DNA from: Timaviella obliquedivisa GSE-PSE-MK23-08B
GTDB taxonomy: Bacteria > Cyanobacteriota > Cyanobacteriia > Elainellales > Elainellaceae
Direction: 5' to 3'
Length of the DNA stretch: 64,000 nucleotides
NCBI GenBank assembly: GCA_019358855.1
Contig: JAHHII010000006.1
Location: 186,001 to 250,000, forward strand
The first letter of the stretch is position 1; the number at the start of each line of letters is the position of its first letter. A program made the translations under genes and the position numbers. Of this stretch, positions 1 to 64,000 are shown one piece after another. The notes beneath the pieces were generated by a model. That model saw only the letters and a program-made list of their open reading frames with translations, had not been told where the DNA came from and did not search any database.

Positions 1-649
1 TTAGAGCAGGTTGAGCCGTATCAATTTCGATCTTTTTACGGATTTGCCCAATGTGAACGTCCACAACCCGTTGGTCGCCTACATACTCATAATCCCAAAC
101 TTTCTGAATGAGCTCAGCGCGTCGCCATACCCGACCTGGATGGCTGGCGAGGAAATGTAGCAGATCAAACTCTAAGGCAGTCAAGGCGATCGCTTCATCA
201 TTTAAAGTTACTTCCCGTCGCACTGGGTCAATCACCAGACCATTAAATGAGAGACACTGTTGTTCAGCCGTCGTGACTGCCCGGACTCGCTTCAGAACAG
301 TTCTTACTCGCCGCTCCAACTCACCTAAGCTAAACGGCTTAGTGAGGTAGTCGTCTGCCCCTTGGTCAAATCCTCTAATTTTGTCAGCCTCGTCGCTGCG
401 GCTAGTCAGCATTAATACAAAGACCCCTGTTCGACTTTGCATTTCTTGACAAAGAGCAAAGCCAGTCGAGTCTGGTAAGTTGATGTCGAGAATCACCAAG
501 TCGGGGTTGAACTGCTCAAAGAGGGTTAGGGCTGATTTCCCATCTTCGGCAGCTTCTAACTGATAATCCTGTTTTGAAAGAAAACGATGAATCAGAGTCC
601 GAATGGCGGGATCATCATCAACTACAAGAATCTTTTTGGCTTGAGCCAT
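1..649 (-). CDS. OmpR-family response regulator (3' end outside window)
   Basis: Two-component response regulator: N-terminal receiver domain then a winged-helix DNA-binding domain. The start ATG at 647-649 gives MAQAKKILVVDDDPAIRTLI; the acidic pocket DDD is at residues 10-12, the phosphoacceptor Asp lies in the segment PDLVILDINLP, and the conserved Lys is in DDYLTKPFS. The C-terminal half carries the OmpR-type segment LTALEFDLLHFL and the recognition-helix region RVVDVHIGQIRKKIE. 216 codons are visible and the frame is still open at base 1, so only the final wing (usual TVRGxGY motif) is missing. Which cyanobacterial regulator it is cannot be decided; it matches neither RpaA nor RpaB closely as I recall them. 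No histidine kinase gene is visible beside it. Confidence 0.9.
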   Translation of the reverse strand, partial: MAQAKKILVVDDDPAIRTLIHRFLSKQDYQLEAAEDGKSALTLFEQFNPDLVILDINLPDSTGFALCQEMQSRTGVFVLMLTSRSDEADKIRGFDQGADDYLTKPFSLGELERRVRTVLKRVRAVTTAEQQCLSFNGLVIDPVRREVTLNDEAIALTALEFDLLHFLASHPGRVWRRAELIQKVWDYEYVGDQRVVDVHIGQIRKKIEIDTAQPAL

Positions 650-1126
650 GACCATAACCTTATACGCTAATCGGTGAGCTTGAACGGATCGAGAGGAATT
701 TGTTAAAAAATCTTGAAAGCTAGGTGAAAAATTGTATGCAATCCCTACGCCCTGCTCTGAAATATATTCACAATAAATATATACTCGGCATTAAGGGTGA
801 AAACAGAAACAATTACCAATTCGATAACTTGTGGGGCATTGTTGATAGGGCATTGATCTACATCCAGTGAGCCTTGGACAAAAGAAGCTAAACTTTTAGC
901 GTAAAGCATAATTGCAAGTAATCTTTATATTGACCCTATTTAAGAAAATAGAATAGATGATTACACTGATGATTGCTGGAATCATTCACCCAGTCCTTGT
1001 GACTACACCAACTCAATGAAGTTAGCATCTTAGACAAAAATCGGGTGATACTAGGAGATCTAGGGCATCACTAGATTTTTTATAAAAAATATTAATTGGA
1101 TTAGCGGGAGTCTCCGGAGGTTGCAA
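650..1126. other. Divergent intergenic region, AT-rich
   Basis: This 477-base spacer separates the response regulator (minus) from the CPP1-like gene (plus) and must hold both promoters. A possible plus-strand -35 TTGACC lies at 930-935 with an AT-rich ATAGAT-like -10 at 953-958 (17-base spacer); it is weak. The octamer GGGCATTG occurs twice (about 835 and 848). No small gene or RNA is recognised. Confidence 0.3.
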
Positions 1127-1738
1127 ATGAGCGGTAATAGTCACTATGAGATACTTGGGGTAAATGAAAACTCATCGTTTGATGAGATTCAGGAGGCTCG
1201 AAACATCCTTTTAGAAGAAAAAGGTGGCGATCGTAAGCAGACTGAAGCAATTGAGGCTGCCTATGATGCCATCCTGATGGATCGGCTACGTCTTCGTCAA
1301 GAAGGAAAAATTAAGGTTCCTGAACGGATTCGCTTTCCTGAACGCTTAGTAGAACCGCCCCCAGACTTTGCCCCAGCAGCCCCACAGCAAGCTCCTGGGT
1401 GGTTAAAGAACCTACTGGATCGACCAGTCCTGTCTGACCTTGCTCTGCCAGGGGGGCTGTTTTTAGGTATGGGTGCCTTAAGCTTGCTTTTAGGCAATCC
1501 GACAGTGCCCTTAGCTCTGGGGGTAGGGCTAAGCCTATACTTCCTCAATCGTAAAGAAAAGAAGTTCCTTCGTGCCTTTTTATTGACCCTGGGTGGGTTA
1601 GTGGTGGGCTGCTTTGTGGGACTTCAAATTGGTGGCTTGGTCGCAAGCCAATTAGCAACGATTTCACTTACGCTAGAGACATTTGCAGCAGGAGTTGCAC
1701 TGATTGTTCTATGGCTAGTCAGTAGTTTCTTACGTTAA
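1127..1738 (+). CDS. CPP1-like J-domain membrane protein (DUF3353)
   Basis: 203 residues. The N-terminus (about residues 6-55: HYEILGVNENSSFDEIQEAR) is a DnaJ-like domain without a clear HPD triad; the rest carries three to four hydrophobic helices (about 103-120, 125-140, 150-172, 183-203). This layout is that of the CPP1-like family; the plant member CPP1 is a chloroplast envelope holdase that stabilises protochlorophyllide oxidoreductase. A similar chaperone role in the cyanobacterial membrane is inferred. The ATG at 1127 is preceded by GGAGG at 1116-1120, six bases away, so I prefer it to the TTG at 1121. A terminator follows at 1794-1834, so the gene is probably monocistronic. Confidence 0.85.
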   Translation: MSGNSHYEILGVNENSSFDEIQEARNILLEEKGGDRKQTEAIEAAYDAILMDRLRLRQEGKIKVPERIRFPERLVEPPPDFAPAAPQQAPGWLKNLLDRPVLSDLALPGGLFLGMGALSLLLGNPTVPLALGVGLSLYFLNRKEKKFLRAFLLTLGGLVVGCFVGLQIGGLVASQLATISLTLETFAAGVALIVLWLVSSFLR

Positions 1739-1743
1739 GAAGA

Positions 1744-1780
1744 TTTTTCGAGGCCGGCTAGGTCTGCTTGCCTCGAAAAA
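1744..1780. other. Perfect 11-bp stem-loop behind the CPP1-like gene
   Basis: TTTTTCGAGGC (1744-1754) is exactly complementary to GCCTCGAAAAA (1770-1780), loop 15 bases, six bases after the stop codon. No T-run follows on either strand, so it may be a 3'-end stabilising hairpin; the T-tract terminator comes just after. Confidence 0.6.
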
Positions 1781-1793
1781 GCATTGTGAAGAG

Positions 1794-1834
1794 GCACTGT
1801 GGAGACACCAATATCTCCTTTAGAGTGCTTTTTT
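1794..1834 (+). terminator. Rho-independent terminator of the CPP1-like gene
   Basis: Nested stem GCACT (1794-1798) with AGTGC (1824-1828) and GGAGA (1801-1805) with TCTCC (1814-1818), followed directly by six T (1829-1834). It lies 56 bases after the stop codon at 1738. Confidence 0.7.
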
Positions 1835-1944
1835 AATGATCTTAATGAGTAGTATTCTTCTTTCAGAGGAGACAAGTTTTCTAGTGAGGAAAGCGATCGC
1901 CTCTTGCAGCGTATTTTGCTTAGATTCGGAGAGATAGCAAAAAA

Positions 1945-2223
1945 TTAAAGTTCAGGGGCTTGCTCAGAGTCTTCAGATTTAGAAGAGGTAAAAAGTCCGG
2001 CTTTAAGAGTGAAGTCAATAGTGGCAGTAGTGGGCACCGTGCGCACTGTTCCACTGGAAGAAGTGCTGATAGAGGTTTGATGGCAAAGTAAGGTTAAGAC
2101 ACAGGAGCATACTGCTAACAGGCAGAAATCGAGGTTTCGCCCCGATTTAAGCCAGTCGCCAGGGTAGACGAGGGCGAAGTCGCCAGAGTTCTTTTGGGAT
2201 TGCACCTTTCTCATGATTTCCAT
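1945..2223 (-). CDS. Hypothetical small protein with one membrane segment
   Basis: 92 residues from ATG at 2223; a second ATG in frame (residue 4, 2214) is also possible. A single hydrophobic, Cys-rich stretch (FCLLAVCSCVLTLLCHQ, about residues 33-49) is followed by a Ser/Thr-rich segment and an acidic C-terminus. I recognise no family. It could be a membrane-anchored or poorly cleaved secreted protein, or a spurious frame: there is no strong ribosome site, and the only support is that it fills the gap between the CPP1-like gene and sbcC. Confidence 0.35.
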   Translation of the reverse strand: MEIMRKVQSQKNSGDFALVYPGDWLKSGRNLDFCLLAVCSCVLTLLCHQTSISTSSSGTVRTVPTTATIDFTLKAGLFTSSKSEDSEQAPEL

Positions 2224-2320
2224 CTATCGGTTAACGCAAAATCTAATGGCAAGATCTCAAGATCTAATAATAGTCCAGACTGCTGACTAGACTGCCCAGT
2301 TCCCTTAAGAAAGTTAGGGG

Positions 2321-5300
2321 TTATTCCATAATTCTGACTTGTGAACCGTTTTCAGTTTTGTAGACTTCGATGCGGGTTTGAAACGCTTCTTTTAGGTGAG
2401 GCATGTGAGTCACAGTTAGGATGCAAGCAAAGTCAGCAGCGATCGCATTGATAGAGCTAATCAGGCGATCGCATCCAGCTTCGTCTTGGGTGCCAAAGCC
2501 TTCATCGACAATGAGAAGCTGTAATGCCGTACCCGATCGCTGTGCGAGCAACCGGGCAAGAGCCAGGCGAATGGCAAAGTTAACCCGGAACGCTTCGCCG
2601 CCAGAGTAAGTTTCATAGGGGCGAGTACCGTGAATATCGCTAATGAGGATATCTAAGGTTTCTATCAGCTTGGGGTTGAGAATTTTAGACTTGCGGTTAG
2701 AACGTTGGGTCACAAATTGGATGTGAAGTTGATTGGCACTCAGTCGTCCTAAAATTTGGTTGGCTTCAGCTTCTAGTTGAGGTAAAACGTTTTCAATCAT
2801 TAAAGCTTGCAATCCATTCTTACCAAAGGCTTGGGAAAGTTCTTGATGAATTCTAAGTTGGTGACGAGTGGCTTGAAGTTGAGTCGTTAGGTCAATGTGC
2901 TGAGCTTTGAAAGCCTCAACGTGCTGTTGTTGCTGTTGCAGCCGACCCAATTGGGCAAGGTGATGATCGAGTTGGGTACGATTTTGGTGAATTTGGGCTT
3001 CTAGGGCTTGAATTTCTGAACTAGAGTCAGGGTTGTCTTGAAGTTGTTGTTGAAGAGATTCTCCATGGGCGAAGACAGTTTGAAGCGCCTGATGGCGATC
3101 GCTTAACAGGACGACCAACTCTTGCGATCGCTGTTGAAGGAGAGGATAGTGGTGCTGCGCTTGAAGCAACTCTTGGTAGCGTAATTGTGAGGGTTGCTCT
3201 TGCCGAAGGGTTTGGCGCAGAGCAGTATGCTGTTCTAGGCTGTAGTCGAGGGCTAATAAGTGGCGATCGATCTGGTCGATTTGCTGTTGAAGAGGAGTAT
3301 AGGCAATTGCTTCTAGAGAAGCTTCGAGATGAACGATCAAGGCGGCTAGCTCTGGCAACCGCTGTTCAACCTGGGCTTGTCGACGGTGCGCCTGCTTGAT
3401 TTCGGCTTGTTTAATCTCTGCCCAACGGTAGCGATCGACCTGACCTCGGGCTAAGGCATGATTTTTGTCATCGTAGTTCAACTGTTGCAGGCTAGCCTCA
3501 ACAAGACGCAGTTCTTCCGCCAGATCAACAGCAAAATCGTTTTGATGGAGCGATCGCTCAATATCCAGTTGCTCTGCCACAACCTTCTGGAGCCGTTCTA
3601 GACCCTCTACAGAGCGCTGAAGCTGTTCTTGCAATTGCCCCCGTCGCTCCAATGCCGCTCCATAATGAACGAGTTCTTTGTCTACGTCTCGGTATTCTTG
3701 ACGCAGGACTCGGATTTCGCGATCAGAGGTAGTCAGTTGTTCTCGAATGACCCAGATCTGGCGGCGAATTTCTTGTTGTTCGTGCTGGTGATGCTGAAGG
3801 ACGTGCTGCCAGTGCTGTTCATCCAGCGGGCGATCGCATAGTGGACAAGGGGGAAAAGGCTGAGTAGGCACTAGATCATGATTCTCAGAGAACAGAGGCA
3901 GGTATTCCACCAAAACCTCTGCACTGGACTGATAAAGCGCGTAGGGTGAGCCACCTTTAGTCCCATTTTCTTCGAGGGTGGGAGGCGCTGCCCTAATCGT
4001 TTCTGGAGTCTCTTTTTGCGGTTGTTCCCGCCGAAGCAGCAAAAGCTTTTGGTCAAGCTCTGCCAGTTCCCGCTCAAACTCTCGTTGCCGCTCTTGCAGG
4101 CGCTCTAAAAAATTGCGGCGCTCTACACCCTTTTCGCGAACTCGCTGTTGATAGAAACGACGTTTTTCGAGATGGTTGATTTGTTGGGTAATTTCTAGGA
4201 GAGTTTGCTGAAGCTGGGGCTGTTGTTGTTGTTGGGCTTCTAGGCGTTGCTGCAAAGCGTGAAGTTCTTCCAGACGGGCAGTGAGCCGCGATTGGGCGCG
4301 ATCGAGTTGGGTCTGAAGCTGGTGTCGGCGCTGGGTGAGGGGTGATGCCTTCATTTGGAGTTGATCCAATTCTGATAATCTTGCCCTTGCCTGTTGAAGC
4401 TGCTCCAGGGCAGTTGCAATCTCGTCAGCTTTGCTAAGAATTTGTTGATTCTCTTGCTGCTGTTGGTGAAGCGCGTCTTGCTGTACTTGAGCTTGCCTCA
4501 GTTGGTCTTTGAGAATGCTAATTTGCTCAGCTTGTTCCTGTAATAGTTGCTGCCGCTGGGTTTGAGCCGCTTGATAGGTTTGAAACTTAGCAGTTTGAAC
4601 TTCTTCTTCGGCTTGAAGCGTGTGATATTGGGCGTAACGAGCCGCGATCGCCTTCCCCTCTGCCAGAATATTTTCAAGCTGTCGCTGTTGCTGTTGTAGA
4701 TTATTTAAATCTTGCTGCAATCGCTGGCAATCTTGTTGAAGATGCTGTTGCTGTTGCTGTTGCACCGTCAGTTGTTGCTGCCAGTCTTGACGCTGCTGCT
4801 GAGTTTGCTGAAGCTTGCGCAGGCGATCGCCATCACAAGTCTGTTGCTGTTGCATTTGGGTTAGCGTTACCCTGAGATTGGCTGCTTCGATCGCCAGTCC
4901 ATCGCCTTGGCGCAACTGCGTAGATAATTCTTCAAGGTTGCGTTCTAGCACAGTCAGTTCTGCCTTGAACTGCCTCGCCTTTTCCTTGGCTTGTTCAGCA
5001 ATTTCATCGTACTGATTAAGCTTGAGTAAATCGGCAAGAATTTGCTTGCGATCGCTAGGGCGCTTCAGCATAAACTCATCGGCGCGCCCCTGCCGTAGAT
5101 ATGCCGAGTTAATGAAGGTGTCGTAATCTAACCGCAAATGCTGAGAAATGATCTGTTGAGTAGCTCGTACCCCTCTTTCAGTCAGCGATCGAAAGCCTGG
5201 GGGCGAGAGAACTTGAAATTCAAGGGTGGTAGCTTGCCCTCGGTAACGACTACGAATAATTCGGTAGGTTTGATCGTGGCACTGAAATGTAAAGTCTACC

Positions 5301-5506
5301 AACGCTTCCATTGAGCCTTGATTAATGATGTCGTCTTCAGTGCTAGCACGACTTTGCCCCCAAACTGCCCAAGCGATCGCTTCCAACAACGATGACTTCC
5401 CAGCCCCATTAGCACCACAAATACAGGCGACATGGAGACCTCGAAAACTGAGGGTTGCCTCACGATAGCTAAGAAAGTTTTTAAGCGTGAGCTGTTGAGG
5501 TATCAC
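2321..5506 (-). CDS. sbcC: Nuclease SbcCD subunit C (SMC-like ATPase)
   Basis: 1061 residues, normal for SbcC/Rad50. Walker A GANGAGKSS is at residues 31-39, the ABC signature YSGGEAFR at about 965 and Walker B LLIVDEGFG at about 995. Between them runs a very Gln-rich coiled coil interrupted by a zinc hook, CPLC at 554-557, which dimerises two molecules. With SbcD it opens hairpins and DNA ends during repair. sbcD is not adjacent, which differs from the usual sbcDC operon of many bacteria. The start ATG at 5504-5506 gives the family-typical MIPQQLTLKNFLSYREA. The stop lies about 100 bases from the neighbouring small gene. Confidence 0.95.
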   Translation of the reverse strand: MIPQQLTLKNFLSYREATLSFRGLHVACICGANGAGKSSLLEAIAWAVWGQSRASTEDDIINQGSMEALVDFTFQCHDQTYRIIRSRYRGQATTLEFQVLSPPGFRSLTERGVRATQQIISQHLRLDYDTFINSAYLRQGRADEFMLKRPSDRKQILADLLKLNQYDEIAEQAKEKARQFKAELTVLERNLEELSTQLRQGDGLAIEAANLRVTLTQMQQQQTCDGDRLRKLQQTQQQRQDWQQQLTVQQQQQQHLQQDCQRLQQDLNNLQQQQRQLENILAEGKAIAARYAQYHTLQAEEEVQTAKFQTYQAAQTQRQQLLQEQAEQISILKDQLRQAQVQQDALHQQQQENQQILSKADEIATALEQLQQARARLSELDQLQMKASPLTQRRHQLQTQLDRAQSRLTARLEELHALQQRLEAQQQQQPQLQQTLLEITQQINHLEKRRFYQQRVREKGVERRNFLERLQERQREFERELAELDQKLLLLRREQPQKETPETIRAAPPTLEENGTKGGSPYALYQSSAEVLVEYLPLFSENHDLVPTQPFPPCPLCDRPLDEQHWQHVLQHHQHEQQEIRRQIWVIREQLTTSDREIRVLRQEYRDVDKELVHYGAALERRGQLQEQLQRSVEGLERLQKVVAEQLDIERSLHQNDFAVDLAEELRLVEASLQQLNYDDKNHALARGQVDRYRWAEIKQAEIKQAHRRQAQVEQRLPELAALIVHLEASLEAIAYTPLQQQIDQIDRHLLALDYSLEQHTALRQTLRQEQPSQLRYQELLQAQHHYPLLQQRSQELVVLLSDRHQALQTVFAHGESLQQQLQDNPDSSSEIQALEAQIHQNRTQLDHHLAQLGRLQQQQQHVEAFKAQHIDLTTQLQATRHQLRIHQELSQAFGKNGLQALMIENVLPQLEAEANQILGRLSANQLHIQFVTQRSNRKSKILNPKLIETLDILISDIHGTRPYETYSGGEAFRVNFAIRLALARLLAQRSGTALQLLIVDEGFGTQDEAGCDRLISSINAIAADFACILTVTHMPHLKEAFQTRIEVYKTENGSQVRIME

Positions 5507-5652
5507 GAAGTCAGGATCTAGATCTTATGAAACCAAGATAGCAGTACATTAGCACTTTAATACTACCGAACTATTCCATTCGCTCCAACATCAACCTAGC
5601 AAAATACTATTCTCTTAAATTATTTGTAGCAGGAGATTCTTGAACCAATTTC

Positions 5653-5943
5653 CTAAGACTCTTGGCAAGTGATATTTTCTAGGCTCAACTTTTCTGACAC
5701 CGCAGTCAATTCACTTTGTCGAGGCAAGACAACGGCATCAAGTTCTGCCTTCATATCGAATCCTTGCCAAGCCACCATTCCTGAAATTTGCGTCAGCTTA
5801 AAGGGAGATGCCGCCAAGGGGCACGTACTCCAACTACCTTGAACCGGAACCCCCAGCTTCTGGCAATTCCCTCCCCGTCGCCCCTCTGATCGATAGAAGG
5901 TGCAATGACGACAGGATAAAATATTGCCTGCTAGAGATTTCAT
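5653..5943 (-). CDS. Conserved cyanobacterial Cys-rich small protein
   Basis: 96 residues. The N-terminal half has the arrangement CRHC (residues 11-14), then RRGGNCQKLGVPVQGSWSTC with two more cysteines; four Cys spaced this way suggest a small metal-binding (zinc or Fe-S) knuckle. I recall similar short cyanobacterial proteins of unknown function carrying the LGVPVQGSW segment. The second half is polar without recognisable motif. It is separated from sbcC by 146 bases and is probably transcribed alone from the 5944-6432 region. Function unknown. Confidence 0.7.
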   Translation of the reverse strand: MKSLAGNILSCRHCTFYRSEGRRGGNCQKLGVPVQGSWSTCPLAASPFKLTQISGMVAWQGFDMKAELDAVVLPRQSELTAVSEKLSLENITCQES

Positions 5944-6432
5944 AGTGTTTGGTCTTTCCGACGCGAATCTTCGTCCTCATTCTGATCCATAGTTTTTACG
6001 GCTTTTCCCTCAGAAAACAGTATCTAAACCTTACCCAGAGGCACTTTGAACGATCCCGAAGAAAACCTAATATTTTAGATTGTCTTTAGACTCTTGTTAC
6101 GTTTAGAGAAAGACTTTCAAGAGGTAAGATTCTGTCCAAGACCTTCTAAGTAACCCTACGGATATTGCCTAGAACAGGCTGGGGATCGCGTCAAACAGGA
6201 AGCGAAAGAACAGCGCAAATGCGATTAATCGCGAGTTAAGAGAAAATAAATTTTACAAAATGGTAAGAAACAGAAATTCATTGAATATCAATCAATATGC
6301 AAACTAATTTTTGATAAAAATTACGCTGAATAATATAAATTTGTAATCTAAACCGTGTGTCTTTATCCGTAGAATTGCTGAAGAGCAATATCATTTTTGC
6401 AGTAAAGCTTTTGTCATTAAAAACTAACTTGT
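5944..6432. other. Divergent intergenic region
   Basis: 489 bases between the Cys-rich gene (minus) and the DUF1824 gene (plus). The half next to the DUF1824 gene is strongly AT-rich and holds a well-formed promoter (separate entry). I see no small ORF with a ribosome site and no RNA structure in the rest. Confidence 0.4.
6311..6339 (+). promoter_or_regulatory. Sigma70-type promoter of the DUF1824 gene
   Basis: TTGATA at 6311-6316, exactly 17 bases, then TATAAA at 6334-6339. It would start transcription near 6346, leaving a leader of about 87 bases before the ATG at 6433. Confidence 0.5.
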
Positions 6433-6849
6433 ATGTCCGATTCCACCCCTCTTGACCTAGAAACTGCCCATAGGATTTTGAAGCAGTTTGGTACGCTTAA
6501 GCCTGCGTCCATACCTGGCGTAAACCAGACCAGGGTTCAGCAGGCGTTACTGCTAGCTGCAAGTCAGTCTGACTATCAAATGCTGGGCGTTTGTGCTGAC
6601 ACTTTAGAGCAAGGAATTCTGGCTTTGCAGGGCTATGCTGAGGCATTAAGCTACAGCCCAACCTTCAACTTGGAGCCTGTCGAAGGTTCGGTCTACATCA
6701 AGTTCAATCCAAACTCGGCGAAATGTTATGCCAGCCCTTATGACGGAGAGCATCGGGGCGTTTTAGTGTCTTGTCAGTCTGCCGATGATGCAGATGTTAA
6801 TGAAACCTATGGACATTTACCGCTGGATTTGTTTGAGCACTCGACCTAA
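6433..6849 (+). CDS. DUF1824 family protein
   Basis: 138 residues, start ATG 6433. The segment DLETAHRILKQFGTLKP, then SDYQMLGVCADTLEQGILAL and the C-terminal VYIKFNPNSAKCYASPYDG are the pattern I associate with DUF1824, a soluble protein family of cyanobacteria and plastids with no assigned biochemical role. The acidic C-terminus ends in DLFEHST. It is preceded by a good promoter and no other gene, so it is probably a single-gene unit; the small membrane gene after it is on the other strand. Confidence 0.8.
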   Translation: MSDSTPLDLETAHRILKQFGTLKPASIPGVNQTRVQQALLLAASQSDYQMLGVCADTLEQGILALQGYAEALSYSPTFNLEPVEGSVYIKFNPNSAKCYASPYDGEHRGVLVSCQSADDADVNETYGHLPLDLFEHST

Positions 6850-6942
6850 ATCTCTTCCCCAACCCTCTGCTAAAGGAAAGAGGTCTTTGATTCAGGCTCA
6901 GACTTTCATGACAGCGCCGACATTAGCAACGCCGTTTTTTCT

Positions 6943-7176
6943 TCACCTGACGATACTACGCCATAAACTTTCCCAGATTTTTGCAAACTGAGTGTTCCAG
7001 ATCTGCGTCATTTGTAGCCATAGCTCTTCAGGGCCAACGCCAAAAAAAAGCTGTAGCCCTAGCACGACTGCTGCGATCGCCAGCGCTGTGCCAACGGTTG
7101 CTTTAACCACCTTTAGCAACCAACCAAATACCAAAAAAGCCACCAACAGCGAAGCAACTACAATTAGCCCCGTCAT
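6943..7176 (-). CDS. Small conserved membrane protein downstream of thiG
   Basis: 77 residues: two adjoining hydrophobic segments (about 3-20 and 27-46), then an amphipathic, Trp-rich C-terminus (ELWLQMTQIWNTQFAKIWESLW). Its ATG lies only 13 bases after the thiG stop on the same strand, so the two are probably cotranscribed. No enzymatic motif; function unknown. The frame is supported by its hydrophobic pattern and by operon position. Confidence 0.65.
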   Translation of the reverse strand: MTGLIVVASLLVAFLVFGWLLKVVKATVGTALAIAAVVLGLQLFFGVGPEELWLQMTQIWNTQFAKIWESLWRSIVR

Positions 7177-7189
7177 AGCTCTCCCATTG

Positions 7190-8032
7190 TCAATTTATTG
7201 TTCCTGTTAATGGCGAACTAGCACTAGCATAAGCTTTAACAGGGATACGTCCTGCCAAATAAGCCATGCGTCCCGCCTGCGTTGCCATGCCCATCGCTTC
7301 AGCCATGAGCGCTGGGTCTTCAGCTTGAGCGATCGCCGTATTAATTAACAAAGCATCTGCTCCCAGTTCCATTGCCTGGGCTGCTTCGCTAGGTGTGCCA
7401 ATGCCTGCATCGACCACGACTGGAACCGTAGCATTTTCAATAATAATTTGAATATTTGCTAAATTCTTGATACCCTGCCCTGACCCAATGGGAGAACCCA
7501 GAGGCATCACAGTCACACAGCCTACTTCCTGCAACCGCTTCGCCAACAGTGGATCAGCATTAATGTAGGGCAATACGGCAAACCCCTCTTTTACCAGCTG
7601 CTCTGCTGCCTCTAGCGTGCCAATCGGATCAGGCAAGAGGTACTTACCATCGGGAATAACTTCTAGCTTGACAAAATTGTTGTCTTCTTGCCCCAACAAT
7701 TTTGCCATTTCCCGCCCCAAACGCGCCACCCGAACCGCATCTTCGGCAGTCTGACAGCCCGCTGTATTAGGCAGCATCCAAATCTTGCTCCAGTCGATCG
7801 CCTCTGCCAATCCTTCATGTCCTGGCGCACTAGTTTGAACCCGGCGCACTGCCACGGTGACAATTTCGCTACCACTAGCGGCGATACTTTGGCGCATTTG
7901 GTCAAAGTTACGATACTTGCCCGTACCCGTCATTAAACGAGATTGAAAGGTGCGTCCAGCAATGGTAAGCGGAGTTAAGGAAAGCGCGCGCTGAGGAGAT
8001 GAGAGCGTAGCAGATTGAAGGGATGAAACCAT
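7190..8032 (-). CDS. thiG: Thiazole synthase
   Basis: 280 residues. ThiG condenses 1-deoxy-D-xylulose 5-phosphate, dehydroglycine and ThiS thiocarboxylate into the thiazole of thiamine, in the cytoplasm. The sequence has the family pattern: [12 protein letters not shown] near the N-terminus, AVRRVQ, the Schiff-base lysine in [11 protein letters not shown] (Lys122), PIGSGQGI and the phosphate-binding [21 protein letters not shown]. The first 20 residues are a Ser-rich extension not needed for the barrel; the ATG at 8032 is the first in frame. No other thiamine gene is nearby; the small membrane gene 13 bases downstream may share the transcript. Confidence 0.95.
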
Positions 8033-8071
8033 GGTGCGTACTAAGAGGAGAGGTCATTCAGAACTCCTAGC

Positions 8072-8581
8072 CTACCACCAAGCAGAGATCGGTCGGTCGG
8101 CAGAAGTGGGGCGAGGGGTAGAGGTAACCGTCTGTCTAGAGCCAGGAGCAATGACCGATCGTTGAGAAGTTTGGCTCGGAATCCTCTTCAATTCTTCGGC
8201 AGCAAGCTTTTCGGGCAGCGTCTGCCAACCGATTTTAGCTTGAGGGCCATAGACAAAAGCATCTAAAGAATCGCTAAAATTTCCAACGTTTTTAGAGAAA
8301 CGTGCCACTAAATCTTGACCCAATCGCCGATAGTCTTGAACATCACGGGGGCTGATAGATGGGCGATCGGTTTGAACACCAGGCTGACGATCGGGCGAGA
8401 AGATTGCCAGGTCATCAAACCTAGGATTAAGAGAGCGATTCGCTAGAAGGATGGCAAAAAAAATCAGTAAACTAATAGCGACAAACTGAGTCACATTTTT
8501 AATTAAACGAAGCGCTGTAAATGCCAGCCCAACGACAGAAATACCCAGCAATGACAGAATAATCGTGACAGGTTCAGGCAT
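8072..8581 (-). CDS. Hypothetical membrane-anchored protein A (169 aa)
   Basis: Two N-terminal hydrophobic segments (about 6-24 and 31-48) are followed by a soluble tail with a central region (DVQDYRRLGQDLVARFSKNV) and a low-complexity Ser/Thr/Pro stretch, ending PISAWW. Start ATG 8581. It is 40 bases upstream of thiG on the same strand and 63 bases downstream of protein B, which has the same length, the same architecture and a similar last six residues. I recognise no family; a periplasmic or lumen-facing tail is inferred from the topology. Confidence 0.65.
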   Translation of the reverse strand: MPEPVTIILSLLGISVVGLAFTALRLIKNVTQFVAISLLIFFAILLANRSLNPRFDDLAIFSPDRQPGVQTDRPSISPRDVQDYRRLGQDLVARFSKNVGNFSDSLDAFVYGPQAKIGWQTLPEKLAAEELKRIPSQTSQRSVIAPGSRQTVTSTPRPTSADRPISAWW

Positions 8582-8644
8582 GTGAGTGCCTCCTAAACAG
8601 AAGAGTTAGTGAGAGCAACCTGTCCTCTAGCTGTTCTTCAAACA

Positions 8645-9154
8645 TCACCATAGAGCGGAAACAGGCGGAGTACGAGGCGCGTTCCCAGCAGTCGTAGGTG
8701 CAGGATTGATAGGACGAGCAGGTTCGCTCACAGGGGGCAGAGCAGATTGAGCCGTCAAATCAACCAGATTCCATCCTTTGTCAGCACTTGGGGAGGCAGA
8801 AGAGGGTGGAGTGGCAATTCGGGTAGAGGGAACATTTGCTGAAGGAACGGTCGTTGAGGGAACTGTCGTTGAGGGAACAGCATTAGGATCTAGCGGTACA
8901 GGCTCAACGCTGCTGGTTGAATTGGGATTTGCCGTGGAGGGGACGGCGGGTGGGGGCGGCGGTAAGGAGGGCAGCCCTAGTTTGACTTCACCAGTGCGAA
9001 CAGCGTTGAAGGTTTCGGACATTTTGCCGGGAGCAATGAACAGAGTGGCGATCGCCAATGTAGCCAAACTCAGCGGTCGAATCAGCCCTTTCAAAGCTGC
9101 GCCCACCACTGCAAAAACTGCACTTAGCACCCAAAAGCTCAGCAATCCGTCCAC
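8645..9154 (-). CDS. Hypothetical membrane-anchored protein B (169 aa, Pro-rich)
   Basis: One or two N-terminal hydrophobic segments (about 4-22 and 28-42) precede a Pro/Ser/Thr-rich tail with SLPPPPPAVPST and imperfect VPSTTVPST repeats (bases about 8830-8885), then KGWNLVDLTAQSALPPVSEP and the end PPVSALW. Low-complexity tails of this kind are common in cyanobacterial envelope proteins. It heads a run of four minus-strand genes: B, A, thiG, small membrane protein. The shared length and C-terminus with A suggest related or co-working proteins, but the tails are too repetitive to prove homology. Confidence 0.6.
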   Translation of the reverse strand: MDGLLSFWVLSAVFAVVGAALKGLIRPLSLATLAIATLFIAPGKMSETFNAVRTGEVKLGLPSLPPPPPAVPSTANPNSTSSVEPVPLDPNAVPSTTVPSTTVPSANVPSTRIATPPSSASPSADKGWNLVDLTAQSALPPVSEPARPINPAPTTAGNAPRTPPVSALW

Positions 9155-9310
9155 AACTCACCTCTGCTGCAACATAATTTTATTGTAAGACAGCCCACCC
9201 TCTGTTAAGAAAACCCGCGACTTAAATTTATATCGCCTCAACTAGTATCAATTTTCCTTACAATTTCCTGATAACGTGTCTTTTCATCACCGCAAGCCCA
9301 CCTAAAACCT

Positions 9311-10963
9311 ATGACTGTCGATTTAATGGACGCTCAAACAATCTGGCTCTACGACACAACGCTGCGAGATGGCGCACAGCGCGAAGGTTTATCGCTGTCG
9401 CTAGAAGATAAGCTGCGAATTGCGCGTCAGATCGACCGTTTAGGAATTCCATTTATTGAAGGGGGTTGGCCTGGTGCAAACCCCAAAGACGTGCAGTTTT
9501 TTTGGCAATTGAAAGAAGAGCCTTTGACTCAGGCAGAAGTTGTGGCATTTTGCTCGACTCGCCGTCCCGGCAGAAAAGCAGATGAAGACCCCATGCTACA
9601 GCCCGTCTTGGCGGCTGGAACCCGTTGGATTACGCTCTTTGGCAAGTCCTGGGATTTGCATGTTACTGAGGGACTACAAACCACATTGCCCGAAAACTTG
9701 GCGATGATTCAAGACACGATCGAGTTTTTCCGCAGCCAAAATCGGCGGGTGATTTACGATGCCGAACATTGGTTTGATGGATATCAGCAAAACCCAGAAT
9801 ATGCGCTGAAGACTTTGGCAGCGGCGATCGCTGGCGGAGCCGAGTGGTTAGTTTTATGCGACACCAACGGTGGCACATTGCCGCACCAAATTACGGCGAT
9901 CGTGGCTGCTGTCATTGAGTTTGTGAAGCAGCAAGCTGCCTCTCCTCAAATTGGCATTCACACCCACAATGATTCTGGGACAGCCGTTGCAAACGTCTTA
10001 GCCGCCGTCATGGGGGGAGCCAAAATGGTGCAGGGAACCATCAACGGCTATGGCGAACGCTGCGGCAATGCCAATCTTTGTACACTTATTCCCAACCTCC
10101 AGCTAAAACTGGGCTACTCTTGCGTTCAATCGACTCAGTTAGCCCACTTAGCAGAATCTAGTCGGCTCATCAGCGAAGTAGTCAACCTAGCGCCTGACGA
10201 TCATGCCCCGTTTGTGGGGCTGTCAGCATTTGCTCATAAAGGCGGTATCCATGTCAGCGCGGTTGAGCGCAATCCTCGCACCTATGAACACATTGAGCCA
10301 GAGCTCGTCGGAAATCTGCGCCGGATTGTCATTTCTGACCAAGCAGGATTAAGCAACGTCTTGGCGAAAGCGCGGAGTTTTGGCATTAATTTAGATAAAC
10401 AAGATCCGCAGTGTCGGCAAATTTTGCAGCACCTTAAGATCTTAGAGAACCAGGGGTATCAGTTTGAGGCGGCAGAGGCAAGTTTTGAGCTACTCATGCG
10501 AGAAGCGCTGGGACAACGGCAACCGTTCTTCACTTTAAAAGATTTCCATGTCCATTGTGATATGTTGCCTGCTGCATCCCTCGATCTATCACCTGAGGGG
10601 GCAAGTCGATCTTTGGCAACCGTTAAAGTCTCTATCAACGGTAAAGATATTTTAGAAGCAGCCGAAGGAAATGGGCCTGTTTCTGCGCTGGATGCAGCAC
10701 TTCGCAAAGCCCTAATTGGCTCTTATCCAGAAATTAGCTCGTTTCACCTCACCGATTACAAGGTGCGTATTCTGGACGGTGGAGCAGGCACAGCGGCTAA
10801 AACGCGGGTGCTGTTGGAATGCAGCAATGGTCATCAGCGATGGACGACTGTAGGCGTTTCGGCAAATATTATTGAAGCCTCTTACCAGGCAGTCGTAGAA
10901 GGATTGGAATACGGTTTGATGTTGCAGTTCCAGGCGAAAGCAGCGGTGGCATCTGGGTCTTAG
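9311..10963 (+). CDS. cimA: (R)-citramalate synthase
   Basis: 550 residues, typical for CimA and longer than LeuA-like homocitrate synthases. It condenses pyruvate and acetyl-CoA to citramalate, the first step of the threonine-independent isoleucine route; some cyanobacterial genes of this family are annotated simply as alpha-isopropylmalate/homocitrate synthase family. Seen: LYDTTLRDGAQREG (metal and substrate-binding Arg/Asp), VLCDTNGGTLP, metal ligands IHTHNDSG (His217, His219), GYGERCGNANL, and a C-terminal LeuA dimerisation/allosteric domain from about residue 410. Start ATG 9311; an ATG at 9326 is an alternative and neither has a good ribosome site. It stands alone between minus-strand genes. 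Confidence 0.9.
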   Translation: MTVDLMDAQTIWLYDTTLRDGAQREGLSLSLEDKLRIARQIDRLGIPFIEGGWPGANPKDVQFFWQLKEEPLTQAEVVAFCSTRRPGRKADEDPMLQPVLAAGTRWITLFGKSWDLHVTEGLQTTLPENLAMIQDTIEFFRSQNRRVIYDAEHWFDGYQQNPEYALKTLAAAIAGGAEWLVLCDTNGGTLPHQITAIVAAVIEFVKQQAASPQIGIHTHNDSGTAVANVLAAVMGGAKMVQGTINGYGERCGNANLCTLIPNLQLKLGYSCVQSTQLAHLAESSRLISEVVNLAPDDHAPFVGLSAFAHKGGIHVSAVERNPRTYEHIEPELVGNLRRIVISDQAGLSNVLAKARSFGINLDKQDPQCRQILQHLKILENQGYQFEAAEASFELLMREALGQRQPFFTLKDFHVHCDMLPAASLDLSPEGASRSLATVKVSINGKDILEAAEGNGPVSALDAALRKALIGSYPEISSFHLTDYKVRILDGGAGTAAKTRVLLECSNGHQRWTTVGVSANIIEASYQAVVEGLEYGLMLQFQAKAAVASGS

Positions 10964-10999
10964 GAAGTAGGTTATGGAAAATCCTGGTCTCCATAATTA

Positions 11000-12028
11000 T
11001 TAGTCTCCAGAATTACTTTTCGCTTTGGTTTGCTCTACTTCGCCATGTGCCTTCAGCAGGGCGGCAATTTTTCGTCGCATTAAAATCCCAGGTTTATCGG
11101 TCATCATGTGTTGCTCTTGGGCGATGTCGAGAGGAACATTGTAGTCGGTTGTTTCTAAAATCGCTTTGTCTTCTAGCGTAACGGCGCGATCGAAGGCGAT
11201 CGCACTGGCTGCAGAAGTTTCGGCTTCGGTATCATTGCGCAAACAAAACTGAACAATCTGCGATCGCGAATCACTAATTGGAACTGCCGTATTGACAATA
11301 ACGTGGACTAAGCCGTTGGGATAAGCAATCTGCAGCCGACAGGTAAAGGGCATGTGCCAAGTCATATCTAAAGTCCGCAGGGTTTTATCTTGCTCCATCT
11401 TGAGGTTTTGCTGCTGCAATTCAGGGTTTGTCACGCCAAGAGTGCCCTGCATGGCAATTCCCTCTTCGGTTTCCCGAATCTCCATAGAATCGGGCACTGG
11501 GTGTTCGGCACTGCCAAAAGTTGTGACGTGAACAAAGGTCGGATGCGCCAAATCAAACTCGTTCTCCATAACCCTCAACCCCGCGCAGTTCCAAGGCTCG
11601 TAGAATTCGTGAATCAGCCGAAAATTGGGGTCGATCGCCTCTGGAATGTTGGGAATCTCTGCCAGCGGTTCGCCTAGGCAAACCCAAGCATAGCCATAGC
11701 GATCGGTGCAGGCATAAGCCTCTATTTTGTAGCTAGGAGAGATCGCGTCGGAGGACAGTTGAGGAACATGAGTACACACACCTTTTGCATCGTAGCGCCA
11801 GCCATGATAGGGGCACTCAATGCAGCCCTCGGTCACTTTGCCCAGAGAAAGTTGGGCAGAACGGTGACAGCAACGATCTTGAGCGGCAGCGGGATGTCCT
11901 TGGGAATCTCGCCAAAGAACTATTTTTTGCCCCAGCAATTCAAATGATAGAGGGCGATCGAGTAATTCTGATAATGGTATAACAGGATACCAGAAGCGCT
12001 TCAAGACAGGCTGTTGAGTGACTAACAT
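11000..12028 (-). CDS. Rieske 2Fe-2S ring-hydroxylating oxygenase (PAO-like)
   Basis: 342 residues. Rieske cluster ligands are Cys53-x-His55 and Cys72-x2-His75 (ECPYHGW); the mononuclear iron site follows at Asn156-x2-Asp159-x2-His162-x4-His167 (NEFDLAHPTFVH). This is the alpha-subunit layout of oxygenases such as pheophorbide a oxygenase and vanillate demethylase; the substrate cannot be read from sequence. The first knuckle is C-C-H with an extra Cys at 54 and another at 69, which is less common than C-P-H. There is no C-terminal membrane helix of the plant PAO type. It stands alone; a reductase partner is not nearby. Confidence 0.85.
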   Translation of the reverse strand: MLVTQQPVLKRFWYPVIPLSELLDRPLSFELLGQKIVLWRDSQGHPAAAQDRCCHRSAQLSLGKVTEGCIECPYHGWRYDAKGVCTHVPQLSSDAISPSYKIEAYACTDRYGYAWVCLGEPLAEIPNIPEAIDPNFRLIHEFYEPWNCAGLRVMENEFDLAHPTFVHVTTFGSAEHPVPDSMEIRETEEGIAMQGTLGVTNPELQQQNLKMEQDKTLRTLDMTWHMPFTCRLQIAYPNGLVHVIVNTAVPISDSRSQIVQFCLRNDTEAETSAASAIAFDRAVTLEDKAILETTDYNVPLDIAQEQHMMTDKPGILMRRKIAALLKAHGEVEQTKAKSNSGD

Positions 12029-12336
12029 CGCGATCTCTCAATAAATATAAAAAGTTTTCTAACCTGATTTAAACTCTAGCAACCGCTGACAGACTGTTCT
12101 CAATGAACTTGTCTTAGTAAACTTAAGTCCAAGCAAGTCAAAGTCAAACATCCTTTTCTCCTCCAGCTTAATTTGCTCTAGCTCAATCTTCTATACTAAA
12201 GATGTTGCGCCCTAAAGAACGTGACTAGGATTGTAGAGACTTCACCAGAGTCTGAAACAGCGCCATGCTGCGAGTTCCCCTGGTAGTGCATCTCAGTATT
12301 TTAATGGGCTTAAAATAATCAAAGGACTTAATTAGG
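12029..12336. other. Divergent intergenic region (oxygenase/msrB)
   Basis: 308 bases with promoters for the Rieske gene (minus) and msrB (plus). A possible msrB -10, TAAAAT at 12311-12316, has no good -35. I see no conserved structure or small gene. Confidence 0.3.
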
Positions 12337-12750
12337 ATGAGTGACGAAATGGCAAATAAAATACAGAAAACAGATGCCGAGTGGAAGCAAATGCTGACTC
12401 CTGAGCAATACCGAGTGACTCGGCAAAAAGGTACAGAACGCGCATTTACGGGAGAATACCACGACAGCAAAGAGAAAGGCATTTACCAATGCGTTTGTTG
12501 CGGCAGTGACCTATTTACCTCTGATACCAAGTACAGTTCTGGGACGGGCTGGCCTAGCTTCTGGGATCCTATTAGCAAAACCAGCGTAGAGCTTGTCGAA
12601 GATCGCACTCTGTTTATGCGCAGAACTGAAGTAGTTTGTGCCAATTGCGACGCGCATTTAGGACATGTGTTTGGCGATGGGCCTGAACCGACTGGACAAC
12701 GCTATTGCATGAACTCTGCTTCTTTGAAATTGGTTGATCCTAAGAATTAG
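12337..12750 (+). CDS. msrB: Peptide-methionine (R)-S-oxide reductase
   Basis: 137 residues. MsrB reduces the R epimer of methionine sulfoxide in proteins. Seen: two CxxC zinc pairs (CVCC and CANC), the substrate segment GTGWPSFW, and the catalytic cysteine in RYCMNSASL (Cys124). Start ATG 12337; the ATG five codons later is an alternative. The last 11 bases overlap the convergent PepSY-like gene. Confidence 0.95.
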   Translation: MSDEMANKIQKTDAEWKQMLTPEQYRVTRQKGTERAFTGEYHDSKEKGIYQCVCCGSDLFTSDTKYSSGTGWPSFWDPISKTSVELVEDRTLFMRRTEVVCANCDAHLGHVFGDGPEPTGQRYCMNSASLKLVDPKN

Positions 12751-13021
12751 GTTGAGACGGCTTTTTGCGAAATAGACCTGACATGCTCAAACCTGTAATC
12801 AGCATGATGGCAAGTCCTAAACCATTCAAAATGGGATAAATGCCTCCTAGGTGAAAGAGTTCACCGCTGTGCAAGCCCAGCAGAAAGTTACGGGAAATCC
12901 CCAGGTTAAAGTTCCATTCAGCAACCATTGTCACTAGCATTCCTGTAACGGTGGTGAGGATAAGTGGCAGAGCGACAATAACAGACAGAGTACGATGATA
13001 TTTCCGAAAGGCTCGTTTCAT
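12740..13021 (-). CDS. Small PepSY-associated TM family protein
   Basis: 93 residues. A basic N-terminus (KRAFRKYHRTLS) leads into a hydrophobic helix (about 13-33), a short loop with LLGLHSGELFHLGGIYPILNG and a second helix (about 66-84) ending FRKKPSQPNS. The FRKYHR and HSGELF elements resemble the N-terminal and first-loop pieces of PepSY-associated TM proteins such as PiuB-like iron-uptake proteins, here reduced to one module. Function in metal or redox handling is inferred only. The 3' end overlaps msrB by 11 bases (convergent). Its promoter region carries a palindrome and three direct repeats (separate entry), pointing to tight control. Confidence 0.7.
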   Translation of the reverse strand: MKRAFRKYHRTLSVIVALPLILTTVTGMLVTMVAEWNFNLGISRNFLLGLHSGELFHLGGIYPILNGLGLAIMLITGLSMSGLFRKKPSQPNS

Positions 13022-13041
13022 AGAAATAGATCGGCGAGAAG

Positions 13042-13109
13042 AATATAGTCGGTAGGATCATGATCATCCTACTGACTGTTATATCTAAATTTATATCTAA
13101 TTTATATCT
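13042..13109 (-). promoter_or_regulatory. Promoter with palindrome and three direct repeats
   Basis: Read on the minus strand toward the PepSY-like gene: three copies of AGATATAA (13102-13109, 13091-13098, 13079-13086; periods 11 and 12 bases), then a perfect inverted repeat GTAGGAT (13052-13058)/ATCCTAC (13066-13072) around a 7-base centre, then a -10 TATATT at 13042-13047. The repeats resemble tandem sites of an OmpR-type regulator; the palindrome over the -35/spacer could be a repressor operator. Confidence 0.5.
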
Positions 13110-13127
13110 GAGACGGCTCCGGTCACT

Positions 13128-13271
13128 TTATCTTTCGCCGCGCTGGTCACGCCGATCAGGTTTTGCCCTACAGTAATTGGCAGCATCAGTTGTAGCTTTC
13201 TCAGTGTTGTAGCCTGCGATTGCCAGCACGCTCACTGTAGCGATCGCCAGCATTGAATGCGACCAAATCAT
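13128..13271 (-). CDS. Possible 47-residue exported small protein
   Basis: The ATG at 13269-13271 has AAGGA eight bases upstream, and gives MIWSHSMLAIATVSVLAIAG, a signal-like hydrophobic start, followed by a polar, Arg-rich tail ending DRRDQRGER. A longer frame from 13334 exists but lacks a ribosome site. No family recognised; the real gene status is uncertain. It precedes the PepSY-like gene on the same strand. Confidence 0.35.
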   Translation of the reverse strand: MIWSHSMLAIATVSVLAIAGYNTEKATTDAANYCRAKPDRRDQRGER

Positions 13272-13477
13272 AAAGAGATCCTTTGAAAACCTGTAGCCGC
13301 TGACACTCAATAATGCGCGAGGAAAGATAGGCAAGGAATCATCAAGAAGTCGAAAAAACCTACCTTTTTAAGGTTTTGGGCTTTCGTTTCTCTTCCGGAA
13401 TCAAACTCATGAGAAATATCTGGCAGCCAGCAAAAATGATAGGATGAATAATGAAAGAATTATGAAATCACCTTCCT

Positions 13478-14788
13478 ATGGCTGACTCGTCCCAACCACC
13501 AAGCCTTCCCGAAGTCCACCGTAGCATCCCCATTCCCGAGAAAGGATTTTGGCGTAAGCTTTTAGCCTACGCTGGGCCTGGGTATCTCATATCGGTTGGG
13601 TATATGGATCCTGGCAATTGGGCGACTGATATTGCTGGCGGGTCACGATTTGGCTACACCTTACTCAGCGTAATATTGCTATCGAACTTGATGGCAATGC
13701 TATTGCAAGCCCTTTGTGTTCGGTTGGGAGTTGCCACTGGAAAAGACTTAGCCCAAGCCTGTCGAGATTACTTCGGCAAACGAACTAGCTTTGTTCTCTG
13801 GATACTCTGCGAAATTGCGATCGCTGCCTGTGACCTAGCCGAACTTTTGGGCAGCGCGATCGCTCTTCAGCTTCTCTTCGGGCTACCGCTTGTGTACGGT
13901 GTCTGCCTCACTGCCCTTGATGTTTTCGCCTTACTCTTCCTTCAACACAAAGGCTTCCGCTATGTCGAAGCGCTGATCATTACTCTTGTAACCACCATCG
14001 GCATCTGCTTCACCGCCGAGACCCTCTTTGCCAAGCCTAATATGGGTGGAATTTTGCAAGGCTATATTCCCAATGTCGAAATTTTACGCAACCCAGAAAT
14101 GCTGTACCTGGCGATCGGCATTTTAGGGGCAACCGTCATGCCCCATAATCTCTATCTCCATTCTTCCATTATTCAAACTCGCCAATGGCAACCCACCGAA
14201 CAAAAACGCTGGGAAGCTATCAAATTTGGCACCCTCGATTCAACCATTGCCCTGTTGTTAGCGCTGTTCATCAACTCCGCTATCTTAATTGTGTCTGCGG
14301 CTGTGTTCCACGCTTCTGGAAATCAACAGGTTGCCGAAATTCAGGATGCTTATCAGTTGCTTTCCCCCTTGGTTGGGGTAGGAGCCGCAAGCACTATCTT
14401 TGGTTTAGCCTTACTCGCCTCTGGGCAAAGTTCGACCCTAACTGCTACTCTGGCAGGGCAAATTGTCATGGAAGGGTTTGTGCGACTGCGGATGCCTGCA
14501 TGGCTGCGGCGCTTGGCGACTAGGCTATTGGCTATGGTTCCAGCGCTGATTGCTGTGATCTGGTTTGGAGAGCAAAGCACTGGGCAACTGTTAGTGTTGA
14601 GCCAGGTCATTTTGAGCTTGCAACTCTCGTTCGCAGTTGTGCCACTGGTCATGTTCACCAGCGATCGCCGCATCATGGGAGAATTCGTTAACCCTTCTTG
14701 GCTTAAAACTTCGGCTTGGGGCGTGGCGATCGTCATTATGGGATTAAATGGCTGGCTACTAATCCAAACTTTTCTAAGCTGGTTTTAA
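13478..14788 (+). CDS. Nramp-family divalent metal transporter
   Basis: 436 residues with about 11 hydrophobic helices. The metal-binding signatures of Nramp proteins are present: DPGN in helix 1 (Asp44-Asn47) and MPHNLYLHS in helix 6 (Met221-Asn224). Nramp/MntH proteins carry Mn(II) or Fe(II) with protons into the cytoplasm; the Met of helix 6 fits a transition-metal rather than Mg/Al preference. Start ATG 13478; no strong ribosome site. A short inverted repeat ATAAT/ATTAT at 13448-13463 lies between promoter region and start and could be an operator. Neighbours do not form an operon. Confidence 0.92.
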   Translation: MADSSQPPSLPEVHRSIPIPEKGFWRKLLAYAGPGYLISVGYMDPGNWATDIAGGSRFGYTLLSVILLSNLMAMLLQALCVRLGVATGKDLAQACRDYFGKRTSFVLWILCEIAIAACDLAELLGSAIALQLLFGLPLVYGVCLTALDVFALLFLQHKGFRYVEALIITLVTTIGICFTAETLFAKPNMGGILQGYIPNVEILRNPEMLYLAIGILGATVMPHNLYLHSSIIQTRQWQPTEQKRWEAIKFGTLDSTIALLLALFINSAILIVSAAVFHASGNQQVAEIQDAYQLLSPLVGVGAASTIFGLALLASGQSSTLTATLAGQIVMEGFVRLRMPAWLRRLATRLLAMVPALIAVIWFGEQSTGQLLVLSQVILSLQLSFAVVPLVMFTSDRRIMGEFVNPSWLKTSAWGVAIVIMGLNGWLLIQTFLSWF

Positions 14789-14802
14789 GCCTAACAAGTC
14801 GC

Positions 14803-15111
14803 CTAATTTTCAAATAGATTGCGATCGCCCCAAAACGGGTCAAAAGACGGATCGATGGCTTCTAAGAAATCAGGCTTTTTCAATTGAGTAGGAGGGCGAT
14901 CGGTGCTCCATGCCCACCATGCTGTTTCGCACTTACACTTGTAAAACTCTTGCCACTTACGGCGATGCTCTGGATTGTAAACCGGCGATCGACGATTGAT
15001 CCACACCTGAGTTGCTTCGATCGAAGCCGCACGACAGCTAGGACAACAGAAAGACTGGGCATGAATTGCAGGCTGAATCCAGTCAGGAGGAGTTGGAGCG
15101 AAAGCTTCCAT
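14803..15111 (-). CDS. Conserved hypothetical zinc-ribbon-like protein
   Basis: 102 residues. Two cysteine pairs, CCPSC (about residues 22-26) and CKC (about 59-61), flank a helix rich in Arg/Asn, as in a zinc ribbon. Trp-rich segments (EFYKCKCETAWWAWSTDRPP) and an acidic end (DPSFDPFWGDRNLFEN) follow. I recall similar uncharacterised cyanobacterial proteins but no assigned role. Convergent with the Nramp gene, 14 bases apart. Confidence 0.65.
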   Translation of the reverse strand: MEAFAPTPPDWIQPAIHAQSFCCPSCRAASIEATQVWINRRSPVYNPEHRRKWQEFYKCKCETAWWAWSTDRPPTQLKKPDFLEAIDPSFDPFWGDRNLFEN

Positions 15112-15299
15112 AGCACACAGGGGATGAGGACATTTACATGGTACAAGGTTCGGAGAAAGGCAAGATGAGAGTTAAGCTTTAAAGTTCGCTACGTCACGGT
15201 CAGCAGAAAATTCAAAAGAGCAAGCGACTAAAGTTAGGACTTTGATGGGCAGGCTAAATCCTGTTCAGCTTATTCTGTTCTTGCGTTCCCTTAACTATT

Positions 15300-16778
15300 A
15301 TGCCTATCCTCAATTTCGTCTCCTTCATCGGAATCTTTGGGCTATGTGCGATCGCTTGGTTATTCTCCGAAAACCGTAATCCCAAATATTTCCCTTGGCG
15401 AGTCGTCATTATGGGAATTGGCTTACAGCTTGTATTGGGCGCGCTTGTCTTTTCGGTGCCTGGTGTAAGAGACTTGCTGCAAATCTTTAGTAACTTACTC
15501 AATGTTCTATTTGATGCAGCAGACGCTGGAGCTAGGTTCATCTTTGGTCGGAATATTCTACCCTTACCCGGTCAAGAGCCTATTATCCTGTCGCCATTGG
15601 CAGAGGGTGCAAGCTGTGCACCCGATACGGCAGGGCAAGTAATACCTGGTTTTTGTGGCATCAAGTTAGGCTATATCTTTGCCTTTCGGGCATTACCCGC
15701 AGTCATTTTCTTTTCAGGATTAATGGGGCTGCTCTATAACCTGGGCGTTATTCAGGTCATTACCAATATCTTCGCTAAAGTTTTCTACACCGTGATGCGG
15801 CTGAGTGGGGCTGAAGCGTTAAGTGGGGCTGCCAATATTTTTGTCGGCATTGAAGCGGCGATCGTGGTTCGTCCCTTTCTCGCAAAAATGACCCGCAGTG
15901 AACTCTGTGCTATCCTTTCCTGCTGCTTTGGCACGGCAGCTTCTTCTACTTTAGCGATCTACGTCAATTTCCTCCGACCTGTGTTTCCTAATATTCTGGG
16001 ACATTTGGTTTCCGCGTCCATTATGGCGATTCCAGCTTGCTTTGTTCTCTCCAAAATTTTGGTTCCCGAAACCGAGATCCCCTTAACCGCAGATGGCATT
16101 CCTAACGAAATGATGGCACTGGCACTCACTGATCATTCAGACCAGCCCGAAACCGTTGGCGGCGAACCGATCGAGCGCGTCAGCCCCATGGATGCCGCCA
16201 TCTTAGGAGCGTTAGATGGGGTGAAAATGGCAGTGCCGATCGCCGCAATCCTGATTTTGATTTTGGGCATGGTCTATCTCATTAATCAAATCTTTGGCGG
16301 TTTGGCAGCGTTGCCCAGTCCCGTTGGTGATATCTTCAAAGTCGTCACGCTGCAAAATATTTTAGGAGCCTTGTTCTTACCCCTGACAGCGCTGTCAGGG
16401 GTATCTTTGAACTGGAACGAACTCTGGGAATCTTCAGTCATTATTGGGCGACGATTGTTTGAAACCGCTATTCCACCCTATCAAGCATTAGGTGCAGCGG
16501 CGGCTTTACCGACAGCAGAACGAGTCATTAGCGATCGCGCCGTCCTCATTATTAGCTATGCTCTCTCCGGTTTTGCCCACCTCGCCTCAGTGGGTATTTT
16601 TGTTGGTGGCACTGCTGCCCTTGCTCCTTCCCGCCGCAGAGAAATTACAGAACTGGGCTGGAAAGCGCTCTTTGTCGGCACGTTAGCCACCTATATGATT
16701 GCCTGTGTTGCCGGAGTATTTGATACAGGCAGCGCTAGCATTTTGGGTTCTCCAGCGGCTCTTACCTTAGTTAAATGA
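15300..16778 (+). CDS. Concentrative nucleoside transporter (NupC/CNT family)
   Basis: 492 residues, many hydrophobic helices. CNT-family elements are visible: an N-terminal helix module, the Gly-rich gate segment (FRALPAVIFFSGLMGLLY), SGAEALSGAANIFVGIEAA containing the substrate-binding loop, TRSELCAILSCCFGTAAS and the C-terminal NILGALFLPLTALSGV with FAHLASVGIFVGG. These transporters take up nucleosides with Na+ or H+. A Cys-containing loop (about residues 97-120) is an extra compared with the E. coli NupC as I recall it. The stop codon is formed by the first unit of an 18-bp tandem repeat. Confidence 0.9.
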   Translation: MPILNFVSFIGIFGLCAIAWLFSENRNPKYFPWRVVIMGIGLQLVLGALVFSVPGVRDLLQIFSNLLNVLFDAADAGARFIFGRNILPLPGQEPIILSPLAEGASCAPDTAGQVIPGFCGIKLGYIFAFRALPAVIFFSGLMGLLYNLGVIQVITNIFAKVFYTVMRLSGAEALSGAANIFVGIEAAIVVRPFLAKMTRSELCAILSCCFGTAASSTLAIYVNFLRPVFPNILGHLVSASIMAIPACFVLSKILVPETEIPLTADGIPNEMMALALTDHSDQPETVGGEPIERVSPMDAAILGALDGVKMAVPIAAILILILGMVYLINQIFGGLAALPSPVGDIFKVVTLQNILGALFLPLTALSGVSLNWNELWESSVIIGRRLFETAIPPYQALGAAAALPTAERVISDRAVLIISYALSGFAHLASVGIFVGGTAALAPSRRREITELGWKALFVGTLATYMIACVAGVFDTGSASILGSPAALTLVK

Positions 16779-16821
16779 CACACGAGAATTAAATGACACA
16801 CGAGAATTAAATGACACACGA
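16771..16821. repeat. 18-bp tandem repeat at the transporter stop codon
   Basis: Unit TTAAATGACACACGAGAA occurs at 16771-16788 and 16789-16806, with a third partial copy (TTAAATGACACACGA) at 16807-16821. The first copy provides the TGA stop of the nucleoside transporter. Two and a half identical copies suggest a recent slippage duplication. Confidence 0.9.
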
Positions 16822-16848
16822 TCGCTAGAGGCATCTCGAAGCGATCGC

Positions 16849-17742
16849 TCACTGCGCTAACCAAGTCTCTAGATCCGCCAAACTCACAAAATCTAGTAGT
16901 GCTTCGCCTAGTGCGTCCAGCCGCTCTAAAGGAAGCGCTTCGACTTGGGCTTGCATTGCTTGTGGCAAAGAACCCACACGCCGATTCAGTTGACGGAGAA
17001 TGAGCGATCGCTCTCCCCGTTCAATTCCTGCTTCCATCCAGCTTGTCACGACTTCCATAACAACCTCTTTTTGACTTGGATCAATTTTATCAAGTTCCGT
17101 TTGAAATACCTCTTCTTCCTGCTGTTCTAGCCTTAAATAGGTATCTACAAACCCTGATATCATCTTTGCCTGAGCCGGATTCAGTCGCAGTCGAGCCATT
17201 TGCTTTAAGCACTCTAGCTTTACAAGGGGTCGCTCTTGTCGCTCCATCTTCATTTTTGCCATGAAGGCACTGGCAACCGGATTTTGTAGTTGGGCATACG
17301 CTTGCCAGTTCAAGTGGTTGAGCCGAATTGCTCGATAGTTAAACTGCAAAACTTCCCAATCAGAAAACTTAACTTTGTAAGTACGGTCACCTTCTTCACG
17401 CGGACTACGATGAGAAAAGATCACAATGGGATAAACAGGCAACTGATAAATGCGATGCAGTTGAGAAAAATAATTGAACATGCGGCGATCGAAGTTTTTA
17501 CCGAACACGCCTTGATGCTCTAGATGCACGATAAAAAATGAGTCTTCGTTTAGAAACCTGGCTTTGACTACCACATCGGCTTCGTAAGTGTCGCCCTCAG
17601 TTAAGTCAGCGAAGATTTCTTGAGGTTGGAACTCCAGGGAATGGCGATCGAGATAGACGGCGACTTGAGGAAAAAACAAGTCGATGAATTCTGGAAAAAA
17701 TTCCCCCAGTAATTCTTTAAAGGCATGATCATGATCTGGCAT
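16849..17742 (-). CDS. Rpn-family PD-(D/E)XK nuclease with DUF4351 tail
   Basis: 297 residues from the ATG at 17742, which I prefer because it gives the family-typical MPDHDHAFKELLGEFFPEF; a longer frame from 17841 overlaps the upstream gene. Rpn/YhgA proteins are DNA endonucleases that promote RecA-independent recombination. Seen: ADVVVKARF...FIVHLEHQG (the D and E-x-Q parts of the nuclease core, about residues 57-80), and a DUF4351 C-terminus (about 245-297: ILRQLNRRVGSLP...LADLETWLAQ). The ATG follows the stop of the Hsp70-like frame after two bases, so it is translationally coupled to it. Such genes are common in cyanobacteria and often scattered. Confidence 0.88.
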   Translation of the reverse strand: MPDHDHAFKELLGEFFPEFIDLFFPQVAVYLDRHSLEFQPQEIFADLTEGDTYEADVVVKARFLNEDSFFIVHLEHQGVFGKNFDRRMFNYFSQLHRIYQLPVYPIVIFSHRSPREEGDRTYKVKFSDWEVLQFNYRAIRLNHLNWQAYAQLQNPVASAFMAKMKMERQERPLVKLECLKQMARLRLNPAQAKMISGFVDTYLRLEQQEEEVFQTELDKIDPSQKEVVMEVVTSWMEAGIERGERSLILRQLNRRVGSLPQAMQAQVEALPLERLDALGEALLDFVSLADLETWLAQ

Positions 17743-17744
17743 TG

Positions 17745-19574
17745 CTAAGCCTCTGCAAACACAGGTAGGGCTAATGGCTCTGCCAACTTCTGCTGAGTTG
17801 TGGTTAATAGCGTATCTAAATAGCTGCGTAAATGATTCCACTGATGGCGATTAGGACGATAGGTTTGATCAGGCTGCTTGGCAAACAAAGGAGCAAGCTG
17901 CACCGACTGGTAGTCAGGGTTAGCGCGTGAGTCGGAAGTGAGCCAAAGGGCATCAGGATCGGCGAGAGCAAAACCACTGGGTAGGTGTCCATCCAATAAA
18001 GCCAGAATGGGAGTATGGCAAACTTGGGTGTCAATGCCTTGGTGCTCTAATAAAATCATGATTTCAGCGATCGTCACAGGATGATTGGGGAAAACTCGCA
18101 GCAGTTCTTGCAGCAAATAGTAGTCGCTGTACTGGTGGCGGCAGCGATCGACAACCTGGCGATGCAAGGGCAGAACTGCTAACCCGTAAGCTACACGGCT
18201 ACAGCTTGGGATACAAGTTTCTTGGGGTGATGAGGGGAGATCATAGGTGTCTTGAATAATAGTGGCGTTGGGCAGCTTTTGCCGCAGCCACCGAGCGATC
18301 GCCCCCAATGATGCCGTTCCGCCACTGCAAATCACTTGCTGAACAGCTAAAACAGGCGTTCCAGTTTGAGTTAGCAGCGCGTTCAGTTCGCGGTTTAACC
18401 GTTGCACATAAGGTAAAATTACCTGACTCGCGAGGTCTTGTCGCAGGATTGTTTTATAAACCTCTCCCAGTTTTAGGGTAAAGCTGCTCTGCTGCTGGAG
18501 CTTAATCTTGAGGTATTGTGCTGCCTCTAACAATGCCTGCCCTGCTGCCGAATCAGTCAACCGTTGGTGCAGTCGGTATCGCTGAGCCAGGTCAGGCTCA
18601 CCAGGAGCAGGAAAAATTAAGTCATCAAAATAGATCTCTTCTAGAGAAATTTTCATATCTAGATCCACTTCGCCTGGTTCACCCATTTCCCGATTCAAAA
18701 TGAGTTGACAAATAATATCTTGATCAATGCTACTGCCCGCGTAGGATAAGGTGCGAAATTGAAAATCTTTGTGGTGCAAAACTTGCGATCGACCGGGTAA
18801 ATTGACCATTGCCATTTCTGTAACCGCGGCTCCTGCATGGAAAACCAAAGTTTCGCCCTGCCAATCGGCGTGATGCAAATGTACATCTTGTCCAGGATGC
18901 GGCGGCAACTGAATCTCTGCTCGATCGGCAGGACAGATGGCTGAAAGAAGAATCGCGATCGCCTCTTCAACTAAGAAAATTTGCTCAGGCTGTGCGACCA
19001 ATCTCGCCCCCAAGACTGCCTCCCGCAGATTGAAGCTGTAGGTATCCGACCAACCTGCCGGGTAGCCAAGTACCACCGTTGCTAATTGCCGCATTGCCTG
19101 CTGAAAAGCTTTGTCTTCTAGCCCCATTGCCCCCGACAGCAGGGCAGCAGCATTAGGACAGTTGGGATTGAGAGTCATTAATAAACTTTGAAGAGACTGA
19201 TGCACCCAACTCAGCGGGAACTGGAGATGATCAGCGCCTTGCAACATAGGCTCCCACCGAGACAGGGTTGGGGAGTAGTGAGGAATGCCCAACTTGAGGT
19301 AGGGCTTAAAGTTCTTTAAGACAAACTCTGGAGTGTCGGCTGTGGCGGCTAGAGCAACGGCAGCAGGGAGACAAAATTTTCGGCGATCGCCTGGCTGCTG
19401 GCTATGCCAATAGAGAGGATAAAGCTGACGAGTTTCACGGTTTAGCAAAACGGCTGAGATCCCCGTCGTGCCAATGTCAATTCCGAGATGCCAAGCTTTA
19501 GAAGCTGACGGGGAGGATGGGTGGCTCGCTCGATCACCCCCGTCCTGGACGGTGCTCTTCTCTAGAGTGCGATC
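17745..19574 (-). CDS. Hsp70-like actin-fold ATPase, frame lacking its own start codon
   Basis: The frame is fully open from just after a run of ten A (19575-19584) to the TAG at 17745. Its first conserved element, LGIDIGTTGISAVLLN, is the phosphate-1 loop of the Hsp70/actin fold (about bases 19442-19496); VFHAGAAVTEMAMVNLP resembles phosphate-2 and VICSGGTASLGAIARWL the adenosine loop. The only usual start codon (TTG 19448) lies inside or after the first loop, so a protein begun there would lose nucleotide binding. No ATG, GTG or TTG occurs between the preceding in-frame stop and 19448. Most likely it is the C-terminal part of a fusion with the coiled-coil frame, reached by a one-base slip at the A run. 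C-terminal about 150 residues have no recognised motif. Confidence 0.8.
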   Translation of the reverse strand, partial: DRTLEKSTVQDGGDRASHPSSPSASKAWHLGIDIGTTGISAVLLNRETRQLYPLYWHSQQPGDRRKFCLPAAVALAATADTPEFVLKNFKPYLKLGIPHYSPTLSRWEPMLQGADHLQFPLSWVHQSLQSLLMTLNPNCPNAAALLSGAMGLEDKAFQQAMRQLATVVLGYPAGWSDTYSFNLREAVLGARLVAQPEQIFLVEEAIAILLSAICPADRAEIQLPPHPGQDVHLHHADWQGETLVFHAGAAVTEMAMVNLPGRSQVLHHKDFQFRTLSYAGSSIDQDIICQLILNREMGEPGEVDLDMKISLEEIYFDDLIFPAPGEPDLAQRYRLHQRLTDSAAGQALLEAAQYLKIKLQQQSSFTLKLGEVYKTILRQDLASQVILPYVQRLNRELNALLTQTGTPVLAVQQVICSGGTASLGAIARWLRQKLPNATIIQDTYDLPSSPQETCIPSCSRVAYGLAVLPLHRQVVDRCRHQYSDYYLLQELLRVFPNHPVTIAEIMILLEHQGIDTQVCHTPILALLDGHLPSGFALADPDALWLTSDSRANPDYQSVQLAPLFAKQPDQTYRPNRHQWNHLRSYLDTLLTTTQQKLAEPLALPVFAEA

Positions 19575-21804
19575 TTTTTTTTTTGAGCAGTTCCTCCAAC
19601 TCAGGCGATCGTCCGTCTAACTCTAGATCAGGAGATGGCTCAAATAATTCATCGTCTAACCCATCAAACGAAAAGGCATTGAACTCTTCAGGGTCTTCAG
19701 TCAAGAACGCTTCACGGTCGATTGGAGTAGATGAATGATCTTGCGGCATAGAAGTTTGGGGGGGAGATGCAGAAATAGATTCTGGGAGAACAGAGGTTTC
19801 TAAAGATAAGCCAACTTCCGAGTCAGGTGGATCAGAAACTGAAAAGTCAAAGTTGTTGAGGTCGAACTCTGTGGAGGATTGTGGTAGCAGGGTAGGATCA
19901 GCAGATTGCGGTAAGCCGACGGGATGCCCAGTCTCATCATCAAACAGCGTCATGTCCGCTTGAACTTGAACAGGTGAAACTTGAGGCAGATCAAAAATAG
20001 AATCGGAGAACTCTAGGTTTGATAAATCTGATTCCAGCAACTGACGCGTATCTTCTGGCAGAGCTTCTAAGTCAAGCATTGCAGGCGGAGCTGCATCTAG
20101 CAACAGACTTTCTTCAGGGTGAGCGGGTTCATAGGTGTTTTCTTCAAACTGTTCATCGATTTGAGAGGAAACAGTTGAGGGATCACCCATAAGATCAGAG
20201 AGAGAGGCGATCGCATCAGGGGGAGTTGACTCTGGGTCAGCAGTGACTTCTTGCAGAGGTGTCGCCGAGATCCCTTGCGGATCTCTCGAAGATCTCGTGG
20301 CTGGCTCAGGGTCAGGAACCTTCAGCAAAAATATTTCGACCGATTGAGATAACTCAGCATCAGAAAATTCTGGAGGAGGCGCTGCTTCTGCTTCAACGAC
20401 CTCTGCTGGATCACCCATGCCTGAGAAAAACAAGTCACTTAGCTCAGCTATCTCTGCGATCGGAGTTTCTGTCTCTACCACTGCTTCGACTGGAGTCACA
20501 AATTCAGCAGTAAGCTCAACTGCTACTTCCCCAGCTTCCACTTCTACCCTATCTCCAAACAAACTTTGGTAAAGCTCATCATCAGCTTCCGAGTCATCAA
20601 CCTTTGACGATTCGGCACCTGCACTTAATTCTTCAACACCCCTGCCGTTCAGTTGGTTCAACAAATCCATCGCCGAAGATAAGTCTTCAGTTAAGTCCTC
20701 AGTCTCAGCATTAGGGGGTGCAGTTGAAATTGAGGGCAACGGCTCTAAACTTTCCTGAAACAGAGTAATGTCTTCTGCATTGGTTGAATCTAGATGGTGC
20801 TGAAGTAGGGTAATTTCATCGTCATAAAAGCTGAGGGGGGCATCATCAGTCGAGAGGTCTAAAGGCTCTAAACCAAGGTCTGACTGATCCAAATCAGGAG
20901 TTTGACTAGCTGGGTTTAAGCCATTTAGTTCTCCTAAAAGTTGATCAATCTCAGTATCTACAGAAGGGGAACTCGTACCTAAACTAGGCGCTTCGACCTG
21001 AAGGGAAGATTGCAAGTAGGTTGAAGTTTCGCGCCCTAAATGTTCTGCCAAGCGATTGACCAACGCCGAAAACATTGCCTCACCCTGCTGCCCCAAGGTG
21101 TGCATTCGATTCAAGCCTTGCTCTAACGAATCCTCGTAGCTATTAATGTTAGCGTGCATGGATTCAAAAATGATGCGAATGGCTGAATCGAGGCGCATCA
21201 TAAGCTGATCAGATTGGGCTTGTAGACGCTGCATGTGCTGGAGCCGCTGGGCTGGGCTAAGAGCATCGCCATCGCCCAAGAAGGGCTGATCAGCAGGCGT
21301 TTGCGCCGATAAACTTGCCAGCATATTGGCGACTTGCCCCGTCAAGTTTTCTTGCAACTGCTGCATAGAAGACTGAAGAAACTCAGACACAAATTGCTGA
21401 TTAGCGGCAGGTAAAGACTGCTGCCGCTGTGCTTCAAGCTGCTGAACTTCTTGTGCCAATGCCGATCGCCGCTGTTGCAATGCATCAATGTCTGAGCGCA
21501 AAGGCTGGAGCATATTAGTGCGCAAATAATTCATTTCCTGCAAAACAGCTTGCAAAACCTGTTGAGCAGTTTCAACCGACTGCCCCGTCATTGCGCCAGG
21601 GGCAGTACTGCCTGTTAACGGTCTATCCTCTGCTTCCCGTGTCTGTTGTTGTAGCACTACTAGGTAGCTGCGGGTTTGTTGCAGCACCTGGCGCTGCTGG
21701 TCTACCTCACCAGATTGCAGCCAAGGAAAACGAGGGATGCTTTTACGAAGCGCCTCGTCAATTTGTCGAATGAGTTCTTGAATTTGGACAGTTTGCGGAG
21801 TCAC
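19534..21804 (-). CDS. Coiled-coil and acidic low-complexity protein, likely N-terminal part of the Hsp70-like fusion
   Basis: 756 residues from GTG 21804, chosen because AAGGA lies eight bases upstream and because VTPQTVQIQELIRQID begins the conserved-looking part; an ATG at 21900 would add 32 residues. Residues about 1-290 are helical and Gln/Leu-rich coiled coil (LRSDIDALQQRRSALAQEV); about 290-745 are very acidic with repeated DL/EL segments such as LSDLFFSGMGDPAE and LSDLMGDPST. The frame ends 14 codons after the A10 run in an Arg-rich tail (RSHSREEHRPGRG) unlike the rest, supporting the idea that the natural product continues into the ATPase frame. A dispersed 29-bp repeat sits inside (20269-20297). 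Function unknown. Confidence 0.8.
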   Translation of the reverse strand: MTPQTVQIQELIRQIDEALRKSIPRFPWLQSGEVDQQRQVLQQTRSYLVVLQQQTREAEDRPLTGSTAPGAMTGQSVETAQQVLQAVLQEMNYLRTNMLQPLRSDIDALQQRRSALAQEVQQLEAQRQQSLPAANQQFVSEFLQSSMQQLQENLTGQVANMLASLSAQTPADQPFLGDGDALSPAQRLQHMQRLQAQSDQLMMRLDSAIRIIFESMHANINSYEDSLEQGLNRMHTLGQQGEAMFSALVNRLAEHLGRETSTYLQSSLQVEAPSLGTSSPSVDTEIDQLLGELNGLNPASQTPDLDQSDLGLEPLDLSTDDAPLSFYDDEITLLQHHLDSTNAEDITLFQESLEPLPSISTAPPNAETEDLTEDLSSAMDLLNQLNGRGVEELSAGAESSKVDDSEADDELYQSLFGDRVEVEAGEVAVELTAEFVTPVEAVVETETPIAEIAELSDLFFSGMGDPAEVVEAEAAPPPEFSDAELSQSVEIFLLKVPDPEPATRSSRDPQGISATPLQEVTADPESTPPDAIASLSDLMGDPSTVSSQIDEQFEENTYEPAHPEESLLLDAAPPAMLDLEALPEDTRQLLESDLSNLEFSDSIFDLPQVSPVQVQADMTLFDDETGHPVGLPQSADPTLLPQSSTEFDLNNFDFSVSDPPDSEVGLSLETSVLPESISASPPQTSMPQDHSSTPIDREAFLTEDPEEFNAFSFDGLDDELFEPSPDLELDGRSPELEELLKKKRSHSREEHRPGRG
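19575..19584 (-). promoter_or_regulatory. A10 slippery run joining two reading frames
   Basis: On the minus strand CTC-A10-GATCGC. In the upstream frame it reads CTC AAA AAA AAA AGA; with nine A it would read CTC AAA AAA AAA GAT and pass into the Hsp70-like frame, giving one frame of 1353 codons from the GTG at 21804 to the TAG at 17745. Homopolymers of this length are known sites of RNA polymerase slippage and of sequencing errors. Confidence 0.6.
20269..20297 (+). repeat. Dispersed 29-bp repeat, copy 1
   Basis: Starts GATCCCTTGCGG and continues with a TCTCGAAGA core. It matches copy 2 at 27 of 29 positions. It lies in the acidic part of the coiled-coil gene. GAGATC/GATCTC around CCTTGCG can form a small hairpin. 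Confidence 0.75.
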
Positions 21805-22090
21805 TATTGAATCCTTTGTATTAAGCTTGACGGGCGTGTAGCTAGACTGACGGGAAGCAATACAGGAAGCAGAGGGTAAAGGATTGGCATAGCTGCCCAA
21901 ATATTAACGCCATCCCCCGTGACGGGATCAAAATAATGCTTCGATGAATGGTAATTCAGGAGATGTCATTTCTTTTACATCTTTCTACTTAAGTTGAATG
22001 GAGCTTTCAGGAAAGTCTAGCGCTTCTCTACTAATCTGTTTTGATGTGGTAACTCAGATTTAGGAGTGACATGGATTAAAGATACAAAAG

Positions 22091-22501
22091 TTAAGATTGA
22101 GCGATCGCCACTGTCACGCCGCCTAAGTAATCTTCATGACGAAAGGTCTGTTTCGTGACACAAAGGTTTGCCCCAAGAGGTGCAGCTAGAAGGGCAGCCG
22201 CTTCGGCAACGCTAGGGCAACCCACTAAGGCTTGGGTACGGGGAGAGGAGCAAGTGGTGGGAATTTGGCTCAACTCGGCGGCGGTGAAGCTCAACAGGGA
22301 AAGATGGCGATCGCGGCAGTATTCTACTAATCCTGCTTCATCGGCTTTGCGATCGAGGGTGGCAATTGCGGCGATCGCAGTTTCGAGGAGATGATGACTT
22401 TGGCAGACCTGGGCGATCGCCAGTTCGATGAGTAAGCGAGAGGAATGGCGCTGACAGCCAATGCCGACCCAGAGTGTTTTTGGCAGGTGGGTTTTTGGCA
22501 T
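22091..22501 (-). CDS. CobE/CbiG C-terminal domain protein
   Basis: 136 residues from ATG 22501 (MPKTHLPKTLWVGIGC); a frame start at 22570 would overlap the upstream U32 gene. The pattern VGIGCQRHSS, ATLDRKADEAGLVEYC and PSVAEAAALLAAP matches the CbiG_C/CobE domain. In CbiG this domain accompanies opening of the delta-lactone ring in anaerobic cobalamin synthesis; CobE itself has no firm reaction. As a stand-alone domain it fits the CobE type. No other cobalamin gene is in the window. It follows the U32 gene by 49 bases on the same strand. Confidence 0.8.
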   Translation of the reverse strand: MPKTHLPKTLWVGIGCQRHSSRLLIELAIAQVCQSHHLLETAIAAIATLDRKADEAGLVEYCRDRHLSLLSFTAAELSQIPTTCSSPRTQALVGCPSVAEAAALLAAPLGANLCVTKQTFRHEDYLGGVTVAIAQS

Positions 22502-22550
22502 AGGGTTAAATTTTCTGACTGACTGTTTTAAAGAATCTACTTTAAAGAAT

Positions 22551-25052
22551 TTACCGTGATGCGGTTCCACGAGTCACCCCGAGTTGATTCTGCACTTTCA
22601 ACGCTCTCCAAAGCTGAGAACCTGAGATTTCTCCTTGCAAAAGCTGACGGTAATAGTGAAGAGTTTGTATGACTTGCTCGGGGCTTTCATCTACAAATTC
22701 AACGCGGAAATGATGCACTCCTAAATTTTGAAGCTGTGAAACATATTCTGCGCCCGTTTGAGCCGTCGCATTAAATACAGTATTACGACACCCTGCATCA
22801 GCTTTGAGAACGTGCTGTTTCCCTGTGCGATCGAGCAACTTCACCTCGTGTTGTTCACAGGGGCGACCACAATTTGTATAATCAGTTCCCTGTGACATGA
22901 ATGCACAAAAGACACAATGCTCCATATGAAACATCGGCATATGCTGGTGGATAGTGATTTCAAACCAATCGGCAGGACAGCTTGTGATTAAATCTTTAAG
23001 TTGGTCAATATTGAGGTCATAGGAAGCAGTAAGGCGCTCCAAATTAAAGTGCTGCTTCAAGTAATCGGCAGTCAGACCGTTGGCAACGTTAAGGGAAAAG
23101 TCTCCCAGGCAGCGCGCGGCTTTGCCGTTACCGCAAGGGTCGCCTGCAAAAAATTGAAGCTGATCATAATTTCGCACTAAATATCCATCGGCTTCGCTAT
23201 CGCGCACTTGCTGTAAAATCCAGTTCTCTCCCGGTTTTGTAATTCGAGGAGGGGCGACCCAAATCTGTTGATGATGGGAGTGCGCTAGGGTGACGGCATC
23301 TCGGTAAGTTCGGGGATCTTCAAATTCGCAGTAGACCGTGGAAATATCAGATTCTACAACGGCTTTAAGCTGCTCAAAAGTGCGAACTAACGGTACGAGG
23401 GAGGGGTAATGCGATCCCTTGCGGATATCTCGAAGAGCTCGCCCGGATAAATTCTCTGCTATCTGAGGGTAAAGGGTAAGACGGGATGCATTAGGGTTGA
23501 GTTGCCATTGTTTGGGGCGCGATCGCAGTTCTTCTAGACCGTTCACAATTTCTCGTCGTAACCGATTCAGTTCACTGACTGGAATCATGACCTTACCTGT
23601 AATATGATTCGTTAATTTTTCCAGATAAAAAGGTGTGTTTCCTAGTCGTCCTAATTGTTCTTCTAGACGTTCTGAAGTCAGATGTTTGTTGTGCGCCTCG
23701 ACCAAAGGCATAGTAGATTCGACCTGGGTGATATTTCCTTGTTCATCACGGGCGATCGCCACTAAGTTCTGTCCAATCTCGCCGTGGATTTCTAGCTGAA
23801 TAGAACGTTGAAACTGAGGGATTTCTGTATTAAAACTTTGGCGAAGATGGCGATCGAGTTCAGGATCGCTCGTTTTCCAAACCTTGTTCCCTACTTCAAT
23901 TTTGCGGAAGTTCAACGCATCTCGTCCAAAGCTCAAAACTGCATTCTGTCCTCGTTGTTCAACCGTGTAAATTCTACCGCCCTCTTCCTTCGCCTCTGGA
24001 TGTCCGGAATCAAACACAACACCATCTCCGGCTTTGGGAAATTCCTGTACTTGTACCGTTACCTTTTCATTGCGAATTTCTGTGACTTCTCCCAGGTAAA
24101 AGCCTCGTTTTTTGCCAAACCGAGCGTGAACTAATTCTTGGTTGTTAATTCCTTCAAACCAGCCTGTATAAAGACCGCGAGAGAACGCCATTTCCAGGTT
24201 ATATTGCTCTTCTGAAAGCACCGTATGTTCTAAATTAGCCATGATCCGATCTAACGCTTTGCGATAAACCTGAGTGACGTTAGCCACATATTCTGGCGTT
24301 TTCAAACGACCTTCGATTTTAAGGCAAGTTACTCCTGCTTTTACCAGTTCGGGTAGAACTTCTAGACCCGCTAAATCTTGAGGACTGAGAAGATATTTGC
24401 GATCGCCCAAATCCAACAATTTTCCATCTACCACCAAGTCATAAGGCATCCGGCAAGCCTGCGCACATTCTCCCCGATTCGCCGATCGTCCGCCCAAAGC
24501 CTCGCTCGTCAAACATTGTCCCGAATACGCGACACACAACGCGCCATGCACAAACACTTCTAACGGCAGTTCAACCGCTTGCTGAATTTTGTTGATTTCT
24601 TTAATAGAACACTCACGAGCCAGCACCACCAATTGACAACCCAACGCTTGGGCAAACTTCACACCCGCCGCGCTGGTAATGGTCATTTGCGTAGAAGCGT
24701 GAATGGGAAAATCTGGTGACAGGTGACGAATCAGGCGACAGATGCCAATGTCTTGCACGATCGCCGCGTCTACTCCGGCTGCAATCATAGAGCGTAAATA
24801 CTGCTCGGCTTCAGCCAGTTCGCTAGGAAAAATCAGCGTGTTGAGCGTGACATAGCCCTTAACTCCCCGACGATGCAAAAACGCCATCAGTTCGGGCAAA
24901 TCTGCCTCGGTAAAATTTTGCGCCCGCATTCTGGCATTAAACCGATCCAAACCAAAATAAATGGCATCGGCTCCATTTTCCACAGCGGCTTTGGCACAGT
25001 CCCAGTATCCGGCTGGAGCAAGGAGTTCGGGGCATTTGAGAGCAGAAGGCAT
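22551..25052 (-). CDS. U32 family protein (RlhA-like, long form)
   Basis: 833 residues: an N-terminal U32 TIM-barrel (PELLAPAGYWDCAKAAVENG...FVHGALCVAYSGQCLTS...RGECAQACR) and a long C-terminal part containing a DUF3656-like region and a Cys motif HCVFCAFMSQGTDYTNCGRPC. The E. coli U32 member RlhA hydroxylates 23S rRNA C2501; related proteins act in tRNA hydroxylation or ubiquinone synthesis, and true protease activity is doubtful. The paired cysteines (about residues 170-200 and 710-730) suit an Fe-S cluster. Start ATG 25052 gives the typical N-terminus. It carries copy 2 of the 29-bp repeat (23413-23441). The RlmI-like gene lies 29 bases upstream. Confidence 0.9.
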   Translation of the reverse strand: MPSALKCPELLAPAGYWDCAKAAVENGADAIYFGLDRFNARMRAQNFTEADLPELMAFLHRRGVKGYVTLNTLIFPSELAEAEQYLRSMIAAGVDAAIVQDIGICRLIRHLSPDFPIHASTQMTITSAAGVKFAQALGCQLVVLARECSIKEINKIQQAVELPLEVFVHGALCVAYSGQCLTSEALGGRSANRGECAQACRMPYDLVVDGKLLDLGDRKYLLSPQDLAGLEVLPELVKAGVTCLKIEGRLKTPEYVANVTQVYRKALDRIMANLEHTVLSEEQYNLEMAFSRGLYTGWFEGINNQELVHARFGKKRGFYLGEVTEIRNEKVTVQVQEFPKAGDGVVFDSGHPEAKEEGGRIYTVEQRGQNAVLSFGRDALNFRKIEVGNKVWKTSDPELDRHLRQSFNTEIPQFQRSIQLEIHGEIGQNLVAIARDEQGNITQVESTMPLVEAHNKHLTSERLEEQLGRLGNTPFYLEKLTNHITGKVMIPVSELNRLRREIVNGLEELRSRPKQWQLNPNASRLTLYPQIAENLSGRALRDIRKGSHYPSLVPLVRTFEQLKAVVESDISTVYCEFEDPRTYRDAVTLAHSHHQQIWVAPPRITKPGENWILQQVRDSEADGYLVRNYDQLQFFAGDPCGNGKAARCLGDFSLNVANGLTADYLKQHFNLERLTASYDLNIDQLKDLITSCPADWFEITIHQHMPMFHMEHCVFCAFMSQGTDYTNCGRPCEQHEVKLLDRTGKQHVLKADAGCRNTVFNATAQTGAEYVSQLQNLGVHHFRVEFVDESPEQVIQTLHYYRQLLQGEISGSQLWRALKVQNQLGVTRGTASR
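23413..23441 (+). repeat. Dispersed 29-bp repeat, copy 2
   Basis: Inside the U32 gene, encoding part of the segment RALRDIRKGSH on the opposite strand. 27 of 29 bases equal copy 1 and 25 of 29 equal copy 3. Confidence 0.75.
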
Positions 25053-25081
25053 GGGGGCGATCGCAAGAGAACCTCTTCATC

Positions 25082-26269
25082 CTATCGCACTCGTCCGACG
25101 ACAAACTTGAGGTAACGCCCTTCGGGAAATTGGGCTGGGACGGGATGATCGAGCGGCTGTCCGGCTTCGTGGATAATTTGCAGGCGATGTCCGGTACTGG
25201 CTCCGGCGGCGGCGATCATTTCCTTAAATGCGTCGGGGTTAACTTGGCTAGTGCAGCTTGCGGTTGCTAATAAGCCGCCAGGGGTAACGCATTGCAGGGC
25301 AAGGGCATTGAGTTTGGTGTAGGCACGGAGAGCGGCGTGGCGATTTTGCTTGGTTTTGGCAAAGCTGGGCGGGTCGAGAATTATTAAGTCGAAGCGCTGT
25401 TTTTGTTCGACGTAGCGACTGAGTAAGGTGAAGCAATCTTCGGTGATAAAGGTATGGCGAGATTCGTCTAATTGATTGAGATGAATATTTGTCGTTGTGG
25501 CTTGTGCTAGCGATCGCCCTACATCTACACTGACCACTCGCTTTGCTCCGCCTCGCAGGGCATACAGTGAAAAGGCTCCCGTGTAGGAAAAGCAATTCAG
25601 TACTTCCCGGTCTTGACTCCAACCTTCTAAAAACCGCCGATTTTCTCGATGATCCAGGAATAGTCCAGTTTTTTGTCCGGTCTGCAAATCTACCTGAAAC
25701 TTTAGATGATGTTCTTGTACCGTCAAATCTTTCGGCGCGGCTTGTCCCCAGAACAACCTGCCTTTACCGGATTCTTCATCTCTTTCTTCGGGCAAATCAG
25801 CAGAGTGCTTGGTTCGTAGAATAATGCCTTTGAGAGAATAGGTGGCGATTAACGCAGCAACCAGATCCTCTAGAAGTCTGGCAGCGCCTTCCATGTAGGT
25901 TTGAATCACGGCATAGTCGCCATATAAATCGACCGTTAGTCCAGGTAGCCCGTCACCTTCGCCAAACAGCCAGCGGTAGGCGGTGCAGCCCTGTTGCCGG
26001 AGGGGCGATCGCAGTTCCCAGGCAGCTTGCACTTGGTCATAAAACCATTTTTTGTCGGGCACCTGCCGTTCTGAAAAAATCCGAATGGCGATCGAACCGT
26101 TGGCATCCCACAATCCATATCCTGTCCACCCCCCGCAGCGCACCTTCACCCAAGTTCCCGATGGAAAGCGAACTGAGGGCGGCACATGGTTGCGGTAAAC
26201 CCACGGATGTCCTTGGGCGAGGCGTTGTTTGAGGTGCGTGGGTAGTTGAATGTCTGGGGCTTTGGGCAT
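25082..26269 (-). CDS. RlmI-like 23S rRNA m5C methyltransferase
   Basis: 395 residues. An N-terminal PUA-like domain (QGHPWVYRNHVPPSVRFPSGTWVKV) is followed by an RlmI-type middle domain and a Rossmann methyltransferase: VLNCFSYTGAFSLYALRGGAKRV (SAM loop), LDPPSFAK (catalytic/binding), ATASCTSQV. E. coli RlmI methylates C1962 of 23S rRNA. Start ATG 26269. It is 29 bases upstream of the U32 gene on the same strand; both may act on 23S rRNA, a plausible functional pair. Confidence 0.88.
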   Translation of the reverse strand: MPKAPDIQLPTHLKQRLAQGHPWVYRNHVPPSVRFPSGTWVKVRCGGWTGYGLWDANGSIAIRIFSERQVPDKKWFYDQVQAAWELRSPLRQQGCTAYRWLFGEGDGLPGLTVDLYGDYAVIQTYMEGAARLLEDLVAALIATYSLKGIILRTKHSADLPEERDEESGKGRLFWGQAAPKDLTVQEHHLKFQVDLQTGQKTGLFLDHRENRRFLEGWSQDREVLNCFSYTGAFSLYALRGGAKRVVSVDVGRSLAQATTTNIHLNQLDESRHTFITEDCFTLLSRYVEQKQRFDLIILDPPSFAKTKQNRHAALRAYTKLNALALQCVTPGGLLATASCTSQVNPDAFKEMIAAAGASTGHRLQIIHEAGQPLDHPVPAQFPEGRYLKFVVGRVR

Positions 26270-26382
26270 GGGGTGATGAGTGGAGCGATCGCGGGGATGG
26301 GATTAATTTCTTCAAGTTGCTGTTGTGGATTCTGATACTACCTCTAAAAGTTTCATCGTAATGCGATCGCCCCCTCTTCTCC

Positions 26383-26607
26383 TTACGCTGCTTGCAAAGT
26401 TTGCGGTTGAGGTAGGAGCCTTCCCTCGGCTTCATAACTTTCGATGATTAGTTCCAGCACCTCTTGAGCATTTTTGAGCGCCTCTTCGTAGGTGTCACCG
26501 TGGGTAAAATACCGCTGAATCTCTGTCGAAAATTCTGGCAGTTCAACTAGGTAGCAGTCATCCTCATCAGACCAAGCAATATTTACTCGATATTTAAGTT
26601 GGCTCAT
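26383..26607 (-). CDS. hicB: HicB-like antitoxin
   Basis: 74 residues. The sequence KYRVNIAWSDEDDCYLVELPEF...THGDTYEEALKNAQEVLELIIESY is the HicB partial RNase-H-like fold, which binds and inhibits HicA. There is no obvious DNA-binding domain after it (ends GRLLPQPQTLQAA), so it is the short form. Its ATG overlaps the hicA stop by four bases, as usual for hicAB. Confidence 0.9.
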   Translation of the reverse strand: MSQLKYRVNIAWSDEDDCYLVELPEFSTEIQRYFTHGDTYEEALKNAQEVLELIIESYEAEGRLLPQPQTLQAA

Positions 26608-26819
26608 TCGTTTTGTTCCTTTTCATCTAATTGTTGTAACGCTGTATTTACCAATTTTTCTAAGTAGGGCTTTGCGTCTTGGCTATCTTTCCCAGCCAGA
26701 GTAATTGGCAATTCTGGTAGTCCCGAATGAATCCAGCGTTCGTGGCTACCCCGGATTCGCTTACATTCAAAGCCAGCTTGACGTAGAATTGCCTTTAATT
26801 CCCTGATTTTCTTGGGCAT
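26604..26819 (-). CDS. hicA: HicA-like mRNA interferase toxin
   Basis: 71 residues. KIRELKAILRQAGFECKRIRGSHERWIH is the dsRNA-binding-like HicA core with the catalytic His in GSHERW; the usual GHGSH-like motif is present as RGSH. HicA cleaves mRNA and tmRNA and is neutralised by HicB. The tail (PYLEKLVNTALQQLDEKEQNE) is typical. The toxin gene comes first. An Uma2 gene follows upstream at 52 bases, also on the minus strand. Confidence 0.9.
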   Translation of the reverse strand: MPKKIRELKAILRQAGFECKRIRGSHERWIHSGLPELPITLAGKDSQDAKPYLEKLVNTALQQLDEKEQNE

Positions 26820-26871
26820 ATTTTTTCCAATTGTGCCAACTCTTTAACTGCAATTCCTCTGGTTAATGCTC

Positions 26872-27453
26872 TTAAAAATCCCATTCTTCAAACAAATCTG
26901 TGACAGGCATGGAGAAATCCGGCACCACATCCTCACCTTCTAACTGATCATGAGGACGCAACAAGCGATCGGGTTCCGGTGAATGGTAAACCAACACGTA
27001 TTTCTCATCGGGATGAATGACCCACACTAAACGAGTGTCATTGTTAAAATACTCCACAATTTTTTCGTGGATCTCTTCAACAGTGTTGCCAGGTGAGAGA
27101 ATTTCGACCACTAGATCAGGAGAACCTTGAAAGAAGCCGCGCGGTGGACGCTTTAATCCCTTGAGCCGTTCTCTTGCCACAAAGGAAACATCGGGCGATC
27201 GCTTGTTACCCGTCTTTAAAGTAAACGCTGTACTAGAATCGCAGACGGCACCCAGCCTATTTTGCTGTACAAACGTTGTCAAAACTGCGACTAAAATACA
27301 AGCCACATAGCCATGCTCCATCCCCGAATTGCCCATATCCACCAACGCCTCATTCACTAACTCATAACGATGCCCATCTTTAGGCAACGCCATAAACTCC
27401 TCATCCGTCCAAGTCTTCTGATCAATAGAGATAGTTTTGCCAGAGATCGCCAT
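26872..27453 (-). CDS. Uma2 family endonuclease-like protein
   Basis: 193 residues. The Uma2 (DUF820) pattern is clear: TDEEFMALPKDGHRYELVNEALV, then the nuclease-like core SPDVSFVARE and DLVVEILSPGNTVEEI, ending VPDFSMPVTDLFEEWDF. The acidic residues of the PD-(D/E)XK-like fold (Asp in SPDV, Glu in VVEIL) are kept. Uma2 proteins are greatly expanded in cyanobacteria; their biological role is unknown. It precedes hicA on the same strand by 52 bases. Confidence 0.9.
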   Translation of the reverse strand: MAISGKTISIDQKTWTDEEFMALPKDGHRYELVNEALVDMGNSGMEHGYVACILVAVLTTFVQQNRLGAVCDSSTAFTLKTGNKRSPDVSFVARERLKGLKRPPRGFFQGSPDLVVEILSPGNTVEEIHEKIVEYFNNDTRLVWVIHPDEKYVLVYHSPEPDRLLRPHDQLEGEDVVPDFSMPVTDLFEEWDF

Positions 27454-27640
27454 AGTTCCAGCCCTCTCAGATTTTCCTCAATCGCTGTCTCCAGTTTCGC
27501 ACTTTCAGTAAACCGCTACTCCCAAGTTATCCTCAAGTCAGAGATTCAAGCCATCTCTTGAGAATTTCATTGGCAGATTCTACTCCCAAGGATTGCTCGC
27601 GCTACTATATTGGGTGCATGAAATTACGACGCGCGATCGC

Positions 27641-30205
27641 ATGATAAACATCCCTCAACTTTTGGCTGAAGAACTCTCCCTGCGCCCCGCCCAAGTTGCC
27701 AGCGCCCTAGAACTGTTGGCAGAAGGAGCAACGGTGCCCTTTATTGCTCGGTATCGCAAGGAGCGAACGGAGGAGATGAACGAGATTCAATTGCGGGATT
27801 TGTTCGATCGCTTTGCCTACCTCACCGAACTGGAAGAGCGAAAAGCCATCATTTTGAGATCGATCGCCGATCAAGGTAAGCTCACCGCCGACTTAGAAAC
27901 CCAAATTACAGCTAGCCTGCTTAAAACCGAACTGGAAGATCTCTATCTGCCCTATCGCCCCAAACGCCGCACCCGCGCCACGATCGCCAAAGAAAAGGGA
28001 CTAGAGCCATTGGCAGATTTTATCCGCGCCTTGAATCAGCCTAACGTCCAGACGGTGTTACTGGAACCGGAAGCCGCTAAGTTTGTTTCAGAAGAGAAGG
28101 GCGTAAAGACGGCAGAAGAAGCTTTGAGGGGCGCATCGGATATTTTGGCGGAGGAAGTGGCGGAGAAAGCAGCGTTACGGGCGTATTTACGCGATTATTT
28201 GACGGATTCGGGAATGTTTGTGTCGCAGATGAAGGGGGAACAGCCGGAGGGTTCGACTAAGTTTGAGATGTATCGCAGCTACCAAGCTAAAGTGAAGGCG
28301 ATCGCCCCTCACAATTTGCTAGCACTTTACCGGGGAGAAGCGGAGGGCATATTAAACTTCGACTTGAACTTTGATGAAGAGCAGGTTTTGGCTTATTTAG
28401 ACTCTGAAGAAATCCACAGCAAAGCCCCTGCCATTCGTACTTTTTATCGCGGGATGTTAAAAGATGCGTTCAATCGGCTGATGAAAACTTCGCTGATTGG
28501 AGAAGTGCGATCGGCGAAAAAGCTACAGGCTGATGTGGAATCGATTCAAACCTTTGAGGCGAATTTAAGAGAACTTTTGCTGTCTGCTCCGGCAGGCATG
28601 AAACCGACAATGGCGATCGATCCTGGTTTTCGCACGGGCTGTAAAGTTGCGGTGCTAGATCAGACAGGTAAGTTTTTGGAATACCAAACCATCTTTCCCC
28701 ATCAGGCGGCAAACCAGCGGGTGCAGGCAGGTCTGGCTGTGAAGAAGTTGGTGGAAAAATATCAGGTAGAACTGATTGCGATTGGTAACGGCACTGCGGG
28801 ACGAGAAACAGACGAGTTTGTGGAGGAAGTGCTGCAATCTTTAGACCTCAAGCCCGTGAAAGTGATGGTGAATGAGTCGGGGGCTTCCATTTATTCAGCC
28901 AGTGAAGTGGCGATCGCTGAATTTCCTGACCAAGATATCACGGTGCGGGGAGCTATTAGCATTGGAAGACGGCTGCAAGACCCGCTAGCAGAACTGGTGA
29001 AAATTGATCCGAAGTCTATTGGTGTGGGTCAATATCAGCACGACGTTGATCAGAAGCTGTTGCGCAAAAAACTCGATGAAACGGTGGAAAGCTGCGTCAA
29101 TTATGTCGGTGTTGACCTGAACATGGCTTCAAAAGAACTCTTGACCTCGGTGTCTGGCATTACGGGGGCGATCGCTAATAACATCGTGGCGTATCGGAAT
29201 GAGAACGGAGCATTTGGCGATCGGCGCACTCTTCTCAAAGTCCCTAAGCTGGGCCCTAAAGCCTACGAGCAATCTGCTGGTTTTCTGCGCATCCGGGGCG
29301 GCAAGAATCCTTTAGACAATACCGCTGTACACCCTGAAAGCTATGGTGTGGTCGAAAGCATGGCGAAAGATCTCAATGTCCCTTTAACCGACATGACCCA
29401 GGTGGCGGAACGATTAAAGCAAGCCGACCTAAAGAAATATGCGACGGATAAAGTGGGCGAACCCACCCTGCGAGACATTTTGGCAGAACTGGAAAAGCCA
29501 GGGCGCGACCCGCGTGCCGAGTTCAAATATGCCACATTCAAGGAAGGTGTGAAAGACTTGCGCGACTTAACCGTGGGCATGGAGCTAGAGGGCGTAATTA
29601 CCAACGTGGCTAACTTTGGGGCATTTGTGGATGTTGGCGTGCATCAAGATGGGCTAGTCCATGTGTCGCAGCTAGCAGATAAGTTCGTCAGTGACCCGCA
29701 GCAAATCGTGAAGGTGGGGCAGGTGGTCAAAGTTCGGGTGTTAGAGATCAATGAGAGTCTGAAACGGATTAGCTTGTCGATGAAAGCGGGCGGTGAAGGC
29801 ATATCGGGTAGAACTGGAAAGCCTACAACTCAGCCTATTGTCCATAAAAGCAAGCGATCGCCCCAAACTCTATCGCCCCAAACTCTATCTCAAAGCAAGC
29901 ATCCAGAACAAAGCAGCGTTAACTCCACAGAAAACAACGTCAACTCAGCAGGAAATAGCGTCAACCCTACACAAAACAACGTCAACCCTACACAAAACAA
30001 CGTCAACCCTACAAAAAACAACGTCAACCCTACAAAAAATAGCGTCAAGCTAACAGAAAATAGCGTCAAGCCAGTAGAAACCAACATCAACCCAGCAAAA
30101 AATAGCGTCAACCCCACACGAAACAACGTTAAGCCAGCAGAAAACCGACCTGCCGCCGATCCAACCCTAGAAGACTTGAAGGCGAAGTTTGGAAAGAAAC
30201 GCTAA
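27641..30205 (+). CDS. tex: Tex-like RNA-binding transcription accessory protein with repeat tail
   Basis: 854 residues from ATG 27641 (MINIPQLLAEELSL), the family-typical start; a frame start at 27593 adds 16 unlikely residues. Order: Tex N-terminal domain with RYRKERT, a YqgF/RNase H-like domain (AIDPGFRTGCKVAVLD), helix-hairpin-helix region (ITGAIANNIVAYRN), and an S1 RNA-binding domain (about 645-720: GVITNVANFGAFVDVGVHQDG). The remaining roughly 130 residues are unusual: eleven Asn-rich heptads (bases 29915-30145) before a normal-looking end LEDLKAKFGKKR. Tex family members bind RNA and affect transcription and ribosome function. Confidence 0.93.
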   Translation: MINIPQLLAEELSLRPAQVASALELLAEGATVPFIARYRKERTEEMNEIQLRDLFDRFAYLTELEERKAIILRSIADQGKLTADLETQITASLLKTELEDLYLPYRPKRRTRATIAKEKGLEPLADFIRALNQPNVQTVLLEPEAAKFVSEEKGVKTAEEALRGASDILAEEVAEKAALRAYLRDYLTDSGMFVSQMKGEQPEGSTKFEMYRSYQAKVKAIAPHNLLALYRGEAEGILNFDLNFDEEQVLAYLDSEEIHSKAPAIRTFYRGMLKDAFNRLMKTSLIGEVRSAKKLQADVESIQTFEANLRELLLSAPAGMKPTMAIDPGFRTGCKVAVLDQTGKFLEYQTIFPHQAANQRVQAGLAVKKLVEKYQVELIAIGNGTAGRETDEFVEEVLQSLDLKPVKVMVNESGASIYSASEVAIAEFPDQDITVRGAISIGRRLQDPLAELVKIDPKSIGVGQYQHDVDQKLLRKKLDETVESCVNYVGVDLNMASKELLTSVSGITGAIANNIVAYRNENGAFGDRRTLLKVPKLGPKAYEQSAGFLRIRGGKNPLDNTAVHPESYGVVESMAKDLNVPLTDMTQVAERLKQADLKKYATDKVGEPTLRDILAELEKPGRDPRAEFKYATFKEGVKDLRDLTVGMELEGVITNVANFGAFVDVGVHQDGLVHVSQLADKFVSDPQQIVKVGQVVKVRVLEINESLKRISLSMKAGGEGISGRTGKPTTQPIVHKSKRSPQTLSPQTLSQSKHPEQSSVNSTENNVNSAGNSVNPTQNNVNPTQNNVNPTKNNVNPTKNSVKLTENSVKPVETNINPAKNSVNPTRNNVKPAENRPAADPTLEDLKAKFGKKR
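29915..30145 (+). repeat. 21-bp minisatellite encoding Asn-rich heptads in tex
   Basis: Eleven consecutive 21-base units encode the heptad S/N-V-N/K-P-T-x-N (for example NVNPTQN, NVNPTKN). Copies 3 to 6 are almost identical (AACAACGTCAACCCTACA core), the outer ones more diverged, as expected of an actively slipping array that stays in frame. Confidence 0.95.
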
Positions 30206-30262
30206 ATCTAGCCGAATCTATTTTAGATTTTGGATTTCATGTAAAGTCCTAACCTCAGATCC

Positions 30263-31594
30263 CTAATGCGCTTGATCTGCCCGCAAAAAATCGACAAACT
30301 GCCTCGCTGTCCTCCCCGATCGCCCATTCTGTCGAGTTGCCCACTGCAACGCCCGAAACTCTAAATCCTTATCCCTAATCTCGATCGCCGCTTCCTTCAC
30401 CAAATGACGGACAATTTCTAAATAGGTGGTTTGATCGGCAGGCTCAAAGGTCAGCGTTAAGCCAAAGCGATCGCTAAACGACAGTTTTTCCTGCAACGTA
30501 TCCCAGTGATGAATCTCATCCGCATCTTTGGGTGTGGGGCGATCGCCGTAAAACTCCCGCACTAGATGCCGCCGATTGGAGGTCGCATACACCGCTACGT
30601 TTTCGGGTCGCGCCGTCAAGCTGCCTTCCAAGACCACCTTAAGCGCCTTAAATGACTCGTCATCTTCCTCAAAAGACAAATCATCGACAAAAATAATGAA
30701 CCGATGGGGCACCAGACGCAACTGCTCGACGATCGTGGGCAGATCTTTTAAATTCGCCTTGCCCACTTCAATCAGCCGCAAACCGCGATCGCCATATTCA
30801 TGCACCAAAGCCTTGACCAGCGAAGATTTTCCCGTGCCTCGACTGCCGTAAAGCAAAACATTCAACGCTGGGTAACCTGCCAGCAGCGCCTCCGTATTCT
30901 TCAGCAACGCCGCTCTAGGAATCTCGTAGCCCACTAGCGATCGTAGCCGAACTGGGTCAGGGTGGGCAATACCCGCAAATTGCCCGTTTTGCCAACGAAA
31001 GGCATGATGGGTTGCAAATACACCAACGCCAGCTTGGCGATAATAATCGGCTAAGTCGGGCAAAATTTCTGTCCAATCTTCTAATGTTTGGAATTGTCGC
31101 CAAAGATTTGAGTCGAGGGCATGGGTGGGAGCGATCTCTGCGAGATACCCGCAAGGGGTCGTCCACTCTACTAACGGTGCAGAAAACGAAAACCTAGCCT
31201 TCATCCAGAGGTTAAACTGATGACCGCTGCATTGATACAAGCTTTGTAGCCCTCGTAAATCCTGCCGTGCCGCCAAGACTAAAGCAGGTGGCAACTCGGA
31301 CAAAGGCGATCCTTTGTGAGGTACTCGCTGTACCCCACGAGTAAAAGGATTATCTGCCCGCGTAATCTGCGTCAACAAATAATCCTGCCAGCTTAGCCCC
31401 GCCGCCGCCATCGTCCGAAACCATTGCCCATACGTTTCTAAACAAGCCAACTCATCCTTACTCTGCTGCCGAAACACTTGTAGCAACCGCAAAAATGCCT
31501 GCCCAATCTCATCATCGAAAACTGACTGATACAGCAGTAACGCTGCCACCTGACGCTGCAAAACCTCGATTGAAGCAGAAACAGACTCGCTCAT
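30263..31594 (-). CDS. DUF815 AAA-type ATPase
   Basis: 443 residues. N-terminal half is helical without recognised motif; C-terminal half is a P-loop ATPase: Walker A GSRGTGKSS (250-258), Walker B HRFIIFVDDLSFE (about 297-309), sensor region VYATSNRRHLV, and an arginine-rich SGRTARQF. This is the DUF815 family, a DnaA/IstB-like ATPase group of unknown role in many bacteria. Start ATG 31594. Copy 3 of the 29-bp repeat lies in the N-terminal half. Convergent with tex (57 bases). Confidence 0.88.
   Translation of the reverse strand: MSESVSASIEVLQRQVAALLLYQSVFDDEIGQAFLRLLQVFRQQSKDELACLETYGQWFRTMAAAGLSWQDYLLTQITRADNPFTRGVQRVPHKGSPLSELPPALVLAARQDLRGLQSLYQCSGHQFNLWMKARFSFSAPLVEWTTPCGYLAEIAPTHALDSNLWRQFQTLEDWTEILPDLADYYRQAGVGVFATHHAFRWQNGQFAGIAHPDPVRLRSLVGYEIPRAALLKNTEALLAGYPALNVLLYGSRGTGKSSLVKALVHEYGDRGLRLIEVGKANLKDLPTIVEQLRLVPHRFIIFVDDLSFEEDDESFKALKVVLEGSLTARPENVAVYATSNRRHLVREFYGDRPTPKDADEIHHWDTLQEKLSFSDRFGLTLTFEPADQTTYLEIVRHLVKEAAIEIRDKDLEFRALQWATRQNGRSGRTARQFVDFLRADQAH
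31132..31160 (-). repeat. Dispersed 29-bp repeat, copy 3
   Basis: Minus-strand orientation; starts GACCCCTTGCGG and contains TATCTCGCAGA. Differs from copy 2 at four of 29 positions. Inside the DUF815 gene, read in the opposite direction relative to its host gene compared with copies 1 and 2. Confidence 0.7.
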
Positions 31595-31711
31595 TGATAC
31601 CAGATGTTACAGAACATTGATTACAGACGAATTAGGGGTTGAACAATGAGAATATGAGCGAGGGTTGGCAACTCTCGCCAGCTTACAACTACCCTATCAT
31701 TCTTATCCGCT

Positions 31712-32023
31712 ATGACTCCCGGAACCATCGCAGCGATCGCTTATGCCATCCTCGCCATCATTGGCGGCATCATTGGCTACGCCCAAGTTCAGAGTAAAGT
31801 TTCCCTGATTTCTGGTATCGTTAGCGGCTTACTTCTCTTAGCCGGAGGTATTGCTCAACAGCAGGGCATGAGGTGGGGACTGCCGCTATCTGTTGCGATT
31901 ACCGCGTTACTAATTGTCGTCTTCGCCGTGCGTTGGTTTAAAACCCGCAAGCTCATGCCAGCCGGACTTATGATTGCCGCAGGCATTGCAGCTTTAGCCG
32001 GAATGCTACTGCAATTTACCTAA
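31712..32023 (+). CDS. TMEM14/UPF0136 family small membrane protein
   Basis: 103 residues with four hydrophobic helices (about 5-22, 29-47, 55-72, 80-100). AYAILAIIGGIIGYAQ and SLISGIVSGLLLLAGG are the repeated Gly-rich helices of the TMEM14 family, whose plant members (FAX1) move fatty acids out of the plastid. A lipid-transport role here is inferred. Start ATG 31712. Divergent from the DUF815 gene; no operon partner. Confidence 0.88.
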   Translation: MTPGTIAAIAYAILAIIGGIIGYAQVQSKVSLISGIVSGLLLLAGGIAQQQGMRWGLPLSVAITALLIVVFAVRWFKTRKLMPAGLMIAAGIAALAGMLLQFT

Positions 32024-32404
32024 ATCTTAACTGTATCGACCTCAGAGCCTAGAACAAGCCTCAACCCAATAAGGTTTACTTTGGCTTATCAAAAGCGTGT
32101 AAGCTCGTTGCTTTGTCTGACGCATTAACGACCAATAGTTGATAAATTTCTCAGATTTGTAAGGAATCTGGGAAATTTTAGGCTACATAGATAGTCAAAA
32201 CTTGTTTGAAAAATTCTCTTGACTGAGAGGATTTGCTCTATTGAGGTTTCGGTTCTGCCTTTAGCAGCCTCAATTAAAGTAATTCACAACCCCTTAATGG
32301 GGATACTGAAAGGTATCATCTTTACTTTGCCGATCGCGTTACCGTCGACTCTACTCGTATCAAGCCCCTTAGGACTTAAACAACCTCTCTAAAATCAAAG
32401 TTAT
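32024..32404. other. Intergenic region between two convergent genes
   Basis: 381 bases between the TMEM14 gene (plus) and the Mo-nitro_C gene (minus). I found no convincing terminator, small gene or repeat. Confidence 0.3.
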
Positions 32405-32785
32405 CTAACAATAACTAGAGATGTCCTTGCCACAAACGTCTGCTAAGTAACAGAGTGCCCGAAAACGCAAAGCTACCACTTCATCGTAGACAGGATTCAG
32501 CTTACAGAGAGGTGGAATGTAGAGTAGGGTATAGCCTTTGAACTGCACACGTCTTTCAAAAGGGCATTGAGACGGAATTTGCTGACACAAGAAGTGAGCA
32601 AACCCTGCATCTTTGACTTCAATTTTGTTTAACCATTGCCGTACTGGAGAGAAAAGGTCGATCGCAGGCTTAGTGGATGGTGCCTTAGGAGGTACTACTG
32701 GGCTAGAGCTCGTATTGGTCTGGTTAACCCAACCCCAACTAACAAGGGTAGAGGTTTTTGTTTCGTCATTCTTTGATGAGTTCAT
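32405..32785 (-). CDS. Mo-dependent nitrogenase C-terminal domain (Mo-nitro_C) protein
   Basis: 126 residues. After a low-complexity N-terminus (about 1-45) comes the domain WLNKIEVKDAGFAHFLCQQI, PSQCPFERRVQFKGYTLLYI, PPLCKLNPVYDEVVALRFRA, LCYLADVCGKD, with five conserved-looking cysteines. This is the PF06967-type Mo-nitro_C domain, found in many cyanobacteria whether or not they fix nitrogen, so the name does not prove nitrogenase. No nif gene is in the window. Start ATG 32785; the gene is isolated by about 500 bases on its 5' side. Confidence 0.85.
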   Translation of the reverse strand: MNSSKNDETKTSTLVSWGWVNQTNTSSSPVVPPKAPSTKPAIDLFSPVRQWLNKIEVKDAGFAHFLCQQIPSQCPFERRVQFKGYTLLYIPPLCKLNPVYDEVVALRFRALCYLADVCGKDISSYC

Positions 32786-33281
32786 CGTTCCTTCCTTGAT
32801 TCCAACTGGCTAGTGACCTAGATGGGATAAATCACTCGTAAAGTTCCCTAATAGACTCATACACAGGTTAAAGCAGCTTTATCGGAACGAATTGTTAATA
32901 CTTGAAGCCAGAAAAAGTAGTAAACCTAATACTTTTTCAAGAGCAGAAAAACCCTCGCCTCATCAAGTGTGTAGAAGGCTACACGTCGTTCATACAGCTT
33001 TAAGTGACATGGCTATTGTGTCCGAAGAAAATCGGATGGAAGTTCGTGGAAACACGGATTTTTGAGATTGATAAATCTTTGAAATAGGGCAGCTTCACCT
33101 GATATTTTACTGATGAAGTGTGACGGAAGCTACAGTTTTAAATGAGCCAAGACTCGACGTAAAAAAAAGAAATTGAAATAGTTTCGTTGTGATTTCCGCT
33201 TAACACCATAACACTCAAAAAGGCGACCTGTCGATCGCCTTTCCAAACTTTATTTGAACTTAAAGGGCAGCTACCAGATTA
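32786..33281. other. Intergenic region upstream of Mo-nitro_C and downstream of rnj
   Basis: 496 bases holding the Mo-nitro_C promoter and, at its right end, the rnj terminator. A CTTTAACC-like octamer occurs once near 32865 but is not repeated, so I do not call a Pho site. No small gene seen. Confidence 0.3.
33217..33243 (-). terminator. Rho-independent terminator of rnj
   Basis: Minus strand: AAAGGCGA pairs with TCGCCTTT across an 8-base loop, followed by a T-run (the plus strand shows five A at 33217-33221). It lies about 40 bases after the rnj stop. Confidence 0.75.
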
Positions 33282-35120
33282 TTAAGAAGCAACCTTTGCC
33301 GTCGATCGCTGTCTCCGAGAACTGCTTGGAGCAGTAGACTGGGGCGTTGGCAGCGGTTGCGTGGCTTGCGGACTTGATGGATGAGATGCGGAGGACTGTT
33401 GCCCTGAAGCCTGTTGGGTGGTTTGCATCATGAACACTAGCGTAGGACTAGATTGCAGTTCCCGTCGCAGTAACCGTCGTAAGTCAGCTTCGATGTCTGC
33501 TTGCAGCTTTACCCAGTTCACTTCAGCAGCTTTGCCATTACCCGAAGCGGGAGCGATTTCTGACCAACCATTTTTAACAACATTCTCAATGCTCTGAGAC
33601 ACTGCTTTTTCAAGGCGAGCCTTCTCAATGCTGGTCACAACACCGCGCAAATGTACTTCCGGCTTCGCGATCAATTCACCCGTCCAGTTGATAGTAGCAG
33701 CGACCGTAACAATCCCCTCTTCAGCCATCTGCTGACGCTCTTTGAGAACCCGCTCTTGAACAATTCCTGAGCGAGAAGCATCGACTAGTTCAATCCCTGA
33801 AGGCACCTTACCCGAAACCTGGATGCGATCGGGAGTCAGTTCCACAACGTCGCCGTTGTCGATAATAATCATGTTCTCTGCCGGAATACCCATACTCTGA
33901 GCAGTTTCAGAGTGCTTGACCAGCATCCGGTGCTCACCATGAACAGGGATAAAGAACTTAGGACGGGTCAGGGCAATCATCATTTTCTGATCTTCCTGAG
34001 CGCCGTGACCCGAAACGTGGATACCTTTATCCTTTCCGTAAACCACCTTTGCCCCCTGCATCATCAGTTTGTCAATTGTGTTGACAACGGCAATGGTGTT
34101 GCCCGGGATGGGATTTGCCGAGAATACGACTGTATCGCCCTCGCGGATTTTGACTTGGCGGTGATCCTGGTTGGCAATCCGAGTCATGGCTGCCATGGGT
34201 TCGCCTTGCGATCCAGTAGTCAGAATCAGAACATTATTATCTGGCAGTTTATTGACCATGTTGAGCGGTACAAAAACATCATCCGTGCATTTGATGTACC
34301 CTAAGTTCCGAGCATGGGCAATTACGTTCAGCATTGAGCGACCTAGCACCGCAACCGATCGCTTGTTCTTTTTCGCCAACTCCAAAATCATGTTGACGCG
34401 ATGTACCGAGGAGGCAAAGGTCGTTACTAAGAGCCGTCCCGGAGCCTGGGAGAAAATACGATCGAGGTTAGGAAAAACTGCTCGCTCAGAAGGTGTAAAT
34501 CCTGGCACTTCCGAGTTAGTAGAGTCACTGATGAGGCACAGCACACCTTTTTCACCATGCTCTGCTAAGCGCTGCAAATCAAAAGTTTCGCCATCTACAG
34601 GCGTATGATCAATTTTGAAATCGCCTGTGTGAATCACCACGCCCAAAGGGGTATGGATTGCCACCGTGAAGCTATCCGCCATGGAATGGGTATTGCGAAT
34701 ATATTCCACGAGGAAAGAGGCACCAATGCGAACCATGTCGCGGGGACGGACAGTGCGCAGTTCGGTGCGATCGGAAACGCCTGCCTCTTCTAGCTTGTCT
34801 TGCAGCAGCGCCATTGCCAAACGAGGCCCATAAATCACCGGAATATCGAATTGCTTGAGGTGGAAGGCAATGCCACCAATGTGATCTTCATGCCCGTGAG
34901 TGACGATCATGCCTTTAATTTTGTGGCGATTTTCCCGTAGATAGGTCATGTCAGGCAAGACAATATTAACTCCGTGCATTCCATCAGAGGGAAAAGCAAG
35001 CCCGGCATCTAAGAGGATAATCTCGTCGTTGTACTCAAACACGCAGGTATTTTTACCAATTTCGTGAAGTCCACCGAGAGGGATAACTTTTAATACGTCA
35101 GCTGAACCATTTTGACTCAT
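33282..35120 (-). CDS. rnj: Ribonuclease J
   Basis: 612 residues. Metallo-beta-lactamase/beta-CASP enzyme with 5'-exo and endonuclease activity in mRNA decay and rRNA maturation. Seen: zinc motif HGHEDH (75-80), NTHSMADS, HTGDFKID, SDSTNSEVPGFTPSE, beta-CASP SANPIPGN and the C-terminal HVSGHGAQED. The last about 45 residues are a Ser/Gln/Pro-rich tail (from QQASGQQSS) beyond the catalytic unit, which cyanobacterial enzymes often carry. Start ATG 35120. It is third in the asd-dapA-rnj row, with a 181-base spacer holding a terminator-like hairpin. Confidence 0.95.
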   Translation of the reverse strand: MSQNGSADVLKVIPLGGLHEIGKNTCVFEYNDEIILLDAGLAFPSDGMHGVNIVLPDMTYLRENRHKIKGMIVTHGHEDHIGGIAFHLKQFDIPVIYGPRLAMALLQDKLEEAGVSDRTELRTVRPRDMVRIGASFLVEYIRNTHSMADSFTVAIHTPLGVVIHTGDFKIDHTPVDGETFDLQRLAEHGEKGVLCLISDSTNSEVPGFTPSERAVFPNLDRIFSQAPGRLLVTTFASSVHRVNMILELAKKNKRSVAVLGRSMLNVIAHARNLGYIKCTDDVFVPLNMVNKLPDNNVLILTTGSQGEPMAAMTRIANQDHRQVKIREGDTVVFSANPIPGNTIAVVNTIDKLMMQGAKVVYGKDKGIHVSGHGAQEDQKMMIALTRPKFFIPVHGEHRMLVKHSETAQSMGIPAENMIIIDNGDVVELTPDRIQVSGKVPSGIELVDASRSGIVQERVLKERQQMAEEGIVTVAATINWTGELIAKPEVHLRGVVTSIEKARLEKAVSQSIENVVKNGWSEIAPASGNGKAAEVNWVKLQADIEADLRRLLRRELQSSPTLVFMMQTTQQASGQQSSASHPSSPQATQPLPTPQSTAPSSSRRQRSTAKVAS

Positions 35121-35185
35121 GTGTGTCCTTAATTCTTCAAGGTGATTAGAAACTTTTGCAACGAAGGCGTTGCTAGAAAACAGAA

Positions 35186-35217
35186 CCTTGAGTTCATGGA
35201 AATGACAGAACTCAGGG
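35186..35217 (-). terminator. Hairpin between dapA and rnj, possible terminator or attenuator
   Basis: Minus strand: CCCTGAGTTC pairs with GAACTCAAGG (one G-T pair) across a 12-base loop, then TTCTGTTTTC. It is about 85 bases after the dapA stop and about 65 before the rnj start, so it may set the dapA/rnj ratio. Confidence 0.45.
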
Positions 35218-35301
35218 ATAGAGAGAAAACTCTTTAGATGACCTATTTAGTTGTGAGCAAATCTGTGGGTGCGATCGCTTTTCTAAATTGCAAACAAGGC
35301 A

Positions 35302-36192
35302 CTATACAGGAAGTAATCCTATTTCTTCCATGACTTTCCGAAGGATTTGATCAACATCAAGGGACTGATCTGCTAGAGGTGGGCGAGTATTGCCAACTTG
35401 CCATCCTTGTAGCCTTAGAGCGGCTTTCAAAGGAATGGGATTTGCAGTCACAAATAAAGCTTTGAACAGCGGGATAAGCTGTAAATGAATTTTACGAGCA
35501 TCAAGAACCTGACCTTGTTCAAACGCCTGAACCATCTGCTGCATTAAATCTCCCACCAAGTGACTGGCTACACTGACTACTCCTTTTGCGCCCACTGCCA
35601 ACATGGGTAGCGTCAAAGAATCATCACCAGAGTAAATGCCAAACTCGGGTGGAGTTGAACGTCGAACTTGACTCACTTGGTCAAGATTGCCACTGGCTTC
35701 CTTGATTGCCACAATGTTCGGAATTTTAGCAAGATGAATCACAGTTTCGGGTGCTAAATTTTGACCGGTACGTCCTGGAATGTTGTAAAGCATCATAGGT
35801 AGATCGGGACTGGCTTCAGCGATCGCCCGGAAATGCTGGTAAAGCCCATCTTGAGGAGGCTTATTGTAGTAAGGAACTACTTGCAGTGTCCCATCTAATC
35901 TTAGCTGATCTGCCTTTTGTGTGGCAGCGATCGCCTCTTGGGTAGAGTTTGACCCCGCCCCTGCGATAATTTTAGCTTTCCCAAAAATTGCTTTTTGAAC
36001 CACTTGAAATAGTTCAAATTCTTCATCCCAAGTCAGGGTAGGCGATTCGCCCGTCGTCCCACAGACAACCAACGTATCACTGCCATGCTCAACTAAGTAA
36101 ACGGCTAACCGCTCAGCTAAAGCATAGTCTACACTACCGTCCTTAGCAAACGGCGTGATCATTGCAGTCACCACACGTCCAAAATCTACCAC
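35302..36192 (-). CDS. dapA: 4-hydroxy-tetrahydrodipicolinate synthase
   Basis: 296 residues. DapA condenses pyruvate with aspartate semialdehyde for lysine and diaminopimelate. Seen: [12 protein letters not shown], the active-site Tyr in [12 protein letters not shown], the Schiff-base Lys in [10 protein letters not shown] and the Gly-rich YSGDDSLTL. Start ATG 36192. It follows asd by 47 bases on the same strand; the pair supplies consecutive steps from aspartyl phosphate, a common cyanobacterial order. Confidence 0.96.
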
Positions 36193-36239
36193 ACGTTACT
36201 AACTCCTCGATCGTCTAACTAAACTATTTTGATTTCTGA

Positions 36240-37283
36240 CTAGGCAGTTACTGCCAGTTTTGTAGGGCGAATTAAGTCTTGTGCAACTAATAATTCAGCA
36301 ATCTGGATTGCGTTCAAAGCTGCTCCTTTGCGAATCTGGTCACCACTCAACCAAAGTTCTAAACAGTTAGGGTCAGAAATATCTTGGCGAATCCGACCTA
36401 CCAATACGGCATCTTGCCCACTTGCCTCGCTGGGCATAGGAAAGTAGTTCGCTTGCCAGTCTTCAACCAGCTTAACTCCCGGAGCTTGGCTCAAAATCTC
36501 ACGGGCTTGAGTCACAGAAAAAGGTGACTCAAATTCTAGATTAAGGGCTTCTGAGTGGGCGCGCAATACGGGAACCCGTATACAGGTCGCGGTTACTCGG
36601 AGGTTGGGCGCTGAAAAGATTTTTCGAGTTTCATTAACCATTTTCATTTCTTCTTCACAATAGCCCCGATCGTCAATTGGAGTATTGTGGGGAAAAAGGT
36701 TAAAGGCTAAAGGATAGGGAAAGATTTCAGCTTTAGGTTCTTCTCCATTGAGAATCGCTTGTGCCTGTACTTTCACTTCTTCCATCGCTCTAGCGCCTGC
36801 ACCACTGGCAGATTGGTAGGTTGCAGCCACAACTCGACGGATGGGCTGTACCTGATGCAGGGGGTAGATTGCAACTGCCATCAAAATAGTAGTGCAGTTG
36901 GGGTTAGCAATAATTCCTTGGTGCTGGGCAGCCGCCGCAGGGTTAACCTCTGGAATGACCAGTGGAACATCAGGACGCATTCGGAAAGCGCTGGAGTTGT
37001 CGATCATGACAGCCCCGGCTGCAATAATTTTGTTTGCCCAAGCTTTAGAAACAGAACCTCCAGCAGAGGCAAGAACTAAGTCAATATTGTCAAAGGAGCG
37101 ATCGCCAACCGCTTCAACTACGTACTCTTTATCAGCAAGCACCAGCTTCTCACCTGCCGAACGAGGAGAGGACAGCAGCTTCAAGCTAGCCACCGGAAAA
37201 TGACGCTCAGCCAGTAACTCTAAAAGCTCAGTGCCGACTGCTCCTGTCGCACCCAGAACAGCAACTCGATAAGTTTTAGGCAA
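36240..37283 (-). CDS. asd: Aspartate-semialdehyde dehydrogenase, TTG start
   Basis: 347 residues. Asd reduces aspartyl phosphate with NADPH. Seen: VAVLGATGAVGTELLELL (nucleotide binding), the catalytic Cys in IANPNCTTI, SGAGARAMEE, and a C-terminal His/Arg region (RVPVLRAHSEA). Every candidate start in this frame is TTG: 37310, 37289 and 37283; I prefer 37283 (MPKTYRVAVLG) because GGAGG is nine bases upstream and it gives the usual N-terminus. Upstream lies the divergent control region shared with tig; dapA follows by 47 bases. Confidence 0.93.
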   Translation of the reverse strand: MPKTYRVAVLGATGAVGTELLELLAERHFPVASLKLLSSPRSAGEKLVLADKEYVVEAVGDRSFDNIDLVLASAGGSVSKAWANKIIAAGAVMIDNSSAFRMRPDVPLVIPEVNPAAAAQHQGIIANPNCTTILMAVAIYPLHQVQPIRRVVAATYQSASGAGARAMEEVKVQAQAILNGEEPKAEIFPYPLAFNLFPHNTPIDDRGYCEEEMKMVNETRKIFSAPNLRVTATCIRVPVLRAHSEALNLEFESPFSVTQAREILSQAPGVKLVEDWQANYFPMPSEASGQDAVLVGRIRQDISDPNCLELWLSGDQIRKGAALNAIQIAELLVAQDLIRPTKLAVTA

Positions 37284-37791
37284 CCTCAATATCCTCCAAT
37301 CAAACAACAAACAGTCTTTTTCTTGAAAACAACACTAAAATTTTTTGGAGTCACTCAATTACTAACCACAAGTGAGGTACATAGAAAACAGTGTAGAGGC
37401 GAGTCGAACGTTTATTGATTGCCAGATACAAAGCTTTAGGCGTAAGCCTTCCATTTAGGGTACGATTGCCCTTTTCTTTATTGAACCTTAGAGGGTTGAA
37501 CCTTACTTATAAGTCTGCCAAGGTTAATATTTGGCATAGTAACACTGGGCGTGTATCGACTTAAGCGTACTTGCTTTCTCCAAATCATAGCGGATCTCTT
37601 ACGCTTTTGAAGAAGACGATATTAAGAGATACATTACTATAATATCCCCAAATCCTGACTCCCTGCTGCGGAAGCATGACGAGATATGTTTCACTCCTGA
37701 GCAGTTGAGTCAGAATCAGCTACTATAGCTAATTGCGGCAAAGCTGACTAGTTTCAGCCCCATAAGAAGCGACACGCAACGAGAAATTCTA
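37284..37791. other. Divergent control region between asd and tig
   Basis: About 500 bases driving the asd-dapA-rnj and tig-clpP-clpX blocks in opposite directions. A TATAAT at 37638-37643 is a good -10 for tig. No small gene or repeat stands out; the pyrimidine-rich run near 37311-37325 lies upstream of asd. Confidence 0.4.
37638..37643 (+). promoter_or_regulatory. Possible -10 of the tig transcript
   Basis: Perfect TATAAT at 37638-37643. The base block 17 upstream (GACGAT) is a poor -35, so activation by another factor would be needed. The leader would be about 145 bases. Confidence 0.4.
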
Positions 37792-39375
37792 ATGAAAGTT
37801 ACCCAGGCAAAGCTCCCCGCCAGTCAAATTGGTCTAGAAATCGAGATTACCCCTGAGATGTCATCAAAGGCTTACGAGAAGGCTCTCCAGGAGTTTACTC
37901 GGAATGCCAACATTCCTGGGTTTCGGAAGGGCAAGGTGCCCCGACAAGTTCTGCTACAGCGGTTTGGTTCGAGCCGAATTAAAGCCACAGTGGTTGAAGA
38001 TCTGATTCAAGACAGCCTGAAAAAGGCAGTTGAGACCGAAAAAATTCAAACAATGGGTCAGTTTAGCCTTCAATCGTCCTTTGATGAGTTGGTAGAGCAG
38101 TTTGAGCCAGGTGCGTCCCTAACCTTTGCTGCCGCGATCGACGTTCCGCCTGAGGTCAAGCTGGGTGAATACACAGGATTGACCGTTAAAGCTGAAGAAG
38201 TGAAATATGACCCTAGCAAAGTAGACACGGTGCTAGAAGATTACCGCAAACGGGCTGCCACACTGGTTCCAGTCGAAGGACGGGTTGCTGAGCAGGGGGA
38301 CATAGCGATCGTGGACTTTGCAGGGCGGTTTGCAGATGCGCCTGAAGGCGAAGAGCCGGGTGAAATTCCAGGGGGAAGTGCTGAAGATTTTCAGATTGAA
38401 CTTTCTGAAGGCAAGTTCATTCCTGGGTTTATTGAAGGAACTTTTGGAATGAGTCCTGGAGAAACAAAGGAAGTCGAAGTGACTTTTCCAGAAGGCTATC
38501 CGCAGGAAGATTTGGCAGGCAAACCTGCCGTGTTTACGATTACTCTTAAAGAGCTAAAAGCTCAAGAGCTTCCCGATCTGGATGATGATTTTGCTCAGGA
38601 AGTGAGTGCCTTTGAAACCCTGACAGAGCTACGAGAATCGCTAGAAACTCGTTATCAGAAAGAAGCCGAGCAGAAGACCAAGAACAATAAGCAGGAAGCT
38701 TTGTTGACTGAGCTAGTGAAGCATATTGAGGTTGAACTGCCTGAAACTTTGGTGAAACAAGAAATTGATTATTCTGTCACGCAAACAGCGATGCAGTTTA
38801 GCCAACAAGGGATGGACGTTAAAAAAATGTTTACCCAGGAAATTGTTTCTATGCTGCGGGAACAGGCGCGTCCTGAATCTATTACTCGAATTCAGCGCAC
38901 TCTGGCTCTAGGGGAAATCGCTAAGCAGCAATCTTTAGAGGTAGAGGCTAGTGCCATTGAGGTCAAAATGAATGAAATTTTGGCTGAGTATGCTGGGCAG
39001 GATCGAGAGATTGACACAGAACGTCTGCGGGAAGTGGTTTCGGAAGACTTGCTTAAGGATAAAATTCTAGGCTGGTTAGAAGAGCAAAGTTCTATAGAAC
39101 TAGTCCCAGAGGGGTCACTGGAGCCTGCTGAGGAAGAATTGGAGGAAGATACAGAAGAGGCAGAGGAAACAGTTGTTGAATCAGAAGCAACCTCTGATGA
39201 TGCGATCGATGTTGCCGCTGAGGTGGTAGAAGAGGTTGCTGATGAAATAGCTGCTGATGAAATAGTTTCTGATGAAATAGTTGCCGATAAAGCGATCGCC
39301 GCCGAAGTGATAGAAGAGGCTCCTGCTGAAACCCCTAAAAAATCGAAGGGAAAATCTGGCAAGCAAACGTCTTAA
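37792..39375 (+). CDS. tig: Trigger factor with acidic C-terminal tail
   Basis: 527 residues; ribosome-bound chaperone and peptidyl-prolyl isomerase. N-terminal ribosome-binding segment has the signature NIPGFRKGKVPRQVL (about 39-53; GFRxGxxP), then an FKBP-like domain (about 160-255: GDIAIVDFAGRF...GFIEGTFGMSPGE), then the helical C-terminal domain to about 440. The rest, about 85 residues, is a Glu/Asp/Ala-rich, hydrophobic-interrupted tail (EEELEEDTEEAEE, ADEIVSDEIVADK) ending in Lys-rich KKSKGKSGK; this is longer than the usual length of about 430-480. Start ATG 37792. First gene of the tig-clpP-clpX row. Confidence 0.95.
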   Translation: MKVTQAKLPASQIGLEIEITPEMSSKAYEKALQEFTRNANIPGFRKGKVPRQVLLQRFGSSRIKATVVEDLIQDSLKKAVETEKIQTMGQFSLQSSFDELVEQFEPGASLTFAAAIDVPPEVKLGEYTGLTVKAEEVKYDPSKVDTVLEDYRKRAATLVPVEGRVAEQGDIAIVDFAGRFADAPEGEEPGEIPGGSAEDFQIELSEGKFIPGFIEGTFGMSPGETKEVEVTFPEGYPQEDLAGKPAVFTITLKELKAQELPDLDDDFAQEVSAFETLTELRESLETRYQKEAEQKTKNNKQEALLTELVKHIEVELPETLVKQEIDYSVTQTAMQFSQQGMDVKKMFTQEIVSMLREQARPESITRIQRTLALGEIAKQQSLEVEASAIEVKMNEILAEYAGQDREIDTERLREVVSEDLLKDKILGWLEEQSSIELVPEGSLEPAEEELEEDTEEAEETVVESEATSDDAIDVAAEVVEEVADEIAADEIVSDEIVADKAIAAEVIEEAPAETPKKSKGKSGKQTS

Positions 39376-39567
39376 TCTGAATCGAAGTAGGATAGGGGAG
39401 AATGAGGCGGTTCTTGGTAGATATCTCAAGGCGATCGTGGTTCATTCCTCCCTTAGGTCTAGGGCATTTAGTGCCTAATTGTTGGGTAGAGTAAGGGTGC
39501 TTAGGTCGGCAAACCCCATAAAGCCGATTTCTATCTCAAAACAAGCGTTCACTGTATTTCAGGTCTT

Positions 39568-40275
39568 ATGCCCCAGTCTAAAGATTCCAAGTTTTCCCCG
39601 TCCAGCCCCAGAGATTTTGGGTTTAATGCCTCTATCTCGTACCCTGTTTCCTCCACCATTGAGGTGCGAAACGTTGTGCCAATGGTGCTAGAGCAGTCAG
39701 GGAGAGGTGAGCGCGCCTTCGACATTTACTCTCGCCTTCTGCGTGAACGCATTATTTTTCTGGGCACTCCTGTCACTGACGATGTTGCAGATTCGATCGT
39801 GGCTCAGCTGCTTTATCTAGATGCCGATGATCCTGACAAAGATATTCAAATCTATATCAATTCGCCAGGAGGATCGGTTTCGGCAGGAATGGCAATCTAC
39901 GATACAATGCAGCAGGTTCGCCCCGATGTCGTTACGATTTGCTACGGTCTGGCGGCAAGCATGGGCGCATTTTTGCTGTCAGCAGGCGAACATGGAAAAC
40001 GGCTATCCCTGCCTAGCGCTCGGATTATGATTCATCAGCCCTTAGGAGGTGCCCAGGGTCAGGCAGTAGATATTGAAATTCAAGCCAGAGAAATCCTGTA
40101 CATTAAGCGTACTTTGAACGAATTGTTGGCTTATCATACGAAGCAACCTTTTGATAAAGTTGAGGCTGATACAGAGCGCGATTTTTTTATGTCGGCAGAA
40201 GAAGCTAAGGACTATGGTCTGATTGATCAGGTTGTCACTCGCAAAGATTTACCCACAATTACCGCAGTGAAATAA
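39568..40275 (+). CDS. clpP: ATP-dependent Clp protease proteolytic subunit
   Basis: 235 residues as given. Catalytic triad: Ser131 (AASMGAF), His156 (MIHQPLGG), Asp205 (ERDFFMS), with normal family spacing. ClpP forms the proteolytic chamber fed by ClpX, encoded 9 bases downstream. The start is uncertain: the ATG at 39568 gives a Ser/Pro-rich extension before [19 protein letters not shown]; a GTG at 39676 or ATG at 39682 would give the usual N-terminus and has GAGGTG upstream at 39660. The 192-base gap to tig is consistent with cotranscription. Confidence 0.95.
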
Positions 40276-40284
40276 GGGGCGAAT

Positions 40285-41619
40285 ATGTCTAAGTATGACT
40301 CCCATCTCAAATGTTCGTTCTGCGGCAAATCGCAGGAGCAAGTTCGGAAACTCATTGCCGGGCCTGGCGTTTACATTTGTGATGAGTGCGTTGACCTCTG
40401 CAACGAGATTCTAGATGAGGAGTTGTTCGACTCGACCGCAGCCGTCCCTCAGCCTTCTGCACGGAGAGATGGACCAGAGAAGCGTCCGGCTCGCTCTGCT
40501 AATATGTCGATGAGCCAAATCCCTAAGCCGCGTGAGATCAAGAAACATCTTGACGGGCACGTGATTGGGCAAGATGAGGCGAAAAAAATTCTTTCGGTAG
40601 CGGTTTATAACCACTATAAGCGTCTAAGCTTTTTGCAGTCTAAAGGAACGGCAAAGAACGAAGACCCAGTAGAGTTGCAAAAGTCGAACATTTTACTGAT
40701 TGGTCCTACGGGCTGCGGTAAGACTTTGTTGGCTCAAACTTTAGCTGAAATGTTGGATGTACCCTTTGCTGTGGCAGATGCGACAACTCTGACCGAGGCA
40801 GGGTATGTGGGAGAGGATGTTGAAAATATCCTGCTGAGGCTGCTCCAGGTTGCAGATTTGGATGTGGACGCAGCACAACGCGGCATTATCTACATTGATG
40901 AAATCGATAAAATCGCCCGCAAGAGCGAGAATCCTTCAATTACCCGAGATGTGTCAGGAGAAGGGGTTCAACAGGCGTTGTTGAAGATGTTGGAAGGAAC
41001 GGTTGCTAATGTGCCGCCGCAGGGAGGGCGCAAGCATCCGTATCAGGACTGTATTCAGATTGATACAAGCAATATTTTATTTATTTGTGGTGGAGCGTTT
41101 GTGGGTTTGGATAAAGCCGTAGAACAGCGGATGGGCAAAAAGTCGATGGGCTTTGTTCAGCCGGGTGAGGGGCAGATGAAGGAGAAAAAATCGTCGGATG
41201 TGCTAAAGCACCTAGAGCCAGACGATATGGTGAGGTTTGGAATGATTCCTGAGTTTATTGGGCGGGTGCCCGTGATGGCAGTGGTGAATCCGCTGGATGA
41301 GGATACGCTGACGGAGATTTTGACAGAGCCAAAGAATGCTTTGGTGAAGCAGTTCCAGAAACTGATGCGGATGGATAATGTGAGCCTAGAGTTTAAGCCA
41401 GATGCTATTCGGGCGATCGCTAAAGAAGCATTCCGCCGCAAAACTGGTGCCAGAGCGCTACGTAGCATTGTTGAGGAACTCATGCTGGATGTCATGTATG
41501 AGCTACCTTCTCGCAAGGACGTAACTCGTTGTGCCATTACTCGTGAAATGGTAGAAAAGCGATCGACTGCTGAACTGTTGGTACATCCTTCCTCATTGCC
41601 TAAGCCAGAGTCCGCATAG
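40285..41619 (+). CDS. clpX: ATP-dependent Clp protease ATP-binding subunit ClpX
   Basis: 444 residues. N-terminal zinc-binding domain with Cys10, Cys13, Cys32, Cys35; Walker A GPTGCGKT (140-147), Walker [10 protein letters not shown] (about 202-210), pore loop AGYVGEDVE, an RKH-like and IGF-type loop region KKSMGF, sensor and Arg-finger region FIGRVP. ClpX unfolds tagged proteins and feeds ClpP, encoded directly before it (9-base gap). Start ATG 40285. The C-terminus ([11 protein letters not shown]) is unremarkable. Confidence 0.97.
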
Positions 41620-41737
41620 AATTCTTAGGATTTTACAGATAAACTTAATTTAGTTTGAGCGGAGGTTACGCCAGGCTGACCCTTAGCGATACCTATTTTT
41701 GCCTTTTACTACTTTTTACTACCTTCTAGATTAGAAA

Positions 41738-42610
41738 ATGCCTGAGATTAATATTCGTGGTGTAGATCACTACTACGAGTGGATTGGAGTTCCGGGACAG
41801 CCTGTGCCGTCGGGTAAGCCCGTGTTGGTCTTTATTCATGGCTGGGCAGGCTCAACTCGCTACTGGCAGAGTACAGCCCTGGCGTTTGCTGAGCGGTTTG
41901 ATTGCCTGCTATACGATATGCGAGGGTTTGGGCGATCGCGTCTCCCTCGTCCTATTCCTTCTGAAGTAGAGGCGATAGGCTACGAACTTGACAGCTTTGC
42001 CGATGATTTAGCGTTGCTGCTGGATGGGTTAGGAATCGAGAAAATTTATCTGAATGCTCACTCTACGGGTGGCTCAGTCGCAGTCATTTTTCTTAACCGT
42101 TATCCACAGAGAGTTGAGCAGGCAATTTTGACTTGTAATGGGGTGTTTTCGTACAATGCCTTGGCTTTTAAGACATTCCACTTTTTTGCAGGCTACGTGG
42201 TTGCTTTTCGCCCTCAGTGGCTCAAAAATATTCCAATGGTCGATCGCCTCTTTATGGCGCGCTTTGTTCGTCAACCCCTAGCCCCAGCAGCAAACCAAGC
42301 GTTTCTAGAAGATTTTTTGATGGCAGATCCTGAGGTAGCGCTGGGAACGGTTTATACGGCGGTCAGTAAAAAAGCTGCTGAAGAAATGCCCAATGAGTTT
42401 GCTCAGCTAACGGTGCCGACGTTACTAATTTCGGGGGAGTTTGACCAAATTATTCCGGTAGAGCTAGGACGAACAGCCGCAGCCTTGAATGATCAGGTCA
42501 AACACGTGGTGATGAAGGACACGGCTCACTTCCCGATGTTGGAAGACGTAGAGACTTACCTAGAGGTAACGCAAACATTTTTAAAGGAAGGCGCGATTGC
42601 GCTAGCCTAA
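41738..42610 (+). CDS. Alpha/beta hydrolase
   Basis: 290 residues. Classical alpha/beta fold motifs: oxyanion HGWAGSTRYW, YDMRGFGRS, nucleophile Ser in NAHSTGGSVA, Asp in GEFDQIIP, and catalytic His in DTAHFPMLE. Substrate unknown; the serine elbow reads H-S-T-G. Start ATG 41738. It ends two bases before the convergent second hydrolase, so the two 3' ends abut. Confidence 0.88.
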   Translation: MPEINIRGVDHYYEWIGVPGQPVPSGKPVLVFIHGWAGSTRYWQSTALAFAERFDCLLYDMRGFGRSRLPRPIPSEVEAIGYELDSFADDLALLLDGLGIEKIYLNAHSTGGSVAVIFLNRYPQRVEQAILTCNGVFSYNALAFKTFHFFAGYVVAFRPQWLKNIPMVDRLFMARFVRQPLAPAANQAFLEDFLMADPEVALGTVYTAVSKKAAEEMPNEFAQLTVPTLLISGEFDQIIPVELGRTAAALNDQVKHVVMKDTAHFPMLEDVETYLEVTQTFLKEGAIALA

Positions 42611-42612
42611 GT

Positions 42613-43518
42613 TCATGTCTTCGCCGCTAGCCAGTTGCTCAAGATAGCATTCACCTGTTCTGGAACTTCGTCTTGGGGGCAATGTCCAGCGCCTTCGAGG
42701 GGAATGAACTGCTGGACAGCCGCATATTTTGCTAACTCCTGACCCAGGGCGATCGGTTCCCATGGATCGCGATCGCCCCACAGCAGGAGGGCAGTGCAAG
42801 GTAGCACCTCTAGCAAGTCCTCAGGCAGAGGGCCCTGAGAGTACCGAGTAAATGCCAAAAATACATCTGCGGCTCCGGGTTCAGCAGCCGGAGCCATTAG
42901 CATATCTACTAGCTCATCAGTCACCGCTTCAGGATGAGCATAGGCTTGTAGAAGGATTTTGCGAACGGTTTTAGGTTTAGCGAGGAGATTAAAAAACCTG
43001 TGCCCGATCCAACGAATGCCTAAGATATTTTGCAAGATAGGGGTACCGAGGCTGCGATACCAGGGGAGAGTGCTGCGACGGCGATCGTGTAACAGTCGCA
43101 GCGAACAGTTCAACATTGCTACTTCTCGCACCCATTCTGGATAATCAACTGCCGTTTGCATGGCGACGATGCAGCCAACAGAATTGCCGATCAGGAAAGC
43201 TGGAGTGCCGACAACTTCCCGGCAAAAATCAGCAATTTGCTGTGCCCAAGTTTCAAATGTGTAGCTTATTTCGGTGCCAGGTGTGGGCTTGGCAGAACCA
43301 CCAAAGCCAATTAGGTCAATGGCATAGACTCGATAGTGCGTGGCTAGTGCTGGAATATTTTTTCGCCAGTGTCCCCAAGAGGCTCCAAATCCGTGAATCA
43401 GAACGATCGCTGCCCCAGTTTCGCCTTGAGTTTGGTAACAAATCGAAAACCCTTGCCACGTCCAGATTTTTGGAGCAGCAAGGGTTTCTGAGAAAGAAGC
43501 GATCGGAATAGAAGTCAT
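42613..43518 (-). CDS. Alpha/beta hydrolase (chlorophyllase/haloalkane-type fold)
   Basis: 301 residues. Seen: LIHGFGASWGHWRKNI, DLIGFGGSAKP, nucleophile Ser in IGNSVGCIVAM, Asp in GDRDPWEP, His in GAGHCPQDE. Similar to plant and cyanobacterial plastid-type alpha/beta hydrolases of broad annotation; substrate unknown. Start ATG 43518, 57 bases after pstB on the same strand, so it could be at the tail of the pst transcript. Distinct from the plus-strand hydrolase it converges on. Confidence 0.85.
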   Translation of the reverse strand: MTSIPIASFSETLAAPKIWTWQGFSICYQTQGETGAAIVLIHGFGASWGHWRKNIPALATHYRVYAIDLIGFGGSAKPTPGTEISYTFETWAQQIADFCREVVGTPAFLIGNSVGCIVAMQTAVDYPEWVREVAMLNCSLRLLHDRRRSTLPWYRSLGTPILQNILGIRWIGHRFFNLLAKPKTVRKILLQAYAHPEAVTDELVDMLMAPAAEPGAADVFLAFTRYSQGPLPEDLLEVLPCTALLLWGDRDPWEPIALGQELAKYAAVQQFIPLEGAGHCPQDEVPEQVNAILSNWLAAKT

Positions 43519-43575
43519 ATCAGAAGAAGAGATAAATTTACATTTCTTTACTTCTTATTCTGACAGGTTTTATCT

Positions 43576-44397
43576 TTAGCCGAAGCGACCGCTGACATAA
43601 TCCTGTGTAGACTTTTCCTTAGGATGATTAAAGATGTTTTGGGTGTGATCGTGCTCCACCAAGTAGCCATACCGTCCGCCACTTTCAGACGCTTCAGCGT
43701 TGAAGAATGCCGTCATATCAGCGACACGAGATGCCTGCTGCATATTGTGGGTCACGATAATGATGGTGAACTCTTTCTTTAGCTCATGCATTAAATCCTC
43801 AACCCGCAGAGTTGAGATCGGGTCGAGGGCAGAACAAGGTTCGTCCATGAGAATAACTTCAGGCTTGATGGCGATCGTCCGGGCAATGCACAAGCGCTGC
43901 TGTTGTCCTCCTGAAAGCGACAAACCGCTTTGCTTCAGCTTATCTTTCACCTCTTCCCAAAGAGCGGCACTTTTAAGCGATCGCTCTACCAACTCATCCA
44001 TGTTGCCTTTATAGCCATTAATCCGCGCCCCAAACGCAATATTGTCGTAAATCGACTTAGGGAATGGGTTAGGCTTTTGAAACACCATGCCTACCCGACG
44101 GCGCACTTCTACTGGGTCAGTTTGCTTGGCGTACAGATCAATGCCTTCAAAGGTGATGCGACCTTCAACTCTAGCGCTAGGGATCAAGTCGTTGAGGCGG
44201 TTATAGCACCGCAACAGCGTACTTTTGCCACAACCTGAAGGACCAATTAATGCTGTTACCTGATGACGAGGAATATCCAGGTAGACATCTCGAACAGCAT
44301 GGAAGGAACCGTAATAGATATTGACTTTTTCAGTGTGAATCACCACATCCGACAGGGAGGGTTGAGTAGAGTTAGATTGAGTATCGGAAACAGCCAT
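43576..44397 (-). CDS. pstB: Phosphate ABC transporter ATP-binding protein
   Basis: 273 residues. Walker A GPSGCGKS (52-59), ABC signature LSGGQQQRL, Walker [14 protein letters not shown], switch His in VTHNMQQ. PstB powers phosphate import. Start ATG 44397; 55 bases after pstA. Last of pstSCAB. Confidence 0.97.
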
Positions 44398-44452
44398 AGG
44401 TTTCGGAGGATTGACAGGACAAGGTGAAGGACTTTAACGATGTGAGTGCCAA

Positions 44453-45349
44453 CTAACCGAAGGTTTGGCGGCGGGAAAGGCTACGAGCGCCAATGCTGAT
44501 CACAAGAATCAACATCACTAAGAACAGAGAAGCAGCCCAAGCTAGCTCTTGCTGATTCTGATAGGGCGCGCCCGCAAAGTTATAAATCAACACCGGAAGA
44601 GTCGCGATAGGTTCAAGTACGCCTCTAGCGTAGTACTGGTTGAATAATGCTGTAATCAGCAAAGGAGCCGTTTCGCCCGATGCCCGTGCTAGGGAAAGTG
44701 TTACTCCAGTCGCAATAGAAGGTAGAGCGGCTGGCAGCACAATTTGGGTAATAGTCTGGAAGTTGGTTGCACCGACCCCGATCGCCCCTTGCCGAGTTTC
44801 CATCGGCACCGACTTCAGTCCCTCTTCTGCCGTGCGTTCTACAATTGGAATCATGAGAATGGCTAGAGCAATACCCCCTGCTAATGCCGAGAAGGTACCC
44901 GTTACCAGTACTACAACCCCGTAAGCAAACAGCCCCATGATGATGGAAGGTACGCCACTCAAAACGTTGATGCCAAAGCGAACGAAGTTAGCGAACTGGG
45001 TGCCTCTAGCAAACTCTGAAACAAAGATTGCTGCCATGACACCAAACGGAACGCTAATTAGCGCAGCAATACCCAAGACGATGAGAGAACCCACGATCGC
45101 ATTTCCAAAACCGCCGCCTTGCAATAAGGGAGGCGGTGGCAACTCAGTAAACAAGTCAAGACCAAAGCTAGGAGCGCCCCTAGAAATGACTGTCCATAGA
45201 ATTGAGAACAGAGGCAGTGCCAGCAATAAGGCGCAGCCTGTCACCAGCACAGTCATGAAGGTACCAAACCATTTACGCTGAGGCGACACCTTATAAGACA
45301 TCGCCTCCTGACTCGAACCGGGATTGGGCTGATCTGAAAGCGGAACCAT
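44453..45349 (-). CDS. pstA: Phosphate ABC transporter permease PstA
   Basis: 298 residues, six hydrophobic helices, with the permease EAA-like loop (EGLKSVPMETRQGAIGVGATNFQTI). FNQYYARGVLEPIATLPVLI is typical of PstA. It pairs with PstC in the inner membrane. Start ATG 45349, 29 bases after pstC. Confidence 0.96.
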   Translation of the reverse strand: MVPLSDQPNPGSSQEAMSYKVSPQRKWFGTFMTVLVTGCALLLALPLFSILWTVISRGAPSFGLDLFTELPPPPLLQGGGFGNAIVGSLIVLGIAALISVPFGVMAAIFVSEFARGTQFANFVRFGINVLSGVPSIIMGLFAYGVVVLVTGTFSALAGGIALAILMIPIVERTAEEGLKSVPMETRQGAIGVGATNFQTITQIVLPAALPSIATGVTLSLARASGETAPLLITALFNQYYARGVLEPIATLPVLIYNFAGAPYQNQQELAWAASLFLVMLILVISIGARSLSRRQTFG

Positions 45350-45378
45350 AGTATACCTGTATCCAAGTGAATGAGAAA

Positions 45379-46335
45379 CTACTCAATTTGCTGGAAGCGA
45401 CTGATTACAACCTCTGCCAAAACGTTGACAGCAAGGGTTAGCAACATCAAAATTAGTCCGGTGTAGATCAAGGAAGAAAGTTGCAAGCCGCTGGCTTCAG
45501 GAAACTGGTTGGCAATCAGAGCGGCGATCGTCGAAGATGGTCCGAAAATCGATGCACTGATTCTGGGTGAGTTCCCGATTAACATAGCGGCTGCCATAGT
45601 TTCGCCTAGCGCCCGACCAAGGGCTAGCATGACCGCTCCGATAATGCCTGACAGTGCGGCTGGAAGCAATACTTTTATAATGGTTTCCCAGCGAGTCGCA
45701 CCGAGCGCCAATGACCCTTGGCGAAGCTGAGGCGGTAAAGAAATTAGGGAATCTCTTGAAATTGCAATGATGATAGGAGAAATCATAATGCCCAATACCA
45801 AGCTTGCCTGGAAAAGACCTCGGATATCAGGAGCCGTGCTAAAGAGAGGAATCCACCCAAAAACTTGGTAAACCCATCTTAGGATGGGTTGGATGGCTGG
45901 AACTAATACAAAAATGCCCCACAGCCCATACACAACGCTAGGGACAGCGGCAAGCAGTTCGATGATAAATGCGACTGGTGTCCGAACACTAGGTGGCAGA
46001 AAATCTTCGCTGAGGAAAATTGCTACACCGACACCCAGAGGCACTGCAATCAACAGCGCAATTATAGAACTCATGATGGTGCCGTAGATTTGAGGCAATG
46101 CGCCGAATATACCTTCAACAGGACTCCAGCGATTGGTAGTGATAAATCCTAGACCAAATTCGGCGATCGCCGGACGAGCAGTAGAAAACAATGAGGCTGT
46201 AATCCAAAGCAAGACAACTGCAATAAAGCAAGCAAAGGCGCAAGTTAAACCCAAAAATATTCGATCAATTAATCGAGCGATCGCGATCGACTGTTTCTCG
46301 TCTCCAGTGGACTCATTTGCTATTGACGAACTCAT
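45379..46335 (-). CDS. pstC: Phosphate ABC transporter permease PstC
   Basis: 318 residues, six hydrophobic helices. Motifs: the EAA-like SLPPQLRQGSLALGATRWETI and GRALGETMAAAMLIGN. Start ATG 46335. Separated from pstS by 172 bases containing a strong hairpin, as is frequent where the binding protein is made in excess. Confidence 0.96.
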   Translation of the reverse strand: MSSSIANESTGDEKQSIAIARLIDRIFLGLTCAFACFIAVVLLWITASLFSTARPAIAEFGLGFITTNRWSPVEGIFGALPQIYGTIMSSIIALLIAVPLGVGVAIFLSEDFLPPSVRTPVAFIIELLAAVPSVVYGLWGIFVLVPAIQPILRWVYQVFGWIPLFSTAPDIRGLFQASLVLGIMISPIIIAISRDSLISLPPQLRQGSLALGATRWETIIKVLLPAALSGIIGAVMLALGRALGETMAAAMLIGNSPRISASIFGPSSTIAALIANQFPEASGLQLSSLIYTGLILMLLTLAVNVLAEVVISRFQQIE

Positions 46336-46458
46336 AAATTAGTCCTAAGAGAACAAAAAGCTCAACCTGAAACTTTTAATTAAGACCCTAATTAAGGTAG
46401 TCCTGAAACTAATTTCAATCTGCAATAGGACGCAAGTTTGCTGTCCCTGCCCACCAGC

Positions 46459-46495
46459 CAGTCCTACGGGTTTTGTGATTGCACCCGTAGGACTG
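46459..46495 (-). other. 12-bp hairpin between pstS and pstC
   Basis: CAGTCCTACGGG (46459-46470) is exactly complementary to CCCGTAGGACTG (46484-46495), loop 13 bases, just after the pstS stop. No T-run follows on the minus strand, so it is more likely a 3'-end stabiliser or partial attenuator that raises PstS relative to the membrane subunits. Confidence 0.7.
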
Positions 46496-46507
46496 ACCAG
46501 TTAATCT

Positions 46508-47614
46508 CTATTTAACTTGAATCTTGGTCACAGCTTCGGTAACCTTACCTTTCACGCCAGCAGGCAAAGGAATGTAGCCCAGTTCATTGGAGTACTGGGT
46601 GCCATCGGTCAACGCCCAGTCAATAACTGAGGTCAACGCCTCTTTCTTGGCAGCATCTTGGTACGTGGGATATACCAACAGCCAGGTCAGGCTGGTGATG
46701 GGATAAGCCCCAGGATTGGCAGAGTCTGGCACTTTAAGTGCCAGGTCGGCTGGAATCTCCTCACCATCAAAGGCTAGAGCACCTGCTTCTGGGGAAGGAA
46801 CAATAATTGCGCCAGATTTGTTTTCAATGGCAGCCATTGAAATGCCGTTTTCTTTGGCGTAAGCATACTCCACATATCCCACAGAGCCTTCAGCCTGCTG
46901 CACTTGGGCAGTCACGCCTTCGTTACCCTTGGCGCCAGTACCCACCGACCATTCCACTGTCTTGGCACCGCCTGCCTTCCAGTTAGGGCAGGCTGCATCT
47001 AGGTGAGTGGTAAACACTGCTGTAGTGCCGCTACCATCCGAACGATACACAAAGCTGATGGGTCTGTCAGGAAGAGTTGTGCCAGGGTTAGCGGCGGCGA
47101 TCGTTGGATCATTCCAATTGGTAATTTCACCCGTAGCAATACCACAATAAGCTTCCCGTGAAAGCTTCAAGTCTTTTACTGTGGGTAAGTTGTAGGCAAA
47201 TACAACTGATCCTGCCGTCATAGGCACCTGAATAGGGTCAGCACCATATTTTGTCTTGAACTGCGCTATCTCATCATCTTTCAGAGGTTCATCAGAAGCG
47301 CCAAAATCAACAGTACCCGCAAGATACTGCTCAACGCCCGCTCCGCTTCCGACCGATTGATAACTGACCTGGACTCCAGGTTGAACCTTGTTGTATTCAG
47401 CAAACCAACGTTGATAAACAGGAGCCGGGAAAGTAGCCCCTGCCCCATTCAACGATGCAGATGCAACGGTACCACCTGCGGCACCACTTGTAGCGGGAGA
47501 TCCACCAGTGGCTGAGGGAGCTTCAGAAGTAGTGGATTGACACGCAGCAAAACCTAGTGAAACCACTGCCAAAGAAGCCAAGAAAACCCGACGCTTTAAG
47601 CGATTTGAAATCAT
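46508..47614 (-). CDS. pstS: Phosphate-binding lipoprotein PstS
   Basis: 368 residues. Signal peptide with lipobox GFAAC (Cys25), a Thr/Ser/Gly-rich linker, then a PstS-type domain: LNGAGATFPAPVYQRW, SGAGVEQYLAGTVDFGASDEP, YRSDGSGTT (phosphate loop) and VGTGAKGNEGV. Anchored on the periplasmic side. Start ATG 47614, behind a Pho-box array. First gene of pstSCAB. Confidence 0.96.
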   Translation of the reverse strand: MISNRLKRRVFLASLAVVSLGFAACQSTTSEAPSATGGSPATSGAAGGTVASASLNGAGATFPAPVYQRWFAEYNKVQPGVQVSYQSVGSGAGVEQYLAGTVDFGASDEPLKDDEIAQFKTKYGADPIQVPMTAGSVVFAYNLPTVKDLKLSREAYCGIATGEITNWNDPTIAAANPGTTLPDRPISFVYRSDGSGTTAVFTTHLDAACPNWKAGGAKTVEWSVGTGAKGNEGVTAQVQQAEGSVGYVEYAYAKENGISMAAIENKSGAIIVPSPEAGALAFDGEEIPADLALKVPDSANPGAYPITSLTWLLVYPTYQDAAKKEALTSVIDWALTDGTQYSNELGYIPLPAGVKGKVTEAVTKIQVK

Positions 47615-47658
47615 ATGTTCCTATCAGTTCGTATATTCTTGTTCAGGGTCGCGCCTGA

Positions 47659-47713
47659 ATATTAGCGTCCGATGGTAAAGAAGAACTGAGCATTAGGTAA
47701 AGAACAGTTTAAG
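47659..47713 (-). promoter_or_regulatory. Pho-box array and promoter of pstSCAB
   Basis: Minus strand: CTTAAACT-gtt-CTTTACCT-aat-GCTCAGTT-ctt-CTTTACCA (47713 down to 47673), four octamers with 3-base spacers, the layout of PhoB/SphR-type sites in cyanobacteria (three good copies, one degenerate). An eight-base gap separates it from a -10 TAATAT at 47659-47664, so the array replaces the -35. Expect induction under phosphate limitation. Confidence 0.75.
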
Positions 47714-47800
47714 TTTACAGAAAATTTATTACTAAGGGACTCAGCGCTATGCTGTAAATATACCGACAACTAGAGTTTCTACGAGGCTTGAACTCACGAT

Positions 47801-48205
47801 ATGTATGATGTGATATATGACGGAAGCTGTAACTTGTGTGTCAATTTGGTCAAAGCCCTGGAACAACTCGATCGCGGTGAGCAGTTTCAATATGCCCCTA
47901 TGCAAGATCAAAGAGTTCTAGAGCAATACGGCATCACGCCAAGCGACTGTGAAATGGGAATGCTGCTCATTCATCGCGAGAACCCAACGCAGCGCTGGCA
48001 GGGAAGTGATGCGGCTGAAGAAATTGGTCATCTGTTGCCGGGGGCTCAAGGGATTGTGGCGGCTTATCGGGCCATACCTGGGGTGAAATGGATGGGCGAT
48101 CGCTTCTATGAGCAGATCCGCGATCATCGCTATCCCCTTTTTGGTAAACGAGAAACCCTCTATCAATCTAGCTATCCCGCTTGCGATACTGGAACTTGTT
48201 CTTAA
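47801..48205 (+). CDS. DCC family (DUF393) thiol-disulfide oxidoreductase-like protein
   Basis: 134 residues. N-terminal YDGSCNLC (Cys10, Cys13) is the DUF393 signature; the family is distantly thioredoxin-like. The remaining sequence (LIHRENPTQRWQGSDAAEEI, ending YPACDTGTCS with two more cysteines) fits length and pattern. Redox activity is inferred. Start ATG 47801. Divergent from pstS; the intergenic region is shared with the Pho array. Confidence 0.85.
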   Translation: MYDVIYDGSCNLCVNLVKALEQLDRGEQFQYAPMQDQRVLEQYGITPSDCEMGMLLIHRENPTQRWQGSDAAEEIGHLLPGAQGIVAAYRAIPGVKWMGDRFYEQIRDHRYPLFGKRETLYQSSYPACDTGTCS

Positions 48206-48338
48206 AAATTGCTTCTATAAAAGTAGCCCCTACTTCTATAAAAATACCCTTTAGAGATTGATTCAGTAAAAGGGTGCAACGTTTCGATAATATAAGAAGG
48301 ATTATTTTTTAGAACACCCCGCTGGCGGAGGCTCGCTC

Positions 48339-48455
48339 ATGCTGACCCTTAAAATTGTTGTTTATATCGTTGTCGGTATCTTTATCTCGCTCTTTGTATT
48401 CGGCTTTCTCTCTAACGATCCCTCTCGTAACCCTAACCGTCGGGATATGGAATAG
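48339..48455 (+). CDS. psbI: Photosystem II reaction centre protein I
   Basis: 38 residues, the family length. The sequence begins [20 protein letters not shown] (one membrane helix) and ends [14 protein letters not shown], matching PsbI, which stabilises CP43 and D1 assembly in photosystem II of thylakoid membranes. The ATG is at 48339 with GGAG eight bases upstream (48327-48330); TAG at 48453-48455. A TAATAT box at 48288-48293 could be its -10. The preceding spacer holds direct copies of TTCTATAAAA. Confidence 0.9.
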
Positions 48456-48604
48456 GCTCTTTAGAAACCGGATGTAGGCTTGGGGTGTAGTGTTTTTACT
48501 CAAGGAAAGAATTCCTATTCCCCTTTCCCCGTCCCTCAGACCCAAATTGCTGAGGATGCCTAGAATCCTGCAATTGGGCTGCTTGCTATGTTCGCCTAAA
48601 GATT

Positions 48605-51061
48605 ATGCCTTACCCGGTTTTACCGCCCCCTCCCCCTCCTATTATCCAACCTCAATCACAACGGGAATCTGTTCCCTTTGTCCAGGTTGATAACGCTTAT
48701 TTCTCAGCACCTACAGCGCCAGAGTTCAGTTCTACAGTCCAATTGCGCCAACCCCTAGAGGTTGGAGTGAGTCACAATAACGTCAAACCTGAGAGTTCTC
48801 AGACCCTTCGTATTCAGGTTCCTGTTTCAAACGAAAGCTTAACTGAGACAACTGAAGTATCTCAGGACATTGTGCCAACACCTGCGCCATCGCTTCCTTT
48901 GCCAAGCGAGGCACTACCGTTACCGACTCAAGTGCCGCCACAAGCCCCGACTACGCCCGACGAGACTGTACCCACTCCTACTCAGCTAGATGAAACTTTG
49001 CCTAGTAGAGTTCTACCAGAGGGTGTTTTACCGAGCGAAGTTCTACCAGATGAAGCTTTGCCAGATGACGCATTACCAGAAAATGTATCACCCGATCGCG
49101 TGATACCCAATAACATTGAGCAGCAGCTTCCTTCAGAAATTCCCCGATCGCCCTTACCCAGTAATACGCCAGCAACTCCAGTTCCCAGGCTACCGCTTCC
49201 TATTCAGCCTGTGCCAGGGGCAGAAAACGTGATTGAGCTTAATGCCGATCGCCAAATTTATGACGAGCGTGACCAGGTTTACCGCGCTCAAGGTAATGCA
49301 GTGCTGCGTTTTCGGGGAGCAATACTCAGTGCCGATCGCATTCAGGTCAACGTGCCTAACCGCATTGTGGTAGCAGAAGGGAATGCAGTCCTAACTCGCG
49401 GACAGCAGGTGATTAAGGGCGATCGCCTGGAATATAACTTGGTACAGGGCGAAGGCACATTCCTGGGAGCAAGCGGCGAGTTAGATTTGGGGGCGGCTGA
49501 ATCGGATTTTTCTTCAGCCCTGCCAACCGATGATGCAGCCCAACGAGTTGCGACCCAAACGACGGGCAATCGCGTGACGGCGGCACAGCCCGTACAGGTC
49601 ACGGGTGCGAATCCAGGCATCATGTTTGGGTTAACAGCGGGTAACAATCGCAACAATACTCCGACAGGAACAACGGGTGAAGTACGACGACTGCGCTTTG
49701 AAGCAGAACAAATTGACTTTACGGCTGAAGGTTGGCAAGCCACTAATGTCCGCATTACTAACGATCCCTTTTCGCCGCCAGAGCTAGAGTTGCGATCGAG
49801 CCGTGTGACTTTTACTCGCCTATCGCCGACCCGCAGCGAAATTCGGGCGCGTCGTCCGGTTGCAGTGTTTGATCAAGGGCTAAGGCTACCTTTGCTACGC
49901 GATCGCATTGTATTAGACAGCAGCGAGCGCGAACCTGGCTTATTGCAATTTGGCTTTGATCAAGACGATCGCGGCGGTTTTTTTATTGAGCGCACCTTTC
50001 AGGTGATCGCCAGCCCTCTGGTCAATTTCAGCATCACGCCGCAAGCATTATTACAACGCAGTTACGACCAGGGCAATTTTTTTGAGCCATCCTCTTTTGG
50101 CTTAACCTCTCGCCTCAATGCCACCTTAGGTCGCAATACCTCAATTGTGGGAAACGCAGTTTTTACCAGCCTGGATCTTGATGATATAGAGAATTCTTTA
50201 CGGGCAAGCTTACGGGCACGCCAAAGAATTGGGGATCATACCCTGGCACTGGAGTATACCTACCGCGATCGCCTTTTTAACGGCTCTCTAGGTTTCCAGA
50301 ACGTTCAGAGCAGCGTTGGATTTGTCATCACTTCCCCCATTTATACGCTTGGCAACACAGGCATTAACCTCAGCTATCAAGGAGGGGTGCAGTACATTAA
50401 CGCCAATACCGATCGCCCTGAGCTTTTGGCAATATCCCGCGAAAACGATCGTGCTGACCTGACTCGCTACCAAGCCAGCGCCTCGCTCAACCGTCCCTTT
50501 ACTCTCTGGCAAGGCACCGCTCTTCCCTCCACTCCCACCGAAGGGTTGCGTTACAGCCCTGTGCCCATCACGCCTTATTTGGCGATCGCCCCTGGGATTA
50601 CAGGCGTATTCAGCGGCTACAGCAATAATGAAACGCAGTCGAGCTTGACAGGATCAATTGGATTATATGGACAATTTGGTCATTTTTCTAAGCCGATTTT
50701 TGACTACACAGCGTTCAATATTTCATACTCCAACCGACTACTGAGTGGAGAATCTCCCTTTCTGTTCGATCGCATTGTCGATGAACGAGTTCTTTCGGCA
50801 GGCATCACCCAACAGATTTACGGCCCCTTTCGCGTCGGCATTCAAACAGCACTCAACCTAGACACAGGACGACAAATTGATACAACTTACTCGCTAGAAT
50901 ATAAGCGTCGCGCCTATTCTTTATCCTTCAGCTTTAGCCCCGTGCGAGAAGCGGCAGCCGTATCGCTGCAAATTAGCGACTTTAACTGGACAGGCGACCC
51001 AGGTCGGTTTTCGGGGTTGGGGGCAGATACTGTGGATGGCGGAGTTAGGACAAGAAATTGA
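48605..51061 (+). CDS. DUF3769 LptD-like outer membrane protein
   Basis: 818 residues. Residues about 1-200 are low complexity: Pro-rich start and Leu-Pro-x repeats (about 130-170, e.g. VLPSEVLPDEALP). An OstA/LptA-like jelly-roll region follows (about 208-300: IELNADRQIYDERDQVYRAQ, GDRLEYNLVQGEG), then a long C-terminal part with alternating beta-barrel-like sequence ending SLEYKRRAYSLSFSFSPV. This is the cyanobacterial LptD-like layout; it may insert lipopolysaccharide or other lipids in the outer membrane, in keeping with lpxA/lpxB in this window. No classical signal peptide is seen at the start I chose (ATG 48605). Confidence 0.85.
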   Translation: MPYPVLPPPPPPIIQPQSQRESVPFVQVDNAYFSAPTAPEFSSTVQLRQPLEVGVSHNNVKPESSQTLRIQVPVSNESLTETTEVSQDIVPTPAPSLPLPSEALPLPTQVPPQAPTTPDETVPTPTQLDETLPSRVLPEGVLPSEVLPDEALPDDALPENVSPDRVIPNNIEQQLPSEIPRSPLPSNTPATPVPRLPLPIQPVPGAENVIELNADRQIYDERDQVYRAQGNAVLRFRGAILSADRIQVNVPNRIVVAEGNAVLTRGQQVIKGDRLEYNLVQGEGTFLGASGELDLGAAESDFSSALPTDDAAQRVATQTTGNRVTAAQPVQVTGANPGIMFGLTAGNNRNNTPTGTTGEVRRLRFEAEQIDFTAEGWQATNVRITNDPFSPPELELRSSRVTFTRLSPTRSEIRARRPVAVFDQGLRLPLLRDRIVLDSSEREPGLLQFGFDQDDRGGFFIERTFQVIASPLVNFSITPQALLQRSYDQGNFFEPSSFGLTSRLNATLGRNTSIVGNAVFTSLDLDDIENSLRASLRARQRIGDHTLALEYTYRDRLFNGSLGFQNVQSSVGFVITSPIYTLGNTGINLSYQGGVQYINANTDRPELLAISRENDRADLTRYQASASLNRPFTLWQGTALPSTPTEGLRYSPVPITPYLAIAPGITGVFSGYSNNETQSSLTGSIGLYGQFGHFSKPIFDYTAFNISYSNRLLSGESPFLFDRIVDERVLSAGITQQIYGPFRVGIQTALNLDTGRQIDTTYSLEYKRRAYSLSFSFSPVREAAAVSLQISDFNWTGDPGRFSGLGADTVDGGVRTRN

Positions 51062-51076
51062 TGGCAGCCTGATCCC

Positions 51077-51751
51077 TTATTCCGATCGCTTGCCAGCAAT
51101 TGCCACTGCGCTTACGCCCCAGACCGAAATTTGTTGCCGTCGTAGCACCTGTGCCGCCGATCGGACTGTTGCCCCTGTCGTGTAGATATCATCTACCAGC
51201 AGTACTGTCCCAGTCGGGCGCTGCCGCAAAAAGTCCTTTCCTAGGGCAAAGGCTCCTGCTAAGTTTTGCTCCCGTGCTTGGGGCGATAGCTTAAACTGCG
51301 CTTCTGTGGCTTGAATCCGAGCGAGTCCATGGCGTTTCAGCGGCAAACCTGCGGCTTCACAAAAAGATTGGGCAATCAGTTCGGCTTGGTTAAAACCCCG
51401 TTGCGCAATTTTGTCAGGATGCATTGGGATAGGAACGACAATCACAGAATTTTTGATGGGAAATTTAGCATTAAGCCACGCTTGACCCAGCCACTGACCC
51501 AAAGGACGAGCTAACTCAGGATGATTTTCATATTTAAGGGAGGCGATCGCCCGTTTAAGCACCCCGCCATATTCGCCCCAAGCTATGATCGGCAAAGAAC
51601 TTTGCTGATACGGCTGGATTAATCGACATTGCTGCAACTGCCGCTCACAGGTAGAGCAAATCACTCTAGGCGCAGATCGGTTACAGAGTGGACACTGAGA
51701 CTCTAAAAAGATATCTAGCCAGCTTCTGAGACCTTTAGCCCAACCGTCCAT
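51077..51751 (-). CDS. ComF family phosphoribosyltransferase-like protein
   Basis: 224 residues. N-terminal zinc knuckle CPLCNRSAPRVICSTC (two CxxC), linker, then a PRTase core with VVPIPMHPDKIAQRGFNQAELIA and the PRPP motif VLLVDDIYTTGAT (about residues 182-195). ComF is linked to natural transformation in several bacteria, and in cyanobacteria it takes part in DNA uptake. Start ATG 51751. Convergent with the DUF3769 gene, 15 bases apart. Confidence 0.9.
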   Translation of the reverse strand: MDGWAKGLRSWLDIFLESQCPLCNRSAPRVICSTCERQLQQCRLIQPYQQSSLPIIAWGEYGGVLKRAIASLKYENHPELARPLGQWLGQAWLNAKFPIKNSVIVVPIPMHPDKIAQRGFNQAELIAQSFCEAAGLPLKRHGLARIQATEAQFKLSPQAREQNLAGAFALGKDFLRQRPTGTVLLVDDIYTTGATVRSAAQVLRRQQISVWGVSAVAIAGKRSE

Positions 51752-52053
51752 AATGGCTCATCCAATTAAGATATACTCAACGTTCAGCGCTGAGAATTTG
51801 TAGGGCTGTATTTGTAGGAGTGTGAATTGTAAGACTATGAATTCCAATATTCACGACCTCAGCATTAACTCTGGTAATAAAACTGCACAGAAGGCGAAAG
51901 AAGGTCGCTAGAATGGCTGTAACAAATCTATAGTTCCACTTTTCTAAGTGGGACTTAACATGATTGTTATCCTAGGTCTAACTCAAGTAACGTCAAGCTA
52001 CAAACTGTAAACCTACACTTTACTCACAGAGCAAAAAACATCAGAAATACCCT
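51752..52053. other. infC leader and comF promoter region
   Basis: 302 bases divergent region. It holds a stable hairpin (next entry) and no small gene that I would support. Confidence 0.35.
51933..51954 (+). promoter_or_regulatory. Hairpin in the infC leader
   Basis: GTTCCACTT (51933-51941) pairs with AAGTGGGAC (51946-51954) with one G-U pair and a TTCT tetraloop, about 100 bases before the infC ATG. No T-run follows. It could act in leader control of infC. Confidence 0.4.
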
Positions 52054-52581
52054 ATGGCTTTGATCAAGCAAAATCGCGATTTACCAACCATCAACGAACG
52101 GATTCGATTTCCAAAAATTAGGGTCATTGATACAGACGGTGGGCAACTTGGCATCCTAACGCCACGGGATGCCCTGCGCATGGCAGAAGAAAAAGAACTA
52201 GATCTTGTTTTAGTAAGCGATAAGGCTGACCCGCCCGTCTGCCGTATTATGGACTACGGTAAGTTCAAGTTTGAGCAAGAGAAAAAGGCACGCGAAGCCC
52301 GCAAGAAGCAGCATACTTCCGATGTTAAGGAAGTGAAAATGCGATACAAAATCGAAGACCACGATTACAACGTTCGCGTGACCCAGGCTGAAAGGTTTCT
52401 AAAGTCAGGTGATAAGGTCAAAGCAACGATCATGTTCCGTGGACGAGAAATTCAGCACAGCGACCTTGCTGAAACGCTGCTGAAGCGGATGGCAACGGAT
52501 CTTCAAGAGTTCGCTGAAGTCCAGCAGGCTCCTAAGCGGGAAGGACGAAACATGATGATGATGCTTTCTCCTAAAAAGTAA
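52054..52581 (+). CDS. infC: Translation initiation factor IF-3
   Basis: 175 residues. N-domain begins [23 protein letters not shown] with the linker [32 protein letters not shown]-domain includes [25 protein letters not shown] and [28 protein letters not shown]-3 binds the 30S subunit and checks start codons. ATG 52054 without a strong ribosome site; the N-terminus [14 protein letters not shown] is typical for cyanobacteria. rpmI/rplT, often next to infC elsewhere, are not adjacent here. Confidence 0.96.
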
Positions 52582-52583
52582 GT

Positions 52584-52612
52584 TCTTCTAAGCTTTGATA
52601 TGTCTTAGAAGA
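52584..52612. other. 9-bp stem at the convergent 3' ends of infC and GT2
   Basis: TCTTCTAAG (52584-52592) is complementary to CTTAGAAGA (52604-52612), loop 11 bases, three bases after the infC stop and over the GT2 stop. No long T-run; possible two-way termination. Confidence 0.4.
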
Positions 52613-53541
52613 TGAAAGGCTTGCTGACGGAAGCCTAAGGGCAGCAAAGATAGTCCAAGCCCCGCTAAGTGTTTAGTGGGGCTTGATGTTTTGCCTGCCC
52701 GCACTAAAGTTCGCCCAGTTTGGGTTTCTCCCGTTTCAATCAACCGCAACCCCAGCAGCAACTGGGTTTCAGCAAGGCGCTTTTGACGCACCTTTTCCAG
52801 ATCCTGCTCTTCAAAGCGGAAGTTTTCTAGATAGCAAATTTTGTCTGTGAGATAGGGAATAGCGCGATCGATGCCTTGTTGTTCAGCGTGGAACCGATAC
52901 TCCATCAGGCGATCGCCCCAGTAAAACGCCTGCTTTCCTGCCAGTGCCAGGCGCACTAACAAATCATTATCTTCGCAGTTTTGAATGTTGGGGCGCATGT
53001 AACCCACATCTAACAAGGCTTGCCGCCGAAATAAGGTTGCGCCGATCTGTAGGCATTGTTGGACAAACACCACTTTTAATAGACTTTTGATTCTGCCGTT
53101 GGGTAGCTCAGTGCGTCCCCATTTTTTAGAATTGGCATCTGTCATTTGCAAATCCCGATCGCCCTCACTATTAATCACCCAATGATCGGTGCTGACAAAA
53201 TCAATTGGAGGATTGTCATCCAAAATTGCGGCAGTCTGAGCCAGAAACTGAGGGGTAAGGCGATCGTCATCATCAAACTTGATGAAGTACTCTCCGGTTG
53301 CAGCTTCAAACCCCGATCGCATGTTGTTGCTCTTACCAATGTTTTGCAGATGGCGAATGTAGTGAATTCTGGGATCGGCATACTGCGCCAATAGTTCTGC
53401 GGTACCATCTGTAGAACCGTCATCACAGACGATCAGTTCAAAATCTAATTCGGTTTGTTCCAGCACGCTGTCAATTGCTTGGGGCAGCAAATGAACACGG
53501 TTATACGTGGGAATACAAACGCTAATTTTGGGCACGGTCAA
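52588..53541 (-). CDS. Family 2 glycosyltransferase
   Basis: 317 residues. GT-A fold: ISVCIPTYNRVHLLPQAIDSVL, DXD-like CDDGSTDGT (about residues 40-48) and FIKFDDDDRLTP, then an Arg/His-rich acceptor region. It transfers a sugar from a nucleotide sugar to an unknown acceptor. Start ATG 53541. Convergent with infC (6 bases). Confidence 0.9.
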   Translation of the reverse strand: MTVPKISVCIPTYNRVHLLPQAIDSVLEQTELDFELIVCDDGSTDGTAELLAQYADPRIHYIRHLQNIGKSNNMRSGFEAATGEYFIKFDDDDRLTPQFLAQTAAILDDNPPIDFVSTDHWVINSEGDRDLQMTDANSKKWGRTELPNGRIKSLLKVVFVQQCLQIGATLFRRQALLDVGYMRPNIQNCEDNDLLVRLALAGKQAFYWGDRLMEYRFHAEQQGIDRAIPYLTDKICYLENFRFEEQDLEKVRQKRLAETQLLLGLRLIETGETQTGRTLVRAGKTSSPTKHLAGLGLSLLPLGFRQQAFHLLRHIKA

Positions 53542-53717
53542 TACTCCACAGAGGTTAACTTAAGAGGTCAACTTGAGATGATCTCGAACTAAAAAGTCTG
53601 GGAATCTTAAGCTTGCGTTCGACGGCTCTATGGTTCCCAGAGGCTCTGTGGAGGTAACGGAATCAGGCTGTAGAATCGCAGTCCGCTCATTTCAGCTATC
53701 CGCAGCGATTTCTGTCC

Positions 53718-54929
53718 ATGAATATTTTGATGCTCTCCTCGACTTTTCCCTACCCGCCTTCCCGAGGTGGAACTCAGGTGCGGACGTTTAATCTACTTAA
53801 GTATTTAGGACAAAATAATTGCGTGACTCTAATGACCCAGCGATCGCCTGATGTCACCGATGAGGAAATTGCAGGACTGAGCGACTGGGTAGGGGATCTC
53901 AAAGTATTTCCGCGTCGTCCAGATGGCGGAGGCGGTATTGCCGCAAAGCTTCAGCGTTTTGGGCAATTTGCCCTGAATGGTACGCCGCCCAATGTCCAGG
54001 GACTTCACCTTAAAGAAGCACAGGACTGGATTGATGCTTCAGTTGCAGCGAACAAGTTTGACGTGATTACCTGTGAACACAGCGTTAACGAGATTTTTGT
54101 GCGCCCTGAATGGCGATCGCACCTGCGGACAGTGGTTGATATTCACAGTTCTGTCTACGGCACCTGCAAAAATCAGCTTGAAACCCAAACGTCTGAAAAT
54201 GCTTGGCGCGATCGTCTTAATCTGCCTCTGCTTAAACGCTACGAACGCCGCTACTGTACTAAGTTCTCCACCCTTGTTGTCACGACTCCCGACGATCGGC
54301 AGCAAATTCAAGAATTTTGTCCCCATGCACCCATCGCCGTCATTCCCAACGGCGTAGATTTTAGCCACTTTCCCTATCGCACTGCTGATCCTGGCGGTCA
54401 TCGCCTCGTCTTTATGGGCGCAATGGATAACGTTGCTAATATTGATGCGGCAAGATTTTTCAGCTGTGAAGTTTTTCCAAACATTCGGCAGCAATACCCG
54501 GAGGCGACCTTAGAACTCGTTGGCGCTCATCCGGTGCCCGAAGTTCTGGAATTAGCCAATCATCCTGGCATCTGGGTGACGGGCAAAGTGCCTTCAATGG
54601 TGGAGTATCTCCATCAGGCGACGGTTTGCGTCGTGCCCATGCGAACGGGCTTTGGCATCAAAAATAAGACATTGGAGGCGATGGCGGCGGGAACGCCCGT
54701 GGTGGGAAGCGATCGCGGCTTAGAAGGACTGGCGGTAGATGGAAGCAGTCCCTTGCGTGCCCTAAGAGCAAACCAAATTGAGGAATACTGTGGGGCGATC
54801 GGTCGGCTATTTGAAGAGCCTCAACTTCGGCAACACCTTTCACGAGAAGCACGAGCGCTGGTAGAACGCGAATATACTTGGGAACAAGCGGGTCAGCGGT
54901 ATGAACAGGCGATCGTGGGCACCGGATAA
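53718..54929 (+). CDS. Family 4-type glycosyltransferase
   Basis: 403 residues. GT-B layout: N-terminal MNILMLSSTFPYPPSRGGTQ, mid LVVTTPDDRQQIQ and IAVIPNGVDFSHF, C-terminal RLVFMGAMDNVANIDA and the nucleotide-binding GFGIKNKTLEAMAAGTPVVG with the ExxE-type motif region. Probably works with the neighbouring GT2 in building a polysaccharide or glycolipid. Start ATG 53718. Followed by a 29-bp duplication and the large anchored protein. Confidence 0.88.
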   Translation: MNILMLSSTFPYPPSRGGTQVRTFNLLKYLGQNNCVTLMTQRSPDVTDEEIAGLSDWVGDLKVFPRRPDGGGGIAAKLQRFGQFALNGTPPNVQGLHLKEAQDWIDASVAANKFDVITCEHSVNEIFVRPEWRSHLRTVVDIHSSVYGTCKNQLETQTSENAWRDRLNLPLLKRYERRYCTKFSTLVVTTPDDRQQIQEFCPHAPIAVIPNGVDFSHFPYRTADPGGHRLVFMGAMDNVANIDAARFFSCEVFPNIRQQYPEATLELVGAHPVPEVLELANHPGIWVTGKVPSMVEYLHQATVCVVPMRTGFGIKNKTLEAMAAGTPVVGSDRGLEGLAVDGSSPLRALRANQIEEYCGAIGRLFEEPQLRQHLSREARALVEREYTWEQAGQRYEQAIVGTG

Positions 54930-54991
54930 ACAACGTGTGTTTTAAGTTGAGGTTGAAATGAGTCGTGAAATTAACCCGGAAAAGTCGAGTA

Positions 54992-55042
54992 ATTCTAGAA
55001 GTATGAGAAACAGTCGAACCATTCTAGAAGTATGAGAAACAG
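54992..55042. repeat. 29-bp tandem duplication at a gene start
   Basis: The block ATTCTAGAAGTATGAGAAAC at 54992-55011 returns at 55021-55040 (22 identical bases, period 29). Each copy contains an ATG: 55003 and 55032. Confidence 0.9.
55003..55035 (+). CDS. Possible 10-residue leader ORF
   Basis: ATG 55003 reads MRNSRTILEV and stops with TGA at 55033-55035, which overlaps the ATG (55032-55034) of the next gene as ATGA. This arises from the 29-bp duplication. It would couple translation of the downstream gene to the leader. No good ribosome site is seen before the first ATG. Confidence 0.4.
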   Translation: MRNSRTILEV

Positions 55043-57044
55043 AGGATCTGCTCCTATTCCGTCCCTGCGGTCAAGTCGGCTTCAAGGTCGGGTGCTGAGT
55101 CAAGTTCCCGTTAAAGTTCCTGTTAAGGTCAAAGTGTTGGTTTCGGAGCAACCGACGCTTTCCCAACCTACCCATCCAGTGCAGATATTCGTCTCAGAGC
55201 AACTCGCTGTCCAATGTGCTCCGCCCGATCGCCCCAAAGTCAGCGTTCTGGTTACTCATCCCCAACCTTTTTGGCAACGCACACTGCGTCAACCCATGCC
55301 CCAAGCTCATCCACAAAAAACAGGCGGTTGGAAAGTCAATCTTCTAGTGACAACACTTTTGCTCAGCGCTCTTGTCGGGGTGGGCGGCGGTGGCTTTCTA
55401 GCGGCACAGTTCATCTTTAACCCCAAGCTGAACTGGTTTCCTGGAAATCAGCCGCCTGGAGCAGAGCATTCTGCCCAAACTTTGAAGGAAATTCAGGCGG
55501 AGGCGTACAAAGCAGGAGTTTTTGTAGGAAGTCCGCTTTACATCAGCACTTATCCTGGCTTTCAAAAAGGGGCATTGGGTCAAAAGGACTTCCTGCTACC
55601 CATCTACGCTTCTTCGATGTTGGAGGCACTGACTGAGCTCCGGGTCTACCGAGAAATAAAGATAGCAGAAAAGACTGTTTTTGAGTTGAAAGATCGAATT
55701 GCGATCGAGGGCCCTAGTGAAGCAAAGGCGATCGCTCCTCTGACAGCATCGGCTCAAATGATTCAAGGCTCCGATCGTCTCTTAGCTTTAAACGAAGTCG
55801 ATTTTGTTGAAGGCAAAGCTCCAGCTTTAGGCATTTGGCTCCAAATTAGTGGCGAATGGGCACGGAGTGGTAGCCAAGTTGCTTATGGACGAGTGTTGCA
55901 CTATGACCCAATTCGGGCGCGCTTTCAGACCCTCCTTACGTGGACAAGCCCCGCTGGAGAACTGCCCCGCTGGCAGCAAATTACGGGAGATGCTCGAACA
56001 GAACTTTTGGTTAATCAAACGGTGGGTTTGGAACCGCATTTCCAGGTGTATCAGATTAAAGCGCGGAAGTCGATGGCAGAGGCATTGCAACTGGTGGCGA
56101 TCGCTCTGACCCAGCCTGCCATTAAAGGGCGCACCTACGAAAACGCATTGCTGCTAGCACGAAATGGTTTGTGGGCATCGGCAAAAGAGCTTTTAGAACT
56201 TGTCAAACAGAACAACGCTTGGTCAGCCGCTGCTCAGTCTCAACTAGATCTAGTCAAACTTCATGTCCAAGCTACTAAGGCACAAGCCGACCGAACTTGG
56301 GCAAGCCCTACCCAGCAAATCTTGGCGCTACTGATGGATGGTCGTTGGACAAAAGCCCTGAGCCAACTTAAAACTACTCACCAAAATGGTCACGACATCG
56401 TCAATTTTCTCAACACTAACGCCGATCATCTTCTACCACGGGTTGAAGCTTCTCTCTTGGTCAATCCTGGTGAAGCCGATGTTCTGCGCTGGGGCACGTT
56501 AATGAAAGCGATTCAGACTAACAATCGTGATGCTGTCGTTTGGCTGCAAAAGCAACAAGCTCCGGCAGACATTCAGCAAATTTTGGCATTGCTCAGCTTA
56601 CCGATCGACAGTACTTTCACCACCCAAAACAGAGAGCGACCGAAGCCCAGCCCCAAACTTCCAACCAAAGTAGCAGAGAAAAGCTCGAGTCCTGCTCGCC
56701 CCGTTCCTACTCCTGCTCGCTCCGTTCCGACTGAATCACCCAGGTTGAACCCATCTCAAGACTTAGGCTCTGAGCCACCAAACTTACCTTCCCCCCAACC
56801 GATCGCTCCATCCCCCACTGCAACTTACAGTCCTGCACATGAGTTTCAGCCCGTTATAGAGTCGCCTACAGATATCCAGATTTCGCCTGCTCTACCCGAA
56901 ATTCCGAAGAAGGGAGATCAGCCTCCAGTTGAGCCGATTGACCTGAGTGAGCCGACTGACCTGAGTGAGCCGACTGACCTGAGTGAGCCGACCGAGCCAA
57001 CTGAGTCGATCAATAAAATTGATCCGAAGCAGTCAGAACTTTAA
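55032..57044 (+). CDS. Large membrane-anchored protein of unknown function
   Basis: 670 residues. A basic N-terminus contains three related stretches (KVKVLVSEQ, VQIFVSEQL, KVSVLVTHPQ; about 32-75), then one membrane helix (101-127), then an outer domain (about 150-540) with helical, Leu-rich segments but no motif I recognise. The C-terminus is Ser/Pro-rich and carries three 18-bp repeats encoding DLSEPT (56940-56993). Topology suggests a periplasm- or lumen-facing product. It lies between glycosyltransferases and a DUF1574 gene, hinting at envelope work. Start ATG 55032 overlaps a leader ORF. Confidence 0.75.
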   Translation: MRNRGSAPIPSLRSSRLQGRVLSQVPVKVPVKVKVLVSEQPTLSQPTHPVQIFVSEQLAVQCAPPDRPKVSVLVTHPQPFWQRTLRQPMPQAHPQKTGGWKVNLLVTTLLLSALVGVGGGGFLAAQFIFNPKLNWFPGNQPPGAEHSAQTLKEIQAEAYKAGVFVGSPLYISTYPGFQKGALGQKDFLLPIYASSMLEALTELRVYREIKIAEKTVFELKDRIAIEGPSEAKAIAPLTASAQMIQGSDRLLALNEVDFVEGKAPALGIWLQISGEWARSGSQVAYGRVLHYDPIRARFQTLLTWTSPAGELPRWQQITGDARTELLVNQTVGLEPHFQVYQIKARKSMAEALQLVAIALTQPAIKGRTYENALLLARNGLWASAKELLELVKQNNAWSAAAQSQLDLVKLHVQATKAQADRTWASPTQQILALLMDGRWTKALSQLKTTHQNGHDIVNFLNTNADHLLPRVEASLLVNPGEADVLRWGTLMKAIQTNNRDAVVWLQKQQAPADIQQILALLSLPIDSTFTTQNRERPKPSPKLPTKVAEKSSSPARPVPTPARSVPTESPRLNPSQDLGSEPPNLPSPQPIAPSPTATYSPAHEFQPVIESPTDIQISPALPEIPKKGDQPPVEPIDLSEPTDLSEPTDLSEPTEPTESINKIDPKQSEL

Positions 57045-57101
57045 ATGCATAGAGTAAATGCATAGAGAAGAAATATCTCTGAAGTTTACTCAGGATCTAA
57101 T

Positions 57102-57299
57102 TCACTCAGAATCGACCAAGTGAGAGTTAGGAGGCGTGATTTTAAGAATGGGTAACCGATCGCCCCGAAAAACTTCCTCACTCGCTACTCCTAACTCTTG
57201 TATTGCTGTGGCGATCGCTCTCGCCCCCAATAGCCCTAGCAGGATGGGAGTTGTGCCCAAGCCCACCCAAACCCCTGCCCATTGTTTTGATGTCTTCAT
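57102..57299 (-). CDS. Conserved small membrane-anchored protein
   Basis: 65 residues from the ATG at 57299 (MKTSKQWAGVWVGLGTTPIL); a longer frame to 57422 lacks support. One hydrophobic helix (about 8-26) precedes ELGVASEEVFRGDRLPILKI, a pattern I associate with short cyanobacterial proteins of unknown function. It lies between two large plus-strand genes in reverse orientation. Confidence 0.55.
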   Translation of the reverse strand: MKTSKQWAGVWVGLGTTPILLGLLGARAIATAIQELGVASEEVFRGDRLPILKITPPNSHLVDSE

Positions 57300-57487
57300 C
57301 GTTACAACCGCCCTCGCGTCTCCTAATTTAAAGTCCAAACTTCTCTTGATTCCCAATGCCCACTGCTGTAGCTTATGGTAAAACATCATTAAGATAACGT
57401 GAGACTTATGCCGTATTGCCAAGTTGAGGGTATGCTTTATCGCTATGCTCCAGCGTCTGTGAAATCCGCGAAAGCGGTAGGGTTTTC

Positions 57488-60400
57488 ATGTCCAACACTG
57501 CTCAAAAGTACTCCTTCTCAGGTCAAGAATCATCGTTAGGTCGATGGATTATCGAAACGATCGGCTTACCCGGAATGCGGCTCAAGCTACAAGTTCGAGG
57601 CAATGACCTACGCATTCTTTGTGAAGGAGAACCTTGCCCCAGGCGCACCGACATTCAGTTACGGTTGATTCCTGCTCTTCAGAAAAAAGACCTCAACGCC
57701 TTAATTCCAGCTTATCACCCACAGATTTATCGAATTCAGCTTTATGGACGGCTAGGAGGACAACCTGCTCCAGACTGGAAAGCTTCAATTCACCTAGACC
57801 AACTCGATCGCCACCTAGAACAACTCAAGCGCTCCCTACAGCTTTCGCCACAGCCAGAGCCAGTTAGGGCAGCAAAAGAGCTAGAGGAACAAAAAGAGCC
57901 CCTGTTGCCAGAAGCTTCTGATCCTTTTATTACAACCGCAGAAGAAGCGGCTCTGTTCCTCTCTAACCGCAATTTGGCAAAGCGCGGCAACGAAATGGCG
58001 ATCGCTCTCTACCTCAGCGAAGCCCTGATCGACTTGGGCGTTGCAGTGCAAGTGAGCGCCAAAACTCTCCCTTATGCACCTGCTGTTGCCATCCATGATG
58101 TGCCCGATGCCCCCGATTTATGGACAATGAAGCGGCTTTGGGTAATGTGCGAAGCGCCCTACAGTCCAGAATCATCTTTAATTAGCGAACCTTTGACCCA
58201 AAAGCTCCGCGACTTAGAGGTTGAGGGTTTCCGCGATGCTGTCATCATGTTTCGGGTGTTAGGCGAAACCAAAACTGACTGGCTGTTACGAGTAGACCTG
58301 ACCCCATCAGGGGAAATGCTGCGCGACTGGGCAAGGTGGGGCGATGCAGAGGCAATTCAACGATTACTGAGCCAGGCATTGCAACCTATTGGCTTTCAAG
58401 TTTGTACAGCAACCTTGACCGACTCAACGCTGCATTTATATTGTGCTACCTTGCCTCTTTCTACGACAGTTCCTGATCAAAAGCAAATTCGTGCGGAAGT
58501 AGGTCTGTTCTTGGAAGCCCTTGCACCTCAAGGCATTCACGCTGCCACCTTATCTGGGCAGGTGAAAGGAAGCGAGGCTTCAGAATGGGTGGAACGGCTA
58601 GATTTGCCTGCGTCAGTGCATTCGGAGTTAGCAGAGCCTGTGTTGACATTGGCACAGAAAAAAGATTGGGGGGCGATCGCCTTCTTGCTCCATCGCTTGC
58701 TCAATCCTAATTTGGAGCAGTACTTATCAACCGGCGGGACGCGGCTTCAGCTTTTGCCAAAAAACGATCTGCTGCACATTATGAGCGAGGCTTATCTTTG
58801 TCCGGATAAGCAAGAGGTGTGTCGGACAGTAACTCGGTTTTTAGAGCCGCTTCAGATTCCTCACTTGTCTGGGGTGCGCATTTATGGGCGGCGATCGGGC
58901 GAGAAGCATCCTCTATGGCAGTTCGGGTCAGACTTTATCAGCCGCGATTGCCTCGAACCCGAATCCATGCCAGAGTTCCTCGCTACAGCAGATCATCTCA
59001 ATGACCTACTGCCTCAAGAAGAAGATTTAGACTTGCCCTTGACCGAGATTCAGGTCACTTGGCAGAAGTCGCGAAACTGGCTCCATGCCATGGCTCAGAA
59101 TGCATTGACCCGATCGCAGCTTTTTACGGTACCACCAGAAGTTCAAACAGCGATCGCCCTCCCCGGACAAGTCAGCTACCAAGGAACGAAAGTTGCCCTG
59201 GTTTGGAGCGCGATCGGGATTGTATTGACGCTTCAAACTAATTGGTTGTTAGGTCAAGTTGTGCGTGCCCAGCCCAAGCAAACGGTGGCACAGACACAGC
59301 CTATTGTCGTTTCTACATCCAGCCCAGCCATCTCCGCGCCCACAGCTTCTCCTCAGCCTCCAAATGAGGATGTTTTCAACTCCGACAGCTTTACCCAACT
59401 TGCCTCCGAACCTGCGACTAAAGGCTCTATCAGCACAGGCACGGATTCTACTGCTGCGCCAATCTTGCCATCCTTGCCCTACACGCCCCCCAATCCAAAA
59501 GCCGATCTTGCTACTGCTGCGCTCCTGACCCAGTTGCCTTTACCAACCTTTAACAGCCGCCAAATAGACGAAAAGATCCAGCTTTACTATCAGTATTTAG
59601 AAAAATTTGGTACACCAGATGTGCTGATAGTCGGTAGTTCTAGGGCACTTCGGGGCGTTGATCCGATCGCGCTAAAAGAAGCCTTAGCCGACTTAGGCTA
59701 TGCCAACGTTAAGGTCTTCAACTTCGGTATCAATGGTGCAACGGCTCAGGTTGTCGAGCTATTGGTTCAGAAAATTTTAACCCCCGAACAGCTTCCCCGG
59801 ATGATTTTGTGGGCAGATGGGGCACGGGCATTGAACAGCGGTTCGGTAGACGCGACCTACGAGGGAATTGTGTCGTCTGAGGCTTACCGTCAACTGATGG
59901 CGGGTACGTTGCCCATTCCTAAAACGGCTCTTGCACCGGATGCACCCACCGACACCCCGATCGCTCCCCGGAGCAGCATTAACCAAACCTTGACCGAGAG
60001 CTATGCCACGATCGATCGCAAGTTTAGCGAGCAGTTGTCCAATATTTCGGGCACCTACTCAGAGCGCGATCGCTTAAAAAATCTCTTTCAGCAGCAATTT
60101 GGGGCTTTTCTACCACAGTCTGTGCCAATTGAGCCTAAAGGAATGACTGCCCCCGTTCAATCGCCTCAGCACACTGGCTCCACCCCAGCGCCTAAACCTA
60201 GTGAGCCGCTGGTAAACAGCGACGGGTTTCTTTCCCTACCTTTGCAGTTTAACCCGGCAACCTACTATCAAAAGTACGCCAAAGTTGCTGGCTCTTATGA
60301 TAGTGACTACGAGCAGTTCCAAATTGCGGGCAAGCAAGAGGCGGCTTTGCAATCGTTGCTTCAGTTTACTCAGGCTCAAAAAATTCCAGTCGTGTTCGTT

Positions 60401-60649
60401 AATCTGCCTTTGACCGACCAGTATTTGGACTCCGTGCGATCGGAATATGAGCAACAATTTAAGCAGTCTATGTTAAGCCTTTCAATGAGTCAATCAAGTG
60501 GGTTTACGTTTAGAGATTTGGGCGATCGCTGGGTCACAGCACACCGCTACTTCTCCGACCCTAGCCACCTTAATCGCTATGGAGCCTATGCAATTTCTAA
60601 GCACCTCGCCCAAGACCCGATGATTCCTTGGATAAAGGGGAAAAAGTAA
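57488..60649 (+). CDS. DUF1574 protein: repeat modules, TM helix, SGNH-like domain
   Basis: 1053 residues. Residues about 10-130, 285-375 and 410-490 are three copies of one module (compare IYRIQLYGRLGGQPAPDWKAS with VRIYGRRSGEKHPLWQFGS). A membrane helix follows (about 575-595: WSAIGIVLTLQTNWLLGQVV), a Ser/Pro-rich linker to about 690, then an SGNH/GDSL-type domain: GSSR at 716-719 (block I, Ser717/718), FGINGAT (block II), ILWADGARALN, and DPSHLN (Asp1024, His1027; block V). SGNH proteins of this type are often acyltransferases or esterases on envelope sugars. Enzymatic activity is inferred. Start ATG 57488. Confidence 0.85.
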   Translation: MSNTAQKYSFSGQESSLGRWIIETIGLPGMRLKLQVRGNDLRILCEGEPCPRRTDIQLRLIPALQKKDLNALIPAYHPQIYRIQLYGRLGGQPAPDWKASIHLDQLDRHLEQLKRSLQLSPQPEPVRAAKELEEQKEPLLPEASDPFITTAEEAALFLSNRNLAKRGNEMAIALYLSEALIDLGVAVQVSAKTLPYAPAVAIHDVPDAPDLWTMKRLWVMCEAPYSPESSLISEPLTQKLRDLEVEGFRDAVIMFRVLGETKTDWLLRVDLTPSGEMLRDWARWGDAEAIQRLLSQALQPIGFQVCTATLTDSTLHLYCATLPLSTTVPDQKQIRAEVGLFLEALAPQGIHAATLSGQVKGSEASEWVERLDLPASVHSELAEPVLTLAQKKDWGAIAFLLHRLLNPNLEQYLSTGGTRLQLLPKNDLLHIMSEAYLCPDKQEVCRTVTRFLEPLQIPHLSGVRIYGRRSGEKHPLWQFGSDFISRDCLEPESMPEFLATADHLNDLLPQEEDLDLPLTEIQVTWQKSRNWLHAMAQNALTRSQLFTVPPEVQTAIALPGQVSYQGTKVALVWSAIGIVLTLQTNWLLGQVVRAQPKQTVAQTQPIVVSTSSPAISAPTASPQPPNEDVFNSDSFTQLASEPATKGSISTGTDSTAAPILPSLPYTPPNPKADLATAALLTQLPLPTFNSRQIDEKIQLYYQYLEKFGTPDVLIVGSSRALRGVDPIALKEALADLGYANVKVFNFGINGATAQVVELLVQKILTPEQLPRMILWADGARALNSGSVDATYEGIVSSEAYRQLMAGTLPIPKTALAPDAPTDTPIAPRSSINQTLTESYATIDRKFSEQLSNISGTYSERDRLKNLFQQQFGAFLPQSVPIEPKGMTAPVQSPQHTGSTPAPKPSEPLVNSDGFLSLPLQFNPATYYQKYAKVAGSYDSDYEQFQIAGKQEAALQSLLQFTQAQKIPVVFVNLPLTDQYLDSVRSEYEQQFKQSMLSLSMSQSSGFTFRDLGDRWVTAHRYFSDPSHLNRYGAYAISKHLAQDPMIPWIKGKK

Positions 60650-60677
60650 GAACCGAACCAGAATCAGAATTTCCTGA

Positions 60678-60960
60678 CTATTGCCCCAACTTACGGCTAA
60701 TCTCTAGAAAAATATCCCGCCGCACATAAGGATAATCGGACACACACAGGTTGTACTCTGGCAAGTAAATATCCGACACATTGGCAATGCGTCCTAAGTC
60801 AGCCCGTTGAGACATCCGGTTAGAGGAATGAGTTCTTCAAATTTGTCAGAGGAATCAGCATAAAAGGCTAACGGAGAAGCTCGGTAAATCTAATCGATCG
60901 ACTTGCGGATAATGCGAGGAGTAATTTCTCAAGAACTGACAATGACTCATTGTCCCATGC
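60678..60960 (-). pseudogene. Decayed gene remnant
   Basis: Minus strand: an intact 45-codon end (60678-60815) reads MSQRADLGRIANVSDIYLPE and ends EISRKLGQ, protein-like. Upstream, fragments in other frames also look coding (YRASPLAFYADSSDKFEELI about 60890-60830; SHYPQVDRLDLPSF about 60925-60885) but are broken by stops and frame changes. I cannot name the parent family. Confidence 0.4.
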
Positions 60961-60984
60961 TCGATAAAAGTATATCCACTGATT

Positions 60985-61193
60985 TTTTCTGGCTTTCAGA
61001 AAACAAGTTCAGTGCTTATGAGGACGTGGCTCTAGTGCCGCTTAGGACACAATCAAAGCAATTCTGAAGAACGCATTCGGGAGAGCTAAGCAACTAGGGG
61101 GCAATTCTGTTGTTTTAGCTTTTCTGGTTAGGAAAGCGTCCTTGCAGTTAAACTGCCTGACCTCGGGGGCTTATGAGGTCAGGCTATTTTTTG
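60985..61193 (+). ncRNA. Possible small RNA ending at an intrinsic terminator
   Basis: The terminator at 61155-61193 has no plus-strand gene within 500 bases upstream. AGGACG near 61020 and CGTCCT near 61137 are complementary and could close a structure. No promoter was convincing and I recognise no known RNA family. Confidence 0.25.
61155..61193 (+). terminator. Strong intrinsic terminator on the plus strand
   Basis: GCCTGACCTC (61155-61164) pairs exactly with GAGGTCAGGC (61175-61184), loop 10 bases, followed by TATTTTTTG. A small GCAGT/ACTGC hairpin precedes it. Confidence 0.75.
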
Positions 61194-61347
61194 TCTACCT
61201 GACTTTTGACTTTATTCATGGCGTAGCAGGTATCAATGCTGTAGGCGGCATAACTAGGAGCAGGAATCGCCTCTTCAGCCCTTTCGTGGTCATTAAACTA
61301 GGGTCATTAAACCAACAGTTCCTTGAACAAACAGAACTTTCTGTCAT

Positions 61348-61384
61348 CAAAATAGCCCCCCTCCCCAAACAGGAGAAGGGCTAT
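61348..61384 (-). terminator. Intrinsic terminator of the CAAD gene
   Basis: Minus strand: ATAGCCC-tt-CTCC pairs with GGAG-gg-GGGCTAT (61384 down to 61352), then TTTT. About 45 bases after the CAAD stop. Confidence 0.65.
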
Positions 61385-61429
61385 GGAAACAAGCTCCTTT
61401 TGAGATACCTGTCAGGAGTTAGTCAGAGT

Positions 61430-61873
61430 TTAGATCTCAGAGCGCTTACCTAAAATTTGCTCTTTAAGAGCCTCAAATCCTTCACCCAATTCTTTGCGAG
61501 TAGATTCTTTCAATGCATAGCGGTAAATGAACCAAGCAGAGTAAGAGATGCCTACTAACTCAAATAACGGAGATAACAAAGGAATATCATTAATTGCTCC
61601 AATAATTGCCAACAAAAGCTTGACTGCAATAATGGATGCAATCACAAGACTGACAGTAATAATGGGACGGCGATATTCTCCAAAGAATTCTGTCAAATAG
61701 TCGGGCAAATTTGCTAGGAATGTTGAGATTTTATCGGTGGCTTCTTTCCATTGCTCGTTAGTTTCAGACGACGAGTAAGAAGTCAGACTTCCCCGTTCTT
61801 CGTTATCATTCATGATTATTTGCTCCGTTACGTATTCTGGCGAGTTGGTATCTTGCATAATCTCAGACTCCAT
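61430..61873 (-). CDS. CAAD/CURT1-like thylakoid membrane protein
   Basis: 147 residues from the ATG at 61873, which has AGAGG seven bases upstream; a frame from 61927 adds 18 residues. An acidic N-terminus leads to TDKISTFLANLPDYLTEFFG, two close hydrophobic helices (about 72-95 and 100-122) and the charged helix KESTRKELGEGFEALKEQIL. This is the CAAD domain of CURT1 proteins, which bend thylakoid membranes. Own terminator follows. Confidence 0.85.
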   Translation of the reverse strand: MESEIMQDTNSPEYVTEQIIMNDNEERGSLTSYSSSETNEQWKEATDKISTFLANLPDYLTEFFGEYRRPIITVSLVIASIIAVKLLLAIIGAINDIPLLSPLFELVGISYSAWFIYRYALKESTRKELGEGFEALKEQILGKRSEI

Positions 61874-62172
61874 ATTGATACCTCTTAATGGCAATCTAAA
61901 CAACTTTATTGTGAGAGAATAGCTCAAATTTGAACTAGCGCCAACCTTGAGTTACAAAATTGTTCTTTTTTGAGGATTAGGGGAACAGACCTAAATGCTA
62001 AGGCTGATTCAAACTCGGCTCGCTTGATTCATTCTTCATTCCAACGGAATTGAACTAAAACCAGTTTAGTTTGGTATTAAAGCCGATTTGGGCTTTAGCT
62101 TATATGACCCTAAGATAGAGTTTGGTGAATTGCAAGTAGGGGTTACAAATTTGTGATTATTAGGGGCAGCTT

Positions 62173-63393
62173 CTAGCGATCGCCATTCCTTTTGACCATC
62201 CCTAAAATCTCGTGGGCAGCGCGATCGCACACGCCTACCGCTCCTAGCTCTTGCCGCATCCGTTGGTATCCTGCCAGCATAGTGGCGCGACGCTCTGGGC
62301 TAGAAAGAATTTCTAGAGCTTCTTGAGCAATCCGGTCTGGCGTTGCATTAGCTTGGAGAAGTTCAGGGACGATTTCCTCCATCAGCACTAGGTTAGGCGG
62401 CGAGGCGAAGGGTATGGCGAGTTTAAGAATGTGTTCGGCAATCCAAGCGGTAACGGCATTGAGCCGATAAGTAATGACTTGAGGAACATTGAGCAGTGCT
62501 GTTTCAAGATTGACGGTGCCAGACTTAGCGATCGCCAAATCAGCCGCTGCAATGACAGTTTGAGAGGAATGAGATTGTTTTGAGATTAGGGTTGCTTGCA
62601 GTCTGTACTGCTGAATCGCTTGTTCTAATGGCGCTCGGTAAGTTTCTAAAGACAACGGAATCCAAAAATGGACGTGGGGCAGCTTTGCCTGAATTTGTTG
62701 GGCTGCGGCAAAAATGATGGGCAGAACATACTTAATTTCTTGGAGGCGAGAGGCGGGGATCAAGGCGATCGCCAGTTGATCAGACGCGATCCCCAAGGCT
62801 TGACGCGCTTCTAGGCGAGTAGGAGCAGTGACCATGCCATCGACTAAGGGATGCCCAACCCAAGTGACGTTACCACCTTTTTTTTGGTAGTACTCTGCTT
62901 CACCTTTAAAGATGGCAAGGAGGCGATCGCTCAGGCTGAGAATGCGCTGGGTGTTGCGATCGCTGAAAGACCAAACCCACTCTTGGGGAGCAATGTAGTA
63001 AACGGTAGGGACGTGAGGGAGGAATTTACGGATAAAGCCGCCAATGCCAAGGTTGGGGCCAAAGTAATCAATCAGAATGACGATATCGGGAGGATGGATT
63101 TGCAGGTGGCGTTTGGCTCGGCGCTGAAGCTGGAGGGTAGAGAAAATGTGAGGAATGGATTCGAGAATGCCGATGGAACTAATCGTGGTGGTGTCAGCAA
63201 GGAGAGTGGCACCCGCTTGAGACATGCGATCGCCCCCTAACCCCGTAATTTCAAGCGTTACGCCTTGGCTTAGAGCTTGGCGATAGAGGGATTCAATAAG
63301 AAGAGCGCCCTGAAGATCGCCGGAGACTTCGCCCGTGCTGATGAAGATGTTCAGATTTCTTGCCCGTTGTCCTTCAGTTTGACGAATGGTCAT
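62173..63393 (-). CDS. lpxB: Lipid-A-disaccharide synthase
   Basis: 406 residues. GT19 family; joins UDP-2,3-diacylglucosamine and lipid X. Seen: FISTGEVSGDLQGALLIESL, ILIDYFGPNL, TVYYIAPQEWVW, and AKSGTVNLETALLNVPQV near the C-terminus. Start ATG 63393. It follows lpxA by 32 bases on the same strand. Confidence 0.95.
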   Translation of the reverse strand: MTIRQTEGQRARNLNIFISTGEVSGDLQGALLIESLYRQALSQGVTLEITGLGGDRMSQAGATLLADTTTISSIGILESIPHIFSTLQLQRRAKRHLQIHPPDIVILIDYFGPNLGIGGFIRKFLPHVPTVYYIAPQEWVWSFSDRNTQRILSLSDRLLAIFKGEAEYYQKKGGNVTWVGHPLVDGMVTAPTRLEARQALGIASDQLAIALIPASRLQEIKYVLPIIFAAAQQIQAKLPHVHFWIPLSLETYRAPLEQAIQQYRLQATLISKQSHSSQTVIAAADLAIAKSGTVNLETALLNVPQVITYRLNAVTAWIAEHILKLAIPFASPPNLVLMEEIVPELLQANATPDRIAQEALEILSSPERRATMLAGYQRMRQELGAVGVCDRAAHEILGMVKRNGDR

Positions 63394-63425
63394 TGTGGGG
63401 TAATCGTTAGGATTTGGGGCAGAAT

Positions 63426-64000
63426 CTACTCATCTAGAGTATGGGATCGTTTAGCAGGAGTGCAGCCGCGTCTGCCGGGAGAGCGGCTGAGCCTGAGGAA
63501 TTGCTGAAGATGGTCTAGGGCTTCGTTTTGGGGGAGAAGTTCGAGTTGTTCCAGGGCTTCGGTAAAGGAAAGCCCTGAGCGGTAAAGGGTACGGAAAGCT
63601 TTTTTGAGGGATTGCAGAGTCTCGGTTTCGTCGGCTCGTTGAATACCAATTTTGTTAAGCGATCGCACTCTGGCTGGGTTGCCCTCAACAATCATGTAGG
63701 GCGGCACATCGCGGTTAATGCGACTCATGCCCCCCACCATAGCTAAGCGCCCAATGTGAACAAATTGGTGAACACCCAAAACGCCGCTGATCCGAGCACG
63801 AGATTCAATGTGGACATGCCCTGAGAGAGCAACGCTATTAGAAATAATCACCTGATCTTCAATGACGCAGTTGTGCCCCACATGAACGTATGCCATCAGC
63901 AGGTTATCGTTGCCTATCACCGTCGCATCGTTTGCCCAGGTGGCGCGGTTAATGGTGACATATTCACGAATAACATTGCGATCGCCAATCTTAACAAGGT
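63426..64000 (-). CDS. lpxA: UDP-N-acetylglucosamine acyltransferase (5' end outside window)
   Basis: Last about 191 codons visible. Left-handed beta-helix hexapeptides are evident (IGDRNVIREYVTINRAT, MAYVHVGHNCVIEDQVII with the catalytic His region, SGVLGVHQFVHIGRLAMVGG), then the helical C-terminus (QSLKKAFRTLYRSGLSFTEAL). LpxA adds the first acyl chain in lipid A synthesis. The frame runs through the right edge, so start and first 80 or so residues are missing. The C-terminus has an Arg/Ser-rich extra end (RSPGRRGCTPAKRSHTLDE). Confidence 0.93.
   Translation of the reverse strand, partial: LVKIGDRNVIREYVTINRATWANDATVIGNDNLLMAYVHVGHNCVIEDQVIISNSVALSGHVHIESRARISGVLGVHQFVHIGRLAMVGGMSRINRDVPPYMIVEGNPARVRSLNKIGIQRADETETLQSLKKAFRTLYRSGLSFTEALEQLELLPQNEALDHLQQFLRLSRSPGRRGCTPAKRSHTLDE

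Follow-up and report, generated by a model that had tools for sequence, protein, structure and literature searches.

Few cellular genes, the cases treated in PMC4256274 among them, are known to use programmed transcriptional slippage. In dnaX of Thermus thermophilus, transcription slips at an A9 run and about half of the product is the short form (PMC1088944). In tssM1 of Citrobacter rodentium, the slippery tract is A11, slippage amounts to 20-25%, and both forms as well as their ratio are needed; slippage in tssM1 and in tssM3 of Yersinia pseudotuberculosis yields opposite products (PMC4256274). The dependence on tract length has been measured in E. coli with magnesium-chelatase cassettes, which gave 63% frameshifting at 11 As and 40% at 9 As (Antonov et al. 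2013, PMC3711429). An unconserved direction of the frameshift was proposed in the same study as a mark of transcriptional realignment (PMC3711429).

Here, we analyzed a window of 64,000 nucleotides (the whole stretch of DNA under study; Timaviella obliquedivisa GSE-PSE-MK23-08B, contig JAHHII010000006.1, positions 186,001 to 250,000), in which a coiled-coil frame is joined to an ATPase frame by a run of ten As. The junction is likely to be a site of programmed transcriptional slippage, through which one gene specifies a coil-only and a coil-ATPase protein; the slippage and the two proteins are inferred, and there are no RNA or protein data. The features of the locus, in positions of the window, are as follows.

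19534..21804, minus strand: coil/acidic open reading frame that begins with GTG; 756 aa with the run taken as A10
19575..19584, minus strand: A10 run, the proposed slippage site; the count is as deposited in the assembly
19562..19564, minus strand: TAG ending the third frame, 3 codons past the run
19534..19536, minus strand: TGA ending the coil frame, 12 codons past the last codon of the run
17745..19574, minus strand: ATPase frame from the first base past the run to the stop, without ATG, GTG or TTG before the loop
19461..19484, minus strand: phosphate-1 loop GIDIGTTG of an Hsp70/actin-type ATPase
17748..19493, minus strand: ATPase domain, with a predicted Hsp70-type nucleotide-binding fold over about residues 1-445 and a C-terminal extension of about 130 residues

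The GTG start of the coil/acidic frame agrees with the conserved N-terminus of its homologues, MTSxxxQIQxLIAxID. Downstream of the run, the three frames stay open for 609 (ATPase), 3 and 12 codons; because their stops are so placed, one of the three exits from the run leads to the ATPase and the other two lead to an early stop. Three claims made earlier from the letters of the window (the sequence-only reading) were upheld: (i) the A10 run at 19584-19575 on the minus strand joins the coiled-coil/acidic frame to a start-less ATPase frame; (ii) the loop GIDIGTTG lies upstream of any start, with zero ATG, GTG or TTG codons between the preceding in-frame stop of the ATPase frame and the loop; (iii) removal of one A produces a single frame, as 21804-17745 minus one A amounts to 4059 nt, i.e., 1353 codons with the stop included.

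In the proposed mechanism, RNA polymerase would slip on a run of A9-A11 and release mRNAs with one A more or one A fewer. An mRNA that stays in the coil frame would meet a stop a few codons on and specify the coil-only protein (756 aa in the window), and an mRNA that puts the ATPase in phase would specify a coil-linker-ATPase protein of 1352 aa. Because slippage runs both ways, the genome may sit in any of the three frames with both proteins still being made, and the frame of the genome would alter just their ratio. The common N-terminal coil would let the two forms assemble together; with such co-assembly, the run would set the number of subunits that bear an ATPase. Slippage itself, the two proteins and their co-assembly are inferred from sequence alone.

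The run and its conservation are shown directly by comparison of homologous loci. The search for an ATPase homologue covered 60 genomes, 36 of them from the window's family, and succeeded in 47 overall and in 31 from the family; 30 of these 31 family loci were fetched, the window included (G028, whose contig begins inside the gene, was left out). All 30 have A9, A10 or A11 between the coil and the ATPase. For a wider set, we took in another 80 named loci, the 80 best among 304 relatives, together with 40 loci that were hand-picked, not drawn at random, from the matches of a search across the phylum (102 of 386 genomes at E <= 0.001, weak matches included). From the resulting 161 sources (the window and L037-L196), four were dropped as the profile fell short of the loop (L049, L126 and L074, which have the junction run, and L185, which has none) and 17 copies were removed, leaving 140 distinct loci. 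The junction run is present in 77 of the 140 (A8 in 4, A9 in 11, A10 in 56 and A11 in 6), and in 73 it is A9 or longer. Three frame states are found among the 77 run-bearing loci: (i) 40 are continuous; (ii) 28 need one additional A to bring the ATPase into frame; (iii) 9 need one A fewer.

The distance from the run to the ATPase ranges from 64 to 1445 nt; thus, no fixed peptide accounts for the run. Among five close relatives, substitutions between the run and the loop show no more than a weak preference for third positions. The coil frame in L040 and L095 differs from the frame that enters the run, which implies a further frame break upstream of it. Several A-runs (A10, two A8 and A9) were observed in or behind the coil gene of L157, 949 to 64 nt before the ATPase, and the last one alone was taken as the junction. 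C-runs also occur near the junction in some loci, namely C10 about 1235 nt before the ATPase in L082, and two C8 about 272 and 233 nt before it in L077.

The other 63 of the 140 loci manage without a run, which counts against the slippage reading. They comprise 51 loci classed as continuous and 12 with a short ATPase frame. The coil and the ATPase share a frame in 48 of the 51; the other three are L145 and L172, which have no coil match, and L101, where the coil is out of frame without a run and the assembly has a 14-nt gap plus N. Eight of the 12 short-frame loci (L158, L163, L166, L168, L170, L171, L180 and L182) are two-gene loci, in which the ATPase has its own start, the coil frame stops 27-142 nt ahead of the conserved Trp that precedes the ATPase loop, and the longest A-run within the last 200 nt is 3-7. 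The remaining four are L085, which is cut by a contig end (as are L144 and L145), L090, which has no coil frame, and L183 and L184, in which no coil was detected (L172, L183 and L184 are the loci without a coil match). The gap of L101 aside, a coil frame meeting an out-of-frame ATPase without either a run or a separate start was not found among the 140 loci. Upstream of the ATPase of L090, in place of a coil gene, lies a segment (L090:1-585) that, judged from sequence alone, may be the end of a TnpB-type transposase.

The direction of the shift is not conserved, so the criterion of PMC3711429 for transcriptional slippage is fulfilled. A10 is shared by the window and its sister L077, whose ATPases are 89% identical, and in both the coil enters the run in the same codon phase; to reach the ATPase frame, the window needs A9 and L077 needs A11. 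Three close relatives from another family, L159 (A11), L161 (A10) and L164 (A10), represent three different frame states and have CCTAATTTC in common behind the run. The ATPase tree requires at least 17 changes of frame among run carriers, and a clade of 30 rows that contains the window (support 90) has the run in every row, with 15 loci that need one more A, 8 that are fused and 7 that need one A fewer. The tree was built with FastTree and contains flagged long branches, and the counts of changes are rough.

We compared the genome-wide A10 places, listed for 60 genomes, with the positions of the fetched loci. The junction run is the only A10 or T10 among the 4,911,535 bases of the window's genome. 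Of the 36 family genomes, 24 have a run of A10 or longer at the coil-ATPase junction, and in 11 of the 36 (G000, G001, G004, G005, G006, G009, G010, G015, G020, G022 and G035) it is the only A>=10 or T>=10 of the genome; the family genomes G016, G026 and G031 have several A10 runs elsewhere, some of them at contig ends. The window and 40 loci (501 kb) contain 40 A/T runs of at least 9, and 39 of these are the junction run; L059 and L068 lack it and have one continuous frame each. In the wider set (1.90 Mb), there are 73 junction runs versus 18 other homopolymers of at least 9, 15 of them A/T. Shuffling of the window was not decisive for A9, as 69 of 100 shuffles contained two or more A9 matches; the genome-wide count and the homologues are.

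Wrong-frame stops are clustered behind the run. For each of the two frames other than that of the ATPase, we measured how far behind the run the first stop lies, with random places in the same ATPase genes for comparison; it should be kept in mind that related loci are not independent. Among the 37 split loci, 33 have their nearest wrong-frame stop no more than 2 codons away, compared to 23% expected, and 25 have both frames stopped within 10 codons, compared to 12% expected. The 16 fused run-bearing loci outside Nostocales show the same, with a stop within 2 codons in 15 (22% expected) and both frames stopped within 10 codons in 12 (11% expected). These fused loci weigh most, since they need no rescue, yet have retained the run and the stops; accordingly, both products are expected from these fused loci too. 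The Nostocales (assigned by hand from the ATPase tree; 24 run-bearing loci, all fused) differ from this: a stop within 2 codons is found in 17%, farther than chance (33% expected), both frames are stopped within 10 codons in 1 of 24 (21% expected), and many relatives have lost the run. Because the stops lie farther than chance and the run is often lost, the run may be a relic in this group, and two products are claimed there only weakly, as a possibility.

The comparison of homologues, which the sequence-only reading had called for, thus gave a conserved A9-A11 run in 30 of 30 fetched family loci, and fused genes are present as well. Two separate genes with a normal start before the ATPase, which had been named as the refuting case, are present in 8 of the 140 loci, all of them without a run. 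The expectation that A9 would reduce the locus to a plain fusion gene was too simple, as 16 fused loci outside Nostocales retain the run. With respect to the three explanations offered at that stage, slippage that makes a short and a fused product is supported as the best reading, with neither the slippage nor the products observed; one A too many in the assembly failed as the cause of the feature, given the run and the three frame states in homologues; and a truly split gene with its own ATPase start was rejected for the window, which has no start before the loop.

The strongest rival of slippage by RNA polymerase is programmed ribosomal frameshifting, in which the ribosome slips on the A-run of a faithful mRNA. 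This explanation has some support: ribosomes are known to slip at A_AAA_AAA and A_AAA_AAG, a -1 slip of the ribosome would produce the shift required in 28 of the 37 split loci, and Shine-Dalgarno-like motifs are found upstream in 6 of the 37, about twice the frequency in random 20-mers (7.5%). However, such motifs are far from general, nine split loci, the window included, need the opposite direction, and, across loci, the first A of the run falls on each of the three codon positions of the coil frame, so there is no fixed heptamer phase. A 3' structure is missing as well, the folding behind the run having a mean z of 0.17 with only 3 of the 37 loci below -1.5. We consider ribosomal frameshifting unlikely.

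Translational coupling, in which a separate ATPase would be translated from a start inside the gene, close to where the coil frame ends, is somewhat harder to sustain. We counted candidate starts up to the loop glycine in the 37 split loci. In 35 of them there is some ATG, GTG or TTG before the loop, which leaves internal starts possible there, and a true two-gene arrangement is found in eight other loci. Against this, the window and L075 have no such codon, and in five more (L056, L113, L159, L164 and L165) a TTG directly before the loop is the sole candidate; the remaining 30 have at least one further candidate. Coupling also leaves the run, the unbroken run-bearing loci and the clustered stops unexplained, and all eight two-gene loci are without a run. 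As the main explanation, coupling is very unlikely, whereas a free ATPase from an internal start may be feasible in many species, not in the window with the usual start codons.

Phase variation, in which slippage of DNA replication toggles the fused ATPase between cells and the genome states are snapshots, appears highly improbable. In its favor, L159 (A11) has one A more than L161 (A10) and is in another frame, with ATPases that are near copies; run length therefore does change in evolution. However, phase variation does not predict the clustered stops behind the run, and RNA polymerase slippage at A9-A11 would blur the off state. Equally doubtful is a tolerated accident, according to which slippage does no more than rescue genes that have been broken, with a short product that serves no purpose. 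The unclustered stops and frequent loss of the run in Nostocales agree with it, but rescue does not require the stop within 2 codons seen in 15 of the 16 fused run-bearing loci outside Nostocales, and A10 runs are scarce in most genomes of the family (G016, G026 and G031 excepted). An assembly or sequencing error is all but excluded: homopolymers are error-prone, and the count in the window's genome is as deposited, without reads, but a run at the same junction is conserved across homologues in dozens of other assemblies, and an error is therefore rejected as the cause.

Under programmed transcriptional slippage, the preferred reading, the shared part of the two proteins would be the coil. The coil/acidic frame consists of about 270 residues of predicted helices and coiled coil, followed by a long acidic low-complexity stretch. 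AlphaFold places helices over residues 3-269 of the N-terminal part, in a poor model (pTM 0.25), and matches to Pfam are scattered and weak. The ATPase model is much better (pLDDT 87.9, pTM 0.90), with a predicted Hsp70-type nucleotide-binding fold that includes the phosphate-1 loop; beyond about residue 450, where a C-terminal beta-sandwich substrate-binding domain would be sought in an Hsp70, it is mostly helical with few strands. The best matches of the model are nucleotide-binding domains of DnaK (best Foldseek E 7e-14, TM about 0.4 by query length). In the structure search, the 50 best rows have Z of 20-22 over 285-370 residues with rmsd of 3.3-4.5 A and are nearly all Hsp70; the top rows are DnaK (Z about 22), and MreB appears at rank 48 (Z 20.1).

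Profile searches place the ATPase less clearly. PF00012 (HSP70) has no match in the window's ATPase, which is not among the six PF00012 places of the genome (the three full-length HSP70 matches are located elsewhere), and matches 4 of 37 ATPase homologues at E <= 0.01. PilM_2 matches 18 of the 37 at the same threshold and reaches 18.4 bits in the window protein, below the cut-off of 27. The ATPase resembles Hsp70 (DnaK) in its fold matches, nearly all Hsp70, and has weak profile matches to PilM and DnaK; it differs in the absence of an HSP70 match, the PilM_2 score under the cut-off and the TM of about 0.4, as well as in its extra C-terminal part and coil partner. The predicted protein is likely to be an Hsp70-fold ATPase; we could not assign its cyanobacterial family in Pfam or NCBIfam. 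In four fused loci, L173-L176, the loop reads GIDWSDRG, not GIDxGTTG; judged from sequence alone, the ATPase may be inactive there.

The neighborhood of the gene was analyzed using families defined as single-linkage BLAST groups, with one member per group scanned against profiles (two for the Crp type). In 88 of the 140 loci, the coil gene has a divergently oriented Crp-type regulator gene (cNMP_binding, HTH_Crp_2) on its upstream side (e.g., L112:4781-5476, minus strand). On the same side, there is a DUF2232 membrane-protein gene in 84 loci and a CobT-type phosphoribosyltransferase gene in 62. Downstream of the ATPase, on the same strand, a bacterial sugar transferase gene is found in 38 loci (e.g., L073:1612-2307, minus strand); it is near the EPS_sugtrans model, just under its cut-off. 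None of these four neighbors is present in the window or in L077. They may point to regulation by a Crp-type factor, and perhaps to a connection with polysaccharide; a function has not been demonstrated. In the window, a gene with a DUF4351 domain (16849-17841, minus strand) lies just 3' of the ATPase and, read from its GTG, overlaps the 3' end of the ATPase gene in another frame, although an internal ATG may be its true start. Other neighbors within 11000-30205 include genes for Rieske oxygenase, SelR, Nramp, Na+ nucleoside transporter, CbiG C-terminus, peptidase U32, SAM methyltransferase and Tex-type proteins.

A bolder reading can also be formulated, toward which we are more skeptical than favorable. 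According to it, slippage in much of one bacterial phylum would be a dosage device that mixes ATPase-bearing and ATPase-free coiled-coil subunits in a ratio tuned by evolution, and the two-gene, slippage-joined and fused forms would be alternative solutions to the same stoichiometry; the ratio might depend on run length, genome frame and perhaps growth conditions.

We found no report of slippage in the coil-ATPase gene in the open-licence literature that we searched. The main text of the GeneTack survey (PMC3711429) does not contain "Hsp70", "DnaK" or "coiled", and uses "chaperone" for a phage tail protein only. If the slippage reading is correct, a slippage gene has been kept through a whole family of genomes and recurs in others, and an uncharacterized Hsp70-fold ATPase acquires a coiled-coil partner. 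Annotation of the gene is likely to be inconsistent, as two genes, one gene or a pseudogene. There are close species pairs in each frame state; together with the conservation of the gene, they would provide a ready-made series for relating run length and frame to protein ratios in vivo.

The clusters of the GeneTack survey (magnesium-chelatase, dnaX, transposase) resemble the gene of the window in having conserved A-runs at frame transitions, with an unconserved direction in slippage families (PMC3711429). The gene shares with tssM1 and tssM3 a poly-A tract before an early stop and, in the proposed reading, slippage that makes the long form; however, the tssM protein and its function are different, and only one other tssM is involved, whereas the run of the coil-ATPase gene is present in every fetched locus of the family and in other families. 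In dnaX of Thermus, too, a cellular gene contains an A-run that is closely followed by a stop, and its short and long products from one gene correspond to the two inferred for the coil-ATPase gene. The protein is another one, and the genome of Thermus is in the full-length frame, whereas the coil-ATPase gene is found in each of the three frames, with a run whose place along the gene varies.
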